From NCBI GenBank assembly GCA_019454045.1, contig SKCR01015064.1:24188-88187 (forward strand): a stretch of 64,000 nucleotides of DNA. The letters run 5' to 3'. The translations under genes and the position numbers were made by a program. This document shows, piece after piece, positions 1 to 64,000 of the stretch (positions within the stretch are counted from its first letter, which is position 1; each line of letters starts with the position of its first letter). This stretch comes from Zanthoxylum bungeanum (lineage: Eukaryota > Streptophyta > Magnoliopsida > Sapindales > Rutaceae). Under the pieces are notes generated by a model, which searched no databases, had not been told where the DNA came from, and saw only the letters and a list, made by a program, of their open reading frames with translations.

Positions 1-741
1 ATGCATACTATTGGAACAACCAATGCACCACCAAAATAGCCCTATTCGTAAACTACAAAATCAAAACTTGTACAACTGAGAAACACTGCACAACCAAAAC
101 AACACAATTGAAATATTGTAGTACCAAAACTGCACCAAAGTCGAGAATGTTACAGTGTTGCCATAAAATGACACCACTTGATCTTTCGTACTATGACTCG
201 TCACCAAGAATCCGTAAGTGTGAGTTCTCTAACTCATTATAGAAATTATTTCTCAAGAATTTTTCACCTTTGTCACACCTCTTTTTTTTTGCCTTTTTCT
301 AACTCAGAGAAAAAATGTTTAGGGTTAGCGAACAAAATAAAAATTTTCTTTTATAGTGGGTTTTAGATTAAACTTATTTGTAATTAACATTACAAAATTA
401 ACCTCCTAATATTCGGCCAAGGTCTATTTATAAATATAATAATATCTTTGAAGATAAATTCAATGATATAATTGAAATCCTAATATCAATTAAAATAATA
501 TTTTAATTAAATAAAATGTTTAGACAGTTTAAATTTTCAAATGATTATCTACTAATCATTAATTTAAAAACTACATATTAAACATTTTAATATAGTTTCA
601 TGGTGATTAGTCAAGTTAGTAATTACTACATGTATCAAATAATTTACAAGTATTTAATTTATGTAAGTGAGTTAATAATTGGACCATCCAATTATTAAAT
701 AGATTCCTCTAATGTAATTAGCTAACTCGGGGACTAAATGG
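1..741. other. Left flank, no gene seen
   Basis: AT-rich sequence with no convincing coding region; the short open frame near 178-366 has no recognisable domain. It ends with the 5-bp AATGG target-site copy (737-741) of the copia element that follows. The sequence resumes after 10760, so 1-741 and 10761 onward were once contiguous. Confidence 0.6.
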
Positions 742-2667
742 TGTTGGACAATTATGACTCATAGCGTCACTATTTGTAAAAGACATTGTGTTTTTGTACA
801 AATTAATTATGTAGCAAAGGAAATTGCCTTTTATCATTTCGTAATTAGATTACTTAAATGTGTGAATGATGAAAGTCCTTATGATTAGTTCCGGATTGAG
901 ATGATATGAGACAGTATCAATCCACGACGGTTTAATCATTAAATATCCCTAGTCGTAGTATTATCGAGACTGGACATCGATAATGCAGAATAGACTAGTA
1001 TCACACTTGTGCGTGTTATGGAAGCGTAACAGCATAGTTCTCATATATTTAAGTATTGGATACTTATGCAAGTGTGGTAGGAGGTTGTGTTTACCGATGG
1101 TACGAAAACAGCTTCGCTCTGGATAGACCCCTCGGAATCCCATTGGTAGTATGACTATTTGTCTATGGGAGTCCGCATCATGGTAGGTGTATTTGGTCTT
1201 AACCTGAGACTTGCATCGCTAGTACTTGCGACAATCAATAAGCTTTGGTTTTGGTCATCCAGGACTTTAACAGGTTATGTGTACGCCTCTTCTGGGTTTA
1301 TTGAGAATCGTAGTGTATTAGGTGTGATGTCAAGACGAAAGTATCACTTCAGTCATATGGAGATGATGGTCACGCATGGATACATAACTGGTTCTCTAAA
1401 GGGTTGCAACCATCGGGATAATATGACTAGGTCATGATTATCCGATAATAAAGAGACTAGTTGCTAGTGATCCGATATATGCTTCGTACGGGGCAGACAC
1501 TATTCCAGCCTCAGGCCTTGCATGTGACATCCGATATCGGATCGCTATACGCAATACTACGTATACTACGCCTGACATAGATTATATATTCCATTAAGAA
1601 TATTTCTGGAGAATTGGGTAGACATGGCGCTTTGCTAGAAGCCAACCTTGTCTTGTAAATCGGTAAGAACGTAGTACGAGGTACGTACGTGTTCGGATAG
1701 TTCGACGACCGGATTTACTGCCAAAATATCCAAGGATCTCTTGGGTCGCTTCCCGAAGATTCACCGATGATGTATGATTCGAATTTTATTAATATGGGAT
1801 TAATAGCGGAGAGACTTTATCTGGGATAAAGTACTGTTTGAAGAGAGAGAACGATTAATTTGGAATTAATCGATAAAATAATATATTCGATATATTATAC
1901 GAAATTGGATTTCGACGCGGAATTAAAATTGGATTTTAATTCGGGCTAACGAATTTATTTAGAATTAATTCGGTAGCGATGTGAATAGTAATTTTGCTAG
2001 GCATAATTATTTAATTGAATTTGATTTAATTACGTCGCAACGGAAAATTCGTTAATTCAGAATTAATGAACCCGAGCCCGGAATGTGTTTACGGGCCCAC
2101 TTCGATTTTGAATTAAAGTGGGGCCCACAAGTCACATCGCGAGTCACATCACTTGTCATTTTAGTGATAGACATCAAGTCACATTTTTGGTGAGTGACAT
2201 GCAATCACTATTCATGAAGTTGGTTGGTGTGGACATTTAATGCAATTTTGGATGACTTTTTGAAAGCATATACCAAATATTTGGTAATTGATTTAGCATT
2301 ATTGTTTTTTAGAAAACAAAACACAAAAGAAAAAAAAAACTCTCTCTCCCTTTGAAGCTCCAAAACTGTGAGCCTCCTCCATTGAAAGAAGAATTGTTTT
2401 TCTTTCAAATCTTACTAGCACACATTCAAGAATCATACAAGGTGTTAGGGAAACCAATCTAAGAGCTTGGGATCCATTTAAAGCTTGGAGCTTGTTCATC
2501 TTCAACAAAAATCTTGCTTGGCCGTGAGCTTCAACAAGGAGACAAATTTTTGTTGTTCTTCGCATCCAAAAGCTGATCTATGTAAGTATGATGCCGTCAT
2601 ACTTCTTATGAGTATTCATTTATTTTCATTGCTTATTTTGATCTTGGGACCACCTTAGAAACCAACA
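742..2667 (+). repeat. E1 5' LTR
   Basis: Starts TGTTGG and ends CCAACA, and is matched along its length by 8823-10760. It is 1926 bp against 1938 bp for the 3' copy. The main visible difference is the short segment GAGCCAAAATTTTGGTT near 10333, present only in the 3' copy. No clear TATA box was found. Confidence 0.95.
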
Positions 2668-2668
2668 A

Positions 2669-2682
2669 TGGTATCATGGAGC
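2669..2682 (+). other. E1 primer binding site (initiator tRNA-Met type)
   Basis: TGGTATCATGGAGC lies one base after the 5' LTR. The first eight bases fit the 3' end of plant initiator tRNA-Met (TGGTATCAGAGC is the usual form); the rest is altered. Confidence 0.8.
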
Positions 2683-4875
2683 AAGGTTTAAACATGAAAA
2701 ATATTAGGGTAAAATTTCGGTAAAAATGATTTGAGCATGATTTGATAAAATTGATTGATTGAGTATGCTTGAATGATGATAACATAGTGTTATGCATGAT
2801 CAATTTCATGAATAATGAATTGGATTAATTTTCCCCCTTAATCTTGGCTTGGCTGAGAGTTTGTGCCCTATAATGTCATGGTATTTTTTGTTCTTTTGAT
2901 CATTGGATGAGTAAAAAGACTTGGGTGATGTTGATTTAAGATTCAATCGAATTGAAAACGAAATCGGACAAATAAAACCCTAGAATGTCGTGAGTTGATA
3001 AGCATGTAATGAGATGATTTTTTGATTCAAAAATGTTGGACATGAGTTGAACAAATTAATACACGATTAATTGATTAAATTTGTATTTCGGAAATATTAA
3101 TTTAGATAATCAATTAATGTATTACACTTGAATTAATTGAATTTTGAAATTTGGAATATTGAAATTTAATTAATTGGGCTTGATTTTGAATTGGGCTTAT
3201 AATTGTTGTATTTGGGCATAATGGGCTTGGTTGGGCCAAGTTGGTTTAGGCCAATTGGATTGGATCCAAATTGGGCCTAAATCATTCTATTAAGTCCAAG
3301 TATAACAAATGGGCTTTAAATGTTTAATTGAGCCTAATGGGCCTAAATTGGTTTCTAGGCAAATGAGGGTGGTTCCTTAATTGGGCTTTGGTATTTGGGT
3401 TTGACCCACATTGACCAAAGTCCATGCCTTATGAAATTAATTGAAAGCCCATTGGATTTTAATTAAACAACATTGGATGTTAATTGGGCTTTGAGACCCA
3501 TTAAGATTAGATTTGGAATCTAAATCGTTAAAACGTATTAAAAGTGTAGTTATTTAATTTAGAATTAAATATTGAATTAGTATTGAATACATATTAAATT
3601 GGATTTAATTAAGTAGTTCGATTTAATTCAAGAATTCGTACTTTGAGTACTTATTCTAAATCGAGTTGGACTCGCTCAAATCAAATCATTGTTTGAACAT
3701 TGGATGATCACTAATATTCAAAGATTAATTAATTTGATTAGATTGATTGAATAACATGCTTGAATGAATACATGGATGTGATGAATGAATAGCGTATATC
3801 GGATGGATATTAGAAGGAAAAAGGGCAATTTTACAAATTGTTGTAAATTTAGAATTTATTAAATTGGACCTGCGTGTCCAGCCCTCTCTCTTTATTGATT
3901 CTTTGTATTCTCTTCTCACCTAATTCCCCTCAATGATAATGAGGTTTCTATTATTGTATTATGTAATTGGGTAGAAGATGGAATAGTGCTAGCCGGGGAG
4001 AGGAAATTGAGTGATTTGTTCTAGGAACAAGTTGTTAAATATCCATCCGCATATCGTTATTAATTTATTTTTGTGCCTTATTATGCTTTTAGAATGCATG
4101 CTTAAGGGTGTATGATGAGACCTAACAAATATAATAAATTGGTTTCCAATTTACGCGAAAAAACCCTCAAAATATATTACGCGTTTTTCCTTCCATTGAG
4201 TGATTCTTACTAAAGATCCAAGATTGGCACTGGTTTGTTGGCCAAAGTCATGACCTTTGTCAATTGCGGATGTGTTTAAATCATGAAAGCTTTGTTCCAT
4301 ATCGGTGTCTTGTCCAAGTAGTGATTTGTTGGCCAAAGTCAAGATCACTTCTTGTCCATCAATATTGATTACGAAGCTTTCCAAGGTCAATGGGTCCCGC
4401 TTAACTGGAATCGTTAAGCTTGTTGTGCCAAAGGCAAGGCTTAGTTGATTCAGAGGAAAAGGTTAGGAAAATATATTGGATATATTGGCATATATATTGT
4501 ATATATGTTTCGGACTTGGAGGTCCACCTACCGGATCTAGGAATTGGATGAGATCCAATTGATCTTCGAGATCTACCTAGTTAAATATCATACAGCTTGT
4601 TGGCCAAAGTCAAGGTTGTGTGTTATTTAACGGGATCCTAGCCCACTAGGAAACTAGGTTTCCCGAGTACTCCACAAAGGATTAGAGGCTCGCCGAAAAA
4701 TAGTGGGAGGCTAGTATTGAATTTGCAATTTCGTTCAAATACTTAGCTTTACGCGCTTTCAAATTATTTCGTCAAAATTATTTTATTAGTTGGACTAATA
4801 TTGTGTTATTTTTCTTGTAACAGTTAGACTGTACCCAAACAACGTTAATCGAATAGTTGGACTATTGCGGTTAAG
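2683..4875 (+). other. E1 long untranslated leader
   Basis: About 2.2 kb without a supportable gene separates the primer site from the gag ATG. It contains four copies of a TTGTTGGCCAAAGTCAAG-like motif (near 4233, 4326, 4417 and 4598), most with the palindrome TTGGCCAA. The same leader with the same four motifs is present in E2 (22005-24263). Small minus-strand frames here, such as 4151-4390, overlap the motifs and are not credible genes. Confidence 0.7.
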
Positions 4876-5700
4876 ATGACTGGAAAGTTAAGCATTAGGG
4901 ATATTGTCATGGGCGACAACGTCTTTAATGGCAGAAACTTTCAAGATTGGGATATGAATCTCAGAATTGTTCTGGGATACGAGAAGTTACTCTATACTAT
5001 AGAGCGACCTCTTGGGCCTAAGCCCCGACCTGATCAGTTGCTTGAGTTAGAGCTTTGGAAGACTCATAGCGATGATAATGTGACTGTTTGATCGGTAATG
5101 CTTGCCGCTATGACTCCGTAATTCCGTCGTCAAAACAAGGGGTTGGATCCCTATGAGATGATGGCGAAGTTGCACAATCTCCACCGATCTAACCTTAGAT
5201 CGCAAAGATATGAGTTGCAGAAGAAGCTCTTCCGGGCTCGAATGTCAGAGGGTACGTTTGTTGAGCATCATGTCTCAGAGATGATTGTTGATATTGAGCA
5301 GCTCGGACAGATGGGCATAGTCTTCGAGGCTGAGACTTCAGTAGATTTGATCCTACAGTCTCTCCCCGACACTTGGAGTGGGTTCATCATGAACTACAAC
5401 ATGTTGAACCAATACCAAACTCTTGGAGAGTTGATGTCCACTCTGCGTGAGGCAGAAAAGGAGTTCCTTAAGGCAAGAAGCGCGAGGCGCACTATGCTTC
5501 AACATCTCAAACTCTGAGGGCTTGGCCCAAGGCGACTGGAGGTGTTAAAAAGAAGAAGCATAAGAAGAAGGGCAATGCCAAATCGTCAAAGGGTTCTGGG
5601 AAACCCAAGGACAAATTCCAAGATGTTTGTCTTCAGTGTGGACAGCGGGGTCACTGGAAGCGTGACTGCCGCGAGTACAAGGCACTCATGAAGTAAATCA
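4876..5700 (+). pseudogene. gag: E1 copia gag with CCHC zinc knuckle, broken
   Basis: The nucleocapsid/capsid precursor of the element. The ATG at 4876 opens a frame beginning MTGKLSIRDIVMGDN, matching MAGKISVRDIIIGDN in E2. It has in-frame stops TGA at 5089 and TAA at 5119, continues in the same frame to 5517 with the capsid-like domain (SEMIVDIEQLGQMGI), then shifts frame near 5480-5515. A perfect CX2CX4HX4C knuckle is at 5628-5669, after a Lys-rich stretch. The protein would coat element RNA in virus-like particles; this copy cannot. Confidence 0.9.
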
Positions 5701-7205
5701 AGGCGGGCAAGGCACCGGCCTCAGGTATGTTTGTTATATAAATAAACATGACTACTTCTAGTTTTAAAAATTGGATTATTGATTCTGGTTGTGGTACTCA
5801 CATTTGTACTGATGTGCAGGATCTGTAGATTAGCAGGAGACTGGCTTCAGGAGAGATTGACCTCCGTGTTGGAAATGGGACTCCAGTCGTCGTTTTGGCC
5901 GTTGGCACTTTTGTTTTAGAACTGCCATCGGGGCATGTACTTGAACTTACAGACTGTTATTATGTACCTAGTTTGACTAGGAATATTATTTATGTATCTA
6001 TGTTAGCCCAATATGGGTACACTTTTGTATTTAGAAACACTGGGTGTTTTATGTATAAAAATGATATAGAAATTTGCACTGCTGTTGTAAATAATGGTCT
6101 TTATATTTTGAATATAAACCAATCTCAAAATGTAACAAACAAAAGGCTTAAAGTAAGTCATAAAGATGAAAATTATATGTGGCATTGTCGTCTGGGACAC
6201 ATAAACAAGACTCGTATATCCATACTTTCGAAGAGTGGGTACTTGGACGGATTTGATCCAAATTCATATAACGTCTGCGAATCTTACTTGTTAGGCAAAA
6301 TGCCTAAATCACCTTTTAGCGGTAAAGGTGTACGTGCCACCGAACTGTTAGCTCTTATTCATAGTGACGTTTATGGGCCCATGTCTAGCCAGGCTATATG
6401 TGGATATGAATACTTTGTAACCTTTACGGATGATGCATCGCGTTATGGTTATGTGTATCTTATGAGACACAAGTCGGAAACTTTTGAGAAATTCAAAGAG
6501 TTTCGACACGAAGTTGAAAAACAGACCGGTAAAAGTATTAAGACATTACGGTCGGACCGTGGTGGCGAATACTTGAGCAATGAGTTTCTTGACTACTTGA
6601 AAGAATATGGTATTCTTTCACAGTGGACTCCTCCCGGGACACCGCAATTAAACGGTGTGTCCGAATGGAGAAACCGAACCTTGTTAGACATGGTAAGGTC
6701 TATGATGAGTCGCACTGGGCTACCTATTTCCTTATAGGGTTATGCATTGAACAGTGCAATGCTTATTTTGAATACGATTCCGTCAAATTCTGTTCAACAG
6801 ACACCATATGAGATATGGACAGGAAATAAACCGGGTTTCTCATTCCTGAAGATTTGTGGTTGCTGGGCATACGTCAAACGTTTGGATAGTACCAAACTAG
6901 AACCCAAATTGGATAAATACCTATTTGTAAGATATCTTAGGGAAACCAAAGGATATTACTTCTATCACCCACGAGAGAACAAAGTTTGTGTTGCTCTACA
7001 TGCGGTTTTCCTTGAGAAGGAATTCCTAAATGCAGTGATAAGTGGGAGGAAAGTAGAACTCGATGAAAATCGGAGTGATACTGTTCCTGGCATAGAATCC
7101 TCAACGGAACATGAACAGTCCATCAGGGATGAGACTGTACCACAATCTTCGAATACACAAGGACCGCGTAGGTCAGAGAGAGTCAGAAAACAACCTGAGA
7201 GGTAT
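5701..7205 (+). pseudogene. pol: E1 copia protease and integrase, broken
   Basis: One frame carries the aspartic protease signature DSG (codons from 5781), then the gag-pre-integrase HHCC region (from about 6178; HCRLGH followed by CESY, so the last zinc ligand is Tyr instead of Cys) and the integrase core. The core keeps a first Asp in HSDVYGPM, a second in SDRGGEYL and the catalytic Glu in GVSEWRN. Stops interrupt the frame near 5694, 5737, 5827 and at 6735-6737 (TAG where Trp is expected). The frame continues to about 7200, then shifts before RT. Confidence 0.92.
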
Positions 7206-8755
7206 GTGATATTAATCTTATTGAGGAAGACGAGCTGGCTACGTATGAGGAAGCGATACAAGGTATCGACTCCGATTTATGGCAAGATGCCATGAATTCC
7301 GAAATGGATTCCATGTACACCAACCAATTTTGGACACTGGTTGATGCACCAGAAGGCGTAAAGCCTATTGGTTGCAAATGGATCTTCAAGAGGAAGACCG
7401 ACATGGATGGCAACGTACAAACGTACAAAGCTAGGCTTGTAGAGAAGGGGTATCGTCAACGACATGGTGTCGATTACGATGAAACTTTTTCACCCGTTGC
7501 CATGATTAAATCCATTCGAATAATGCTTGCTATTGCTGCATATTTCGATTACGAGATATGTCAGATGGATGTCAAAACCGCTTTCCTTAACGGAAACCTG
7601 TTGGAGGATGTTTATATGGAACAGCCTGACGGTTTTGTCATGCCTAAACATGAAAACAAGGTTTGCAAGTTAAATCGGTCCATTTATGGACTGAAGCAAG
7701 CGTCGCGTTCTTGGAACCAACGTTTTGATGAGATCATAAAAGAATATGATTTCGTTCAAAACAAAGATGATCCTTGTGTATACAAGAAGGTTAGTGGGAG
7801 CGCACTGACTTTCATTGTCCTTTATGTTGAGGATGTATTGCTTATGGGCAATGACATTCCCATGTTAACATTGGTGAAATCTTGGATTTCATTAAAATTC
7901 TCCATGAAAGATCTGGGAGAAGCAGCCTTTATTCTAGGAATAAAGATCTATCGGGATAGATCTAGAAAGCTGCTTGGACTCTCCTAGAGCACGTACATTG
8001 ACAAAGTGTTGAAAAGATTCAACATGGATCAGTCCAAGAGGGGACTGTTGCCAGTGTCACATGGCATCACTCTATCTAAGGACATGTGTCCTAAAACTCA
8101 AGATGAGAGAGACAACATGAGTCAGATACCATTCGCCTCGACAGTCGGATCGATCATGTATGCCATGATATGTACGCGACCTGATGTCTCCTATGTTTTG
8201 AGCATGTGTAGTCGCTAGCAGGTCGATCCAGGTGAATGTCACTGGATAGCGGTTAAGAATATCCTTAAATATCTTAGACGAACTAAGGATGCTTTCTTAA
8301 TATATGGAGATGGAGAACTTGAGGTAACTGGGTATACCGATGCAAGTTTCCAAACCGATAAAGACGACTGTAAGTCACAATCTGGGTACGTGTTTTGTTT
8401 GAATAATGGAGCAGTGAGCTGGAAATCTTCCAAGCAAGAGACTGTTCCCGATTCAACAACAGAAGCGGAGTATATTGCTGCAGCTAAAGCGGCAAAGGAA
8501 GCAGTTTGGATTCGAAAATTCCTAATTGGATTAGGAGTAGTTCCGTTAGCAGCTGAGCCCATTCCATTGTATTGTGACAATAACGGGGCTATAGCGCAGG
8601 CTAAGGAACCGCGGTCTCATCAAAGATCTAAGTATGTTCTTCGACGTTTCCATCTGATTCATGAGATCATACATCGTGGCGATGTGATATCGAGAAGGTC
8701 GCATCAGATGATAACATTGCAGATCCGCTGACGAAAGCTATTCCTCAGCAAAAGT
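7206..8755 (+). pseudogene. pol: E1 copia reverse transcriptase and RNase H, broken
   Basis: RVT_2-type reverse transcriptase with the typical blocks: GCKWIFKRK, KARLVEKGYRQ, FSPVAMIKSIR, QMDVKTAFLNG and SIYGLKQASRSW. The catalytic motif is YVEDVLLM, so one of the two invariant Asp residues is Glu. After a TAG at 7985 and a TAG at 8216 in the same frame, the RNase H domain follows with GYTDASF, DSTTEAEYIA and CDNNGAI. A frameshift near 8690 removes the last residues before the polypurine tract. Confidence 0.93.
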
Positions 8756-8811
8756 TTGAGCGACATGTACATAGTTCACGTGTTAGATGCTTGAGTGACT
8801 GGCTATAGGCC

Positions 8812-8822
8812 AAGTGGGAGAT
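8812..8822 (+). other. E1 polypurine tract
   Basis: AAGTGGGAGAT directly precedes the TGTTGG of the 3' LTR, the place of plus-strand priming. The same tract occurs at 28016-28026 in E2. Confidence 0.85.
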
Positions 8823-10760
8823 TGTTGGACAATTATGACCCATAGCGTCACTATTTGTAAAAGACATTGTGTTTTTGTACAAATTAATTATGTAGCAAAG
8901 GAAATTGCCTTTTATCATTTCGTAATTAGATTACTTAAATGTGTGAATCATGAAAGTCCTTATGATTAGTTCCAGATTGAGATGATATGAAACAGTATCA
9001 ATCCACGACGGTTTAATCATTAAATATCCCTAGTCGTAGTATTATCGAGACTGGACATCGATAATACGGAATAGACTAGTATCACACTTATGCGTGTTAT
9101 GGAAGCGTAACATCATAGTTCTCATATATTTAAGTATTGGATACTTATGCAAGTGTGGTAGGAGGTTGTGTTTACCGATGGTACGAAAACAGCTTCGCTC
9201 TGGATAGACCCCTCAGAATCCCATTGGTAGTATGACTATGTGTCTATGGGAGTCCGCATCATGGTAGGTGTATTTAGTCTTAACCTGAGACTTGCATCGC
9301 TAGTACTTGCGACAATAAATACGATTTGGTTTTGGTCGTCCAGGACTTTAACAGGTTCTGTGTACGCCTCTTCTGGGTTTATTGAGAATCGTAGTGTATT
9401 GGGTGTGATGTCAAGACGGAAGTATCACTACAGGCATATGGAGATGATGGACATGCAGGGATACAGAACTGGTTCTGTAAAGGGTTGCAACCATCGGGAT
9501 AATATGACTAGGTCATGATTATCCGATAATAAAGAGACTAGTTGCTAGTGATCCGATGTATGCTTCGTACGGGGCAGACACTATTCCAGCCCCAGGCCCT
9601 GCATGTGACATCTGATACTGGATCGCTATACGCAATACTACGTATGCTACGCCTGACATAGATTATATATTTCATTAAAAATATTTCTGGAGAATTGGTT
9701 AGGCATGGCGCTTTGCTAGAAGCCAACCTTGTCTTGTAAATCGGTAAGAACGTAGTACGAGGTACGTACGTGTTCGGATAGTCTGACGACCGGATTTATT
9801 GCCAACATATCCAGGGATCTCTTGGGTCGCTTACCGAAGATTCACCGATGACGTATGATTCGAACTTTATTAATCTGGGATTAATAGCGGAGAGACTTTA
9901 TCTGGGATAAATTACTATTTGAAGAGAGAGAACGATTAATTTGGAATTAATCAATAAAATAATATATTCGATATATTATACGAAATTGGATTTCGATGCG
10001 GAATTAAAATTGGATTTTAATTTGGGCTAACGAATTGATTTAGAATTAATTCGGTAGCGACGTGAATAGTAATTTTGCTAGGCATAATTATTTAATTGAA
10101 TTTGATTTAATTACGGCGCAACGAAAAATTCGTTAATTCGAAATTAACGAACCCGAGCCCGGAATGTGTTTGCGGGCCCACTTCGATTTTGAATTAAAGT
10201 GGGGCCCACAAATCACATCGCGAGTCACATCACTTGTCATTTTAGTGATAGACATCAAGTCACCTTTTTGGTGAGTGACATGCAATCACTATTCATGATG
10301 TTGGTTGGTGTGGACATTTAATGCAATTTTGGAGCCAAAATTTTGGTTGACTTTTTGAAAGCATATACCAAATATTTGGTAATTGATTTAGCATTATTGT
10401 TTTTTAGAAAACAAAACACAAAAGAAAGAAAACTCTATCTCCCTTTGAAGCTCCAAAATCGTGAGCCTCCTCCATTGAAAGAAGAATTGTTTTTCTTTCA
10501 AATCTTGCTAGCACAGATTCAAGAATCATACAAGGTGTTAGGGAAACCAATCTAAGAGCTTGGGATCCATTTAAAGCTTGGAGCTTGTTCATCTTCAACA
10601 AAAATTTTGCTTGGCCGTGAGCTTCAACAAGGAGAAATTTTTTTGTTGTTCTTCGCATCCAAAAGTCGATCTGTATAAGTATGATTCCGCCATACTTCTT
10701 ATGAGTATTCATTTATTTTCATTGCTTATTTTGATCTTGGGACCACCTTAGAAACCAACA
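8823..10760 (+). repeat. E1 3' LTR
   Basis: Second copy of the 742-2667 LTR with few visible differences, ending CCAACA and followed directly by the target copy AATGG. Confidence 0.95.
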
Positions 10761-11283
10761 AATGGACCCACAGTTCCGAGCTCTAATAGTCTCGAGATAT
10801 TGATTAAACTCTTTAATAAAATATTACGCATTATTAACTTTAGAATATTCCAATAAAAACATAGAGTTATACTCTCATCATTATAGATATTTTAGATAAT
10901 ATGAGCTATGTCAGTATATATTGATATAATCATTTCATGCGAGTTAACCATTCTTGAGTATCTTATAATTAGAGTCGGGTCATAATATCTGTTATACCCC
11001 TCTAATTATTTCTTATACGTTAAGTACCATTGATTCTCTAATTTATATTTTATTCATAACTATTGTGAATTTAATCTTTCTATTCCTAATCAAAAGACTT
11101 AGCACTCTAACTGTTCAAGTACCGAATCAACCCTTAAGAAAGATACTCATCTACTTCTCGTGAAAAGTGGATTCCATATCTATATAAAATGTTCAAAGCT
11201 ACATAGCAAACCATGTCCATAAAGTATAAAGTTATTGATAAAAACTCTACACTGATCTCACCCATATAAACTAAAGGGTACTG
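10761..11283. other. Old repetitive spacer, no gene seen
   Basis: AT-rich sequence that was continuous with 1-741 before E1 inserted. No coding potential or RNA gene was found. Phrases such as GAGTCGGGTCATAATATC resemble retrotransposon LTR tails, but I could not pair it with another copy here. Confidence 0.5.
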
Positions 11284-11650
11284 TAGGAGCGAAGTGGAGT
11301 TTACCTTTATGCCTATGATGCCAACGACCACGACATTGTTGGGTTCGTAGCCCGCAGAGAGTATGGATAGCCTACGAGGGACTAACTGAAGAATGAAGAA
11401 GTCGGTACCCAATATAAGACACTAGGAATGATTTAAGTCTACATTATACCCATCGCAAGGTCCTACCTTAACCCGTTTGGGTTTGGAATGGTCTTTTACT
11501 GATGCCAGTATAATACTCAAGCTTAAAGGAGGTATCATCATGTCTTATAATTCAATATCACATAACAAAAATTTAAAGGCATACAATAGCGTAAAAATTT
11601 AATAATAAAGACAGTAATAAAAGAAAAAATCAGTTTAAAAAGTTACACGC
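11284..11650. repeat. Dispersed repeat A, copy 1
   Basis: About 330 bp that aligns with 41726-42095. Shared anchors in order include TGTAGGAGC, GAGAGTATGGATAG, TATAAGACA, GAATGATTTAAG, TTCATGTCTTATAA-like text and AATAATAAAG. It is diverged with small indels, so it is an old retroelement fragment. No protein is evident. Confidence 0.75.
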
Positions 11651-11987
11651 TGTTTTTAAGTGTAAAATCAGATCTGAAACATAGTAGTTGTTCAAGCATT
11701 TTAGGGGTTATTTTGGCAGTATGTTGGGCGCGTATCGGGTGCAAAATAGTCCAGTTTTGTGCCGCTGTTCGTGGGCTATTCCAGGGCTAAAATTTTATTC
11801 AAAACAGAAGAAAAAATTCAGTCTTGGTGTTGGTAACATCCGGCCTTTTGGTGAGAAGGGCAGAAAAAATTTTCAAGTCCGATCCGGGTGACTAACGTGT
11901 TTCCGCAGCGCTAGGAAAGTGGTTCCTACATATAGTTCCTGGTAGCAACTTATCAACTCATTGATACCAATAACTCATCAACATGGA
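11651..11987. other. Spacer, no gene seen
   Basis: Continues from repeat A. A 67-codon open frame at 11688-11891 has no recognisable domain and is not supported as a gene. Confidence 0.45.
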
Positions 11988-12296
11988 AGATGACGTGACA
12001 GCTGAATGGACTAAAATTGTTGATATAGCAGTTGACTATACCGAATGACTAGACCTGAATTATGATATGGCAGGTGACTGCACCAAGAATGATGACATCG
12101 CGATGACGTGTGAGCTGACTGTATCAGAATTGCTTACATGGCAGATAACTATATCAAAAATACTGAGGTGTCGATGATGTGGCAGCTGATAGTACCAGAA
12201 ACTAATGACGTGGCGATGATGTGGTTGATGATTGTACTGGAACTAGTGATGTGTGAGCTGACTGTATCAGAATCGCTGACATGGCGCTAATATGAC
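11988..12296. repeat. Degenerate GATGACGTGGCAGCTGACTGTACCAGAA-type repeats
   Basis: A run of imperfect units of roughly 30-45 bp, each built on GATGACGTG or GATGATGTGG followed by CAGCTGACTGTA-like text and CCAGAA. At least six can be followed. It ends at the target site of E2 and was contiguous with 29952 onward before that insertion. It may be an LTR enhancer-type region of an older element. Confidence 0.6.
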
Positions 12297-12301
12297 ATAC
12301 A

Positions 12302-14251
12302 TGTTGGACAATTATGACCCATAGCATCACTATTTGTAAAAGACATGGTGTTTTTGTACAAATTAACTATGTGACAAAGGAAATTGCTCTTTTATCATTT
12401 TGTAATTGGATTACTTCGATATATAAATGATAAAAGTCCATATGATTAGTACCAGATTAATAAGATATGAGAAGTGTTAATCCATGAAAGGTTTAATAAT
12501 TAAATATCTCTAGTCGTATTATTATCGAGACTGGACATCGATAATACGGAATATGCTAGTATTACACTTGTGCGCATTATGGAAGCTTAACGACATAGTT
12601 CTCATATATTTAAGTATTGGATACTTATGCAAGTGTAATAGGAGGTTCTGTTAGCCATTGGACCGGGAACAGCTTCGCTCTGGATAGACTCCTCGGAATT
12701 TCATTGGTAGTATGACTATGTGTCTATGGGAATCCGAATCAGGGTAGGTGTATGTGGTCTTAACCTGAGACTTGCATCGCTAATACTTGCGACAATCAGT
12801 ATACTTTGGTTTTGGTCGTCCGGAGCTTTAACAGGTTCTGTGTACGCCTCTTTTGGGTATACTGAGAATCGTAGTGTATTGGGTGTGATTTCAAGATGGA
12901 AGTATCATTTTAGTCATATGGAGATGATGATCACGCAGGGATACATAACTAGTACTCTTAAATGCTGCAGCTATCGGGATAGTATGACTAGGTCATGATT
13001 ACCTGATTATAGAGACTAGTTGCTAGTGATCTGATATATGCTTCGTACGGGGTAGACACAATTCCAGCCCTAGGCCTAGCATGTGACATCAGATACTGGA
13101 TCGTAATATGCAATACTTACTATACTACGCCTCATATAGATTATTTATTCCTCGTTGAATATATTTATGGAGAATTGGGTAGGCATGGTGTTTTGCTAGA
13201 AGGGAACCATGTCTTGTAAATCGGTAAGAATGTGGTACTGGGTACGCACGTGTTCGGATAGTCCGATGACCGTATTTACTGCCAACATATCCAGAGATCT
13301 CTTGGGTCGCTTCCCAAAGATTCACCGATGATATTTGACTCGAACAGATTTAATCTGGGATTAATTATAAGAGAGCAAATTAATTTGGGATTAATCACGG
13401 CAAGAATTAATCTGAGATTAATTATCAGAGAGAGAATTAATCTGGAATTAATCTGGGATTAATTGCGTCATGAATTAATCTGGGATTAATTCGTGAATAA
13501 GAGAGAACGTGATTAATTTGAATTAATCGGCAAAGTAAATTTAATAGTTAAATTGGATTTTACTATTTAATTGGGCTATAATAATATATCAGATATATTA
13601 ATTGAAATTGGATTTCAATACGAAATTAAAATTGGATTTTAATTCAAGCGAACAAATTAATTTGGAATTAATTCGTAAGCGAATTTTGTAATAATTTTGT
13701 GAGGCATTATTATTTAATTAAATTGGATTTAATTATTTAGCGACGGAAAATTCGTTTAATCGGATTAAACGAACCCGGACCGAAAGTGTGTTGTGTAAGC
13801 CAATCAAATTTGAGATTTGAAAGTGGTGGGACCCACTTTACTTACATCACTTGTCACTATTTGTGATGGATGTAGTTGGATAATTAAATGTGATTCATTT
13901 TACATACAACACACACACCATTTGAAAGTCAACTTTTCTACTTAAGTTTTTGGAAAACCAAAATACACTATTCACTCACTCCTTCCTACACACATTATTG
14001 TGACTTCCTCTCTCCCAAAAGGAAATTTTGTTGCAAAATTTCTTGCAAGATAGCACTTGAGGAGTAAATCAAGGTGATAGGGAAACTCACCCTTGAATTT
14101 GGAATTCGATTTTAAAGCTTGGAGCTTCCATACATCAAAGAAAAGTTTTGAACTTCAACCATTCAATGTAAGTTTTTTTTCGCAAACTTTATTGAATTAT
14201 TCACACATAAATCAATGTTTAGAGATCCTTGGCAAGTCTAGGACACTAACA
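12302..14251 (+). repeat. E2 5' LTR
   Basis: 1950 bp, paired with 28027-29946. It contains a tandem block of GATTAATCTGGGATTAATTA-type units at about 13349-13520, with more units here than in the 3' LTR. Confidence 0.94.
13349..13520 (+). repeat. Tandem GATTAAT units inside E2 5' LTR
   Basis: Repeats of AATTAATCTGGGATTAATT separated by AGAGAGAG or CGTGA-type spacers. The unit is partly self-complementary (ATTAATC/GATTAAT). The 3' LTR has a shorter array at about 29072-29215, so copy number changed after insertion. Confidence 0.75.
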
Positions 14252-14252
14252 A

Positions 14253-14266
14253 TGGTATCATGAGCC
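14253..14266 (+). other. E2 primer binding site (initiator tRNA-Met type)
   Basis: TGGTATCATGAGCC directly follows the 5' LTR with a one-base gap. It is only a few bases upstream of the nested E2n insertion, which leaves it intact. Confidence 0.8.
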
Positions 14267-15119
14267 ACCTAAATGACCGGCGTAAACACACACGTATAAC
14301 GCAAGCACACGTATCGTTCAAGTAGTATAAAAATATCGATCCCACGAGGACTTAATTCCTACTGTTGTTATTAATTATTGAATCTATTTATTTACAGGTA
14401 TCTAATTATAGGGAGAAAGGAATTGATTGCTTTAGGTTGGTTGAATGTGGTTTTGCAAAATAAAATAAAAACAGACTCAAAAGAAAATACTAAGGAAAAT
14501 AAAAGAAAAGACTCAAGGATCTAGGGTTTTGACTCCACACAATATTATCCTAAAGATGAATTGACTCTCTTATTTATATGTAATAAATTAATTTGCTAAC
14601 CTGGAACACGAAATTATGCAAAAGCCTCTTCCGATGGTCAGACGTAAATACCCAGTGTAACCCAATTGAACCATATTCCTATGTCAACCACATTACCTGG
14701 ATTCATTAAGACCAAGTTCCAATTATGGCTACCCCCGCCCGACAGGTATATTCCTATCCTGTAAGGAAATCTATTAAAGGGTTATCTATCCTTAAGGAAG
14801 ATCGTGGGCTATTGAATCTAAGGCTGAAACCTAAAATCCCTATGTCTAGTTCATTTTAAGTTTACCACATCAATCTTATTGGTGATCAGACAACAAGAAG
14901 CATTAAGCTTAAGACTCAATAAACAAACTAAAGAATTACCCATAAAAAGAAAATCAATTATTAAGTGTGGATATTGTGTTTCATCACTTCCCTAGAATAA
15001 AATAAAATGCTGGGGTTAGAGGATCCACAATTAATATTTTTTATCTAGGAATCTCACTTATTATAATATATAAATTATTTTATATTCTGCTTTCTCAGGA
15101 ATTAAAAATATTAAACATT

Positions 15120-15220
15120 TAAAACCAGCCATATAGGCGGTAATCCATTTAGTCCAATTACACCAGCCATATAGGTGGTAATTATCTGTCACATAAAGAC
15201 CAGCCATATAGGCAGTAATA
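15120..15220 (-). repeat. ACCGCC-TATAT-GGC hairpin units in E2n 3' LTR
   Basis: Three spaced units reading CCAGCCATATAGGCGGTAA on the plus strand (ACCGCCTATATGGCTGGT in the element sense). Each can fold as ACC-GCC, loop TATAT, GGC-(T)-GGT. The other LTR has four units at 20893-21025. Confidence 0.75.
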
Positions 15221-15480
15221 AAGTCTGACATTAATTAATTCGGTTAAATTATAATTTAAATATTATAATTAAGTGAGATTTACCTAAATAATTATATTAA
15301 AGGTTTCACCTTTTACCCCAGCGGTAAATTAACTACAAAACATAAAGTAAATAAATAAAAAGCAGTAATAAAAACTAAAAATAAAAATACATAATTTTAT
15401 TATTACAAAACTAGATGCTTCCTATGAAATCAGGGAAAAAATCCCAAGGAAAGCACACCAAATGAAGTGGTGAAGGCCTC

Positions 15481-15488
15481 AATTTATA
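15481..15488 (-). promoter_or_regulatory. TATA box of E2n 3' LTR
   Basis: TATAAATT on the minus strand inside GCCTATAAATTGAGGCC, followed downstream by the transcribed R region. The same box is at 21288-21295 in the other LTR and in the E3 LTR (42881-42888). Confidence 0.65.
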
Positions 15489-15600
15489 GGCATTTTCTGG
15501 AACCAGCGTCGCGACGCCAAAGGTCCCAGCGTAGCGACGCTGGCACGCGGTTTTGGTCCACGCGGGTTGACCACGCGTGATCTGTCGGCAGAATCTGGTG

Positions 15601-15935
15601 ATGACACGTGTGACGCAGTAAAGGTGGTGCAATGAGTAGACGACACGTGGCACACGATGATTAGCTGAGCTTTCGTTCCAATGATCATCTGACACATGGC
15701 ACGCGTTTAGGATTGGTCCAATGAGAGATTTACACGTGGCAGCATATGATTCACCGGTGATTTGATCCAATGACAACTCGACACGTGGCACGCGCTTTCT
15801 TTGGTCAAATGAGATTTCGACACGTGGCAGACGGTGCATTTTAGCTGATCTTCTGTGATGATGACACGTGGCATGCCGCACGTTAGCAAGGTCGGCGCAC
15901 GTTAGCAAGTCCAATTTCTCAGATTCTGACACGTG
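15601..15935 (-). promoter_or_regulatory. G-box/ABRE array in E2n 3' LTR U3
   Basis: Seven CACGTG cores occur in about 330 bp, mostly as GACACGTGGCA or GACACGTGTC. They are interspersed with TTGGTCCAATGA (CCAAT) and CGCACGTTAGCA motifs. The array lies about 115-450 bp upstream of the minus-strand TATA. ACGT-core motifs of this type bind bZIP and bHLH factors (abscisic acid, light, stress) in plants; activity here is inferred. Confidence 0.75.
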
Positions 15936-16198
15936 TCCCCTCGGCGCACGTTAGCATGTCCGGCGCACGTTAGACATCGCGATGCGTAAGTTTGTGGCGT
16001 CGCGACACGGCCAAATTACCGAATTGCCCTTTTGTCATTTTTCTCTATTTTGGCCCCAAATTGCTTCCAATGCTTTCCCAACTTTATTTATCTGCAAAAT
16101 AACACAAAACACATCAAAACGTTCACAAGACTCAAGAAACTATAAAAAAAATATTAGGTTAAATGAGTGGGAAATAGTGATAGATTTACCACTGATCA

Positions 16199-16211
16199 CA
16201 CCCCCAAACCT
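16199..16211 (-). other. E2n polypurine tract
   Basis: On the minus strand AGGTTTGGGGGTG abuts the TGATCA start of the 3' LTR. The same tract precedes the 3' LTR of E3. Confidence 0.85.
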
Positions 16212-17495
16212 AACATTTTGCTAGTCCTCGAGCAAAACACAAAATAAAACAACATAATAAAATTTAACTAAGCCACTTTCGTAGGGATCACGGTTGCATT
16301 TAGCGTATGCAACAAGCCTTTAAACCCCTAGGTGTCCCTAGTGGACGAGTTGTAGTCTCGTGAGGGTTTACAGCAATGATACCCACAAACATTTTACAAA
16401 AGTAAAAAGGTAGTAAAACTAATGCACTCAAAAGTAAAAAGACAAGCGAAAAGAGAATAAAGAAGTTAGTGACTAATCAGGTGAAATTTCTACTCCAAGT
16501 TATTAGTTGTTTTGTTTCTGTCTAAATTACCGAATAAGTAAATTCTCCGATTATATTTACCATTCTCCATATACACAGCCAATAAAATATTAATCAACTC
16601 ATTTTTGCCCACAACAGTCATAAGTGCAGTTGATAAGAGTGTAATATTTTTGTCCTAAAGTTCTATCAGATTTCACACCTTTTTGTAGCAATGGAATAAT
16701 TTTTCTGATTTTTCTGAATTTTTTCTTTGATTTTTCACTATTTTTTATTTATATACAATACCTTCCGTCTTTGTAGCGAGTGTTGGGTCGGTGGCTCCCA
16801 AACCAGTTGGCTTTAGGGCACCAGGTGTTAAGACACCCCTACGGACTTAATTACTCAGACTTCAGATATATATATATATTTGCAGCATCTTCGATCCATG
16901 TAACGAGCTTTGGGCCAGTGACTCCCAAACCAGTTTGCTTTAGGGCACTAGGTGTTAAAACACCCTTACAGACTTAATAACTCGGATCTCAGTTTTTTTT
17001 TTTTTTACTCCATCACTTTTTGAGATGCTTCCTCCAATTAAACTAGAGCACTGAATATTACAAACTTTTCAATTACAGCTCATGTCCGTATGTTACTATA
17101 TATGTTGATAATATCTGTCAACTGAGCATATGAAGGTCCATTTTAGTCAGTGTTAAGGAGAATTTACAAATTAAATAATTTAAAATGAAATAAACAAAAA
17201 TTAACTTGTTCCGAAATAAATGGTTTGAGATACGTATCAGGAGTGGGAACTTCTTACTCAGCTATCTCTCACCAATTTCACATTTTTAGTCAAAACACAA
17301 AAAAACAAAATATTTTTGTAATTTTTGAAAAATTTTCAATTTTTTGTATTTTTGGAAAAATTTTGGACTAAAAATAAAAACAACATACAAATTAAAAACA
17401 AGGTACTAATCAACTAATTCCCTCCCCCAAACCTAAATGAGAAATTGTCCCCAATGTCTTAAACAGTACCTGGTTAGCTGAAATTCTACACAAAA
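16212..17495 (-). other. E2n conserved non-coding region between LOG and 3' LTR
   Basis: No gene. It carries two copies (about 16768-16870 and 16890-16991) of a block that reads on the minus strand AAGTCCGTAGGGGTGTCTT then AACACCTGGTGCCC, and a conserved tail with ATTTAGGTTTGGGGG just after the LOG stop. The same plan occurs in E3 (48518-50112) and E4 (54297-55350). Confidence 0.7.
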
Positions 17496-18148
17496 TTAAA
17501 GGTTAAGATCCAGATTAATTCGACGCCTCTTACCACGATCGTCCTCGGACCAATTTATCTTTGAAAGGATAGGGTCAATTTGTGGTTCATAGGCTATGAG
17601 TTGGTCTATTAGATCTGGAGCAGTTCTGGCAGTGAAGAGGAGTTCTTTCATAGGTTTTGACACGAACCCATTTCTCCGGGCATCATCAAGAAACACACAA
17701 AGAAAATCATAAAATCCATCAACGTTAAACATTCCAAGCGGTTTCTGGTGTATGTTCAGGTTCGCCCAAGATAGAACTATAAAAATTTCCTCCAATGTGC
17801 CCAAGCCACCTGGCAAAGCGATAAAAGCATCAGCACGGTTAATCATTTCTACCAGTCGTTCAGACATACCTGGCACGATCAGTTCCTCTCCGTTTGATGA
17901 TCCAATAAGATTTGCCTCTACGAGGGTTTTGGGATGATTCCCAAAACGTGACTGCCTCCTTCCTGTACAGCCTTTGAAACGATCCCCATAAGTCCAAGAT
18001 TTCCTCCGCCATATATTAAGTGCATATTCCTTGCAGCTAAGACTCGACCCAATTCATGTGCTGCTTCTACGTATTGTGGCTTAACACCAACACTACTACC
18101 GCAAAACACACAGATGTTTTCAACTCGTCTTCTTGAAGTGGCTTCCAT
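17496..18148 (-). pseudogene. LOG-like: LOG-family cytokinin-activating enzyme, one frameshift
   Basis: LOG enzymes release the free-base cytokinin from its riboside 5'-monophosphate. The ATG at 18148 opens 76 codons with [11 protein letters not shown] one-base deletion near 17930 (against the E3 copy) shifts the frame, and the rest is open from 17876 to 17496 with SERLVEM, the signature PGGLGTLEE and the C-terminal LDLNL. Apart from that deletion the gene is whole, without introns, and in the same strand and place as LOG in E3. The two copies differ by many synonymous changes. Known plant LOG genes have several introns, so capture through an RNA copy is likely. Confidence 0.9.
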
Positions 18149-18654
18149 TTTTTATGTATTTCTTTCTCAACTCTGGATGCCTTCAAAAGTGCAATGACGG
18201 GCTGAATTTATAGTACCTGAAAATAATAGCACTAGTATCTTCCAGAGGACGTTTGTTTGCTAAACAACAAAATGAATCGTGAAAGGTCAAAAAGTCTGGA
18301 TCCTGTCTACGAAAATAAAGATAATTACAACAGAAAAGCGAATCAAAGCAATAATTAAGGCAACAGAATTGTGTACGCAATACGCCACTTGTTTGGTATA
18401 TAAATCCATTAGGATGCGTCTTAAGATTTCATTCTTTACTCAGCCATCGCTAATGAATTGGTTGCCAAACACCATTTCTTCTGTCTTAAATGCTCCGTTT
18501 GTGCTTTTCCCTACAAAACAACACACAAAATTAAAAAACTCTACAACATGTATACACAAAATATGAAAACATAAGTTACAACAAATTGCATGGGTTGCCT
18601 CCCTGCTAGCGCTAAATTTTTCATCTTCAGCCAGACGTGACTGAAATTCATCTA
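18149..18654 (-). other. E2n post-pol spacer and LOG leader
   Basis: Near 18591-18613 is the conserved TGGGTTGCCTCCCTG motif (GGGAGGCAACCCA in the element sense), also present after the integrase tail in E3 at 46979-47001 and, from memory, common in Athila-type elements. Closer to LOG, the text GGATCCAGAC...TTTTCAGGTACTATAAATTCA on the minus strand matches the LOG leader in E3. The finger ORF of E3 is absent here. Confidence 0.6.
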
Positions 18655-19908
18655 TTAAGGAGGTTTCAACGTCGTTTTGGATGTCCGATTAAAGACAATC
18701 CCGTGAGCGTTGCTTTTGAAGGGTCTTTTCCAACGGTAAGGTAGTAGAAAAAGTTTTGTCCTATTTAGTGCTTGTGCCACCTTTTTGCTCCTTGTTGTTC
18801 CAGTGGTTCCTGCAAAGAAAGAAAGAAAATCAGGAGGTCTCGTATGGTGCTTGACTTGGAATGGGAGTTCCATTCTGTCAAGCTTTTGGGCGATATTTTT
18901 GATTTGTACTCCCCGATACAGCGATGTTTCTCCTGAATGCTTTGGATCTTCAATAAGGTTAGACATTTGCTCATTCATTTGCTCTGCTTCTTGTTCCACA
19001 TTTTCTTCACAGATGTATTTGAAAATTTCTGCATTCAGCTCTTCATTTGTCATCTGTGAAATTCATGCTGCAAAATTATCAACCTGAGGATGTAAGGAAA
19101 TGTCAGATTTTAGGTCTTCATCCTCTTATCTGGGTGAAATGATTGGCTCAGATAGATCTTCTTCAAACATTTGTACAATGGAATCTCCAAGATCTTCATT
19201 TTGAGGATTAAAAGTTTGATCCTCCGTTGTTGGTGCAGTTGGTACAAATAGATCAGCTTCATCCTCGTCAGAATCTGAATAATAAAAGTCAAATAGAGAC
19301 TTTGCCGGTTTGGGCTCCGGAACTGATACCTCTGGTTGTTGGTACTGCTCAGCCTCCTCCTCTGTTAAGGTGTCATTGTGGATCTCTGGGTACTCGAAGG
19401 CTTTGTCAGTTTCATCTGATAATTCTTCTTGAGGTAACTGTCTCGTTTGATCTGTCAGTCTCTGAATGAATTCTGATTGTCTCTGAATACTTTCAAATTG
19501 ATTCTGGCATGTTTCAAGCATTGTATCCAACTTTTCGTTTTATTTCTTGACCCAATCTTTGAGCATGTCAATCATCTGATCTTCATCTGATGGTTCTGAT
19601 TGTTGATGGAAATCATATGTGGATGGTGGATAAGATGGAAAATGTGATGGTTCTTCGTACCTTGAATGATTCTGATAATTCTGCCACTCTAAAAAGTATA
19701 TGCATTGATCGCTCGGGTGGTTACCATCATAAATCACACATCTCCCCATTTCGTTCTGATGAGAAAATGTAATAGTACTTGGTTCTGGCATCCAGTGATA
19801 GTCATTGGGCTGCACAACAGGCCTCAGAAAACCAGACTGTTGCTCCCAGATGTGGGGTGTATCTTCTTGTAAGGTTCGTAATCTTTCAATTTCCCAATAG
19901 TGTTCCAT
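18655..19908 (-). pseudogene. E2n gag-like ORF, about 418 codons with three stops
   Basis: A single reading frame runs from the ATG at 19908 to the stop at 18655 with only three internal stops (TAA near 19540, then one TAA and one TGA between 19135 and 19060). The N-terminal third holds CVIYDGNHPSDQC, which looks like a CCHC knuckle whose second Cys is Tyr. The middle is strongly acidic and Glu/Gln-rich, and the C-terminus is basic. It does not resemble the Athila gag of E3. A structural protein for packaging is the likeliest role; I do not recognise the family with certainty. Confidence 0.6.
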
Positions 19909-20019
19909 TTTTCAACCACCTGAAATAAAAGAAAGAAATAAAAATTACAGATAAAAATAAAGAAAATTAGATACAAGTAAATTGGATAGCTTCAAAATTA
20001 ATAACTCAAGAAAAATAAG

Positions 20020-20037
20020 TCCCCGGCAACGGCGCCA
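20020..20037 (-). other. E2n primer binding site, tRNA-Asp
   Basis: On the minus strand TGGCGCCGTTGCCGGGGA, an exact 18-base complement of the 3' end of plant tRNA-Asp including CCA. It lies 6 bp inside the 5' LTR and is typical of Athila-type gypsy elements. Confidence 0.92.
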
Positions 20038-20043
20038 AAAACT

Positions 20044-22004
20044 TGACCGGCGTAAAACCACACGTATAACGCAAGCGCACGTATCGTTCAAGTAGTATAA
20101 AAATATCGATCCCACGAGGACTTAATTCCTACTGTTGTTATTAATTATTGAATCTATTTATTTACAGGTATCTAATTATAGGGAGAAAGGAATTGATTGC
20201 TTTAGGTTGGTTGAATGTGGTTTTGCAAAATAAAATAAAAACAGACTCAAAAGAAAATACTAAGGAAAATAAAAGAAAAGACTCAAGGATCTAGGGTTTT
20301 GACTCCATACAATATTATCCTAAAGATGAATTGACTCTCTTATTTATATGTAATAAATTAATTTGCTAACAGGGAACACGAAATTATGCAAAAGCCTCTT
20401 CCGATGGTCAGACGCAAATACCCAGTGTAACCCAATTGAACCATATTCCTATGTCAACCACATTACCTGGATTCATTAAGACCAAGTTCCAATTATGGCT
20501 ACCCCCGCCCGACAGGTATATTCCTATCCTGTAAGGAAATCTATTAAAGGGTTATCTATCCTCAAGGAAGATCGTGGGCTATTGAATCTAAGGCTGAAAC
20601 CTAAAATCCCTATGTCTAGTTCATTTTAAGTTTACCACATCAATCTTATTGGTGATCAGACAACAAGAAGCATTAAGCGTAAGACTCAATAAACAAACTA
20701 AAGAATTACCCATAAAAAGAAAATCAATTATTAAGTGTGGATATTGTGTTTCATCACTTCCCTAGAATAAAATAAAATGATGGGGTTAGAGGATCCACAA
20801 TTAATATTTCTTATCTAGGAATCTCACTTATTATAATATATAAATTATTTTATATTCTGCTTTCTCAGGAATTAATAATATTAAACATTTAAAACCAGCC
20901 ATATAGGCGGTAATCCATTTAGTCCAATTACACCAGCCATATAGGCGGTAATTATCTGTCACATAAAGACCAGCCATATAGGCGGTAAGGTAATTTATAT
21001 TTAAACCAGCCATATAGGCGGTAATAAAGTCTGACATTAATTAATCAGGTTAAATTATAATTTAAATATTATAATTAAGTGAGATTTACTTAAATAATTA
21101 TATTAAAGGTTTCACCTTTTACCCCAGCGGTAAAATTAACTACAAAACATAAAGTAAATAAATAAAAAGCAGTAATAAAAACTAAAAATAAAAATACATA
21201 ATTTTATTATTACAAAACTAGATGCTTCCTATGAAATCAGGGAAAAAATCCCAAGGAAAGCACACCAAATAAAGTGGTGAAGGCCTGAATTTATAGGCAT
21301 TTTCTGGAACCAGCGTTGCGATGCCAAAGGTCCCAGCGTAGCGATGCTGGCACGCGGTTTTGGTCCATACGGGATGACCACGTGTGATCTGTCGGCAGAA
21401 TCAGGTGATGACATGTGTGACGCGGTAAAGGTGGTGCAATGAGAAGACGACACGTGGCACACGATGATTGGCTGAGCTTTCGATCCAATGATCATCTGAC
21501 ACATGGCACGCGTTTAGGATTGGTCCAATGAGAGATTAACACGTGGCAGCATGTGATTCACCGGTGATTCGGTCCAATGACAACTCGACACGTGGCACGC
21601 ATTTGCTTTGGTCAAATGAGATTTCGACACGTGGCAGACGGTGCATTTTAGCTGATCTTCTGTGATGATGACACGTGGCACGGCGCACGTTAGCAAGGTC
21701 GGCGCACGTTAGCAAGTCCAATTTCTCAGATTCTCACATGTGTCCCATCGGCACACGTTAGCATGTCCGGCGCACGTTAGACGTCGCGACGCGTAAGGTC
21801 CTGGCGTCGCAACGCGGCCAAATTACCGAATTGCCCTTTTGTCATTTTTTCTCTATTTTGGCCCCAAATTGCTTCCAATGCTTTCCCAACTTTATTTATC
21901 TGCAAAATAACACAAAACACATCAAAACGTTCACAAAACTCAAGAAACTATACAAAATATTAGGTTAAATGAGTGGGAAATAGTGATAGATTTACCACTG
22001 ATCA
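20044..22004 (-). repeat. E2n 5' LTR (minus orientation)
   Basis: 1961 bp, matching 14274-16198. It has one extra hairpin unit (four at 20893-21025). TATA is at 21288-21295. The U3 G-box array at about 21405-21750 keeps five CACGTG cores, while two others have become CATGTG. Confidence 0.95.
21405..21750 (-). promoter_or_regulatory. G-box/ABRE array in E2n 5' LTR U3
   Basis: CACGTGGC cores recur (for example 21451-21456), with CCAAT units between them, upstream of the minus-strand TATA at 21288-21295. This is the LTR that would drive transcription of the element. Confidence 0.72.
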
Positions 22005-24263
22005 CTAAACTTGATTTCAAAATCTACGGTTTATGGACTTTAATTTGGGATTTTTTGCTTGGAACTTGATTTACCTAAATTGATTGTGTGGTTGTGTTTA
22101 TATGATGATGAATTGGATTTTTTAATCATTGGATTTGAGAAAAATTGATTGGATAAAAAATCCCCAATTCCTTTGACATGGCCGAATGTACCATAGTATG
22201 TGCTCATGGTGATTTTTTGAAAATTAGCAATTGGATGTGTTGTTGGCATGAAATGTATGTTAAATGTTGATTTAATTAGATTGAAATCAAATTGCATGAT
22301 AATTTCTTTGCCATTGTCGTGAGCCTAAGCATGTTGTACAATTGATTTTACTTCAATTTGTGTTGGACATGAATTGGAATTAATGGGCATGATTAATTGG
22401 ATTAATTAGTGTTTTGGAAACATTAAATTAGTTGATTAATTATGTTAATTACACTTGAATTGGATTAATGTGATATTTGGAATATTATGTTAATAATAAA
22501 TTAGTCTTTAAAATTGGATTGGGCTAATTTGTTATATTTAGGCTAATGGGCTTGGTTTGGCCAAGTTTGGTTTTGGACAATTGGGTTGGATCTAATTGGG
22601 CCTAAAACCATTTCCATAAAGTCCAAATATTACTATTGGGCCTTTAAAAATTTAATTGGACCTAATGGGCCTAAATTGATTTTTGGCATAGGGTGATTCC
22701 TAACTTGGGCCTTGGCATTTTGGGTTTGATCAATAATTGCCAAAGCCCATGCCTAAAGAATTAATTAAAAGCCCATTGGACTTTAATTAAATAGGCATTT
22801 GATGCTAATTGGGCCTTTGAGACCCATTTAGACTGGATTTGGAATCCAAGTCTATAAGGCAATATTAAAAGTGTAATTATTTAATTTGGAATTAAATATG
22901 AGTTAGTATTGAATACAATTTAAATTGGATTTAAAATTGTAGTTCGATATAATTCAAGAATACGTACTTTGAGTATTTATTCTTAAACGAGTTGGACTCG
23001 CGCAAATCAAATCGTTGTTTGAACATTGGATGTTCATTAATCAAAGATTAATTAATTGGATTAGATTGATTGATAACATGCTATGTATGAATACTTGGAT
23101 GTATTTGTATGAATAATGTATATCAGATGGATATTAGATGGGCGCGGGTAATTTTGGAAATTGTTGTAATAAATTTGGAATTTATTAAATTGGACCTGCG
23201 TGTCCAGCCTATTATCTCTTTACTCTTTGTACTTCTCTTCTCACCAATTCCCCTCAATGTAAATATGGTTTCTTTAAGTATTATGTAATTGGGTAGAAGT
23301 TTGTAAAGTGCTAACGGGAGAGAGGAAAGTGAGAGATTTATTCTAGGAACAAATTGTTATATATTCATCCACATATCATTATTATTTTAATCGCGCCTTA
23401 TTATGCTTTTAGAATGTATGTTTAAGGGTGTATGATGAGACCTAATCAAAGATAATAAATTTGTTGCCAATTTACGTGAAAAAACCGAATTAAATATTAA
23501 GCGTTTTCCTTCCATTGAGTGGTTTTTTCTCAATATCCAAGATTGGCATTGGTTTGTTGGCCAAAGTCAAGATCATTTTCCATCGCGGATGTGTTTGAAC
23601 CACGAAAGCTTTGTTAAATATCGCATGTCTTGGGCAGTTGTGATTTGTTGGCCAAAGTCAAGGTCACTTTTGTACATCGACGTGGATTACGAAGCTTTCC
23701 CACTGTCAATGGGTCACACTTAACTGCAATCATTAAGCTTGTTGAGCCAAAGCCAAGGCTTAGTTGATTAAGAGGAAAAGGTTAAGAAATATATATTGGA
23801 TATATATTTTGGACTTGGAGGTCCACCTACCGGATCTAGGAATTGGATGAGATCCAATTGATCTTAGAGATCTACCTAGTTAAGTTTCATACAGCTTGTT
23901 AGCCAAAGTCAAGGTTGTGTGTTATTTAACGGGATCCTAGCCCACTAGGAAATTGGGTTTCCCGAGTACTCCAAAGAGGGTTAGAGGCTCGCCGAAAATT
24001 AGTGGGAGGCCAGTATTAAATTTGTAATTTCGTTTAATACTTGGTTACATGCGCTCTTTTATTTTATTTATCGTCGTTATAAATATATATTAGTTGGACT
24101 AATATTGAATATTGCTTAATATTGAATATTGCTTTCTTTGAACAGTTAGATTGTACAAGACACTACTCCACTTGTAGTTGGTTATATAGTTGGACTATAG
24201 TAACCATTACATTTTGAGTGTACCCGAAATCGTTGATTGGATAATTGGACTATTGCAATCGAG
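22005..24263 (+). other. E2 untranslated leader, right part
   Basis: Homologous to the E1 leader. It has four TTGTTGGCCAAAGTCAAG-like motifs (near 23551, 23647, 23738 and 23895) and no credible gene. The first five bases are the CTAAA target copy of E2n. Confidence 0.7.
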
Positions 24264-25110
24264 ATGGCTGGAAAGATTAGCGTTAGGGACATCATCATTG
24301 GCGATAATGTCTTTAACGGCTCCAATTTTCCATATTGGGAGATGAATCTCAGGATAGTCCTGGGAGCCGAGAAGTTACTCTATGTCATAGAGAAACCTCT
24401 CGGGCCGGAGCCCGGGGTTGAGCAAATAGTAGAGCATGAGCTTTGGAAGACTCATCGTGATGATAACTTCAGTGCTTAATCCGTCATACTTGCCGTAATA
24501 ACTCCTCAATTTCGTCGTCAGAACAAAGGATTGGATCCTTATAGTATGATGTTGAAATTGAAGGATCTTCATAGATCTAACCTTAGATCTCAGAAGTATG
24601 AATTGCGAAAGAAGCTCTTTTGCTGGAGTATGTCATAGGGTACATCTTTCGAGCACTACGTGTCGCAGATGATTGCTGACATCGAACAGCTAGGTCAATT
24701 GGGCATAACCTTCGAGGCCGAGACTTCTATAGATTTGATCTTACAGTCTCTGCCCGAATGTTGGGGCGGGTTCGTCATGAACTATAACATGATGAACCAA
24801 GGGAAAACTCTTGGAGAGTTATTGGCGATGCTGAAAAAAGAAGAGCCAAAGCTTTTGAAGGGAAAGAAGTGCGAGGCGCACCTTACTTCGACATCCTAGA
24901 AGGCCAAGGCTTGGTCGAAGGCTTCTGGAGGTTTGAAGAAAAGGGAGAAAAAGGGCAGGGCCAAATCATCAAAGTCTTCTGGGAAGACTAAGGATATATC
25001 CCAAGACGTCTGCCTACATTGTGGCAAACGGGGTCACTGGAAGCGTGACTACCGTGAGTACAAGGTGGAGTTGAAGGAAGTGAAGACGGGCAAGGCTCCG
25101 GCTTCATGTA
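24264..25110 (+). pseudogene. gag: E2 copia gag, broken
   Basis: The frame starts at ATG 24264 (MAGKISVRDIIIGDN) and stays in phase to beyond 25110, with stops at 24477, near 24639 and at 24897. The knuckle reads CLHCGKRGHWKRDY, so the last zinc ligand is Tyr (TGC to TAC). It aligns along its length with E1 gag. Confidence 0.9.
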
Positions 25111-26605
25111 TATTTGTTATAAACATGTCCACTACTGGTTTTAAAAATTGGATTTTTGATTATGGATGTGGTACTCACATCTGTACTGATGTGCATGATC
25201 TACTGATTAGCAGGAGACTGGCTTCAGATGAGATCGACCTACGAGTCGGAAACGGGACGAGAGTCGTTGTTTTGGCCGTTTGGACCTATGTTTTGTATCT
25301 ACCATTGAGGCTTTTAATTACAATAGGTGACTGTTATTTTATACCTAGTTTGAATAGGAACATCATCTCTGTATTTTGTTTAACCAGTTGCGGGTGTACC
25401 TTTGTATTCTGGAACACTAGGTTTTTTGTATATAAAGATAACATTTTGATATGTAAAGAAGATGCTAATAATGGTTTTTATATTTTGAATATAAATGAAT
25501 CTCAAACATATAACATGACAAACAAAAGCTCAAACTGAGTAAATCAGATGAGACTTATTTATGGCATTGTCATCTATGACACATTAACAAGACTCGTATA
25601 TCCACACTTTCGAAGAGTGGATACATGGACGGATTTGATCCTAAATCATATGATGTCTGTGAATCTTATTTATTAGGCAAAGTGCCTAAAACACCTTTCA
25701 GTGATAAGGGTGTAAGTGCCACTGAGCTGTTAGCCCTTGATCAGAGTGACGTATGTGGACCCATGTCTAGCTAGGCTAGAGGTGGTTATGAATACTTCGT
25801 AACCTTTATGGATGTTGCATCGCGTTATGGTTATGTGTATCTTATGAAACACAAGTTGGAAACTTTTGAGAAATTCAAAGAGTTTCGACACAAAGTAGAA
25901 AAACAGACTGGTAAAAGTATTAAAACATTGCGGTTGGACCGTGGTGGAAAATACTTGAGCAATGAGTTTCTCGATTACTTGAAAGAGTATGGTATTCTTT
26001 CACAGTGGACTCCTCCCGAAACACCTCAATTGAGTGGTGTGTCCGAACGGAGAAACCGAACTTTGTTGGACATGGTAAGGTTTATGAAGAGTCACACTGA
26101 GCTACCAATTTCCTTCACGTGATACACATTGAATAGTGCAATACTTATTTTGAATAAGGTTCCATCAAAGTCTGTTGGACAGACTCCATATGAAATATGG
26201 ACATGAAAGAAACCAAGTTTCTCATTCCCGAAGATTTAGGGATGTTGGGCATATATTAAACTTTTGGATTGTACCAAACTAGAACCCAAATCGGATAAGT
26301 GCATATTTGTAATTGGTTATCCTAGGGAAACCAAAGGATATTATTTCCACAACCCATAATAGAACAAAAATATTTGTTGCTCTCCATGCGATTTTCCTTA
26401 GAGGAATTCCTAAATGCAGTGGTAAGTGGGAGGAAAGTAAACTCGATGAAAATCGAAGTGATACTGTTCCTGGCACCGATCCCCACACGGATCACGAACA
26501 GTTCATCAGGGGTGAGACTGTTCCATAATCTTCTAATACATAAGAACCGCGTAGGTCAGAGTGAGTTAGAAAATAACCTAAGAGGTATGGGTTTCTGATC
26601 TCACC
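25111..26605 (+). pseudogene. pol: E2 copia protease and integrase, broken
   Basis: The protease catalytic triplet is DYG where DSG is expected. After a frameshift near 25538 the HHCC region ends CESY, as in E1. The integrase core in another frame (25808-26122) has LDRGGKYL, so the acidic residue of DRGGEY is Lys. GVSERRN is kept. Further stops and indels follow to 26605. Confidence 0.88.
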
Positions 26606-27990
26606 TCATGTAGATATTAATCTTACTGAGAATAATAAACCGGCTACGTATGAGGTAGCGATACAAGGTATCGAATCCGTTTTATGGCAAGGTGTCATGA
26701 AGTCCAAAATGGATTCCATGTATACGACCACGTTTGGACACTGGTTGATGTACCAGAAGGCATTGTGTCTATTGGTAGCAAATGAGTCTTCATGGTGAAG
26801 ATAGACATAGATGGCAACATAAAAACGAACAAGGCTTGGCTTGTAGCGAAAAGGTATCGTCATCAACATGGTGTTGATTACGATGATACATTTTACCCCT
26901 TTGCCATGATTAAATCCATTCGGATTATGCTTGCTAAAGCTGCATATTTCGATTATGACATATGGCAGATGGACATCAAAACCTCTTTCCTTAACCGTAA
27001 CCTTGTGGAGGATGTTTATATAAAACAGTCTGACGGTTTTGTCGTGCCAAAACATGCAAACAAGGTTTGCAAGTTAAATCGATCCATTTATGGATTGAAG
27101 TAAGCATTGCGTTCATGGAACCAATGTTTTGATGAGATCATATTACAATATGGTTTCATTCAAAACGATGATGATTCTTGTGTATATAAAAAGGTTAGTG
27201 GGAGCGCACTGACATTGATTGTCCTATACGTTGATGATGTATTGCTTCTTAGAAATGACATTCCCATAATAAAATCGATGAAAGCTTGGCTTTTATTAGA
27301 ATTCTCCATGAAATTCTTAGGAGAGGTAACCTTTATTCTAGGAATAAGGATCTATTGGGATAGATCTAAAAGTTTTTGGCACTCTCCAAGAACTCGTACA
27401 TTGATAAATATGTACACGACCTGGTGTCTCATATGCTTTGAGCATCTGCAGTCACTATCAGACCGATCTAGGTGACGGTCACTGGATTGATGTTAAGAAC
27501 ATCCTTTAGTATCTTAGATGCATTCTTAGTCTATGGAGAAGGAGAACTTGAGGTGACTGGGATCACCGATGCAAGTTTCCAAACCGATAAGGACGACTAT
27601 AAGTCACAATAAGGGTATATATTTTGTTTGAATAACAGAACAGTGAGCTGGAAATATTCCAAGCAAGATACTGTTGCCGATTCAACAATAAAAGTGGAAT
27701 ACATTGTTGTGGCTGAGGCAGCAAAAGATGCATTTTGGATCTATAAATTCCTAATTGGATTAGGAGTAGTTCTGTTAGCAGCTGAGCTGGGCTACAGCAC
27801 TGGCTAAGGAATTACGGTCTCATCAATGATCCAAGTATGTACTTCGATGGTTTTATCTGATTCATGAGATCGTATATCGTGGCGATATAAAGATCGAAAA
27901 AATCGTTTCAGATGATAACCTTGCATATCCGCTGACGAAAGCTATATCTCAACAAAAGTTTGAACGACCCGTACATAGTTCAGATGTTGG
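26606..27990 (+). pseudogene. pol: E2 copia reverse transcriptase and RNase H, broken
   Basis: RT blocks are recognisable at 26792-27475, with a TAA at 27101 (where Gln is expected in YGLKQ) and an intact YVDDVLLL. Compared with E1, about 170 bp is missing near 27410 between RT and the connection region. RNase H remnants (TDASF, Ala-Glu-rich EAEY-like region) extend to about 27790 with indels. Confidence 0.88.
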
Positions 27991-28015
27991 ACACTTGAGT
28001 GATTGGCTATAGGCC

Positions 28016-28026
28016 AAGTGGGAGAT
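28016..28026 (+). other. E2 polypurine tract
   Basis: AAGTGGGAGAT abuts the TGTTGG of the 3' LTR, identical to E1. Confidence 0.85.
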
Positions 28027-29946
28027 TGTTGGACAATTATGACCCATAGCATCACTATTTGTAAAACACATGGTGTTTTTGTACAAATTAACTATGTGAC
28101 AAAGGAAATTGCTCTTTTATCATTTTGTAATTGGATTACTTGGATATATAAATGATAAAAGTCCATATGATTAGTACCGGATTAATAAGATATGAGACAG
28201 TATTAATCCACGAAAGGTTTAATCATTAAATATCCCTAGTCGTAGTATTATCGAGACTGGACATCGATAATGCGGAATAGGCTAGTATTACACTTGTGCG
28301 CGTTATGAAAGCTTAACGACATAGTTCTCATATATTTAAGTATTGGATACTTATGCAAGTGTGATATGAGGTTCTGTTAGCCGTTGGACCGGGAACAGCT
28401 TCGCTCTGGATAGACCCCTCAGAATCTCATTGGTAGTATGACTATGTGTCTATGGGAATCTGAATCAGGGTAGGTGTATGTGGTCTTAACCTGAGACTTG
28501 CATCGCTAATACTTGCGACAACCAGTATACTTTGGTTTTGGTCGTTCAGAGTTTTAACAGGTTCTGTGTACGCCTCTTCTGGGTATACTAAGAATTGTAG
28601 TGTATTGGGTGTGATGTCAAGATGAAAGTATCACTTCAGTCATATGGAGATGATGATCACGCGGGGATACATAATTAGTACTCTTAAATGCTGCCGCTAT
28701 CGGGATAGTATGACTAGGTCATGATTATCCGATTACAGAGACTAGTTGCTAGTGATCCGATATATGCTTCGTACGGGACAGACAAAATTCCAGCCTTAGG
28801 CCTAGAATGTGACATCAGATACTGGATCGTAATACGTAATACTTATTATAGTACGCCTGATACAGATTATATATTCCTCGTTGAATATTTCTGGAGAATT
28901 GGGTAGGCATGGTGCTTTGCTAGAAGCCAACCATGTCTTGTAAATCGGTAAGAACGTGGTACTGGGTACGCACGTGTTCGGATAGTCTGATGACCGTATT
29001 TACTGCCAACATATCCAGGGATCTCTTGGGTCGCTTCCCAAAGATTCACCGATGATATTTGACTTGAACAAAATTAATCTGGGATTAATTATGAGAGAGA
29101 AAATTAATCTGTGATTAATCACGGTAAGAATTAATCTGAGATTAATTATCAGAGAGAGAATTAATCTGGGATTAATTCGTGAAGAATAGAGAACGCGATT
29201 AATTTGGAATTAATCGGCAAAGTAAATTTAATAGTTAAATTGGATTTCACTATTTAATATATTTAATTGGGCTATAATAATATATCTTATATATTAATTG
29301 AAATTGGATTTCAATACAGAATTAAAATTGGATTTTAATTCAAGCAAACGAATTAATTAGGAATTAATTCGTAAGCGACTTTCGTAATAATTTTACGAGG
29401 TATTATTATTTAATTAAATTGGATTTAATTATTTAGCGACGAAAAATTCGTTTAATCGGATTAAACGAACCCGGGCCCAAAGTGTGTTGTGTAAGCCAAC
29501 CAAATTTGGAATTTGAAAGTGGTGGGACCCACTTTACTTACATCACTTGTCACTATTTTTGATGGATGTAGTTGGCTAATTTAATGTGATTCATTTTACA
29601 TACAACACACACACCTTTTGAAAGTCAACTTTTGTATTTAAGTTTTTGGAAATCCAAAATACACTATTCACTCTCTCCTTCCTACACACATTGCCGTGAC
29701 TTCCTCTCTCCCAAAAGGAAATTTTATTGCAAAATTTCTTGCAAGCTAGCACTTGAGGAGTAAATCAAGGTGATAGGGAAACTCACCCTTGAGTTTGGAA
29801 TTCGATTTTAAAGCTTGGAGCTTCCATACATCAAAGAAAAGTTTTGAACTTCAACCATTCAATGTAAGTTTTTTCCGTAATCTTTCTTGAATTATTCACA
29901 CACAAATCAATGTTTAGAGATCATTGGCATGTCTAGGACACTAAAA
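28027..29946 (+). repeat. E2 3' LTR
   Basis: 1920 bp, matching 12302-14251, with terminal CTAAAA (expected CTAACA) followed by the ATACA target copy. The GATTAAT array at about 29072-29215 is shorter than in the 5' LTR. Confidence 0.94.
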
Positions 29947-29951
29947 ATACA

Positions 29952-30367
29952 TGTGTGTCGTCTTCAACCTCGGGAGTGGTGCGGCGGATGATGCGCGTGG
30001 ATGCATATGACCATCTATCTGGAAGGCACATGTATCATCCATGTTTCCTCGTATGGCCTCGTGGCCGGACTTGACTTGAGCCTAACCACTGGGCCATGAC
30101 ACTGACTCTGTTGACCGTGGTGTTAATGACTACCACTGTGTCCCATCTCCTCCAATGCAGTCTTCCACATGCATGAGCCTGAAAAATGCATACAAAACTT
30201 GAGAGTGGGGTGGGTCAAATCTTTTGAAAGACCTAGTGAGTGAATACTATAGTACGAAAAATATATCTGAAATATAAAGCATGAGAGAACTAGAAGGCTA
30301 TAACTGAAAGCAAGAACATAAATGACATTACCATGAACTGAAGAACAATAAATGGGAACATGGAATG
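29952..30367. other. Old repeat flank, left of E5
   Basis: No gene. Contiguous with 11988-12301 before E2 inserted and with 38787 onward before E5 inserted. It ends with the GAATG target copy of E5. Confidence 0.55.
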
Positions 30368-31026
30368 TGAAAATTCGCGATTAGCCTAGGTTCTGACCCT
30401 ATGTGGAAATACAAACAATAAACATGACAAGTCCTGATTACTGTAACTATGGAATCTTAACAAGCAACCACAATAACCAACAATTAAAATATAAAGCAAA
30501 TATAAAAACATTAACAATAAATTAAAGCATCAAATATAAATCAAACACACAAAATCAACACAAGTAATTTTGGCGACGAAGTGGAAAACTCGTGCGAGTA
30601 AAAAACCACTACGGGTATATCGGCTATTAGCCCAATCCACTATATAGAGAATAACTTACAGCGATGGTCAAGACCTATAGTGGCAACTCCACCGACTCAA
30701 GTAACTCAATACTGCAAGAACTCAAGACAACTTCTCAAGCCCGCGACCCACAGTTTTCTTCAGAACCTCTGAAGTCTCTGAGTAGATTGTATCACCTCTA
30801 ACACCAGAACTCCGACTACCAAACTTCCTCCTAAAGAACTCCGAAGGATTAAGAATTTGGCTTAAGTTGTTTTGAAGGTTTATCAAAGATTGAATCTCAC
30901 CATTAATGAAGAAGATAAGGAGATGAAGAAGTCTTCAATGGTGGAATCAAGAAAGGTTGAAAGCTTTGAGAGATTTAGGCTCAAGGGAAATGTGTTTCAA
31001 CTGATGGGGATGGCGGCTACATGTTA

Positions 31027-31034
31027 TATTTATA
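31027..31034 (-). promoter_or_regulatory. TATA box of E5 LTR
   Basis: TATAAATA on the minus strand within CCTATAAATATAAC. The same sequence is at 38337-38344 in the other LTR. Confidence 0.6.
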
Positions 31035-31074
31035 GGTAGGGTGAAAAACTAGGGTTTTTTCAAAGTGAAAAGGC

Positions 31075-31365
31075 ATAAAAACGCATTCAGATGCGACTGG
31101 CGTTCGAACATTTACTCGAACGCTGCACGAACGCACGCCTATTGGAAAGACTCGTTTGAACGCCCCTCGAACGCACAACAAATGGATGCTCTCTGGAATG
31201 ATCCCATTCAAACCCAACAAGAAAATGTCTCGAACGTTTACTCTCTGGAATGATCACATTCGAACCCAATGTAGAACGTGACACTAACGCCACACGTTCG
31301 AACCAAATAATGAATGCAGCACTAACGCCAATCGTTCGAACACAGCAACGAACACACCACGAACA
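31075..31365 (-). promoter_or_regulatory. CGTTCGAAC motif cluster in E5 U3
   Basis: Many GAACG/CGTTC words, several as the palindrome CGTTCGAACG or close forms, recur in about 290 bp just upstream of the minus-strand TATA. The other LTR has the same cluster at 38395-38665. Clusters like this in a U3 suggest an enhancer; the factor is unknown. Confidence 0.55.
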
Positions 31366-31484
31366 TATGTCTGATGCACAACAGCCAAAAACTAGTCCAA
31401 TTGCACAAAAATCTTCATGATAGATTAAAACTCAATTGAACTCGTTTTGTCATGGACACATGCCAATAAAAAAATGTGCTAACA

Positions 31485-31495
31485 ATCTCCCCTTT
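31485..31495 (-). other. E5 polypurine tract
   Basis: AAAGGGGAGAT on the minus strand, abutting TGTTAGCAC of the 3' LTR. Confidence 0.8.
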
Positions 31496-32634
31496 GGAAT
31501 TCCATGACAAAACACTACCTAATACAAAGACTACGGTAATTGACCCAAAAATATAATAGTCAATTGTCAACCACCAAAACATTGATTTATTAATTAAGAC
31601 TCGATCTAACACCTAACCAAGTAGTCTTCAAAATAATGCCACCGCAGCAACATACCTGCTTACCTAAAACATCCACAATCAACAATATACCGTGAAAAGC
31701 ATTGGGATTATCAAGTATAAAACTCAAGCATGTACAAGTAGATATCTCTCTCCCCCTTACTTTGAACTCCATCTAAAATGGAGATATCTAAAGGATAATC
31801 TACGACTCCGTCCCATATATTAAGGTTATCCCCCTTAATTTATTACTCTCCCCCTTTTTGTCACGAAATGACAAAGGGCGAAGGAAACAGGAAAAAAACA
31901 ACATGAGACAAACACATGCAAGAGCATTAACAAACATGACTTACTCCCCCTCACTAACAGGCTAACTCAGTTAGTAAATAAATAATCAAATGGGAAGTAA
32001 ACACTCAATGATATGCAAAATAAATGATATGAAGCATATACAAGCACACAATGAGATAAATAAAAAATCCTGTCAAAACTGACTGAAATAACATTTCAAG
32101 CAGATACAATGATACCCAGTCAGTATTCAGCTGTTTATGACATGAAACAATATGCATCATTTTAAAGTGGCTAAATACAACACTTATGCATAAGACATAA
32201 ACACCAAAACATATCAAGTACTTGGGTGAAAAATAAAGTGCACAACGAATCAAGACTTAAGACCTTATTTTATGAGCTGGACACAGTGAAAGAAATCAAT
32301 CTCTAAACAAACCAAGTCCACAAAATAGGTGTTCAAACACATTACAACTATGACCTGAAAATAAGCAATATTGGTTGCATGCTATATTGTTTACCCTATA
32401 AATATCATGAGCTCATATTTAACAACTCTTTCGAGTGAATGGTTTTTGCCTTATCTTTTGAATTTGGCCACATTGGCTCTTTTGCACTTGAGTCTCATTT
32501 TTTTTAAAATATATTTCTTTTTACTTTTGCAAAAGGGGATAGCACAAGGTCAACAAGTCAAAGGTCACGCTATTGAGCAAACAAAGCATGGAATAAATTA
32601 GATTGCCATTCCAAAAAACTCATACATGCGACCA
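31496..32634 (-). other. E5 3' non-coding interior
   Basis: No gene. On the minus strand there are several purine runs (GGGGGAGTAAG, AAAAAGGGGGAGAG, AAGGGGGAGAG), including one right after a TTTGTCATTTCGTGAC phrase. This is the expected position of a 3' untranslated region; pol is absent. Confidence 0.6.
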
Positions 32635-32850
32635 AGCCTTGATAAAATAAAATCGTGTATGTGAATCGCAAGCACAACATATTCCAAGAGTTTTTATCAC
32701 ACACACATATGCATATAGAGCATCAACAAAAATAATAGCATATCATACATGCATAATCATATATCCTACATACAAGGATCACATGCATATGTTATTCATG
32801 CTCTAACAAGCCATAAAAATATATATTTTTGGTCTTTTTCAATTTCTATT
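32635..32850. repeat. 216-bp direct repeat, left copy
   Basis: From GCCTTGATAAAATAAAATCG to TTTTTCAATTTCTATT. Nearly identical to 35258-35472, the two flanking a 2.4 kb insert exactly. By eye only a handful of substitutions separate them. Confidence 0.9.
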
Positions 32851-35257
32851 GTTGGGGTTGGTGCTCAGAGCGCCAATTCCCGGTTGTATTTTTGTTAAAT
32901 ACTTCTGTAAAACGTTATTATCAGTAATAATATATGCAGTTTCTATAATATAATCTATTCTTTTATATGGTAAAGGCGTAATGACCCTAGAATGATTAGT
33001 CATGATACAGTTGCAAAAGCGTCGCAACGGACATTGAGAAGTATCATGACGTTGTCATTCTCAGACAGTTCCTGGTCAAGGTTTACACTACTTGGTCAGT
33101 ATAGTAAACCCGTTGAGACCGGTACATGTCGTATACTGGAATATATGATTCCAATGGTTTCTCAATGAACCATTAGTCTTGGAGACTAGTATAGACGTGT
33201 AGGTGTTTATAGCGGATAAACACTGAACGACTCACCGAAGATTCTTAATGGATGGTACACCAGCGTCAATAAGAATCTTCTCGGGTTGAGTAGCACTTGT
33301 GATTCTTAGACTTGAGATGCCATTGTGGGCACATGAGACATCTTCTACACTTAGATGGCAGTCACGTCACCAATCTATTTAGATCAGACCTCCGCCTGTT
33401 CGTTGGGTGTAGATAGATCCTCAGGGTGTCTATGTGTGTCAAGATAGGATCCGTCAGTTCTGTGTACCAGAGCATAGGTAGTCCATATGATTAGCAATCA
33501 GATAAAACCATGGGCCCGTGGTATAGTTTAGAAGCCAGTTCTAAACATTCTTTTAGAGATTGCTAATGGAATAGTCGATTGGATAATCCCCATAGAGATT
33601 TGACGTTTACATCTGTATCTCTGGGATTTATCCGGATACCTGTGACGGAGGAATTATACATCTGCCATGACCTCGACCTGTATGGTTCAGCGAGATTATC
33701 CGTGATCGTCATAATCTACGGGTGGATAGATTATGGACACGAAATTTGATTTCGTGACGGATATACCTGAACCTAGAGAGTCTCAATAATGAAACATACT
33801 CGTATAGCACTAGAGCAACATTAAATAAATAATATTGATTATTTATAAAGTCGTTTAAAGGTTAAACGCTAGATACGTGCATAAAGGACCCGATAGTCAT
33901 TTACGTAATTATTGTGTATTTATATTTAATATTTGATTAATTTAAATACACATTAATTAATAGTCAAAATGAGTTGTTTGACTTTTATCCTAAATGAATA
34001 TATGTTTTTAATATTTAATGTAAATATTATACATATATTTAATATATTTTTATTTGATTAATTAATTAATTATTTAATTGTTAAATGATTAAATTAATTA
34101 AAATATAAATATCTTACATTAGGATATTATGATTAAATGATATTAGTTGCCTTTGTTGACTTTAGTTAAATATCTAATAAAGTGTTTTTGAGATATTTAA
34201 TAAAGTTAACCAAATTCACTTGAAATGTTATTGAAATTAATTTTCCTGTTTTTGTCTAAGGTAATTCGGCCATAGACCAAATGAACAAGTATAAATTGAT
34301 TTTCATTTCATTTAACATTTAACCTAATACACTTTATCAAAATAAACACCATTGAAGAAACCTAAAGGAAGCTTGAGAAAGAAAGAAAGATTAAAGGAAA
34401 GCTTGATTTTAGTAAGTTTTTTCCAACTTACTATTAGTAAGGAAATTGTTCCTTAGGATCTAGGCTTCAATATATGATATCCTTAGGTTATTTCCTTCTT
34501 TGTTCTTTGTGGTTTTTGTTGATGGAAGTTTTGGTGAAGGTGTAAAGCATGTATGATGAAGGAAGTTTGTAACTAGTGTAGTTGTAAACATTCTTTTAAG
34601 GTTTATGAAACCATGTTGCTAATCTAGAGTTGTTGACCCACTCTTAAATGACCTAGATTTGATCTTGAGTTGTTTCATTGTGTTGAGACTTGAATTGGAT
34701 GGAAGAATGATGATTGAAGTAATTGATTTAATGTATTTGGTCTAATTTGTCCAATTTGAGGAAATTGAAAAATTAGGGTTTTTAACTAATTCCAAATTTG
34801 GGGGTTTTCATATATGTTGTGTATTTATGTGTGTATATGATGCATATAAAGTTTCATGTTCATTGGATATCATTTGGATGTGTCTTGAAGCATGAAAGTG
34901 CAAAATGCACAATTTGGAGCCCAATGGTGCTCTCGGCTTTGGATGAGGAAATTGGGGATTTTGGTTGCTTTGGTGTTTTGATGTTTTGAACATCATAAGT
35001 TCATCTTGGAAATGATTTAGAATCATTCAAAATTGATTTGATCAATTTCGGACTAAAATGGACAAAATTACAAAGCAAGGGTATTTCGGTAAATTCACCT
35101 AAAAATGTTTTATTGAATTTATTTTCATAATTGATTATTGGAATGTTAAATAAATATGTTTATTTAATTAATCCGAGAAAAAGTTTTTGAAATCTGAAAA
35201 TCGGATTTTCACCGCTTCCGCTGCGTTACCGGATTCACCCCCTAAATAACCCCTTCA
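32850..35257. mobile_element. LTR-like 2.4 kb insertion inside E5
   Basis: Begins TGTTGGGG and ends CCCCTTCA, an imperfect terminal inverted repeat. It has no coding region and includes a GAATC/GATTCTTA-rich part and a transcribed-leader-like part with AAGTTTTTTCCAAC. This fits a solo LTR of a long-LTR family. Instead of a 5-bp target duplication it is flanked by the 216-bp direct repeat. Confidence 0.55.
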
Positions 35258-35472
35258 GCTTTGATAAAATAAAATCGTGTATGTGAATCGCAAGCACAAC
35301 ATATTCCAAGAGTTTTTATCACACACACATATGCATATAGAGCATCAACAAAAATAATAGCATATCATACATGCATAATCATATATCATACATACAAGGA
35401 TCACATGTATATGTTATTCATGCTCTAACAAGCCATAAAAATATATATTTTTGGTCTTTTTCAATTTCTATT
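35258..35472. repeat. 216-bp direct repeat, right copy
   Basis: Matches 32635-32850 from GCTTTGATAAAATAAAATCG to TTTTTCAATTTCTATT. It then continues into E5 sequence. Confidence 0.9.
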
Positions 35473-35535
35473 TTTTTTGAATTTTTCAGTTTTAAAACAC
35501 AAAAAGTAAAGACACAACATGGCTTGACAATATCC

Positions 35536-35640
35536 AATGGTACGTGGAGTTGTATCCCGAGTGCAGATCATACTACCGTCCATTCGGAATCAGCTACGAA
35601 ATTTATGTCTGGGTTTCCATCCTATATACTAAGGTACATA
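35536..35640. repeat. Dispersed repeat B, copy 1
   Basis: About 105 bp similar to 52277-52382, from GGTACGTGGAGTTGTATCCCG to GGGTTTCCATC. In one plus-strand frame both copies are open and read WYVELYPE then a divergent stretch and VSI.YT. No known protein was recognised. Confidence 0.6.
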
Positions 35641-35750
35641 TAACAAAAACAAAAAACACACACACCCATATGTAGTGAAAGAAAATAATTAAACGTGCAA
35701 AAACATAAAACACACGCACACACATGCAATGGGAAATACAAATGCAACTT

Positions 35751-36263
35751 CTAAGAAGAGTTACATCGAAGTGCACTCTCATCATGCCTGTCAGGATCAA
35801 GGCATTCAGAAGTATAAGGGAAGACATCTTGCTTCCTCTTCCAAATTTTCTTAGGAATTTCTTCCACTTGAGAATTCCTAGTCAACACAGCAAGTTTCTC
35901 ACTAAGGAATTGAGCTTGTTTGGTTAGTGCAGAAACTTGAGAAACTAGATTTGAAGAATCAAATCTAGGTGACACACTTTTACGCCTCTTCTTTTGCTTG
36001 TGCAACATGAAGTACTTAGGCCTAATGGGTCATGCCTTGCCACAATGATGGCAAATAGGCACAAACCTTGGATGAGAGCGAGGTTTACCCAATACACCTC
36101 TAGATCGAGGTTGGGTCACATGACGAGGAACAAATGGAGGAATAATATGACTGCACTCAACAAGTTTCTTGCCTAAGTCATGTTTAGGAGGGTTAGGCGC
36201 AGCTCTAGATGTTGACACCTTATCACAGTTAGGCTCAAAACTAATACCTAACATGTGGTCCAC
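35751..36263 (-). pseudogene. E5 gag C-terminus / gag-pol spacer, broken
   Basis: Two short minus-strand frames (36263-36030 and 36008-35751). The first is basic and Pro-rich and ends RFVPICHHCGKA, the start of a second zinc knuckle of the type found between gag and protease in SIRE-like copia. The second is Lys-rich with a coiled-coil-like stretch. Protease does not follow. Confidence 0.6.
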
Positions 36264-36292
36264 TTCTTATTCCCACTAGAAAATACAGACAA

Positions 36293-37600
36293 CTAGGTTC
36301 TAGTATCTTTAAGTTCAGCCTCTAAAGTTTGGACCCTATCAACTAGGCTTATGTTCCTCTCCTCCAAGTCATCTACCATCAAGAGACTTTGCTCAAATTT
36401 GGCTTGAGCTTCATTCTTTTCTTGCTCAACTAGTTTTAGCCTCTTATTGACCTCTATATTAGTCTTCTTAATAGCTAAACTCTCATTAAACAGTTTAATA
36501 TAAGCTACCTGAAGACTTTCCTCATCAACAGACTCATCGAGAGAGACTTCTGATTCAGCATCATTAACAACTATCTCTCTCTCATCAGCCACACTAGCAG
36601 TAAAGGCCATATAATTGCCTTTAGGAGAATCATCACCTTCAGAATCACTAAGGGATGTTGCCATGGCTTTCTTGCCTTTAGCCCTAAAGTATGTGGGACA
36701 CTCAGATCTAACGTGCCCATATCCTTCGCATTCATGGAACTGGACACCACATGATTTACTATCCATATCCTCTCTAGACTCTCTCCTGCTATGCCTACTC
36801 TCTCTAGGCTCATCCTCTATATCCCTGTCACTACTATGGCCACTCTTCTTCAATTTAAGAAATTTCCTAAACTTTTTTACAAACAAGGTCAAATCATGAT
36901 CTGTGAGGGTATCCTCATCACTAGACGAACCATGAACAACTTCCTTCGCGATCTTCATCGCTATATTTTTGGGCTTTAGATGCCCAGGAAGTTTCTGCTC
37001 ATAAACCTGCAGTTTTCCTATGAGGTCTTCTAAATTAAGCTGATCAAGGTCATTGCTTTCCTCGATAGCGGTGATTTTGGGTAGGAACTTATCAGACATG
37101 GATCTAAGGATTTTCCTAACTATAATTATGGTAGGAATAGTCTCACCTAGGTTAAAGGTTGAGTTAACGATATCGTTAATCTCAACATAAAATTCATCAA
37201 AGGTCTCACCATCCTTCATTCTAGCGACCTCAAACCTAGTAGCAAGATCCCGAAGTCTATTATATTTAACAGATAATGTGCCCTCATGCACAGTCTACAA
37301 GATGTCCCAAGCATTATTGGCTATCTCACACATTGATATTCTCCTAAACTCAGCAGAACAAACAGCACCATGTATGGCATTAACAGCCTTGTTGTTCCTA
37401 TTGCTAGCATTAAATTTGTCCTTGGTCCATGTCATTTTGTCTTTAGGGGAAGAGACCCCATCAACTATAACATCGGGAGGTTTCCACCCGTGTTAAACTG
37501 TCATCTAGACCCTCTCATCTAAGGACTTAAGGAACGCTCTCATGCGAACCTTCCAATGTAAATATTCTCTGCCATCAAAAAATACGGACAATTTAAGGGT
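36293..37600 (-). pseudogene. gag: E5 copia gag, broken near the N-terminus
   Basis: The main open frame is 37291-36293 (about 332 codons) with UBN2-type capsid sequence (FDEFYVEINDIVN, ILRSMSDKF, LIGKLQVYEQ) and then an Arg/Ser-rich and knuckle region, HECEGYGHVRSEC, whose first Cys is replaced. The C-terminus is acidic with a coiled coil. Homology continues upstream in the same frame through a TAG at 37297-37295 (before TVHEGT) and two more stops near 37500, so the true start is nearer 37600. Confidence 0.88.
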
Positions 37601-37640
37601 TGACTACGGTCCATAGCTAATGGGTCAAGGATCGAGTTCA

Positions 37641-37653
37641 GTCTCTGATACCA
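37641..37653 (-). other. E5 primer binding site (initiator tRNA-Met)
   Basis: TGGTATCAGAGAC on the minus strand, two bases inside the 5' LTR; close to the standard TGGTATCAGAGC. Confidence 0.85.
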
Positions 37654-37654
37654 A

Positions 37655-38781
37655 TTGAAATTTCGCGATTAGCCTAAGTTCTGACCCTATACGGAAATAC
37701 AAACAATAAACAGGACAAGTCCTGATTACTGTAACTATGAAATCTCAACAAGCAACCACGATAACCAATAATTAAAATATGCTACAAATATAAAAACAAT
37801 AACAATAAATTAAAGCAGCAAATATAAATCAAACACATAAAATCAACACAAGTAATTTTGGTGACGAAGTGGAAAACTCTTGCGAGTAAAAAACCACTCC
37901 GGGTATATCGGCTACTAGCCCAATCCACTATATAAGAATAACTTACAGAGATGGCCAAGACCTATGGTGGCAAATGCCAAGACCTATGGTGGCAAATCCA
38001 CCGACTCAATTACCTAAATACTGCAAGAACTCAAGGTAGCTCCTCAAGCCCGCGACCCACAGTTTTCTTCAGAACCTCTGAAGTCTCTAAGTAGATTGTA
38101 TCACCTCTGACGTCGGAACTCCGACTACCAAACTTCCTCCTAAAGAACTCTGAAGGATTAGGAATTTTGGGTTAAGTTGTGTTGAAGGTTTATCAAAGAT
38201 TGAATCTCACCATTAATGAAGAAGACAAGGAGATGAAGAAGTCTTCAATGGTGGAATCAAGAAAGGTTGAAAGCTTTGAGAGATTTAGGCTCAAGGCAAA
38301 TGTGTTTCAACTGATGGGGATGGTGGCTACATGTTATATTTATAGGTAGGGTGAAAAGTTAGGGTTTTTCAAAGTGAAAAGGCACAAAAACGTGTTCAGA
38401 TGCGACTGGCGTTTGAATGTTTACTCGAACACTGCACGAACGCACGCCTACTGGAAAGACTTGTTCGAATGCCCCTCGAACGCACAACGAATGGATGCTA
38501 TCTGGAATGATCCCGTTCGAACCCAACAAGAACGTGCCTCAAATGTTTGCTCTTTGGAATGATCCCGTTCGAACCCAATAGAGAATGTGACACTAACGCC
38601 ACACGTTCGAACCAAATAATGAACGCAGCACTAACGCTAATCGTTCGAACACGGCAACGAACATATGTCTAATGCACAGCAGCCAAAAACCAGTCCAATT
38701 GCACAAAGATCTTCATGATAGATTACAACTCAATTGAACTCGTTTTGTCACGGACACATGCCAATAAAAAAGGTGCTAACA
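37655..38781 (-). repeat. E5 5' LTR (minus orientation)
   Basis: 1127 bp, paired with 30368-31484, with TATA at 38337-38344 and the CGTTCGAAC cluster at 38395-38665. Flanked by the GAATG target copy at 38782-38786. Confidence 0.94.
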
Positions 38782-38786
38782 GAATG

Positions 38787-41725
38787 GAAATCTGAAACTG
38801 AAACATGACCTAAGAACTGAGATCTTAATGATGTGACTGAACATGAACCTTAAAATTGAAATGACACTTGAGCTACAATCTTGGACATGACCTGGGGAAT
38901 ATGTGAACATGACTTGGAAGTGACATGGAGTATTTGACATGACTGAAGACCTAGCCTGAAATGTTGTCATGAATTGCAACTTAAAGACATTCTGTCATGA
39001 TCTGAACTTGCATACCTGAACTAAACATGCATGACTTGCCTAACTGGAAAATATGACTTGTCATTCGTAATCTTATACTGAACTACTTGAACTGAACATG
39101 ACTATTTGAAAACATAATTTGCAACTTGTAAATCATGCTCATGAGCTAGAAAACTTAACTTTGTGCTAAAAATATGTAACTGGTATTAAAAATTTATCAT
39201 GATCTGAACTCTGAAAACCATGTACATGCTTGAAAACTGAATCTCATACAAATTGTATCGGTGTACTAAAAACATACATGTGCAATGATCGAGATTAAGA
39301 CATCTCCCCCGCATCGTCATACGTACCGAGATTGGACCGTCGCCCCATGTATGCTGGTACATGCCCTGAAAACATGAAAATCACACTTTAGCATTGTAAC
39401 CTGTGGGTTTAAGACCTACCTAGCAGGACCTGACATCACGTAGGCAGGGGAAATGTGAACATGAACATGAGCAGAAAAGGGTAATCAATGCCCTAATGCT
39501 ATCTGAGCAAACTCGAGATGCTAAAGTTGAGGGGACAACACTAAACTAGTGATTTGAAAACACACACACACATATATATTTATAAAATCATTTCCTAAAT
39601 CATGATATGAATTTCATAAAACCATTTTTGAAATCATAAACATAAACATGTAATCTAAAAAATATAACTTAAAGACTAACATGCATGGTACGTGACTGAC
39701 TTGGAACTGACATGAAAACATGAAATAGGAACTTGTGACCTGAACTAACATGCATAACATGACTTGAAGAACATGAAAGACATGCCTAAACTAAATTATG
39801 TAGATGAACAAAAATATCGAATACATGATCTGAAGGGCTATACATAAACTAAAATTATTAGAGAAATGGGTTGTCACATGCTGAAACATGAATCCTAGAC
39901 ATGTATACATAACATGAGCTGAAAATAAGTTAGAAACTTAAATCATGAATTAATAACATGAACTAGAAACATAAATGAATACTTAAACTGAATACATAAG
40001 CTAACATATAAACTGAAGATATAACATGAATACATGTGCTGAAATACGCAAATTGAATTCATGAGCTGAGAATACAAGTTCAAAGCATAAAATAAAAGTA
40101 TATGCTAGTAACGAAGGCAATAACATAATCACATAACATGAACTGAAAATATAAACTGAAGAGATAAATGGAAATTACAAAAATTATAGAGTCAAACAAA
40201 CGCAAATAACTGAAAATAAGGTAGAGAGAGATAACATCCACTCACTGACTAATGTCCACTGCATGCGTGCCTGAATGCTATTGAAAGGACTCATGTGAGG
40301 GAGCTAATGAAACTTGTGTTCAAGTATATTTTGCATACTCAAACTAAGTATACTGAACGTGTTCATGGATGTCGTGAATGCATGTATATGTTGTATACAT
40401 GATGAAGAGATTTATCATTATAACTTGAGATGTTTACTTAACATAGGAAGCTATACTGATATATTGCTTAACTTGACTATAATACTAATTATAAATGATG
40501 TGCGCATGACATGACATGTTATGCTCGTGACATGACGTAATCGTGACATGTTGTGCTCGTGATATCTCAACGTAACCAATTCGGCTACTTGAAATGCCCA
40601 AATGCAACTAGCGGCCAAAACCTAAATTCGGCCTACACATGCGGCAAAACCACTTCGCCCTAAAAATGATAGCCACAGTCACAATGGCACATTCCTAACC
40701 ATTTCTTATTTAATTTTAGACTCTAATCACCGAAATCGCCAAACTACCCAAATCCTAGGCCTAAACCACCCATTCCCGTGGTTGATTGGCTACAACTAAA
40801 TCCATGCATTATTCATGTCTCTAACATCCTATAAAACTTGTCAAGTATGCAAATCATACATAATGAACCCCAAAAATGAAATGCCTACATTGGGGGGTTT
40901 TGAAGAAATCATGAAAAAAATGCTAAAAATAGAAATATAAGACTTACATGAGCTCTATAATGCATGAAATACGTGAAAAACTCGAGGTTTAGGCTGAAAA
41001 TGCGTGCCCTATGAGAGAGGAACCAAAACTAAAATGAAGAGGGATGTTCTAGTTTTTATAAACTTGTTAGGACTGGTATGCCAGCCTTATAGACTGATAT
41101 GTTGTTTTCGTGAGAAAACAAGAAGGTTTTCGACACTGATGACTAGATTAATGACTGATATGCATGGCTTGTCACCAGTATGCTAGTGACTAAGATCCAT
41201 ATAGAGATCAGTATAATTTCCAATGGTTCCAATAATGGTGTTCTGGATGCAGTGGCATTGGTATATCAGTATACCGACCGGTATGCTAGTCTCATAATTG
41301 ATACATGTCCTACATAAATGAATAATGCTTCCGACTGCCCGTGATCTTGGATCGTCGCCTCTGTCAACATGCATACTGATTATACGAGAGATAAAAATCG
41401 CATACATGACCAACATGACCATGATGTCAATGACATGCATTACTGTACATGCTAAAATATGGGGTGTTACATTGGGATTTGTTGTTCTGATTCTCTTGGA
41501 CAATTAAGATGGTTACTGACTTAGTTGCTAAACCAGAATAGATAATCTAAATTACATATCCAATTTTAGGGATATAATCATGTAAAAATAATAGTTTCTT
41601 ATGCAGTATGGATTGACATTAATTGGTCATGTCTCAAGATCCTTGACTGACATTAAGTAAGCTCCATTGGGTATTTGTTTATATATTAATAATGTTTCTT
41701 AGCTTTTAGTGTCATTTATAGGTCA
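38787..41725. other. Old repetitive sequence rich in ACATGAACTGAA words
   Basis: About 2.9 kb, continuous with 29952-30367 before E5 inserted. It is low-complexity with countless ACATGA, CTGAA and CATGAC words between 38790 and 40560. A phrase GGGGTGTTACATT near 41460 resembles gypsy LTR starts. I see no gene; open frames are short and unrecognised. Confidence 0.5.
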
Positions 41726-42095
41726 TTGTAGGAGCAAAATAGGGTTTACCGCTATGTTGGGCTCGGAACTCATAGAGAGTATGGATAGCTTACGACGGAC
41801 TAACAAGAGAATGAATGAGTCACCACCCAGTATAAGACATTGAGAATGATTTAAGGCCGCACTACACCACTCACAAGATCCGACCTTAAACTCGTATAGG
41901 TTCGGAATGGTCCTTTATTGATGCTAGCATAATATTTAGGTTTAAATGAAGTATCACCATGTCTTATAATGTATTATCACACAATGACAGTTTTAAAAGC
42001 AAATGATAACACAAACAAATAATAAAGGTAGTAATAAAAAATGGCAATTCAGAAAGTCACAAATGTCTAGCAATTACTATAAAAATAACAAAATG
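41726..42095. repeat. Dispersed repeat A, copy 2
   Basis: Aligns with 11284-11650 from TGTAGGAGC to the GTAATAAAA region. Both are followed by unrelated sequence. Confidence 0.75.
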
Positions 42096-42384
42096 AGAAT
42101 TAAACATATCATAATGCACATCTCACCGGCCTGGTTTCGGGGAAGCCTGGTCTTACATTATTTACACAATCTATGTCCGGCGAGGCTTAGTGCAAGTCTG
42201 ACCAGATATTCTTCGTACGGGCATAAGCATAAATAGTGCATGAATATGTGTAACTAGCAGTAATAATAAAATAGAAATAAAATTACTATAGAGCCGAGCA
42301 ATTAGTAATAAAACAGTAAGTAAACAAGATAACAGTAAATAAACAACCATAATTAGATAAAAACAGGGTATATGTCTCATCGGC
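42096..42384. other. Spacer left of E3
   Basis: No gene. It contains CCGGCCTGGTTTCGGGGAAGCC and similar text that resumes in diverged form after E3 at 51857 (CCCGGCTTCGGAGAAGCC). It ends in TCGGC, the probable target site of E3. Confidence 0.5.
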
Positions 42385-42619
42385 TGATGAGTGGTAAAAC
42401 TATCACTATTTCCCACTCATTTAACTTAATATCTTGTATAGTTTCTTGAGTTTTGTGAATATTTTGATGTGTTTTGTGTTATTTTGTAGATAAATAAAGT
42501 TTCAGGACATTCTGGAGGTGATTTGGAGCAAAACAGTGAAATTTGGTGAAATTTGGCAAAAAGGGTATTTTGGTAATTTTGGGCATCTCGACACTGAAAC
42601 CCTTGGCATCCCGACCTCT

Positions 42620-42800
42620 AACGTGCATCGGAGACTGCTAATATGCACCATGTCAACAAGTCAAAGTTTCCAAGTTTGACTTTGCTAACGTGCACCATGC
42701 CACGTGTCATCATCACAAGCAATCTGCTAACGTGCACCGCATGCCACGTGTCAAAAATTCAACGAGCCGTTTTTTTTAGCCACCATGCCACGTGTCGAAA
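42620..42800 (+). promoter_or_regulatory. G-box/ABRE array in E3 5' LTR U3
   Basis: Three GCCACGTGTC motifs (near 42709, 42743 and 42787) alternate with CTAACGTGCACC motifs, 85-260 bp upstream of the TATA at 42881. The 3' LTR repeats this at about 50365-50545. It corresponds to the longer array of E2n. Confidence 0.72.
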
Positions 42801-42880
42801 ATTCAGCGATTCAAAAAAATAAAATAAAAAAATAAAAAAATAATCAGAAAAATAATAATAAAGAATTGAATTTTTTTGCC

Positions 42881-42888
42881 TATAAATT
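42881..42888 (+). promoter_or_regulatory. TATA box of E3 5' LTR
   Basis: TATAAATT in GCCTATAAATTGAG, the same context as in E2n. The 3' LTR has TATAAATG at 50611-50618. Confidence 0.65.
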
Positions 42889-43147
42889 GAGTTTGATTTC
42901 TTAAGTTTCAAATGTACCTCATCCTCTGAAATCCTTATAAATAAATTGAGAGTTCTCTTCTTTAGTTTCTTTTATTCAGTTTTATTTACGTTTGTAGTAG
43001 TATTTCTCTTCTATAAATAGTAGTTTTCATTCATCCATGAGGAACTAACTTCTCCATGCTGAGGTAAAAAAGGTAATTCTTTTACTTTTGCTATTTAGAT
43101 TAATCTCTTTTAAAATATAAACTAATTAAAACCTAAATTAATAAAGG

Positions 43148-43310
43148 ATACCGCCATTCCAGACGGTTGGTTATTCAATTTAAATTGGTTAAACCTGACT
43201 TAATGAGGATACCGTCATACTTGACGGTTAGTTTAAGTTTATATTTTTGTTCCGCCTTATGGCTGGTATATTTGAATTTGACTTAATCAGGATACCGCCA
43301 TTCCGGACGG
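43148..43310 (+). repeat. ACCGCC/CGGT hairpin units in E3 LTR
   Basis: Three units: ACCGCCATTCCAGACGGT, ACCGTCATACTTGACGGT and ACCGCCATTCCGGACGGT, plus a CCGCCTTATGGCTGG form. The second forms a perfect 6-bp stem (ACCGTC/GACGGT). They are counterparts of the ACCGCCTATATGGCTGGT units of E2n. Confidence 0.7.
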
Positions 43311-44186
43311 TTGATTTAAAATATAACAAGATTATATATATTATTTTATGGGAGATATCTAAATAGTGAATAGTAGAAGTTAATTCATTTTACCTTAGCA
43401 TTTCTTTTTATTACTTTTCAGTAATTTCATTTTATGTCTTTTAAGTTTATATCAGCTTTAGCTATGTGTTGTAACTAAATTAAATATCTGGGGTTGTGAT
43501 AAAATCTAATATCACCGGTTTTAAAAAGGATTAGATTATAGTTTGGGTAATTAAAGAGTTATTTGTTGAGTCATAATCTTAATGCCTTTTTATTAACTGA
43601 TCACTAATAAAATTGAATAGATAAACCTAAAATGAACTAGACATAGGGACTTTAATTTTAAAGACCTTATACTCAACAACCCACGATCTTCTTTAAGGAT
43701 AGATAAACCTTTAATAGATTTCCTTACAGGATAGGAATATACCTGTTGGGCGGGGGTAATCATAATTGGAATTCAAACTTAATGAATCTAGGTAATTTGG
43801 TTGACATAGACATATGATTCAATTGAATTAAACTAGGTATTTGTAAATGACCATCGGAAGAGGCTTTTACATAATTTAATATTCCAGATTAATAAATCAA
43901 TATTTACCCAACTATGATTTAACTACTTCATCTTTTAATTAATATTGGAAGAATTCACAACCCTAGATAGTTTTAATTCTCATTAATCTACTCTCAATTT
44001 CTTTTACTTGTTTTAAATTTAGAAACATCATTATCCTTTCAAACAACTTGTTAGATATTAGTAATCACTTGACCTCATAAAATTAATAGAATAGATATTA
44101 AGTCCTCGTGGGATCGATACTTTTTATACTACTTGAACGATACGTTCGCTTGCGTTATAAGTGTGTGATTACGCCGGTCAAGTTTT

Positions 44187-44204
44187 TGGCGCCGTTGCCG
44201 GGGA
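44187..44204 (+). other. E3 primer binding site, tRNA-Asp
   Basis: TGGCGCCGTTGCCGGGGA, 18 of 18 to the plant tRNA-Asp 3' end, six bases after the LTR. Confidence 0.92.
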
Positions 44205-44313
44205 CTTCTTTATCTTTTACTTTTAGTTTAGGGGTTAGATACGTTACTTGTATCTAATTTTATTTTTACTAATTGTTTTCGTTTTATTGTGTTTCAGGTT
44301 ATCAGAATCTTAA

Positions 44314-45660
44314 TGAGACGAACCAGAAGCTTTGAACTACGACCGCTTGACCCAGAAATTGAAAGAACCATCAGACATTGAGAAGGGAAAGGAGACAAGG
44401 CCAAGAAGCAATTGTTAACATGGAACCTGAACCTTTGGAGATTGCACCACCAATTCCCATTCGAGACAGAACCATTCCGGTGGTTGATGGCCTCATTTCA
44501 TGTATTGTACTTCCTCCTTTACCAGCGAATGCAGGTGACATCAAAACTTGCATTCAGATGATTCAGCAATCAGTTCAGTTTGGGGGGAAGGCAACTGAAG
44601 ATCCTAATGCCCACATCAGCAACTTCCTGGAAGTTTGCGGTACTTTCAATTACAACCGAGAAGCTGAAGAAGCAATGCGACTGCATGTTTTTCCATACTC
44701 CTTGAAGGACAGAGCTAAAGCTTGGCTACATTCACTTCTACCAGGTTCCATTACAACTTGGAATACTTTAGCCACCAAATTTCTTGCAAAGTACTTTCCA
44801 CCAGCCAGAACTGGAAAACTGAGGAATGACATCACATCCTTTGTACAACAAGAATCAAAAACTCTCTACGAAGCTTGGGAAAGGTACAAAGATTTGCTCC
44901 GGAAATGTCCTCACCATGAGATTCCAAAATGGCTTCAAGTCCAAACATTCTATAATGGACTTTCTGGAATAATGAGAACCACAATTGATGCTGCTGTTGG
45001 AGGAGCATTGATGGAAAAATTAGAAGAACAAGCCTGGGACCTAATCGAAGAAATGGCCAACAACAATTCATTGTGGCCAACAGAAAGGAGCATGATTCAA
45101 CGAATTGCTGGAATTTATGAAGTTGGAGCCAATACAGCAGTCAGTGCCAAACTGGATCAGATATGCAAATTCATGGAACTCTCGGCAGGAAAAGCAACAT
45201 TGGATCCACAAATTCTCCATATGGAGGAGCAAAAGAATTAAACCAACTTGAAGAAACGGTGAATTATGTCAACAATTTCAACAGACAGGGGAATAATCCA
45301 TATTCCAACACCTACAATCCAGGGTGGAGGAATCATCCCAATTTCTCATGGAGCAACAATTCAGGACAAAAGAACTATCCACCACCAGGATTCCAACAGC
45401 AAAACCAGGAGTTTGAAAAAGATCCAGAAATGAAAGATTGGCTTGTAGAGATGTTCAAAAAGCAACAAGCATCATATGATGCTATGTTTCAAAGCCAATC
45501 TGCTTCCATTAAAGCAATGGAGAATCAAATTGGGCAACTGGCCAATGCTCAGAGTTACAGACCGCCAAGTACCCTTTCTAGCACACAACAGAACCAAATC
45601 AAGGAACAGGGAGAAAGGAGCATGTCATGCCATCATGTTAAAAAGCGGTACTGAAATCAA
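44314..45660 (+). pseudogene. gag: E3 Athila-type gag, frameshifted
   Basis: The natural start is probably the ATG at 44314 (MRRTRSFELRP). A frameshift near 44380 leads into the long frame 44378-45241 with the retrotransposon gag domain (AKAWLHSLLPGSITTWNTL, FYNGLSG). A second shift near 45200 enters 45163-45654, with the Asn-rich segment GNNPYSNTYNPGWRNHPNF and IGQLANAQ, both typical of Athila gag as I recall it. A third shift near 45620 leads to the protease frame. Confidence 0.88.
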
Positions 45661-46583
45661 CAAAGATGTTGGAGCCAAAATAGCAGCTGAGGAAGTTCCA
45701 AAAGAAGCAGAGCAACAGATGGAGGAAAAAGAAGCAAAGGAAAAAGAACAGATTACTCCACCTCCACATTTTCCTCAGCGTCTTCAGAAAAACAAACTGG
45801 ACAAGCAGTTTCCTCGATTCCTAGAGTTTTTCAAAAAGCTGCACTTCAACATCCCATTTGCAGAAGCCTTGGAACAAATGCCCAGCTATGTCAAATTCAT
45901 GGAAGACATTCTTTCACGAAAATGGAGATTGGGAGATTACGAGACAGTAGCATTGACGGAAGAATGTAGTGCCATCATTCAGAGGAAACTTCCCCCTAAG
46001 TTGAAAGATCCTGGCAGTTTCACCATTCCTTGCAATATAGGAGAACATAACTTTGGTAAGGCTTATGTGATTTAGGTGCAAGTGTTAACTTGATGCTTTT
46101 TTTTCTATTTTCAGGAAACTGCAGATTGGAGAAACAATGCCCACCTCAGTCCTCTACAACTTGCTGATAGAACGCTCTATTTCCAAAAGGCGTTGTTGAG
46201 AATGTGTTGGATAAGGTTGACAAATTCATTTTCCCAGCAGATTTTATTGTCCTTGATATGGAGGAAGACGCAGACGTGCCAATCATCCTCGGAAGACCAT
46301 TCTTGGCTACAGGTCGAACCATTATTGATGTACAAAAGGAGAATTAACCATGAGGGTACAGGACCAGGAAGTAACATTCAATGTTTTCAAGGCTATGAAT
46401 TTCCCAGATGATGAAAAGAAAGAGGAATGTTTCAGACTTGATGTGATACACAGTACCATTCAGAACTCCAATGCAATGCAAATTTCTACTGACAAACTTA
46501 AAACATGTCAATTGCCTGTGCCTGAAGATAAAGCGTCTTTTGTACTGAAAGAGCCAATTCTTGAACTACAAGCAACAGAATAG
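45661..46583 (+). pseudogene. pol: E3 Athila-type protease region, broken
   Basis: The linker (LDKQFPRFLEFFKKLHFNI, LEQMPSYVKFMEDIL) and KLPPKLKDPGSFTIPC lead to the protease active site CDLGASVNLM at about 46065, reached only after a frameshift near 46060. The C-terminal half (VPIILGRPFLATGRTIID, about 46277-46340) is in two further frames. It ends near 46583, where reverse transcriptase would normally follow. Confidence 0.85.
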
Positions 46584-46940
46584 AAAGAGATCCACCAGCT
46601 CAACGAATTGGAGGAATTTCACAATCAGCATTTTGAGGATGCCAAATTGTACAAAGAAAAGGCAAAGAAAAGACATGATGAGAAATTAGTGCGCATATAA
46701 CTGGAACCAGGGCAGAAGGTACTGTTAAACAAATCAAGGGTGAAATTCTTCCCATGGAAGCCAAAATCACGGTGGTCAGGTCCATTTATGATCACCAAGG
46801 TTTTACCAGATAGAGCCGTTGAGATACATGATCCTGACTTCAACAAAACTTTCAAGGTTAAAAATAGGCGTGTTAAGCACTACTGGAGAGAATCGTTGGA
46901 TCGACAAAAAGAAAGTGTCACACTTTCAGATCCAGCATAA
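46584..46940 (+). pseudogene. pol: E3 integrase C-terminal tail; RT, RNase H and integrase core deleted
   Basis: From the TAG at about 46581 the sequence jumps directly to the end of integrase (LNELEEFHNQHFEDAKLYKEK, KRHDEKLV, then KFFPWKPKSRWSGPFMITKV and HYWRESLD). About 3 kb of pol that would lie between protease and this tail in a complete Athila element is absent. One stop (TAA near 46698) interrupts the tail. Confidence 0.85.
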
Positions 46941-46978
46941 CATTCAGGCAGTCACGTCTAGCTGACGACTTAAAACTT

Positions 46979-47001
46979 AGCGCTCGCAGGGAGGCAACCC
47001 A
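46979..47001 (+). other. Conserved post-pol motif GGGAGGCAACCCA
   Basis: AGCGCT, four bases, then GGGAGGCAACCCA; it matches the E2n motif at 18591-18613 on the minus strand. Its role is unknown; it marks the end of pol and the start of the extra-gene region in both elements. Confidence 0.7.
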
Positions 47002-47078
47002 TGCAATTTGTGTATATATTGTGATTTGATATGATTTAATTTTGTGTGTTTAGTTTTTGCAGATTAAGACATTTCAAG

Positions 47079-47627
47079 ATGAAAGAAGCTCTCGCAAGTC
47101 TTCACATGCAATTTCCTTCTCTCCCTCAAAAATCTCTGATGAAAGTTTACAAAGCTCGCTTGGAACGAATGAGATTACTGAAGATCAAAGGTATTCCTAC
47201 TGATATTTGTTGGGTAATTGAAGCACGAGTCCGTCTAGCAGGTGAGTATTCTAAGACTTGTAGTTCTTATTTACATGGTTTTAGAAGAAGCACATATACA
47301 AAGAAACGTAGAGCTAAGAAAATGGGTGTATGTTACAAATGTGCGCGTTGGAATTGCAATACTCGTTGTCGTTCTTTAGGAATGGTGTCTGATAATCGTG
47401 AAGATAAAATTAAATTCATTAGGGATGGCTTGAGTAAGGAGTCTGTAGATGATATATCTTCGACTCTTGAAATGCATCCCAGTGGATATGTTCATATAGC
47501 CATTCATAAATTACACACACAATTCCAAAAAGAAAGACAACAGTTAAGTCTTGAAAATCTGACTCAAAAAGACCATGTTTGCCAATTTATAAGAAAATTG
47601 GATGGGAAGCTTGTTCCTGACGCATAG
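47079..47627 (+). CDS. Cysteine-finger basic protein, 182 aa, possible viral-type nucleic-acid-binding protein
   Basis: Open from the first ATG at 47079; the frame also extends upstream to 47046 without another ATG. Residues 20-60 are helical and basic, with a Cys at 44. Residues 75-82 (KKRRAKKM) form a basic patch directly before a finger CX2CX4CX3C (C85, C88, C93, C97). A conserved-looking HPSGY follows at 133-137, then a charged, helical C-terminus. A basic patch before a small Cys-rich finger and a later HPxG is the layout of the cysteine-rich nucleic-acid-binding proteins of carlaviruses and relatives, some of which suppress RNA silencing. This is resemblance of pattern, not proven homology. 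It sits where Athila elements carry an env-like gene. TTTAGTTTTTGCAG ends 16 bases before the ATG and could serve as a splice acceptor. E4 keeps a trace of its 3' end. Confidence 0.7.
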   Translation: MKEALASLHMQFPSLPQKSLMKVYKARLERMRLLKIKGIPTDICWVIEARVRLAGEYSKTCSSYLHGFRRSTYTKKRRAKKMGVCYKCARWNCNTRCRSLGMVSDNREDKIKFIRDGLSKESVDDISSTLEMHPSGYVHIAIHKLHTQFQKERQQLSLENLTQKDHVCQFIRKLDGKLVPDA

Positions 47628-47863
47628 ATGTCAATCAAGCCGCTACTTTTCTTGTACATATTATATTTATTTGTCTTTTTCTAATAATTGATTTGTTTTG
47701 TTGTTTTCTCTGATAGGATCCAGACCTTTTTGACTATCACGATTATTTTACTATTTTGCTACTAATCGTCATTTGGAAGATACTTGTGCTATTTTTACTC
47801 ACCCTTTTCAGGTACTATAAATTCAACTTATTATTGCACTTTTGAAGACATCCAGAGTAAAAC
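47628..47863 (+). other. E3 leader between finger ORF and LOG
   Basis: Contains two candidate splice acceptors, TTTTCTCTGATAG and CACCCTTTTCAG, the latter about 50 bases upstream of the LOG ATG. The blocks GGATCCAGAC and TTTTCAGGTACTATAAATTCA are conserved in E2n, which suggests that they matter for expression. Confidence 0.5.
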
Positions 47864-48517
47864 ATGGAAGCCACTTTAAGAAGACGAGTTGAAAACATCT
47901 GTGTGTTTTGTGGTAGTAGTGTTGGTACTAAACCACGATACGTAGAAGCAGCACACGAATTGGGTCGAGTCTTAGCTGTAAGAAATATGCACTTAGTATA
48001 TGGCGGAGGCAATCTTGGACTAATGGGGATCGTTTCAAAGGCCGTACAGGAAGGAGGCAGTCATGTTTTGGGAATCATCCCAAAACCCTTGGCAGAAGCA
48101 AATCTTATTGAATCATCAAACAGAGAGGAACTGATCGTGCCAGGTATGTCTGAACGACTAGTGGAAATGATTAACCGTTCTGATGCTTTCATTGCTTTGC
48201 CAGGTGGCTTGGGTACATTGGAGGAAATTTTTATAGTACTATATTGGGCGAACCTGAACATACACCAGAAACCAATTGGGTTGTTTAACGTTGATGGATT
48301 TTATGATTTTCTTTGTGTGTTTCTTGATGATGCCCGGAGAAATGGGTTCGTGTCAAAACCTTTGAAAGAACTACTCTTTAGTGCCAGAACTGCTCCGGAT
48401 CTAATTGACCAACTCTTAGCATATGAACCACTAGTTGACCCTATCATTTCAAAGATAAAATGGTCCGAAGATGATCGTGGTAAGAAGCGTCGAATAAATC
48501 TGGATCTTAACCTTTAA
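47864..48517 (+). CDS. LOG-like: LOG-family cytokinin riboside 5'-monophosphate phosphoribohydrolase, intact, inside a retrotransposon
   Basis: Complete 217-residue ORF from ATG to TAA, the usual size of plant LOG enzymes, which convert cytokinin nucleotides to active free bases in one step. Rossmann-like N-terminus ICVFCGSS (12-19) and [10 protein letters not shown] (46-55); Arg98 and Glu101 in SERLVEM; nucleotide-binding signature PGGLGTLEE at 113-121 with Glu at 120-121. By family knowledge these are the residues needed for phosphoribohydrolase activity. The C-terminus is unusual: a basic GKKRR (206-210) and then LDLNL (213-217), which has the form of an EAR repression motif. There are no introns. 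It lies in the element's sense, 236 bp after the finger ORF. A close host homologue as the source is likely; which one cannot be told here. Confidence 0.93.
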   Translation: MEATLRRRVENICVFCGSSVGTKPRYVEAAHELGRVLAVRNMHLVYGGGNLGLMGIVSKAVQEGGSHVLGIIPKPLAEANLIESSNREELIVPGMSERLVEMINRSDAFIALPGGLGTLEEIFIVLYWANLNIHQKPIGLFNVDGFYDFLCVFLDDARRNGFVSKPLKELLFSARTAPDLIDQLLAYEPLVDPIISKIKWSEDDRGKKRRINLDLNL

Positions 48518-49451
48518 TTTTCTTGTAGTAATTCAGCCAACCAGGTACCATCTTCTAAACTCTTCTTCTACTGTTTAAGACATTGGGGACAATGTCTCAT
48601 TTAGGTTTGGGGGTGAGGAATAGTTAATAGTATCTTGTTTTTATTGTTTTTTATTTTTAGTCCAAAATATTTCGAAAAATACAAAAAAAAATTAAAAAAA
48701 ATAAAATAAATTTCAAAAACAAAGGCATATTTAAAGCTAGGTGATGGTTTGGTGTCTTCCTTCACTCACTACCTCTCTATAAGGAAAAGCTGTGAAGGCA
48801 CCTAGATAATCATTCACCAGTAGCTTGTTGTGATAGACTAGTTTGGAGGACTCGTTGTTTATTCCTGTCACCAAGCGATAAGAGCCTAAGAGGCTTGGGT
48901 ACTTAAGTGAAGCCTCGCTCCCCCCTCCCTCTGGGGAATCTACAACAGGAATTCCATTCGACAGTTAGTCACACAACCATGACCAGTAGAAGTTATTTCT
49001 TTATGTTTATGGTTTTTATGTTGACTAAAAAGGTGAAATTGGTAAGAGATAGTTGTGTAAGGAATTCTCACTCCTGATACGTATTTCAAACCCATTTTTT
49101 CGAAACAATTTATTTTTTTTTAATTCCTTTTGAATTATTTAATTTGTAAATTCTCCATAAAACTGACTAAAATAGATCTTCATATGCTCAGTTGGCAGGT
49201 ATTATCAATATACATAGTAACATACCGACATGAGATAAAATTGAAAAGATTGTAATATTCAGTACTACAGTTTAATTGGAGAAGCGTCTCAAAAAGTGAT
49301 GGAATAAAAAAAAATTACATCTGAGATCCGAGTTATTAAGTCTGTAAGGGTGTTTTAACACCTAGTGCTCTAAAACCAATTGGTTTGGGAGTCATTGGCC
49401 CAAAGCTCGCTACATGGATCAAAAATGATGAATATATATATATATAATAAT

Positions 49452-49484
<33 letters not shown>

Positions 49485-50112
49485 CTGAAGTCTGAGTAAT
49501 TAAGTCCGTAGGGGTGTCTTAACACCTGTGTCCTAAAGCCATCTAGTTCGGAGCTACCGACCCAAAGCTCGCTACATAGATGGAAGGTATTGTATATAAA
49601 TAAAAAAAAATCAAAGAGAAAAATCAGAAAATTTATTCCATTACTACAAAAGATGTGAACTTTGATAAAACTTTAGGACAAAAATATTACTCTCTTATCA
49701 ACTGCACTTATGACTGTTGTGGGCAAAAAATGAGTTGAATAAAACTTTGTTAGTTGTGTATATGAAGAATGATAAAAATAATCGGAGAATTTACTTATTC
49801 AGTAATTTAGAATGAAACAAAACAACTAGTAAACTTGGAGTAGAAGTTTCACCTAATTAGTCACAACTTCTTTATTCTCTTTTCTCTTATCTTTTTGCTT
49901 TTGTGTGCATTAGTTTCACTACCTTTTTACTTTTATAAAAGGTTTATGGGTATCATTGCTATAAACCCTCAGGAGACTACAACTCGTCCACTAGGGACAC
50001 CTAGGGGTTTAAAGGCTTGTTGCATATGCTAAATGCAATCCTGATCCCTACGAAAGTGGCTTAGTTAAATTTTATTATGTTATTTTATTTTGCTCGAGGA
50101 CTAGCAAAATGT
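48518..50112 (+). other. E3 non-coding region between LOG and 3' LTR
   Basis: No gene. It begins with TTTAATTTTCTTGTAG...GACATTGGGGACAATG, conserved in E2n and E4, and includes TTTAGGTTTGGGGGTG as a duplicate of the later polypurine tract near 48601. Two stem-loop blocks lie at 49321-49420 and 49483-49582 around an (AT)n stretch (about 49434-49482). Confidence 0.7.
49321..49582 (+). repeat. Duplicated stem-loop block in E3
   Basis: Two copies of AAGTCYGTAAGGGTGT-YTTA-ACACCT followed by CTAAARCCA...GGCCCAAAGCTCGCTACAT. GGTGT and ACACC can pair around a four-base loop. Equivalents are at 16768-16991 (E2n, minus) and 54797-55043 (E4). Confidence 0.75.
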
Positions 50113-50113
50113 T

Positions 50114-50126
50114 AGGTTTGGGGGTG
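50114..50126 (+). other. E3 polypurine tract
   Basis: AGGTTTGGGGGTG abuts TGATGAGTGG of the 3' LTR. Confidence 0.85.
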
Positions 50127-51853
50127 TGATGAGTGGTAAAACTATCACTATTTCCCACTCATTTAACTTAATATTTTGTATAGTTTCTTGAGTTTTGTGA
50201 ATATTTTGATGTGTTTTGTGTTATTTTGTAGATAAATAAATTTTCAGGACATTCTGGAGGTGATTTGGAGCACAAAATTGTGAAATTTGGTGAAATTTGG
50301 CAAAAAGGGTATTTTGGTAATTTTGGGGATCTCGACACCAAAACCCTTGGCATCCCGACCTCTAACGTGCATCGGAGACTGGTAATATGCACCAGGTCAA
50401 CAAGTCAAAGTTTCCAAGTTTGACTTTGCTAACGTGCACCATGCCACGTGTCATCATCACAAGCAATCTGCTAACGTGCACCGCATGCCACGTGTCAAAA
50501 ATTCAACGAGCCGTTTTTTTTAGCCACCATGCCACGTGTCAAAAATTCAGCGATTCAAAAAAATAAAAAAATAATCATAAAAATAATAATAAAGAATTGA
50601 TTTTTTTTGATATAAATGAGTTTGATCTTTTAAGTTTCAAATGTACCTCATCCTCTGAAATCCTTATAAATAAATTGAGAGTTCTCTTCTTTAGTTTCTT
50701 TTATTCAGTTTTATTTACGTTTGTAGTAGTAATTCTCTTCTATAAATAGTAGTTTTCATTCATCCATGAGGAGTTAACTTCTCCATGCTGAGGTAAAAAA
50801 GTAATTCTTTTACTTTTGCTATTTAATTAATCTCCCTTAAAATATAAAATAATTAAAACCTGAATTAATAAAGGATACCGCCATTCCGGACGGTTGGTTA
50901 TTCAATTTAAATTGGTTAAACCTAACTTAATGAGGATACCGCCATACTGGACGGTTGGTTTAAGTTTATATTTCTGTTCCGCCTTATGGCTGGTATATTT
51001 GAATTTGACTTAATCAGGATACCGCCATTCCGGACGGTTGATTTAAAATATCACAAGATTATATATATTATTTTATGGGAGATATCTAAATAGTGAATAG
51101 TAGAAGTTAATTCCTTTTACCTTAGCATTTCTTTTTATTACTTTTCAGTAATTTCATTTTATGTCTTTTAAGTTTATATCAGCTTTAGCTATGTGTTGTA
51201 ACTAAATAAATATCTAGGGTTGTGATAAAATCTAATATCACCGGTTTTAAAAAGGATTAGATTATAGTTTGGGTAATTAAAGAGTTATTTGTTGAGTTAT
51301 AATCTTAATGCCTTTCTATTAACTGATCACTAATAAAATTGAATAGATAAACCTAAAATGAACTAGACATAGGGACTTTAAGTTTAAAGACCTTATACTC
51401 AACAACCCACGATCTTCTTTAAGGATAGATAAACCTTTAATAGATTTCCTTACATGATAGGAATATACCTGTTGGGCGGGGGTAATCATAATTGGAATTC
51501 AAACTTAATGAATCTAGGTAATTTGGTTGACATAGACATATGATTCCATTGAATTAAACTAGGTATTTGTAAATGACCATCGGAAGAGGCTTTTACATAA
51601 TTTAGTATTCCAGATTAATAAATCAATATTTACCCAACTATGATTTAACTACTTCATCTTTTAATTAATATTGGAAGAATTCACAACCATAGATAGTTTT
51701 AATTCTCATTAATCTACTCTCAAAAAATTATTAGTAATCACTTGACCTCATAAAATTAATAGAATAGATATTAAGTCCTCATGGGATCGATACTTTTTAT
51801 ACTACTTGAACGATACATGCGCTTGCGTTATACGTGTGTGATTACGCCGGTCA
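50127..51853 (+). repeat. E3 3' LTR
   Basis: 1727 bp, ends CCGGTCA, paired with 42385-44180. It contains the G-box array at 50365-50545, TATA at 50611-50618 and hairpin units at about 50875-51045. It is shorter than the 5' LTR by a loss of about 50 bp near 51722. Confidence 0.95.
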
Positions 51854-52393
51854 TCGACCCGGCTTCGGAGAAGCCTAACCGGATATTCCTTATGTGATAC
51901 ATGTTTTTCTAGACTTAATTCAAGTGTGGCCGAATATTATTCATGAAAGATAGGTGTAAATAGTTCAGGAACCTGCATAGATACCAAACTATAGAAGTAA
52001 CACTAGCATAACAGTGATAAAATAACTATGGGACATAGATAAAAATAGTAAAATAACAATTACACTAGAATATGGTGCATGTCTCATAGGCTTAACTTCG
52101 GATAAGCTGAGTCGGTTATGTTTCACACTAAGGATGTTCGGCCGGAAATACCATGTGTTTGGCTAGACATTCCATGTGAACAAGACAAAGACATGTATTA
52201 CGACGGTAAATGGAAGAAATAATAAAATAATAATAAAAGAGGGATTTATAAAACCAGTATTTCGTATAATTATTTCCCAGTGGTATGTGGAGTTGTATCC
52301 CGAGAACAAACCACATTACCGTCTATTCGGAATCGGTTATGTAATTTATGTACGGGTTTCCATCATATACACCAAAGGGAAACAATAATAACT
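51854..52393. other. Spacer between E3 and E4 with repeat B copy 2
   Basis: No gene. Continuous with 42096-42384 before E3 inserted. Repeat B copy 2 is at 52277-52382. GTTCGGCCGGAA near 52136 is a relative of the palindromes found right of E4. It ends with the TAACT target copy. Confidence 0.5.
52277..52382. repeat. Dispersed repeat B, copy 2
   Basis: Similar to 35536-35640 over about 105 bp. Many of the differences between copies fall in third positions of the plus-strand frame reading WYVELYPE. Confidence 0.6.
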
Positions 52394-52815
52394 CGGTGGA
52401 CACTGAAAAGTGCACATTTATTAAAAGAAAAATTAATCATTTTACACTTGTAGTTTCATTAATCCTCTTAATTTAGCACATTTGTGAAATAACAATTAAA
52501 TTTAAGTTTTGTAAATTTTTATTGTGTATTTTTATTTATTGTGTAGGTTAAATACTACTTCAGAAGCTCAACAGGGAAAATGAATATAAGATCTGAATTT
52601 CAGGACCCAGAAAACTCAAAAAGAGCGTGACAGCTAGATTCAAATCGGATTTGGAAAACATTCACTGTGTTTAGATTAACGACAAAATGAGCTTATGATG
52701 TATTTAGTTACACATGTATTGTATTATTATAATAATAATATATATAATATATATAAAATATATTTAGGAGATCCCACCGAGATTTTATATATATAATATT
52801 TTGGAAGTCCCACTG

Positions 52816-52819
<4 letters not shown>

Positions 52820-52875
<56 letters not shown>
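52820..52875. repeat. (AT)n microsatellite
   Basis: About 56 bp of perfect AT dinucleotides inside the E4 5' LTR. Confidence 0.95.
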
Positions 52876-52878
<3 letters not shown>

Positions 52879-52982
52879 CAATGCATTATTGCATTGCTGG
52901 ACAACAATGCAATAATTCATTGATGGATTGCAAATGCAATTGCTTTATGCAATTGCATTTGAAATTTGGTGCCGAGGCCTCC

Positions 52983-52990
52983 TATAAAAA
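52983..52990 (+). promoter_or_regulatory. TATA box of E4 LTR
   Basis: CCTATAAAAAGAGG; the 3' LTR has TATAAAAG at 55987-55994. No G-box array is seen upstream, unlike E3 and E2n. Confidence 0.65.
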
Positions 52991-53855
52991 GAGGTGCTCA
53001 ACACTTCAGTGAGGGGGGAGAAAATGGAGAGCTCCCCTCCAGTCAAGATGCGTTATTTCATTTTCTCATTTCGAGAGATTTGGGGTAAATGCCCTATGTG
53101 TTTTATTTTATTTTATTTTATTTCTATTGTAATTTCTTTTTCTTTTATTAATAAAATTATGAGCGTTTTTATTTATATATTGTTCTGTAAATTTGTATCC
53201 TGTTAGGGTAAATGGTGAAGCTTTTGTTATGAAAATATATGTGATTTTTATTTATATTATATTTTATAAATTTTGATAATTTTACAAATAAAATTCATAC
53301 TTTTTGTAGTTTATTGAGGACTCTTGACTAGCTATACATAGTCCCCGATTGGCATAAATAATACTGGAACCCCATAAATGAGAGAGTATGGACTATCAAA
53401 GATATGGATTAATTATTGACAAACTTTATTACCGCCTATATGACTGGTTTTATATATTTGACATAATTGAGTACCTAACTGGATTTGTTATAGATAAATG
53501 ACATCACCGTCTTTATGGCTGATTTTATATGTTTTGGCATATTTAGTACCTTGTCATAACTAATTATCGACATGACAGATCACATGTGTTGGTATAATTA
53601 ATACATGATAATTATGAAATAAATTGATTGGGAAATAATTATAATTTATATTTTATAAAAAGTAAAAATTATTTTATATTTGAAATATCAAGAGTGGATC
53701 CCTTGACCATATTATTTTATTTTAATAGTTGAATTATTATTTTATCTTATTAAATTTATTCCATGTGGATCGAATCCGAACTTAACGGGTTATTTTATTA
53801 CTTTGACACTCTTGTACTTGGAAGTAAAGAACCACTTTGTGAGTGTGTCAATTTT

Positions 53856-53873
53856 TTGGCACCGTTATCGGGG
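53856..53873 (+). other. E4 primer binding site, tRNA-Asp, mutated
   Basis: TGGCACCGTTATCGGGGA differs at three positions from the tRNA-Asp complement in E3 (G to A at one, GC to AT at the others), a sign of age. It starts about six bases after the 5' LTR. Confidence 0.75.
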
Positions 53874-54037
53874 AATAAAATTTAATAGATAGAGTAATAA
53901 TTTAAAATTATTGTATTTTTTTCACTTTTGTGTTGCTTTGTGTGTATTAAAAAAAAATTTAATTTTTTTTATTATTTTGTGTATTTTGTAAAAAAAAAAA
54001 AAAAAACAACAACAACAACACTTTGCAGAACTATAGT

Positions 54038-54110
54038 CTCGAGAATCTGACTTTAAAAATTGTCGATTTATAAGAAAATTGGATGAGAAGCATATCCTCG
54101 AACCATAAAA
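54038..54110 (+). pseudogene. Vestige of the finger-protein ORF 3' end in E4
   Basis: AGTCTCGAGAATCTGACT and ATTTATAAGAAAATTGGATG match the last codons of the E3 finger ORF (from about 47553 to 47615) with a small deletion between them. Everything upstream of this in the ORF is missing. Confidence 0.75.
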
Positions 54111-54214
54111 GATGTTCAAGCTGTTAATGGACGTAAAACCAGAGGAAGATGTGAGCCACAATTACAACTACATTTCAATTTACTATTTTGATTTTTTTTT
54201 TAAACTATAACCTT

Positions 54215-54275
54215 TCTTTTTGGTAGCAATGTTGTAGATTCAATTGACAATATTACACGAATTAGGTGATGTCTT
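54215..54275 (+). pseudogene. Probable vestige of LOG N-terminus in E4
   Basis: TTTTTGGTAGCAATGTTG then ACACGAATTAGGTGATGTCTT resembles E3 LOG codons around TTTTGTGGTAGTAGTGTTG and ACACGAATTGGGTCGAGTCTT in the same order. The rest of LOG is deleted up to the shared GACATTGGGG tail. The match is short, so this is tentative. Confidence 0.5.
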
Positions 54276-54296
54276 TTAAACTTTAATTCTTCTTAT

Positions 54297-55350
54297 TCAG
54301 ACATTGGGGAACATGACTCAATTTGGTTGGGGGGGGGGGGGGAAGATAGTTGACTAGAATGCTTTTTTTTTTTTTTTTAAGAAAAAAATTATTAATTCGT
54401 GTGTAAAAAAATAAAAATAAAAAATTATTTTTGTTTTTATGTTATTTCTTAAGAAATTATTTTTGTCCATTTCCTTTTAAATTATTTAAATTTGTGAATT
54501 CTGTATAAAATTATTTAAATTTGATTTTTATATACTCATTTGACAAGTATTATCAACGTACATGGTAACACATGATCATGGGTTGTAAGTGAAAATTTTG
54601 TAATATTCAGTTCTCTAGTTTGTTAGAGGCAGCACCTAAAAGCAATGGAGTTTGTGTTTTTATTTCAAAAAAACTAACCAAGTTTGTACTTAGTAAACGA
54701 ACATCTTGCCTCAGCAAGCAGTGATTATTCGCATAAAACGGTAGAGCTTGAGTTTATAAAAAAGAAAAAAAAGTGTGAATAAGTTTGATTTCGTAACCAC
54801 TCTAACTCGAACAATTAAGTCCGTAAGAGTGTATTAACACTTAATGCCCTAAGGCTAACTGGTCTGAGGGTTACTGGCCCAAAGCTCCTTAAATGGGTTA
54901 AAGAGAAAGCTTAAGAAAATCATACGTTTTTCTTTTTATCATATGAGATCTGAGAAATTAGGTCCGTAAGGGTGTCTTAACACATAGTGCTCTAAAGCCA
55001 ACTGGTTTGGGAGTCACTAGCCCAAAGCTTGTTACAAGGGTTAAGATGTATTATTATTAAAAAAAATTATTTTTGTATATAAATAATATGTCATTGCCAA
55101 AAGGTGTAAATACTGATAGAATTTTAGGACAAAAATATTATTTTCTTTTCAATAAGACCTGTAAATATTATAGGTACAATGAATTGATTTATAATTTTGT
55201 CTTATGTGTGTATGGAAGAATGGTAAAAAGTGCATGAGAATTTGCTTATTTGATAATTTAGAAAGAAATAAAACAATTACTAACTTGGATAAAAAAAAAA
55301 TTTCTTTTTAGTTTTCGCTTAAATTACTAGGGGACTAGTAATAAGCTAGT
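54297..55350 (+). other. E4 non-coding region with stem-loop blocks
   Basis: No gene. It starts with the shared GACATTGGGG tail, then a run of 14 G (54329-54342) and poly-T. Stem-loop blocks are at 54797-54900 and 54950-55043; in the first the stem is AGTGT/ACACT instead of GGTGT/ACACC. Confidence 0.65.
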
Positions 55351-55359
55351 TGAGGGGTG
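55351..55359 (+). other. E4 polypurine tract
   Basis: TGAGGGGTG abuts TGATGAAC of the 3' LTR. Confidence 0.7.
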
Positions 55360-56862
<1,503 letters not shown>

Positions 56863-56867
56863 TAACT

Positions 56868-57936
56868 GATCTGGCCGGATAAGTATTTCACATTAGGAAT
56901 GTCCGGCCAGACATATCATAGGTCTTGTCAGACATCATTCGTGGATCAGAAAGAGTTATAGGCGAAAACATAAACATGCATACTAATAATCACACTGAAT
57001 ATAACAAGATAATAATAAAAGGGAATTATAAGAACTATGAGAATAACAATAAAGCAATGATATGATGCTAACTAATAAAATGGCCGGACATTTATATGGT
57101 AATTGTATGTCCGGCCGGACATATATCAAGTCTAGCCGGAGATACTGTGCCAAGACAAGAATTATGAAGAATACAAGATTAGAAATTAATGTGCTCTCAG
57201 GCCGTACCTTTGAAGTGTATTTTGACTCAGAAAATACCTCTGAGAGTTGAATTGCTGTTAGGTTGTTTGCTGGACAGGGTGAACTCCAAAGACTTCGTGG
57301 GATCGCAGGATAGAGTTTCAGATTAGAATTCTAGTTTAGAGTTCTAAATTTCAGCAGTTCTCTCAGTGTAAATGTTCCAAATTCAAAATTATTCCAGACT
57401 ATTTGTGAAGGATTGGACCCCTTTTTATAGTGCTTAGGCTGAATCGAAAAAGGGAAGGGGAAATCAAATCCCCTTTCTGTCTCCAGTTATTGCCAATTTC
57501 CATCATCACTACAACTTGATCTATGTTCGACCAAATATTTATCTTGAGACACACCTCCGGTCTAACATCAATCAAGCCTGTAATTCAAGTAATTGAAAAT
57601 CTGCACATTGGTTGACAGCTCGATACATGTCCGACCAGACATGTATTTCAAATATATATTTGGCCAGACATTAATCAGATCCCATGATTTCATTGATTGA
57701 AAATCTGCACTTACTGACAGTAGTCATATGTCCAACCGAATATAGGACTTCAAATGTATATCCGGCCGGACTTTAAGGACTTGGCCGGACATAGGTGATG
57801 TCCGGCTGGGACTTGGCAGTTTTTTTGAATTCTCTGGAGTTCCCTTCATTTTTTGTGTTCAATTTTACAAATTTCCAAACTTCCAAGTGGTGCCCCTATA
57901 AGAGACTCATCATCGAGCTATGTGTAAAAAATACAA
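56868..57936. repeat. Old LTR-like region with TGTCCGGCCGGACA palindromes
   Basis: No gene. At least eight words related to ATGTCCGGCCGGACAT occur; a perfect 16-bp palindrome is at 57107-57122. A minus-strand TATAAAAA (57422-57429) suggests this is the U3/R part of an old minus-oriented LTR. Short open frames, such as 57062-57250, only span the repeated motif. Confidence 0.5.
57422..57429 (-). promoter_or_regulatory. Possible TATA box, minus strand
   Basis: ACTATAAAAAGGGG on the minus strand. It fits an LTR promoter pointing left, but no paired LTR was found. Confidence 0.35.
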
Positions 57937-59920
57937 TGTTATAACACCCTGGTTATCCCGATGTAAATTTGATAACCGTTTTGACACGTGTTATGTGAAA
58001 TGTAATATTAAATCACGCATGAGAGTGTTGGTACTCACGAAATTATTTTCTGGACATCTGGCAAATCATTTGCAGTTTCGGTAACCCGTCAGCCTTTGGT
58101 ATTTTGGCCATAACTTGAGCTACCGATGTCTGATTTCGGTGATCTTTATATGGACGAAAAGTTAAGACAACGATCCAAAACATGCATGTTGAATAATTTT
58201 CAAAATTCAGAACAGAAGTAAGTAAAATATGTGTCTGGTTTCACAAGTACTGTGTAGTTACTAATTTCTCTCATCATTTTAGCATGTGCTTAAAATAAAT
58301 CATTATTTTATTGTAAAAACTCTGACCCTTAATATAAAAACAACTCCTATTCATTTTCTTTCTCAGTCAATCTCATGATTTCTCTAGATTTTCTCCTTCA
58401 TTTTCTAGCTTTCAAAATCACGATTAAGGAAAGGGAATCCATGTGCTCATTTAAAGGCTCTTGAAGCTTAGTAAGTTATCCATCCATTTCTTTCACTTCT
58501 TGCTATCTTTTGCATGCATTTCCATCCTCCAAAATTCGAATTTGGATGTTCTAGTTTGGTTGTGATTTAATTTACATGATTAAGTATGTTAGAACACTTA
58601 TTTTAGTATTTGGTGGTTCTCTTGACATGGATTAGGCTTTAGGTGCTAAAAAATTTAAAAGATTTGAAAAAGGGTGTTTCTTGTAATTACTTGATCGAGC
58701 TTAATGGATGAAGGAAGGGCTGGATTTTTGTTTGACCTTGGTGGTAGGGACAATGTGTATGGCGTTCTTGGGTGATAAATTACTATGGTGATAATGAATC
58801 CGGCAGGCTATGTTTTGAATGGGTATTGTCGAATTTTTGGAAGGATGGAAAGGACTTAAGTCATGCAAATCTGTATTTTATATGTTGGTTTAGTTGTGGT
58901 GTTGAAGTGTTGCTTGAGAATGCAAATGGTTGGGCAATGTATGTGTTTAGCCGAACAGAAGTGAATGAAGGGAATCATAATGATGTGGCTTGATAGTGAT
59001 ATAAATATGATGTATTGAACTTAGAATAAATAATTAAGGGTTGCGTGAGTGAATTTAGCATGAATAAATTGTGGAAGGGGTTCTTGGCCATTATGTGATG
59101 ATTTACTTGGTAATGTTGAGTTTGAATAACATTATTGGTAATATAGATAATGTTTAGAATTGATGTTATTAATGTTGTTGGTGAATAATTGATGAGGAGT
59201 ATTTATGATATATATGGCCGAGTGTAGTAAGAAAAGCATTTTAGTGGTTTGATTAGAATCATGGCCATGTATTGTGTTGTTAGTATTTGTGCGTGTGTGT
59301 GTATGGTCATATATGGAATTAGGCATTCATGACATATACTAGACTTTTCATGTCTAAAAGGTTAAATATTTTCACGTCATTAGGATTTGAAGATAAGTTT
59401 AGTCGTTGTGTGAACTCGCTTTAGATAAGAATGAGCATAACGGCCTAATCCTCTCGATAGCATGCATCCATGCATCCTTCATGTACGCAATTAGAATTCC
59501 AAGCATCCAAGCACGCTAATAGTAATTGTTTCTATGTCCTTAGATCATATCATATGCAGGAGACTTCAGCCAGCTCCAAATGTTAGCTCAAACTTTAGAA
59601 ATCATAACTAGCGCTTTGAGTGAATGCTATTTTGCTTTTTATGTTTCAGAATAATTAATGTTTAATTACTAGTCGAATTTATGATAACTTTAAGTAAATG
59701 CCTCAAGATTTATATTTCATGTTTTTCAGCCACAGATTTATGTTTTTAGTACAAGATTTGATTTACGATTTTAAGATTACAGCTTCTAGTACGAACAGTT
59801 TTATTCCATGATAGTTTATACATGATTCACGTTGTGTTACACGATTCAGATTTTATTTACTTTGGTTTTAAAACATATCAGAAATAGGATTTTCAAACCA
59901 CCAGCATTGAGTTGTTCCCT
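57937..59920. other. Unassigned LTR-like sequence, no gene
   Basis: Begins TGTTATAACACCC, a common start of gypsy LTRs, and runs to the point where the gag remnant of E6 starts. A 73-codon open frame at 58772-58993 has no recognisable domain and I do not call it a gene. No paired copy lies in the window. Confidence 0.4.
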
Positions 59921-59924
59921 CAGC

Positions 59925-60440
59925 TTTAAGTGTCCAGACGTTTGGCAATATAGACATGCATCATGAGCTACACGCGGTCTTGCAGTTTGTTTCTTGGAGT
60001 CTTTCTTCTTATTTCCCATTTTAATCTTTTAGAAGTCTTTGAAGAGCTTGCTCCACCATAGAAGTAAAAGTGGGATTCCATTTCTTCAAATTATGTTCCG
60101 CGAGCGTAATATATTGTGAAGCTCTTCATATATGGATTGCATCGATTGCATCACAAAGCCAGCATATATATCAGGTGAAGAAGATAAAATCAGATTTCAG
60201 CCTAGTCTTTTATCTATCACAATGTCATGTCGTTCCAAATATTGGATATGATCAATCATGTTTAAAACATGAATGCTAACCACTCCTTCATCCTTGAACG
60301 TAGCATGGAAAAATTCCTTAGACCTCCGATATATCTCAACTTCTTGAGTTGTTTCAAACAACTTCTTGAGTGTTCTCATAATGCTCTAAGCATTTAGTAC
60401 ATCTATGTAATGTCTAACAAAATCAGGAACAATTTCTACA
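59925..60440 (-). pseudogene. gag: E6 copia gag fragment
   Basis: On the minus strand, MRTLKKLFETTQEVEIYR and FKDEGVVSIHVLNMIDHI are capsid-like gag sequence. After stops and shifts come a Lys-rich stretch and CLYCQTSGHLK, the first half of a zinc knuckle (about 59965-59930). It then breaks off into unrelated sequence. It lies downstream of a primer site and LTR in the right order. Confidence 0.65.
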
Positions 60441-60830
60441 GACATTGGATTGACCGTAACATACCTTAATCGTTTTAACTCTAAGATAATGCCCAATACT
60501 GGAGTGACCTAAGTTCTGACCACTTACACCCTCACAATAAGGACTATATTGGGCATAAGTAAAAAGAACTCATTCATCTCCATATTGATAAGACGGACCA
60601 TCCAATAATACTCCAATATTATTAATATTATTACTTAAAATAAAGTAATTACCTAATCACGAGAGATTTATGAAAATCAAGTCATTAACATGCTTGAGTA
60701 AAAATAAAAATTTTAATTTAAAACATACAAAGTATATCCAATATGATTTATGTATAATTAAATTAAAATTACAGAGGTATAAATTCAAATACATGTCAAA
60801 CATGCAACATGTATTGTATGGTTAAGATGT

Positions 60831-60842
60831 GTGCTGATACCA
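60831..60842 (-). other. E6 primer binding site (initiator tRNA-Met type)
   Basis: TGGTATCAGCAC on the minus strand, three bases inside the LTR end. Confidence 0.65.
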
Positions 60843-60845
60843 TTC

Positions 60846-62764
60846 TGTCGGGGCGGATGTGGGACCCTCAGGATTGGATCGGTATCCCACGTAGTGAAAG
60901 TGGGTCTAACCCATAGATATCAAGCATGACATATTTTTAAATAATTTAATGGAATACTATATTCTATTACGAGTGCATAGGAAAAAACCGGGGCTGAATC
61001 GAAGTCCAGAAACTAAAAAACAGGAGAAAATAAAAATCAGCGAGCGCATACACGCTACAGTGTGCGACACTGCGCACGTGCACTGTGTGCAACTCTCTGT
61101 GTGCGCACTGTATGTGTACTAAATGCGCACTGCTGTACCCTTTTTTTATTTGTTTTCATTTCATCAGCTCTCTGGAAACAGAAAGCTGATGAAATATTTA
61201 AACCCAATTTATTTCAAACCTTCCCTAAACACTTTCAAACACCCGAAATTTAATTTTTAACATCAAAACAAACATCAACACGTGCCATAGAACAAAATCA
61301 TATTTTTCAAAAGATCAAATATTTTTACAAAAATATAAATTTATTCTAAATACTCACATGTGTAAATTTTGAATCTAAAACACAAACCAAATTAGAATCC
61401 CACAATGAAGTGACACATGAAAAATTCTAGATCACTCAAAGGTGGTCAGATGATTTTAGAATGATAGCCATAACTCCAAACTTTCATCTACAGTTCCAAA
61501 CTATAATTTTATGTTACATGTCCAACATGAACATATTTGACCCAATTACAAGCATATTATATTTATGCTTCCAAAACATCCATATACAAATTTATTAGCC
61601 TAATTTCAACTGCAAACTATATTATTATGTATCAAATGCAAAAACATAGCTTGTTAGAGAATATCAAACTTATCTAGTAAGCTTGAATCAAAGATCTAAC
61701 CGTCTCCTCCTTGTTGAAAATATGTAGAACTTCCACAGCTTCTCTAAACACTTCTTTACACTAATTTTTCTTATGTTTTGCCTTAATACTTGCTTGCTTA
61801 AAAACTTGCTCAAGCTTGCCTTTTATAGTGAAGCTTATGTAATTTTTAATTAATAAAAGTTTTAATCAACTTTTAGGTAGGCTTAATTCAATTTGTCCAA
61901 ATATGCATAATTAGGTATGACTAATCACTTTTGTCTACCACTTTGATTTAATCCAATTAAATCTAGACAAAGTTTAACCAATTGATTAGTTCATTGTCTA
62001 CCATTTTTATTTAATCCAATTAAATCAAGCCAAAAACACCTATTATTACATATTTTTTAATTACCAAAATATCCTCCAATGGAAGAGATATTTATGAAAT
62101 TATAAAAAAGCCCTTGTGTGATTTTGGATTAATCCAATTATTCTAACTGGGTCAAAATAAATAATTAATAATATCCAATAACACTTAATTATTTTAATTG
62201 ATAATTATAATATCAAATATTATTTATTATCAACATTATTGGCTATTCAAGTGCTCAACGAGTACACTTTATATTATGGGACTCTCTAAGTCCAGACACG
62301 TTCGCCATATAAGCCTATCTTATATGTACGCAATTCGGCTACCTCTGAATTCACGAAGAACAAGAACAATATTTCTGAACTATACAAGTCGAGGTCATCA
62401 CATATGTTTAATAATCCCTCCGTCGTAAGCTATCCGAGTTGTGCTTAGGAAACATAGATTACACCGTCAAGTTTCCGAGGCGCACATCTCACATTGTCGA
62501 CATATCCATGATTCTTTACAACTTATCAGAACATCATTTTGGATATATGCGATCAACCCTAGGTGATCGGCTTTGGCCAAAGTCTTAAGAATCATGACTT
62601 ATTTACATGGATACCTAAACCCCTTGTGGTACACATACGAGCCGACAGATCCTATCTTGATGCGCACTTGATTAACAGTGCATCGGTCCACACCCAAATA
62701 ACATCTAATGGTCAGACCATGAAAAGTCTCTAATAAGTGTGGTTTATACCCATTTATTCCAACA
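60846..62764 (-). repeat. E6 5' LTR (minus orientation), partner not in window
   Basis: On the minus strand it runs from TGTTGGAATAAATGG to CCCCGACA, 1919 bp, with a TATA-like CTATAAAAGG at 61828-61821. A primer site and gag fragment follow to the left. No second LTR is present, so E6 is truncated or split by later insertions. Confidence 0.65.
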
Positions 62765-64000
62765 TCCTTAGCCTATTATTTTGTTATGGTTCGAGTCATT
62801 TAGTGTCATTTATAGTTTATTTTATGTCTTATTTGTAGGAAGCATTAGAAAACAAAAATTGATTAAATACGCGTGTTTCGGGACCTATTGGGAGCATCGG
62901 ACTAAAGAACAGGCAAAACCAGCATCAGTTGCGCACTGAATTTAAAAAGGCTATAACTTTTGATCTAGAAAGAGTTACGAGACCCATAATATATCGATTT
63001 GCATGTACTCGAAAAGATCTAGACAATTGTGCACACTGGCGCCATAGCGCCCAAGTTCTTGGCACCGCGGCGCTGCGGAAGAACCAGTCTCATACAAAAA
63101 ATAGAGAGCTGGGCGCCGCGGTGCCTCGGAACGCCCAAAAACTCTAAATTCTAGGGTTTTACATGTCCAATGGTCACCATACTTTATTATAAATACATTA
63201 GTTCGTCCAAACAAGAAAGATGAGGCTAATACACATCACAAAATACCAAAATACATATTTTAGAGAGATCCAATGAGGATGATTGAAGAGCGACAAGAGG
63301 GAGACGAAGGCGCCGAAGAGGAAGAGATTCAATTTGGGTTTTATCTTCTTGTTTTTTTCTTAGAACTCTAATGATTTCCATTAGATTCATGACTTGTTTA
63401 TCATTGTTTTATCTATTGTCATGAACTACTCCTTAATTCTGGAGAATGATGTAATCGATGCTTGAACCTTGTATTGTTTGCCAATTTTGTTATAAAGTTT
63501 TATTCAGTTTATTTGTATTCTCTTGAGTTTAATGCTTTATGTTTGTTGGCCACAAATATGATGATATATGTTTGAAATCTATCACTCGAGAGAGGGAATT
63601 TTGAATAGATATAGAGAATATAACTTAGGAGTTTTATAGAGTTCGAGAGAATATATAAGTTCCTTTGAAGTCATTAATATAGAATCACAAAACGTAATGA
63701 GTTGTTAACTACTGGATTTTTATAGAGATATCGAAGTCTGTAGTTGATGATATTTTCACTGATGCTCGAGAGAGGGAGTGGATAATTTCAGAGTCTTGAC
63801 TTATAAACAATATAACTGAACATGGATTAATTGGCATGACAAATACGTAGGCGACAGCTAGGTGAAATCAGGATCTAGAATCTCTATCGTATTAGTCCCT
63901 CATATATAATTATTTTTATATTTATTTATTAAAATGTTTATTATTTGTTTTTAAAATAAAGTTAGGATTATCAATTTTAGTATTTAGTGCGAGTTAACAC
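62765..64000. other. Unassigned LTR-like sequence at right edge
   Basis: No gene. It has a 13-bp perfect inverted repeat, GGCACCGCGGCGC (63061-63073) and its complement at 63113-63125, then TATAAATA at 63188-63195 on the plus strand. That order is consistent with the U3 and start of R of an LTR whose interior lies outside the window. Confidence 0.4.

Follow-up and report, generated by a model that had tools for sequence, protein, structure and literature searches.

An Athila-type retrotransposon family of Zanthoxylum bungeanum carries a LOG gene at the env position

Results

An intact LOG gene lies inside an LTR element

The window, a stretch of 64,000 nucleotides, covers positions 24188–88187 of its contig in the 3.96 Gb assembly of Zanthoxylum bungeanum. 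Within it, an LTR element that we call E3 spans 42385–51853 and carries a LOG gene in the orientation of the element, downstream of a pol remnant and upstream of the 3′ LTR. The features of E3 are:

42380–42384, no strand: putative TSD, TCGGC; the partner at 51854–51858 is TCGAC, a match at 4/5 positions
42385–44180, plus strand: 5′ LTR, starting TGATGAG and ending GGTCA
44187–44204, plus strand: primer-binding-site-like (PBS-like) sequence TGGCGCCGTTGCCGGGGA, following the 5′ LTR
44378–45241, plus strand: gag ORF, an open piece of 287 aa with a Retrotrans_gag match and shifted frames after it
46500–46937, plus strand: C-terminal integrase remnant
47079–47627, plus strand: intact NABP-like ORF of 182 aa with the pattern C-x2-C-x4-C-x3-C, between the pol remnant and LOG
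47809–47823, plus strand: CAG acceptor-like site and TATAAATT sequence upstream of LOG, read directly and also found in E2
47864–48517, plus strand: LOG ORF, ATG to TAA, 217 aa, intact and intronless
48482–48514, plus strand: C-terminal tail of LOG, codons 207–217, KKRRINLDLNL (a basic run and LxLxL)
50127–51853, plus strand: 3′ LTR, with purine-rich TTAGGTTTGGGGG just before it

The LOG ORF matches the Pfam family Lysine_decarbox with an E-value of 1.9e-35. The closest solved structure by sequence is that of Arabidopsis At2g37210 (2a33, E 6.3e-59). A fold model of the protein (pLDDT 83, pTM 0.80) was compared with the PDB using Foldseek, and the top matches are plant and bacterial LOGs, with 2a33 at an E-value of 7.6e-22. 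Direct reading of the protein locates R98 and PGGLGTLEE (residues 113–121), which correspond to R98 and PGGxGTxEE, the residues that we take to be catalytic in LOG enzymes. By these features, the E3 LOG is probably a type-I cytokinin-activating enzyme. The CAG acceptor-like site and TATAAATT upstream of the gene may have a role in splicing or as a promoter.

The two LTRs of E3 are 97.1% identical over 1725 aligned bases (K2P 0.030). If 1.3e-8 substitutions accrue per site each year, this divergence corresponds to an age of about 1.1 million years. The PBS-like sequence, which we assign to tRNA-Asp, is also present in E2 and, together with their neighbouring pieces, in three other loci of the assembly (L036, L044 and L046). 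The integrase remnant was located by tblastn with the integrase of a related contig, L001 (E 3.4e-28). This query matches in its last part only, and the remaining pol of E3 was not found.

An earlier annotation of this DNA from its letters alone (the first-pass annotation) had described a complete, intronless LOG ORF of 217 codons with R98 and PGGLGTLEE, placed in the env position and in the orientation of an Athila-type element. ORF reading, Pfam and the structure matches bear out the ORF, the residues are exactly where they had been put, and the LTR-bounded E3 confirms the setting. It had also described gag and pol as frameshifted. This holds for gag, in which a 287-codon open frame is followed by shifts, and falls short for pol, which is mostly missing. 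Two features had been overlooked: the intact ORF at 47079–47627 between the pol remnant and LOG, and the C-terminal basic/LxLxL tail of the LOG protein.

E2, a second LTR element of the window (14274–22004, minus strand), holds another LOG copy; its features, and a further element, are:

14269–14273 and 22005–22009: TSD of E2, CTAAA/CTAAA, perfect
14274–16198, minus strand: E2 3′ LTR, 97.2% identical to the E2 5′ LTR
17496–18148, minus strand: second LOG copy, with a broken reading frame
20044–22004, minus strand: E2 5′ LTR, used in the LTR comparison with the 3′ LTR
52432–56858, plus strand: a further element, E4, with LTRs at about 52432–53846 and 55406–56858, a 3′ region akin to theirs and, from 54032, the end of an NABP-like ORF

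Three open frames of 122–134 codons occupy 18658–19911 on the minus strand of E2, at the place expected for gag and pol; no Pfam family exceeds its cut-off in these ORFs. No LOG match was found in E4. Elsewhere in the window, repeated stretches with copia-type genes are present at 742–10765, where RVT_2, integrase and GAG-pre-integrase domains were detected, and at 22361–29948.

The LOG gene recurs in the same element context across the host assembly

A LOG family search of the host assembly, beginning from 47331 loose candidates, gives at least 150 scored places, of which 3/150 have an internal stop reported. Because some places look like haplotype duplicates, 150 cannot be read directly as the number of copies. 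LOG lies at almost equal offset in the contig pairs C2154/C13046 and C29015/C41298, and L029 and L030 give identical matches. Haplotypes may be unpurged in the assembly, inflating the copy counts.

We sampled 20 of the 150 places, 10 kb each, approximately evenly down the list and avoiding contig ends. In all 20, a match to the 3′ region of E3 begins within 40 bases after LOG; identity to E3 is 77–90% over long pieces in most loci and lower in L046. A match to E3 downstream of LOG is also present in 8/8 places that were checked further, two of which are among the 20. The NABP-like ORF is matched in 15/20 loci, eight of the 20 having an open frame of 175–200 codons, and the integrase query in 12/20, nearly over its whole length in five. 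Direct repeats surround LOG within 10 kb in 13 loci, and LTRs become visible in three more (L036, L044 and L046) once neighbouring pieces are added. A near-full-length LOG frame is found in 19 of the 20, a proportion biased by the sample, which consists of top HMM scorers and is not random. The frame in L052 is shorter, 189 aa. In L037, two extra LOG-matching stretches and LTR-like repeats within the 10 kb form head-to-tail repeats of the LOG-bearing element, as from unequal recombination.

One locus preserves the layout of the full element. L046, joined with the upstream piece L053, has a TSD (TATCT/TATCT), LTRs that are 97.5–98.7% identical, a PBS, and open frames for gag, pol, NABP-like and LOG of 484, 906, 182 and 217 aa, respectively. 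The domain order in the pol ORF is RVT_1, RNase H, integrase. A full element thus has its genes in the order gag-pol-NABP-like-LOG. E3 is a related copy with a deletion in pol, in which the NABP-like and LOG frames are still open.

The first-pass annotation had pictured LOG as captured once, by an element now in decay, and had proposed a count of LTR-flanked copies. Instead, LOG recurs in at least 150 scored matches, with LTR or direct-repeat flanks in 16/20 sampled loci and an element context in all 20. Given this recurrence and an open-frame copy with a perfect TSD, we regard LOG as a resident gene of an Athila-type Ty3/gypsy family, located at the env position and probably maintained by selection acting on the element.

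These data make it virtually impossible that the gene is an ordinary host LOG gene around which retrotransposons have inserted, or an assembly artefact. The two copies in the window lie in elements with TSDs, one perfect and one matching at 4/5 positions; the 20/20 sampled host loci share the element context; and the LOG is intronless. Furthermore, 98/120 listed E3-type homologs have source labels from ENA or JGI, which we equate with genomic or metagenomic assemblies, compared with 0/120 listed canonical LOGs. We reject this explanation on the basis of the element copies in the window and in the host assembly.

The neighbouring ORF resembles flexivirus nucleic-acid-binding proteins

The ORF that precedes LOG has four near-invariant cysteines beside a basic stretch, and a CAG acceptor-like site lies just 5′ of it at 47060–47062. 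We found 320 homologs at an E-value of 1 or better. Sources among the best 120, which were listed, include Xanthoceras, Populus, Acer, Orobanche and Rhamnella, and PF01623 is precomputed for the listed rows, as read from the table. The window copy scores below the cut-offs of PF05515 and PF01623 (21.6 bits vs 23 and 17.6 vs 20.9, respectively). One or the other family exceeds its cut-off in 6/7 relatives scanned (all but P0178), and also in L001 and L046. Compared with viral fold models (BFVD), the fold model of the protein, itself weak, gives a best E-value of 0.06, with no significant match. Named plant-virus proteins make up 19 of the top 21 matches, the other two being unnamed, and most of the 19 are called RNA silencing suppressor or nucleic-acid-/RNA-binding protein. 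We take these 19 to be flexivirus proteins, 17 from betaflexiviruses and 2 from alphaflexiviruses.

Because the Pfam scores are below cut-off, the fold model is weak and the fold matches are not significant, we label the ORF NABP-like and do not assign it to the family. Its sequence resembles those of flexivirus nucleic-acid-binding or silencing-suppressor proteins. The basic stretch and the cysteine cluster are shared with the flexivirus (mostly betaflexivirus) NABPs of PF05515 and PF01623, to which the Pfam matches in its relatives and the viral neighbours in the fold search also point, whereas the length of 182 aa, the low similarity, the retrotransposon setting and the lack of significance of the fold matches set it apart. 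No NABP-like match was confirmed in IMG/VR.

Among the listed homologs, a LOG (P0060) and an NABP-like protein (P0146) both come from JGI with a longest contig of 4511 bases; judging from the tables, they probably share one contig. Among GTDB contigs, one plant-like contig, L001, was found. Its positions 1–3330 are Athila-type, with an integrase followed by an NABP-like ORF and no LOG. L001 belongs to a MAG labelled Candidatus Nomurabacteria and is a probable contamination of that GTDB genome. Between the matched flanks, L001 is about 0.7 kb shorter than E3, indicating that LOG was either inserted in the E3 line or lost from the L001 type. As E4 and L001 both have the NABP-like region without LOG, the gene is not essential to every relative.

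The LOG gene is under purifying selection

Comparison of the E3 and E2 LOG copies gives a dN of 0.044, a dS of 0.187 and a dN/dS of 0.23. The two copies differ by 20 amino-acid changes, compared with 31 expected from random placement of the same substitutions, and 1/5000 simulations was as low (0.0002). For a set of 19 of the 20 sampled host loci plus E3, the median dN/dS over 190 pairs is 0.22 (range 0.09–1.21); this sample was drawn from top HMM matches and is biased toward conserved copies, as its dN/dS may be, whereas the E3/E2 pair was not so drawn. In the same 20 sequences, MSERL and PGGLGTLEE are kept in 20/20, and PGGxGTxEE is present in 102/120 listed homologs, a list that includes fragments. 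The LOG protein and its catalytic motifs are therefore under purifying selection. For the NABP-like gene, dN/dS between the window copy and L001 is 0.27. The Pfam E-value, the 150 scored host places and the dN/dS rule out that the observation arose by chance.

We asked whether LOG could be a passenger, a cDNA captured once that hitch-hikes without gain to the element. The loss of most of pol from E3, the broken LOG of E2 and the NABP-like regions without LOG in E4 and L001 are compatible with such a history. The dN/dS of 0.22–0.23 disfavours it, and the length, motifs and tail of the protein are conserved across the clade down to about 50% identity. In addition, five sampled loci (L033, L038, L042, L048 and L052), which had been selected for having LOG, retain it although none of the queries for gag, integrase and NABP-like finds a match there. 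We consider a passenger gene very unlikely.

E3-type LOGs form a clade in which most members have a basic/LxLxL tail

The tree contains 76 rows: 44 of 120 listed LOG homologs, 29 of 120 canonical LOGs, E3 and two bacterial fragments. The homologs were limited to lengths of 170–330 and to at most 88% likeness. The E3-type clade (45 rows) lies on one side of a branch with support of 99/97 and is present in 98% of 200 bootstrap trees; the canonical LOGs (29 rows) lie on one side of a branch with support of 97/94, also in 98% of 200 bootstrap trees. The rows are best matches to E3 or to a LOG3/LOG8 profile, so that other plant LOG subfamilies may be absent and the split may appear over-clean. The E3 LOG is 39–47% identical to seven aligned ordinary plant LOGs and 50–86% identical to 27 aligned clade members. 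Two Populus LOGs, P0038 and P0040, appear in the homolog list with the same tail; the tree, which was dereplicated at 88%, includes close relatives such as P0036. The element context of LOG was seen directly for copies of the present assembly, and the intronless ORFs suggest a similar context for the clade members of other plants.

A single-protein scan found no LOG relatives in IMG/VR. An alignment scan of IMG/VR returned 23 contigs (L002–L024) with LOG-like matches of 28–55% identity, several short and several near the whole protein. We judged these to be phage-type LOGs and rejected them as relatives of the element genes. LOG-like matches in plasmid records are all below 60% identity.

The C-terminal tail distinguishes most of the clade. 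LxLxL occurs within the last 14 residues of 91/120 homologs (the best 120 of 7847) and in 0/120 canonical plant LOGs (the best 120 of 7997); among listed homologs of at least 200 aa, the count is 84/104. Across 20 aligned rows, L213 and L215 never change and L217 differs in a single row, while positions 202–206 vary. The exact LxLxL is kept in 13/20 sampled host copies and absent from 7/20. One subclade (P0008, P0012, P0013, P0018, P0030 and P0034) ends in IDLNR. In the early-branching P0046 and P0091 the basic run is not followed by LxLxL, which suggests that the leucines were added later. Four LOG-clade proteins of Xanthoceras sorbifolium (P0009, P0014, P0031 and P0091) have no LxLxL tail, and three of the four are apparent partial duplications of the LOG domain. 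P0031 and P0091 are rows of the tree. These proteins may be degraded copies of the element, or host genes from close to where the clade arose.

The EAR motif is given as LxLxL in the available parts of two studies (PMC6479872, PMC7446885). The LDLNL end of LOG fits this motif of EAR repressors and, as a sequence, is EAR-like. We infer that the tail docks on TOPLESS/TPR corepressors. A C-terminal LxLxL is shared with the effector HaRxL21, for which the same part of PMC7446885 demonstrates TOPLESS binding, whereas here the motif alone was read. Ten LxLxL-bearing effectors in the yeast two-hybrid experiment described there did not bind TPL, indicating that LxLxL by itself is insufficient for TPL binding.

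The LOG fold could be kept for a role other than that of a cytokinin-activating enzyme: as a carrier, a stable dimer that displays the tail, or as a sensor that binds AMP-like nucleotides. The tail leucines L213 and L215 are as constant across the 20 aligned rows as catalytic residues, and the E3 protein is closer to its clade (50–86%) than to ordinary plant LOGs (39–47%). On the other hand, R98, PGGxGT and E121 are kept, with MSERL and PGGLGTLEE in all of the 19 sampled host copies and E3, and PGGxGTxEE in most listed homologs. We consider a carrier or sensor unlikely and favour an enzyme.

Relation to known elements and proteins

The Athila label of the E3 family is partly our assumption, based on gag, the PBS and the env-position ORFs. 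As in Athila-type Ty3/gypsy elements, the family has gag, an RT-RNase H-integrase order, a PBS and a 3′ ORF region. The order of gag, then pol with RT, RNase H and integrase, is found in L046; only gag and the integrase end are found in E3. The env-position ORFs, NABP-like and LOG, differ from those of usual Athila-type elements. According to the available text of PMC6317226, an additional (archaeal-type) RNase H marks Tat elements. In the L046 pol ORF (906 aa), no RNase H family beyond the RT-linked ones was found, with profiles that did not include a dedicated archaeal-type one. The Athila ORF-1 domain PF03078 was not found in the ORFs scanned; the same text reports it in 16% of Athila elements, so that most are without it.

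The E3 LOG shares its fold, R98 and PGGxGTxEE with Arabidopsis LOG3 (At2g37210, 2a33; 47% identity, P0242) and LOG8 (At5g11950, 1ydh; 39%, P0241), both of which belong to the other clade and lack the basic/LxLxL tail.

The first-pass annotation knew of no plant retrotransposon with a LOG cargo. Such cases have been published: Alvarado-Marchena et al. 2022 (PMC9289625) describe consensus LTR retrotransposons with a YgdH/LOG domain from Citrus sinensis, C. clementina and Populus trichocarpa, and find themselves in line with Steinbauerova et al. 2011. The cargo itself is therefore not new. Like E3, the Citrus and Populus elements are plant LTR retrotransposons with a LOG-type domain, and the Populus proteins P0038 and P0040 have the E3-type tail. 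The available part of that study, which used a different assembly, is silent on whether the elements belong to Athila, on a partner of NABP-like type, on a basic/LxLxL tail and on selection. Among the matches listed in the literature searched, it was the only paper on retrotransposons to contain LONELY GUY or YgdH; none paired lysine decarboxylase with LTR elements, and carlavirus did not appear among those for NABP with retrotransposons. Cytokinin and lysine decarboxylase are absent from the available main text of PMC7264820 and PMC6317226. The latter, in its available part, set a minimum of 250 codons for the extra ORFs that it counted, a threshold that would miss both the LOG and the NABP-like ORFs. 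In the literature covered here, we found no report of the NABP-like/LOG pair or of the tail.

A proposed role for the env-position genes

Based on these observations, we propose that LOG is a standing accessory gene whose product works together with that of its neighbour. An LTR-driven, probably spliced RNA of the element would produce a type-I LOG enzyme, which, in cells that express the element, would convert the cytokinin nucleotide into the active hormone. The hormone would favour dividing cells, such as those of the meristem or germ-line precursors, where new copies get inherited. The tail would take LOG to the nucleus and dock on TOPLESS-type corepressors, altering host transcription in the manner of EAR-bearing pathogen effectors. 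The NABP-like protein would act against RNA silencing, and the two genes would form a small host-manipulation module. We hold this account as a whole, accessory gene, enzyme, docking tail and anti-silencing neighbour, with moderate confidence.

A bolder version is that E3 represents an endogenous-retrovirus-like Athila-type lineage of eudicots, in which two genes took the place of env, one for a silencing suppressor of flexivirus type and the other for a cytokinin-activating enzyme that enters the nucleus and recruits TOPLESS; the element would be much like a carrier of pathogen effectors. If this were true, the element would raise cytokinin and rewire transcription in the very cells in which it transposes. 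We put this version forward tentatively and find it possible, although rather doubtful.

Plant retrotransposons are mostly seen as gag-pol machines with extra ORFs of no known function. Here, an extra ORF can be recognised as encoding a predicted hormone-activating enzyme; it evolves under purifying selection within a repeated family, and its lineage-specific tail points to a candidate partner. These properties make the role of accessory ORFs in plant LTR elements testable by standard assays. Plant LOG gene counts may also include transposon genes: the Populus entries annotated LOGL10 (P0038, P0047 and P0070), known here from proteins and not from an element context, have the same tail as the E3 LOG.
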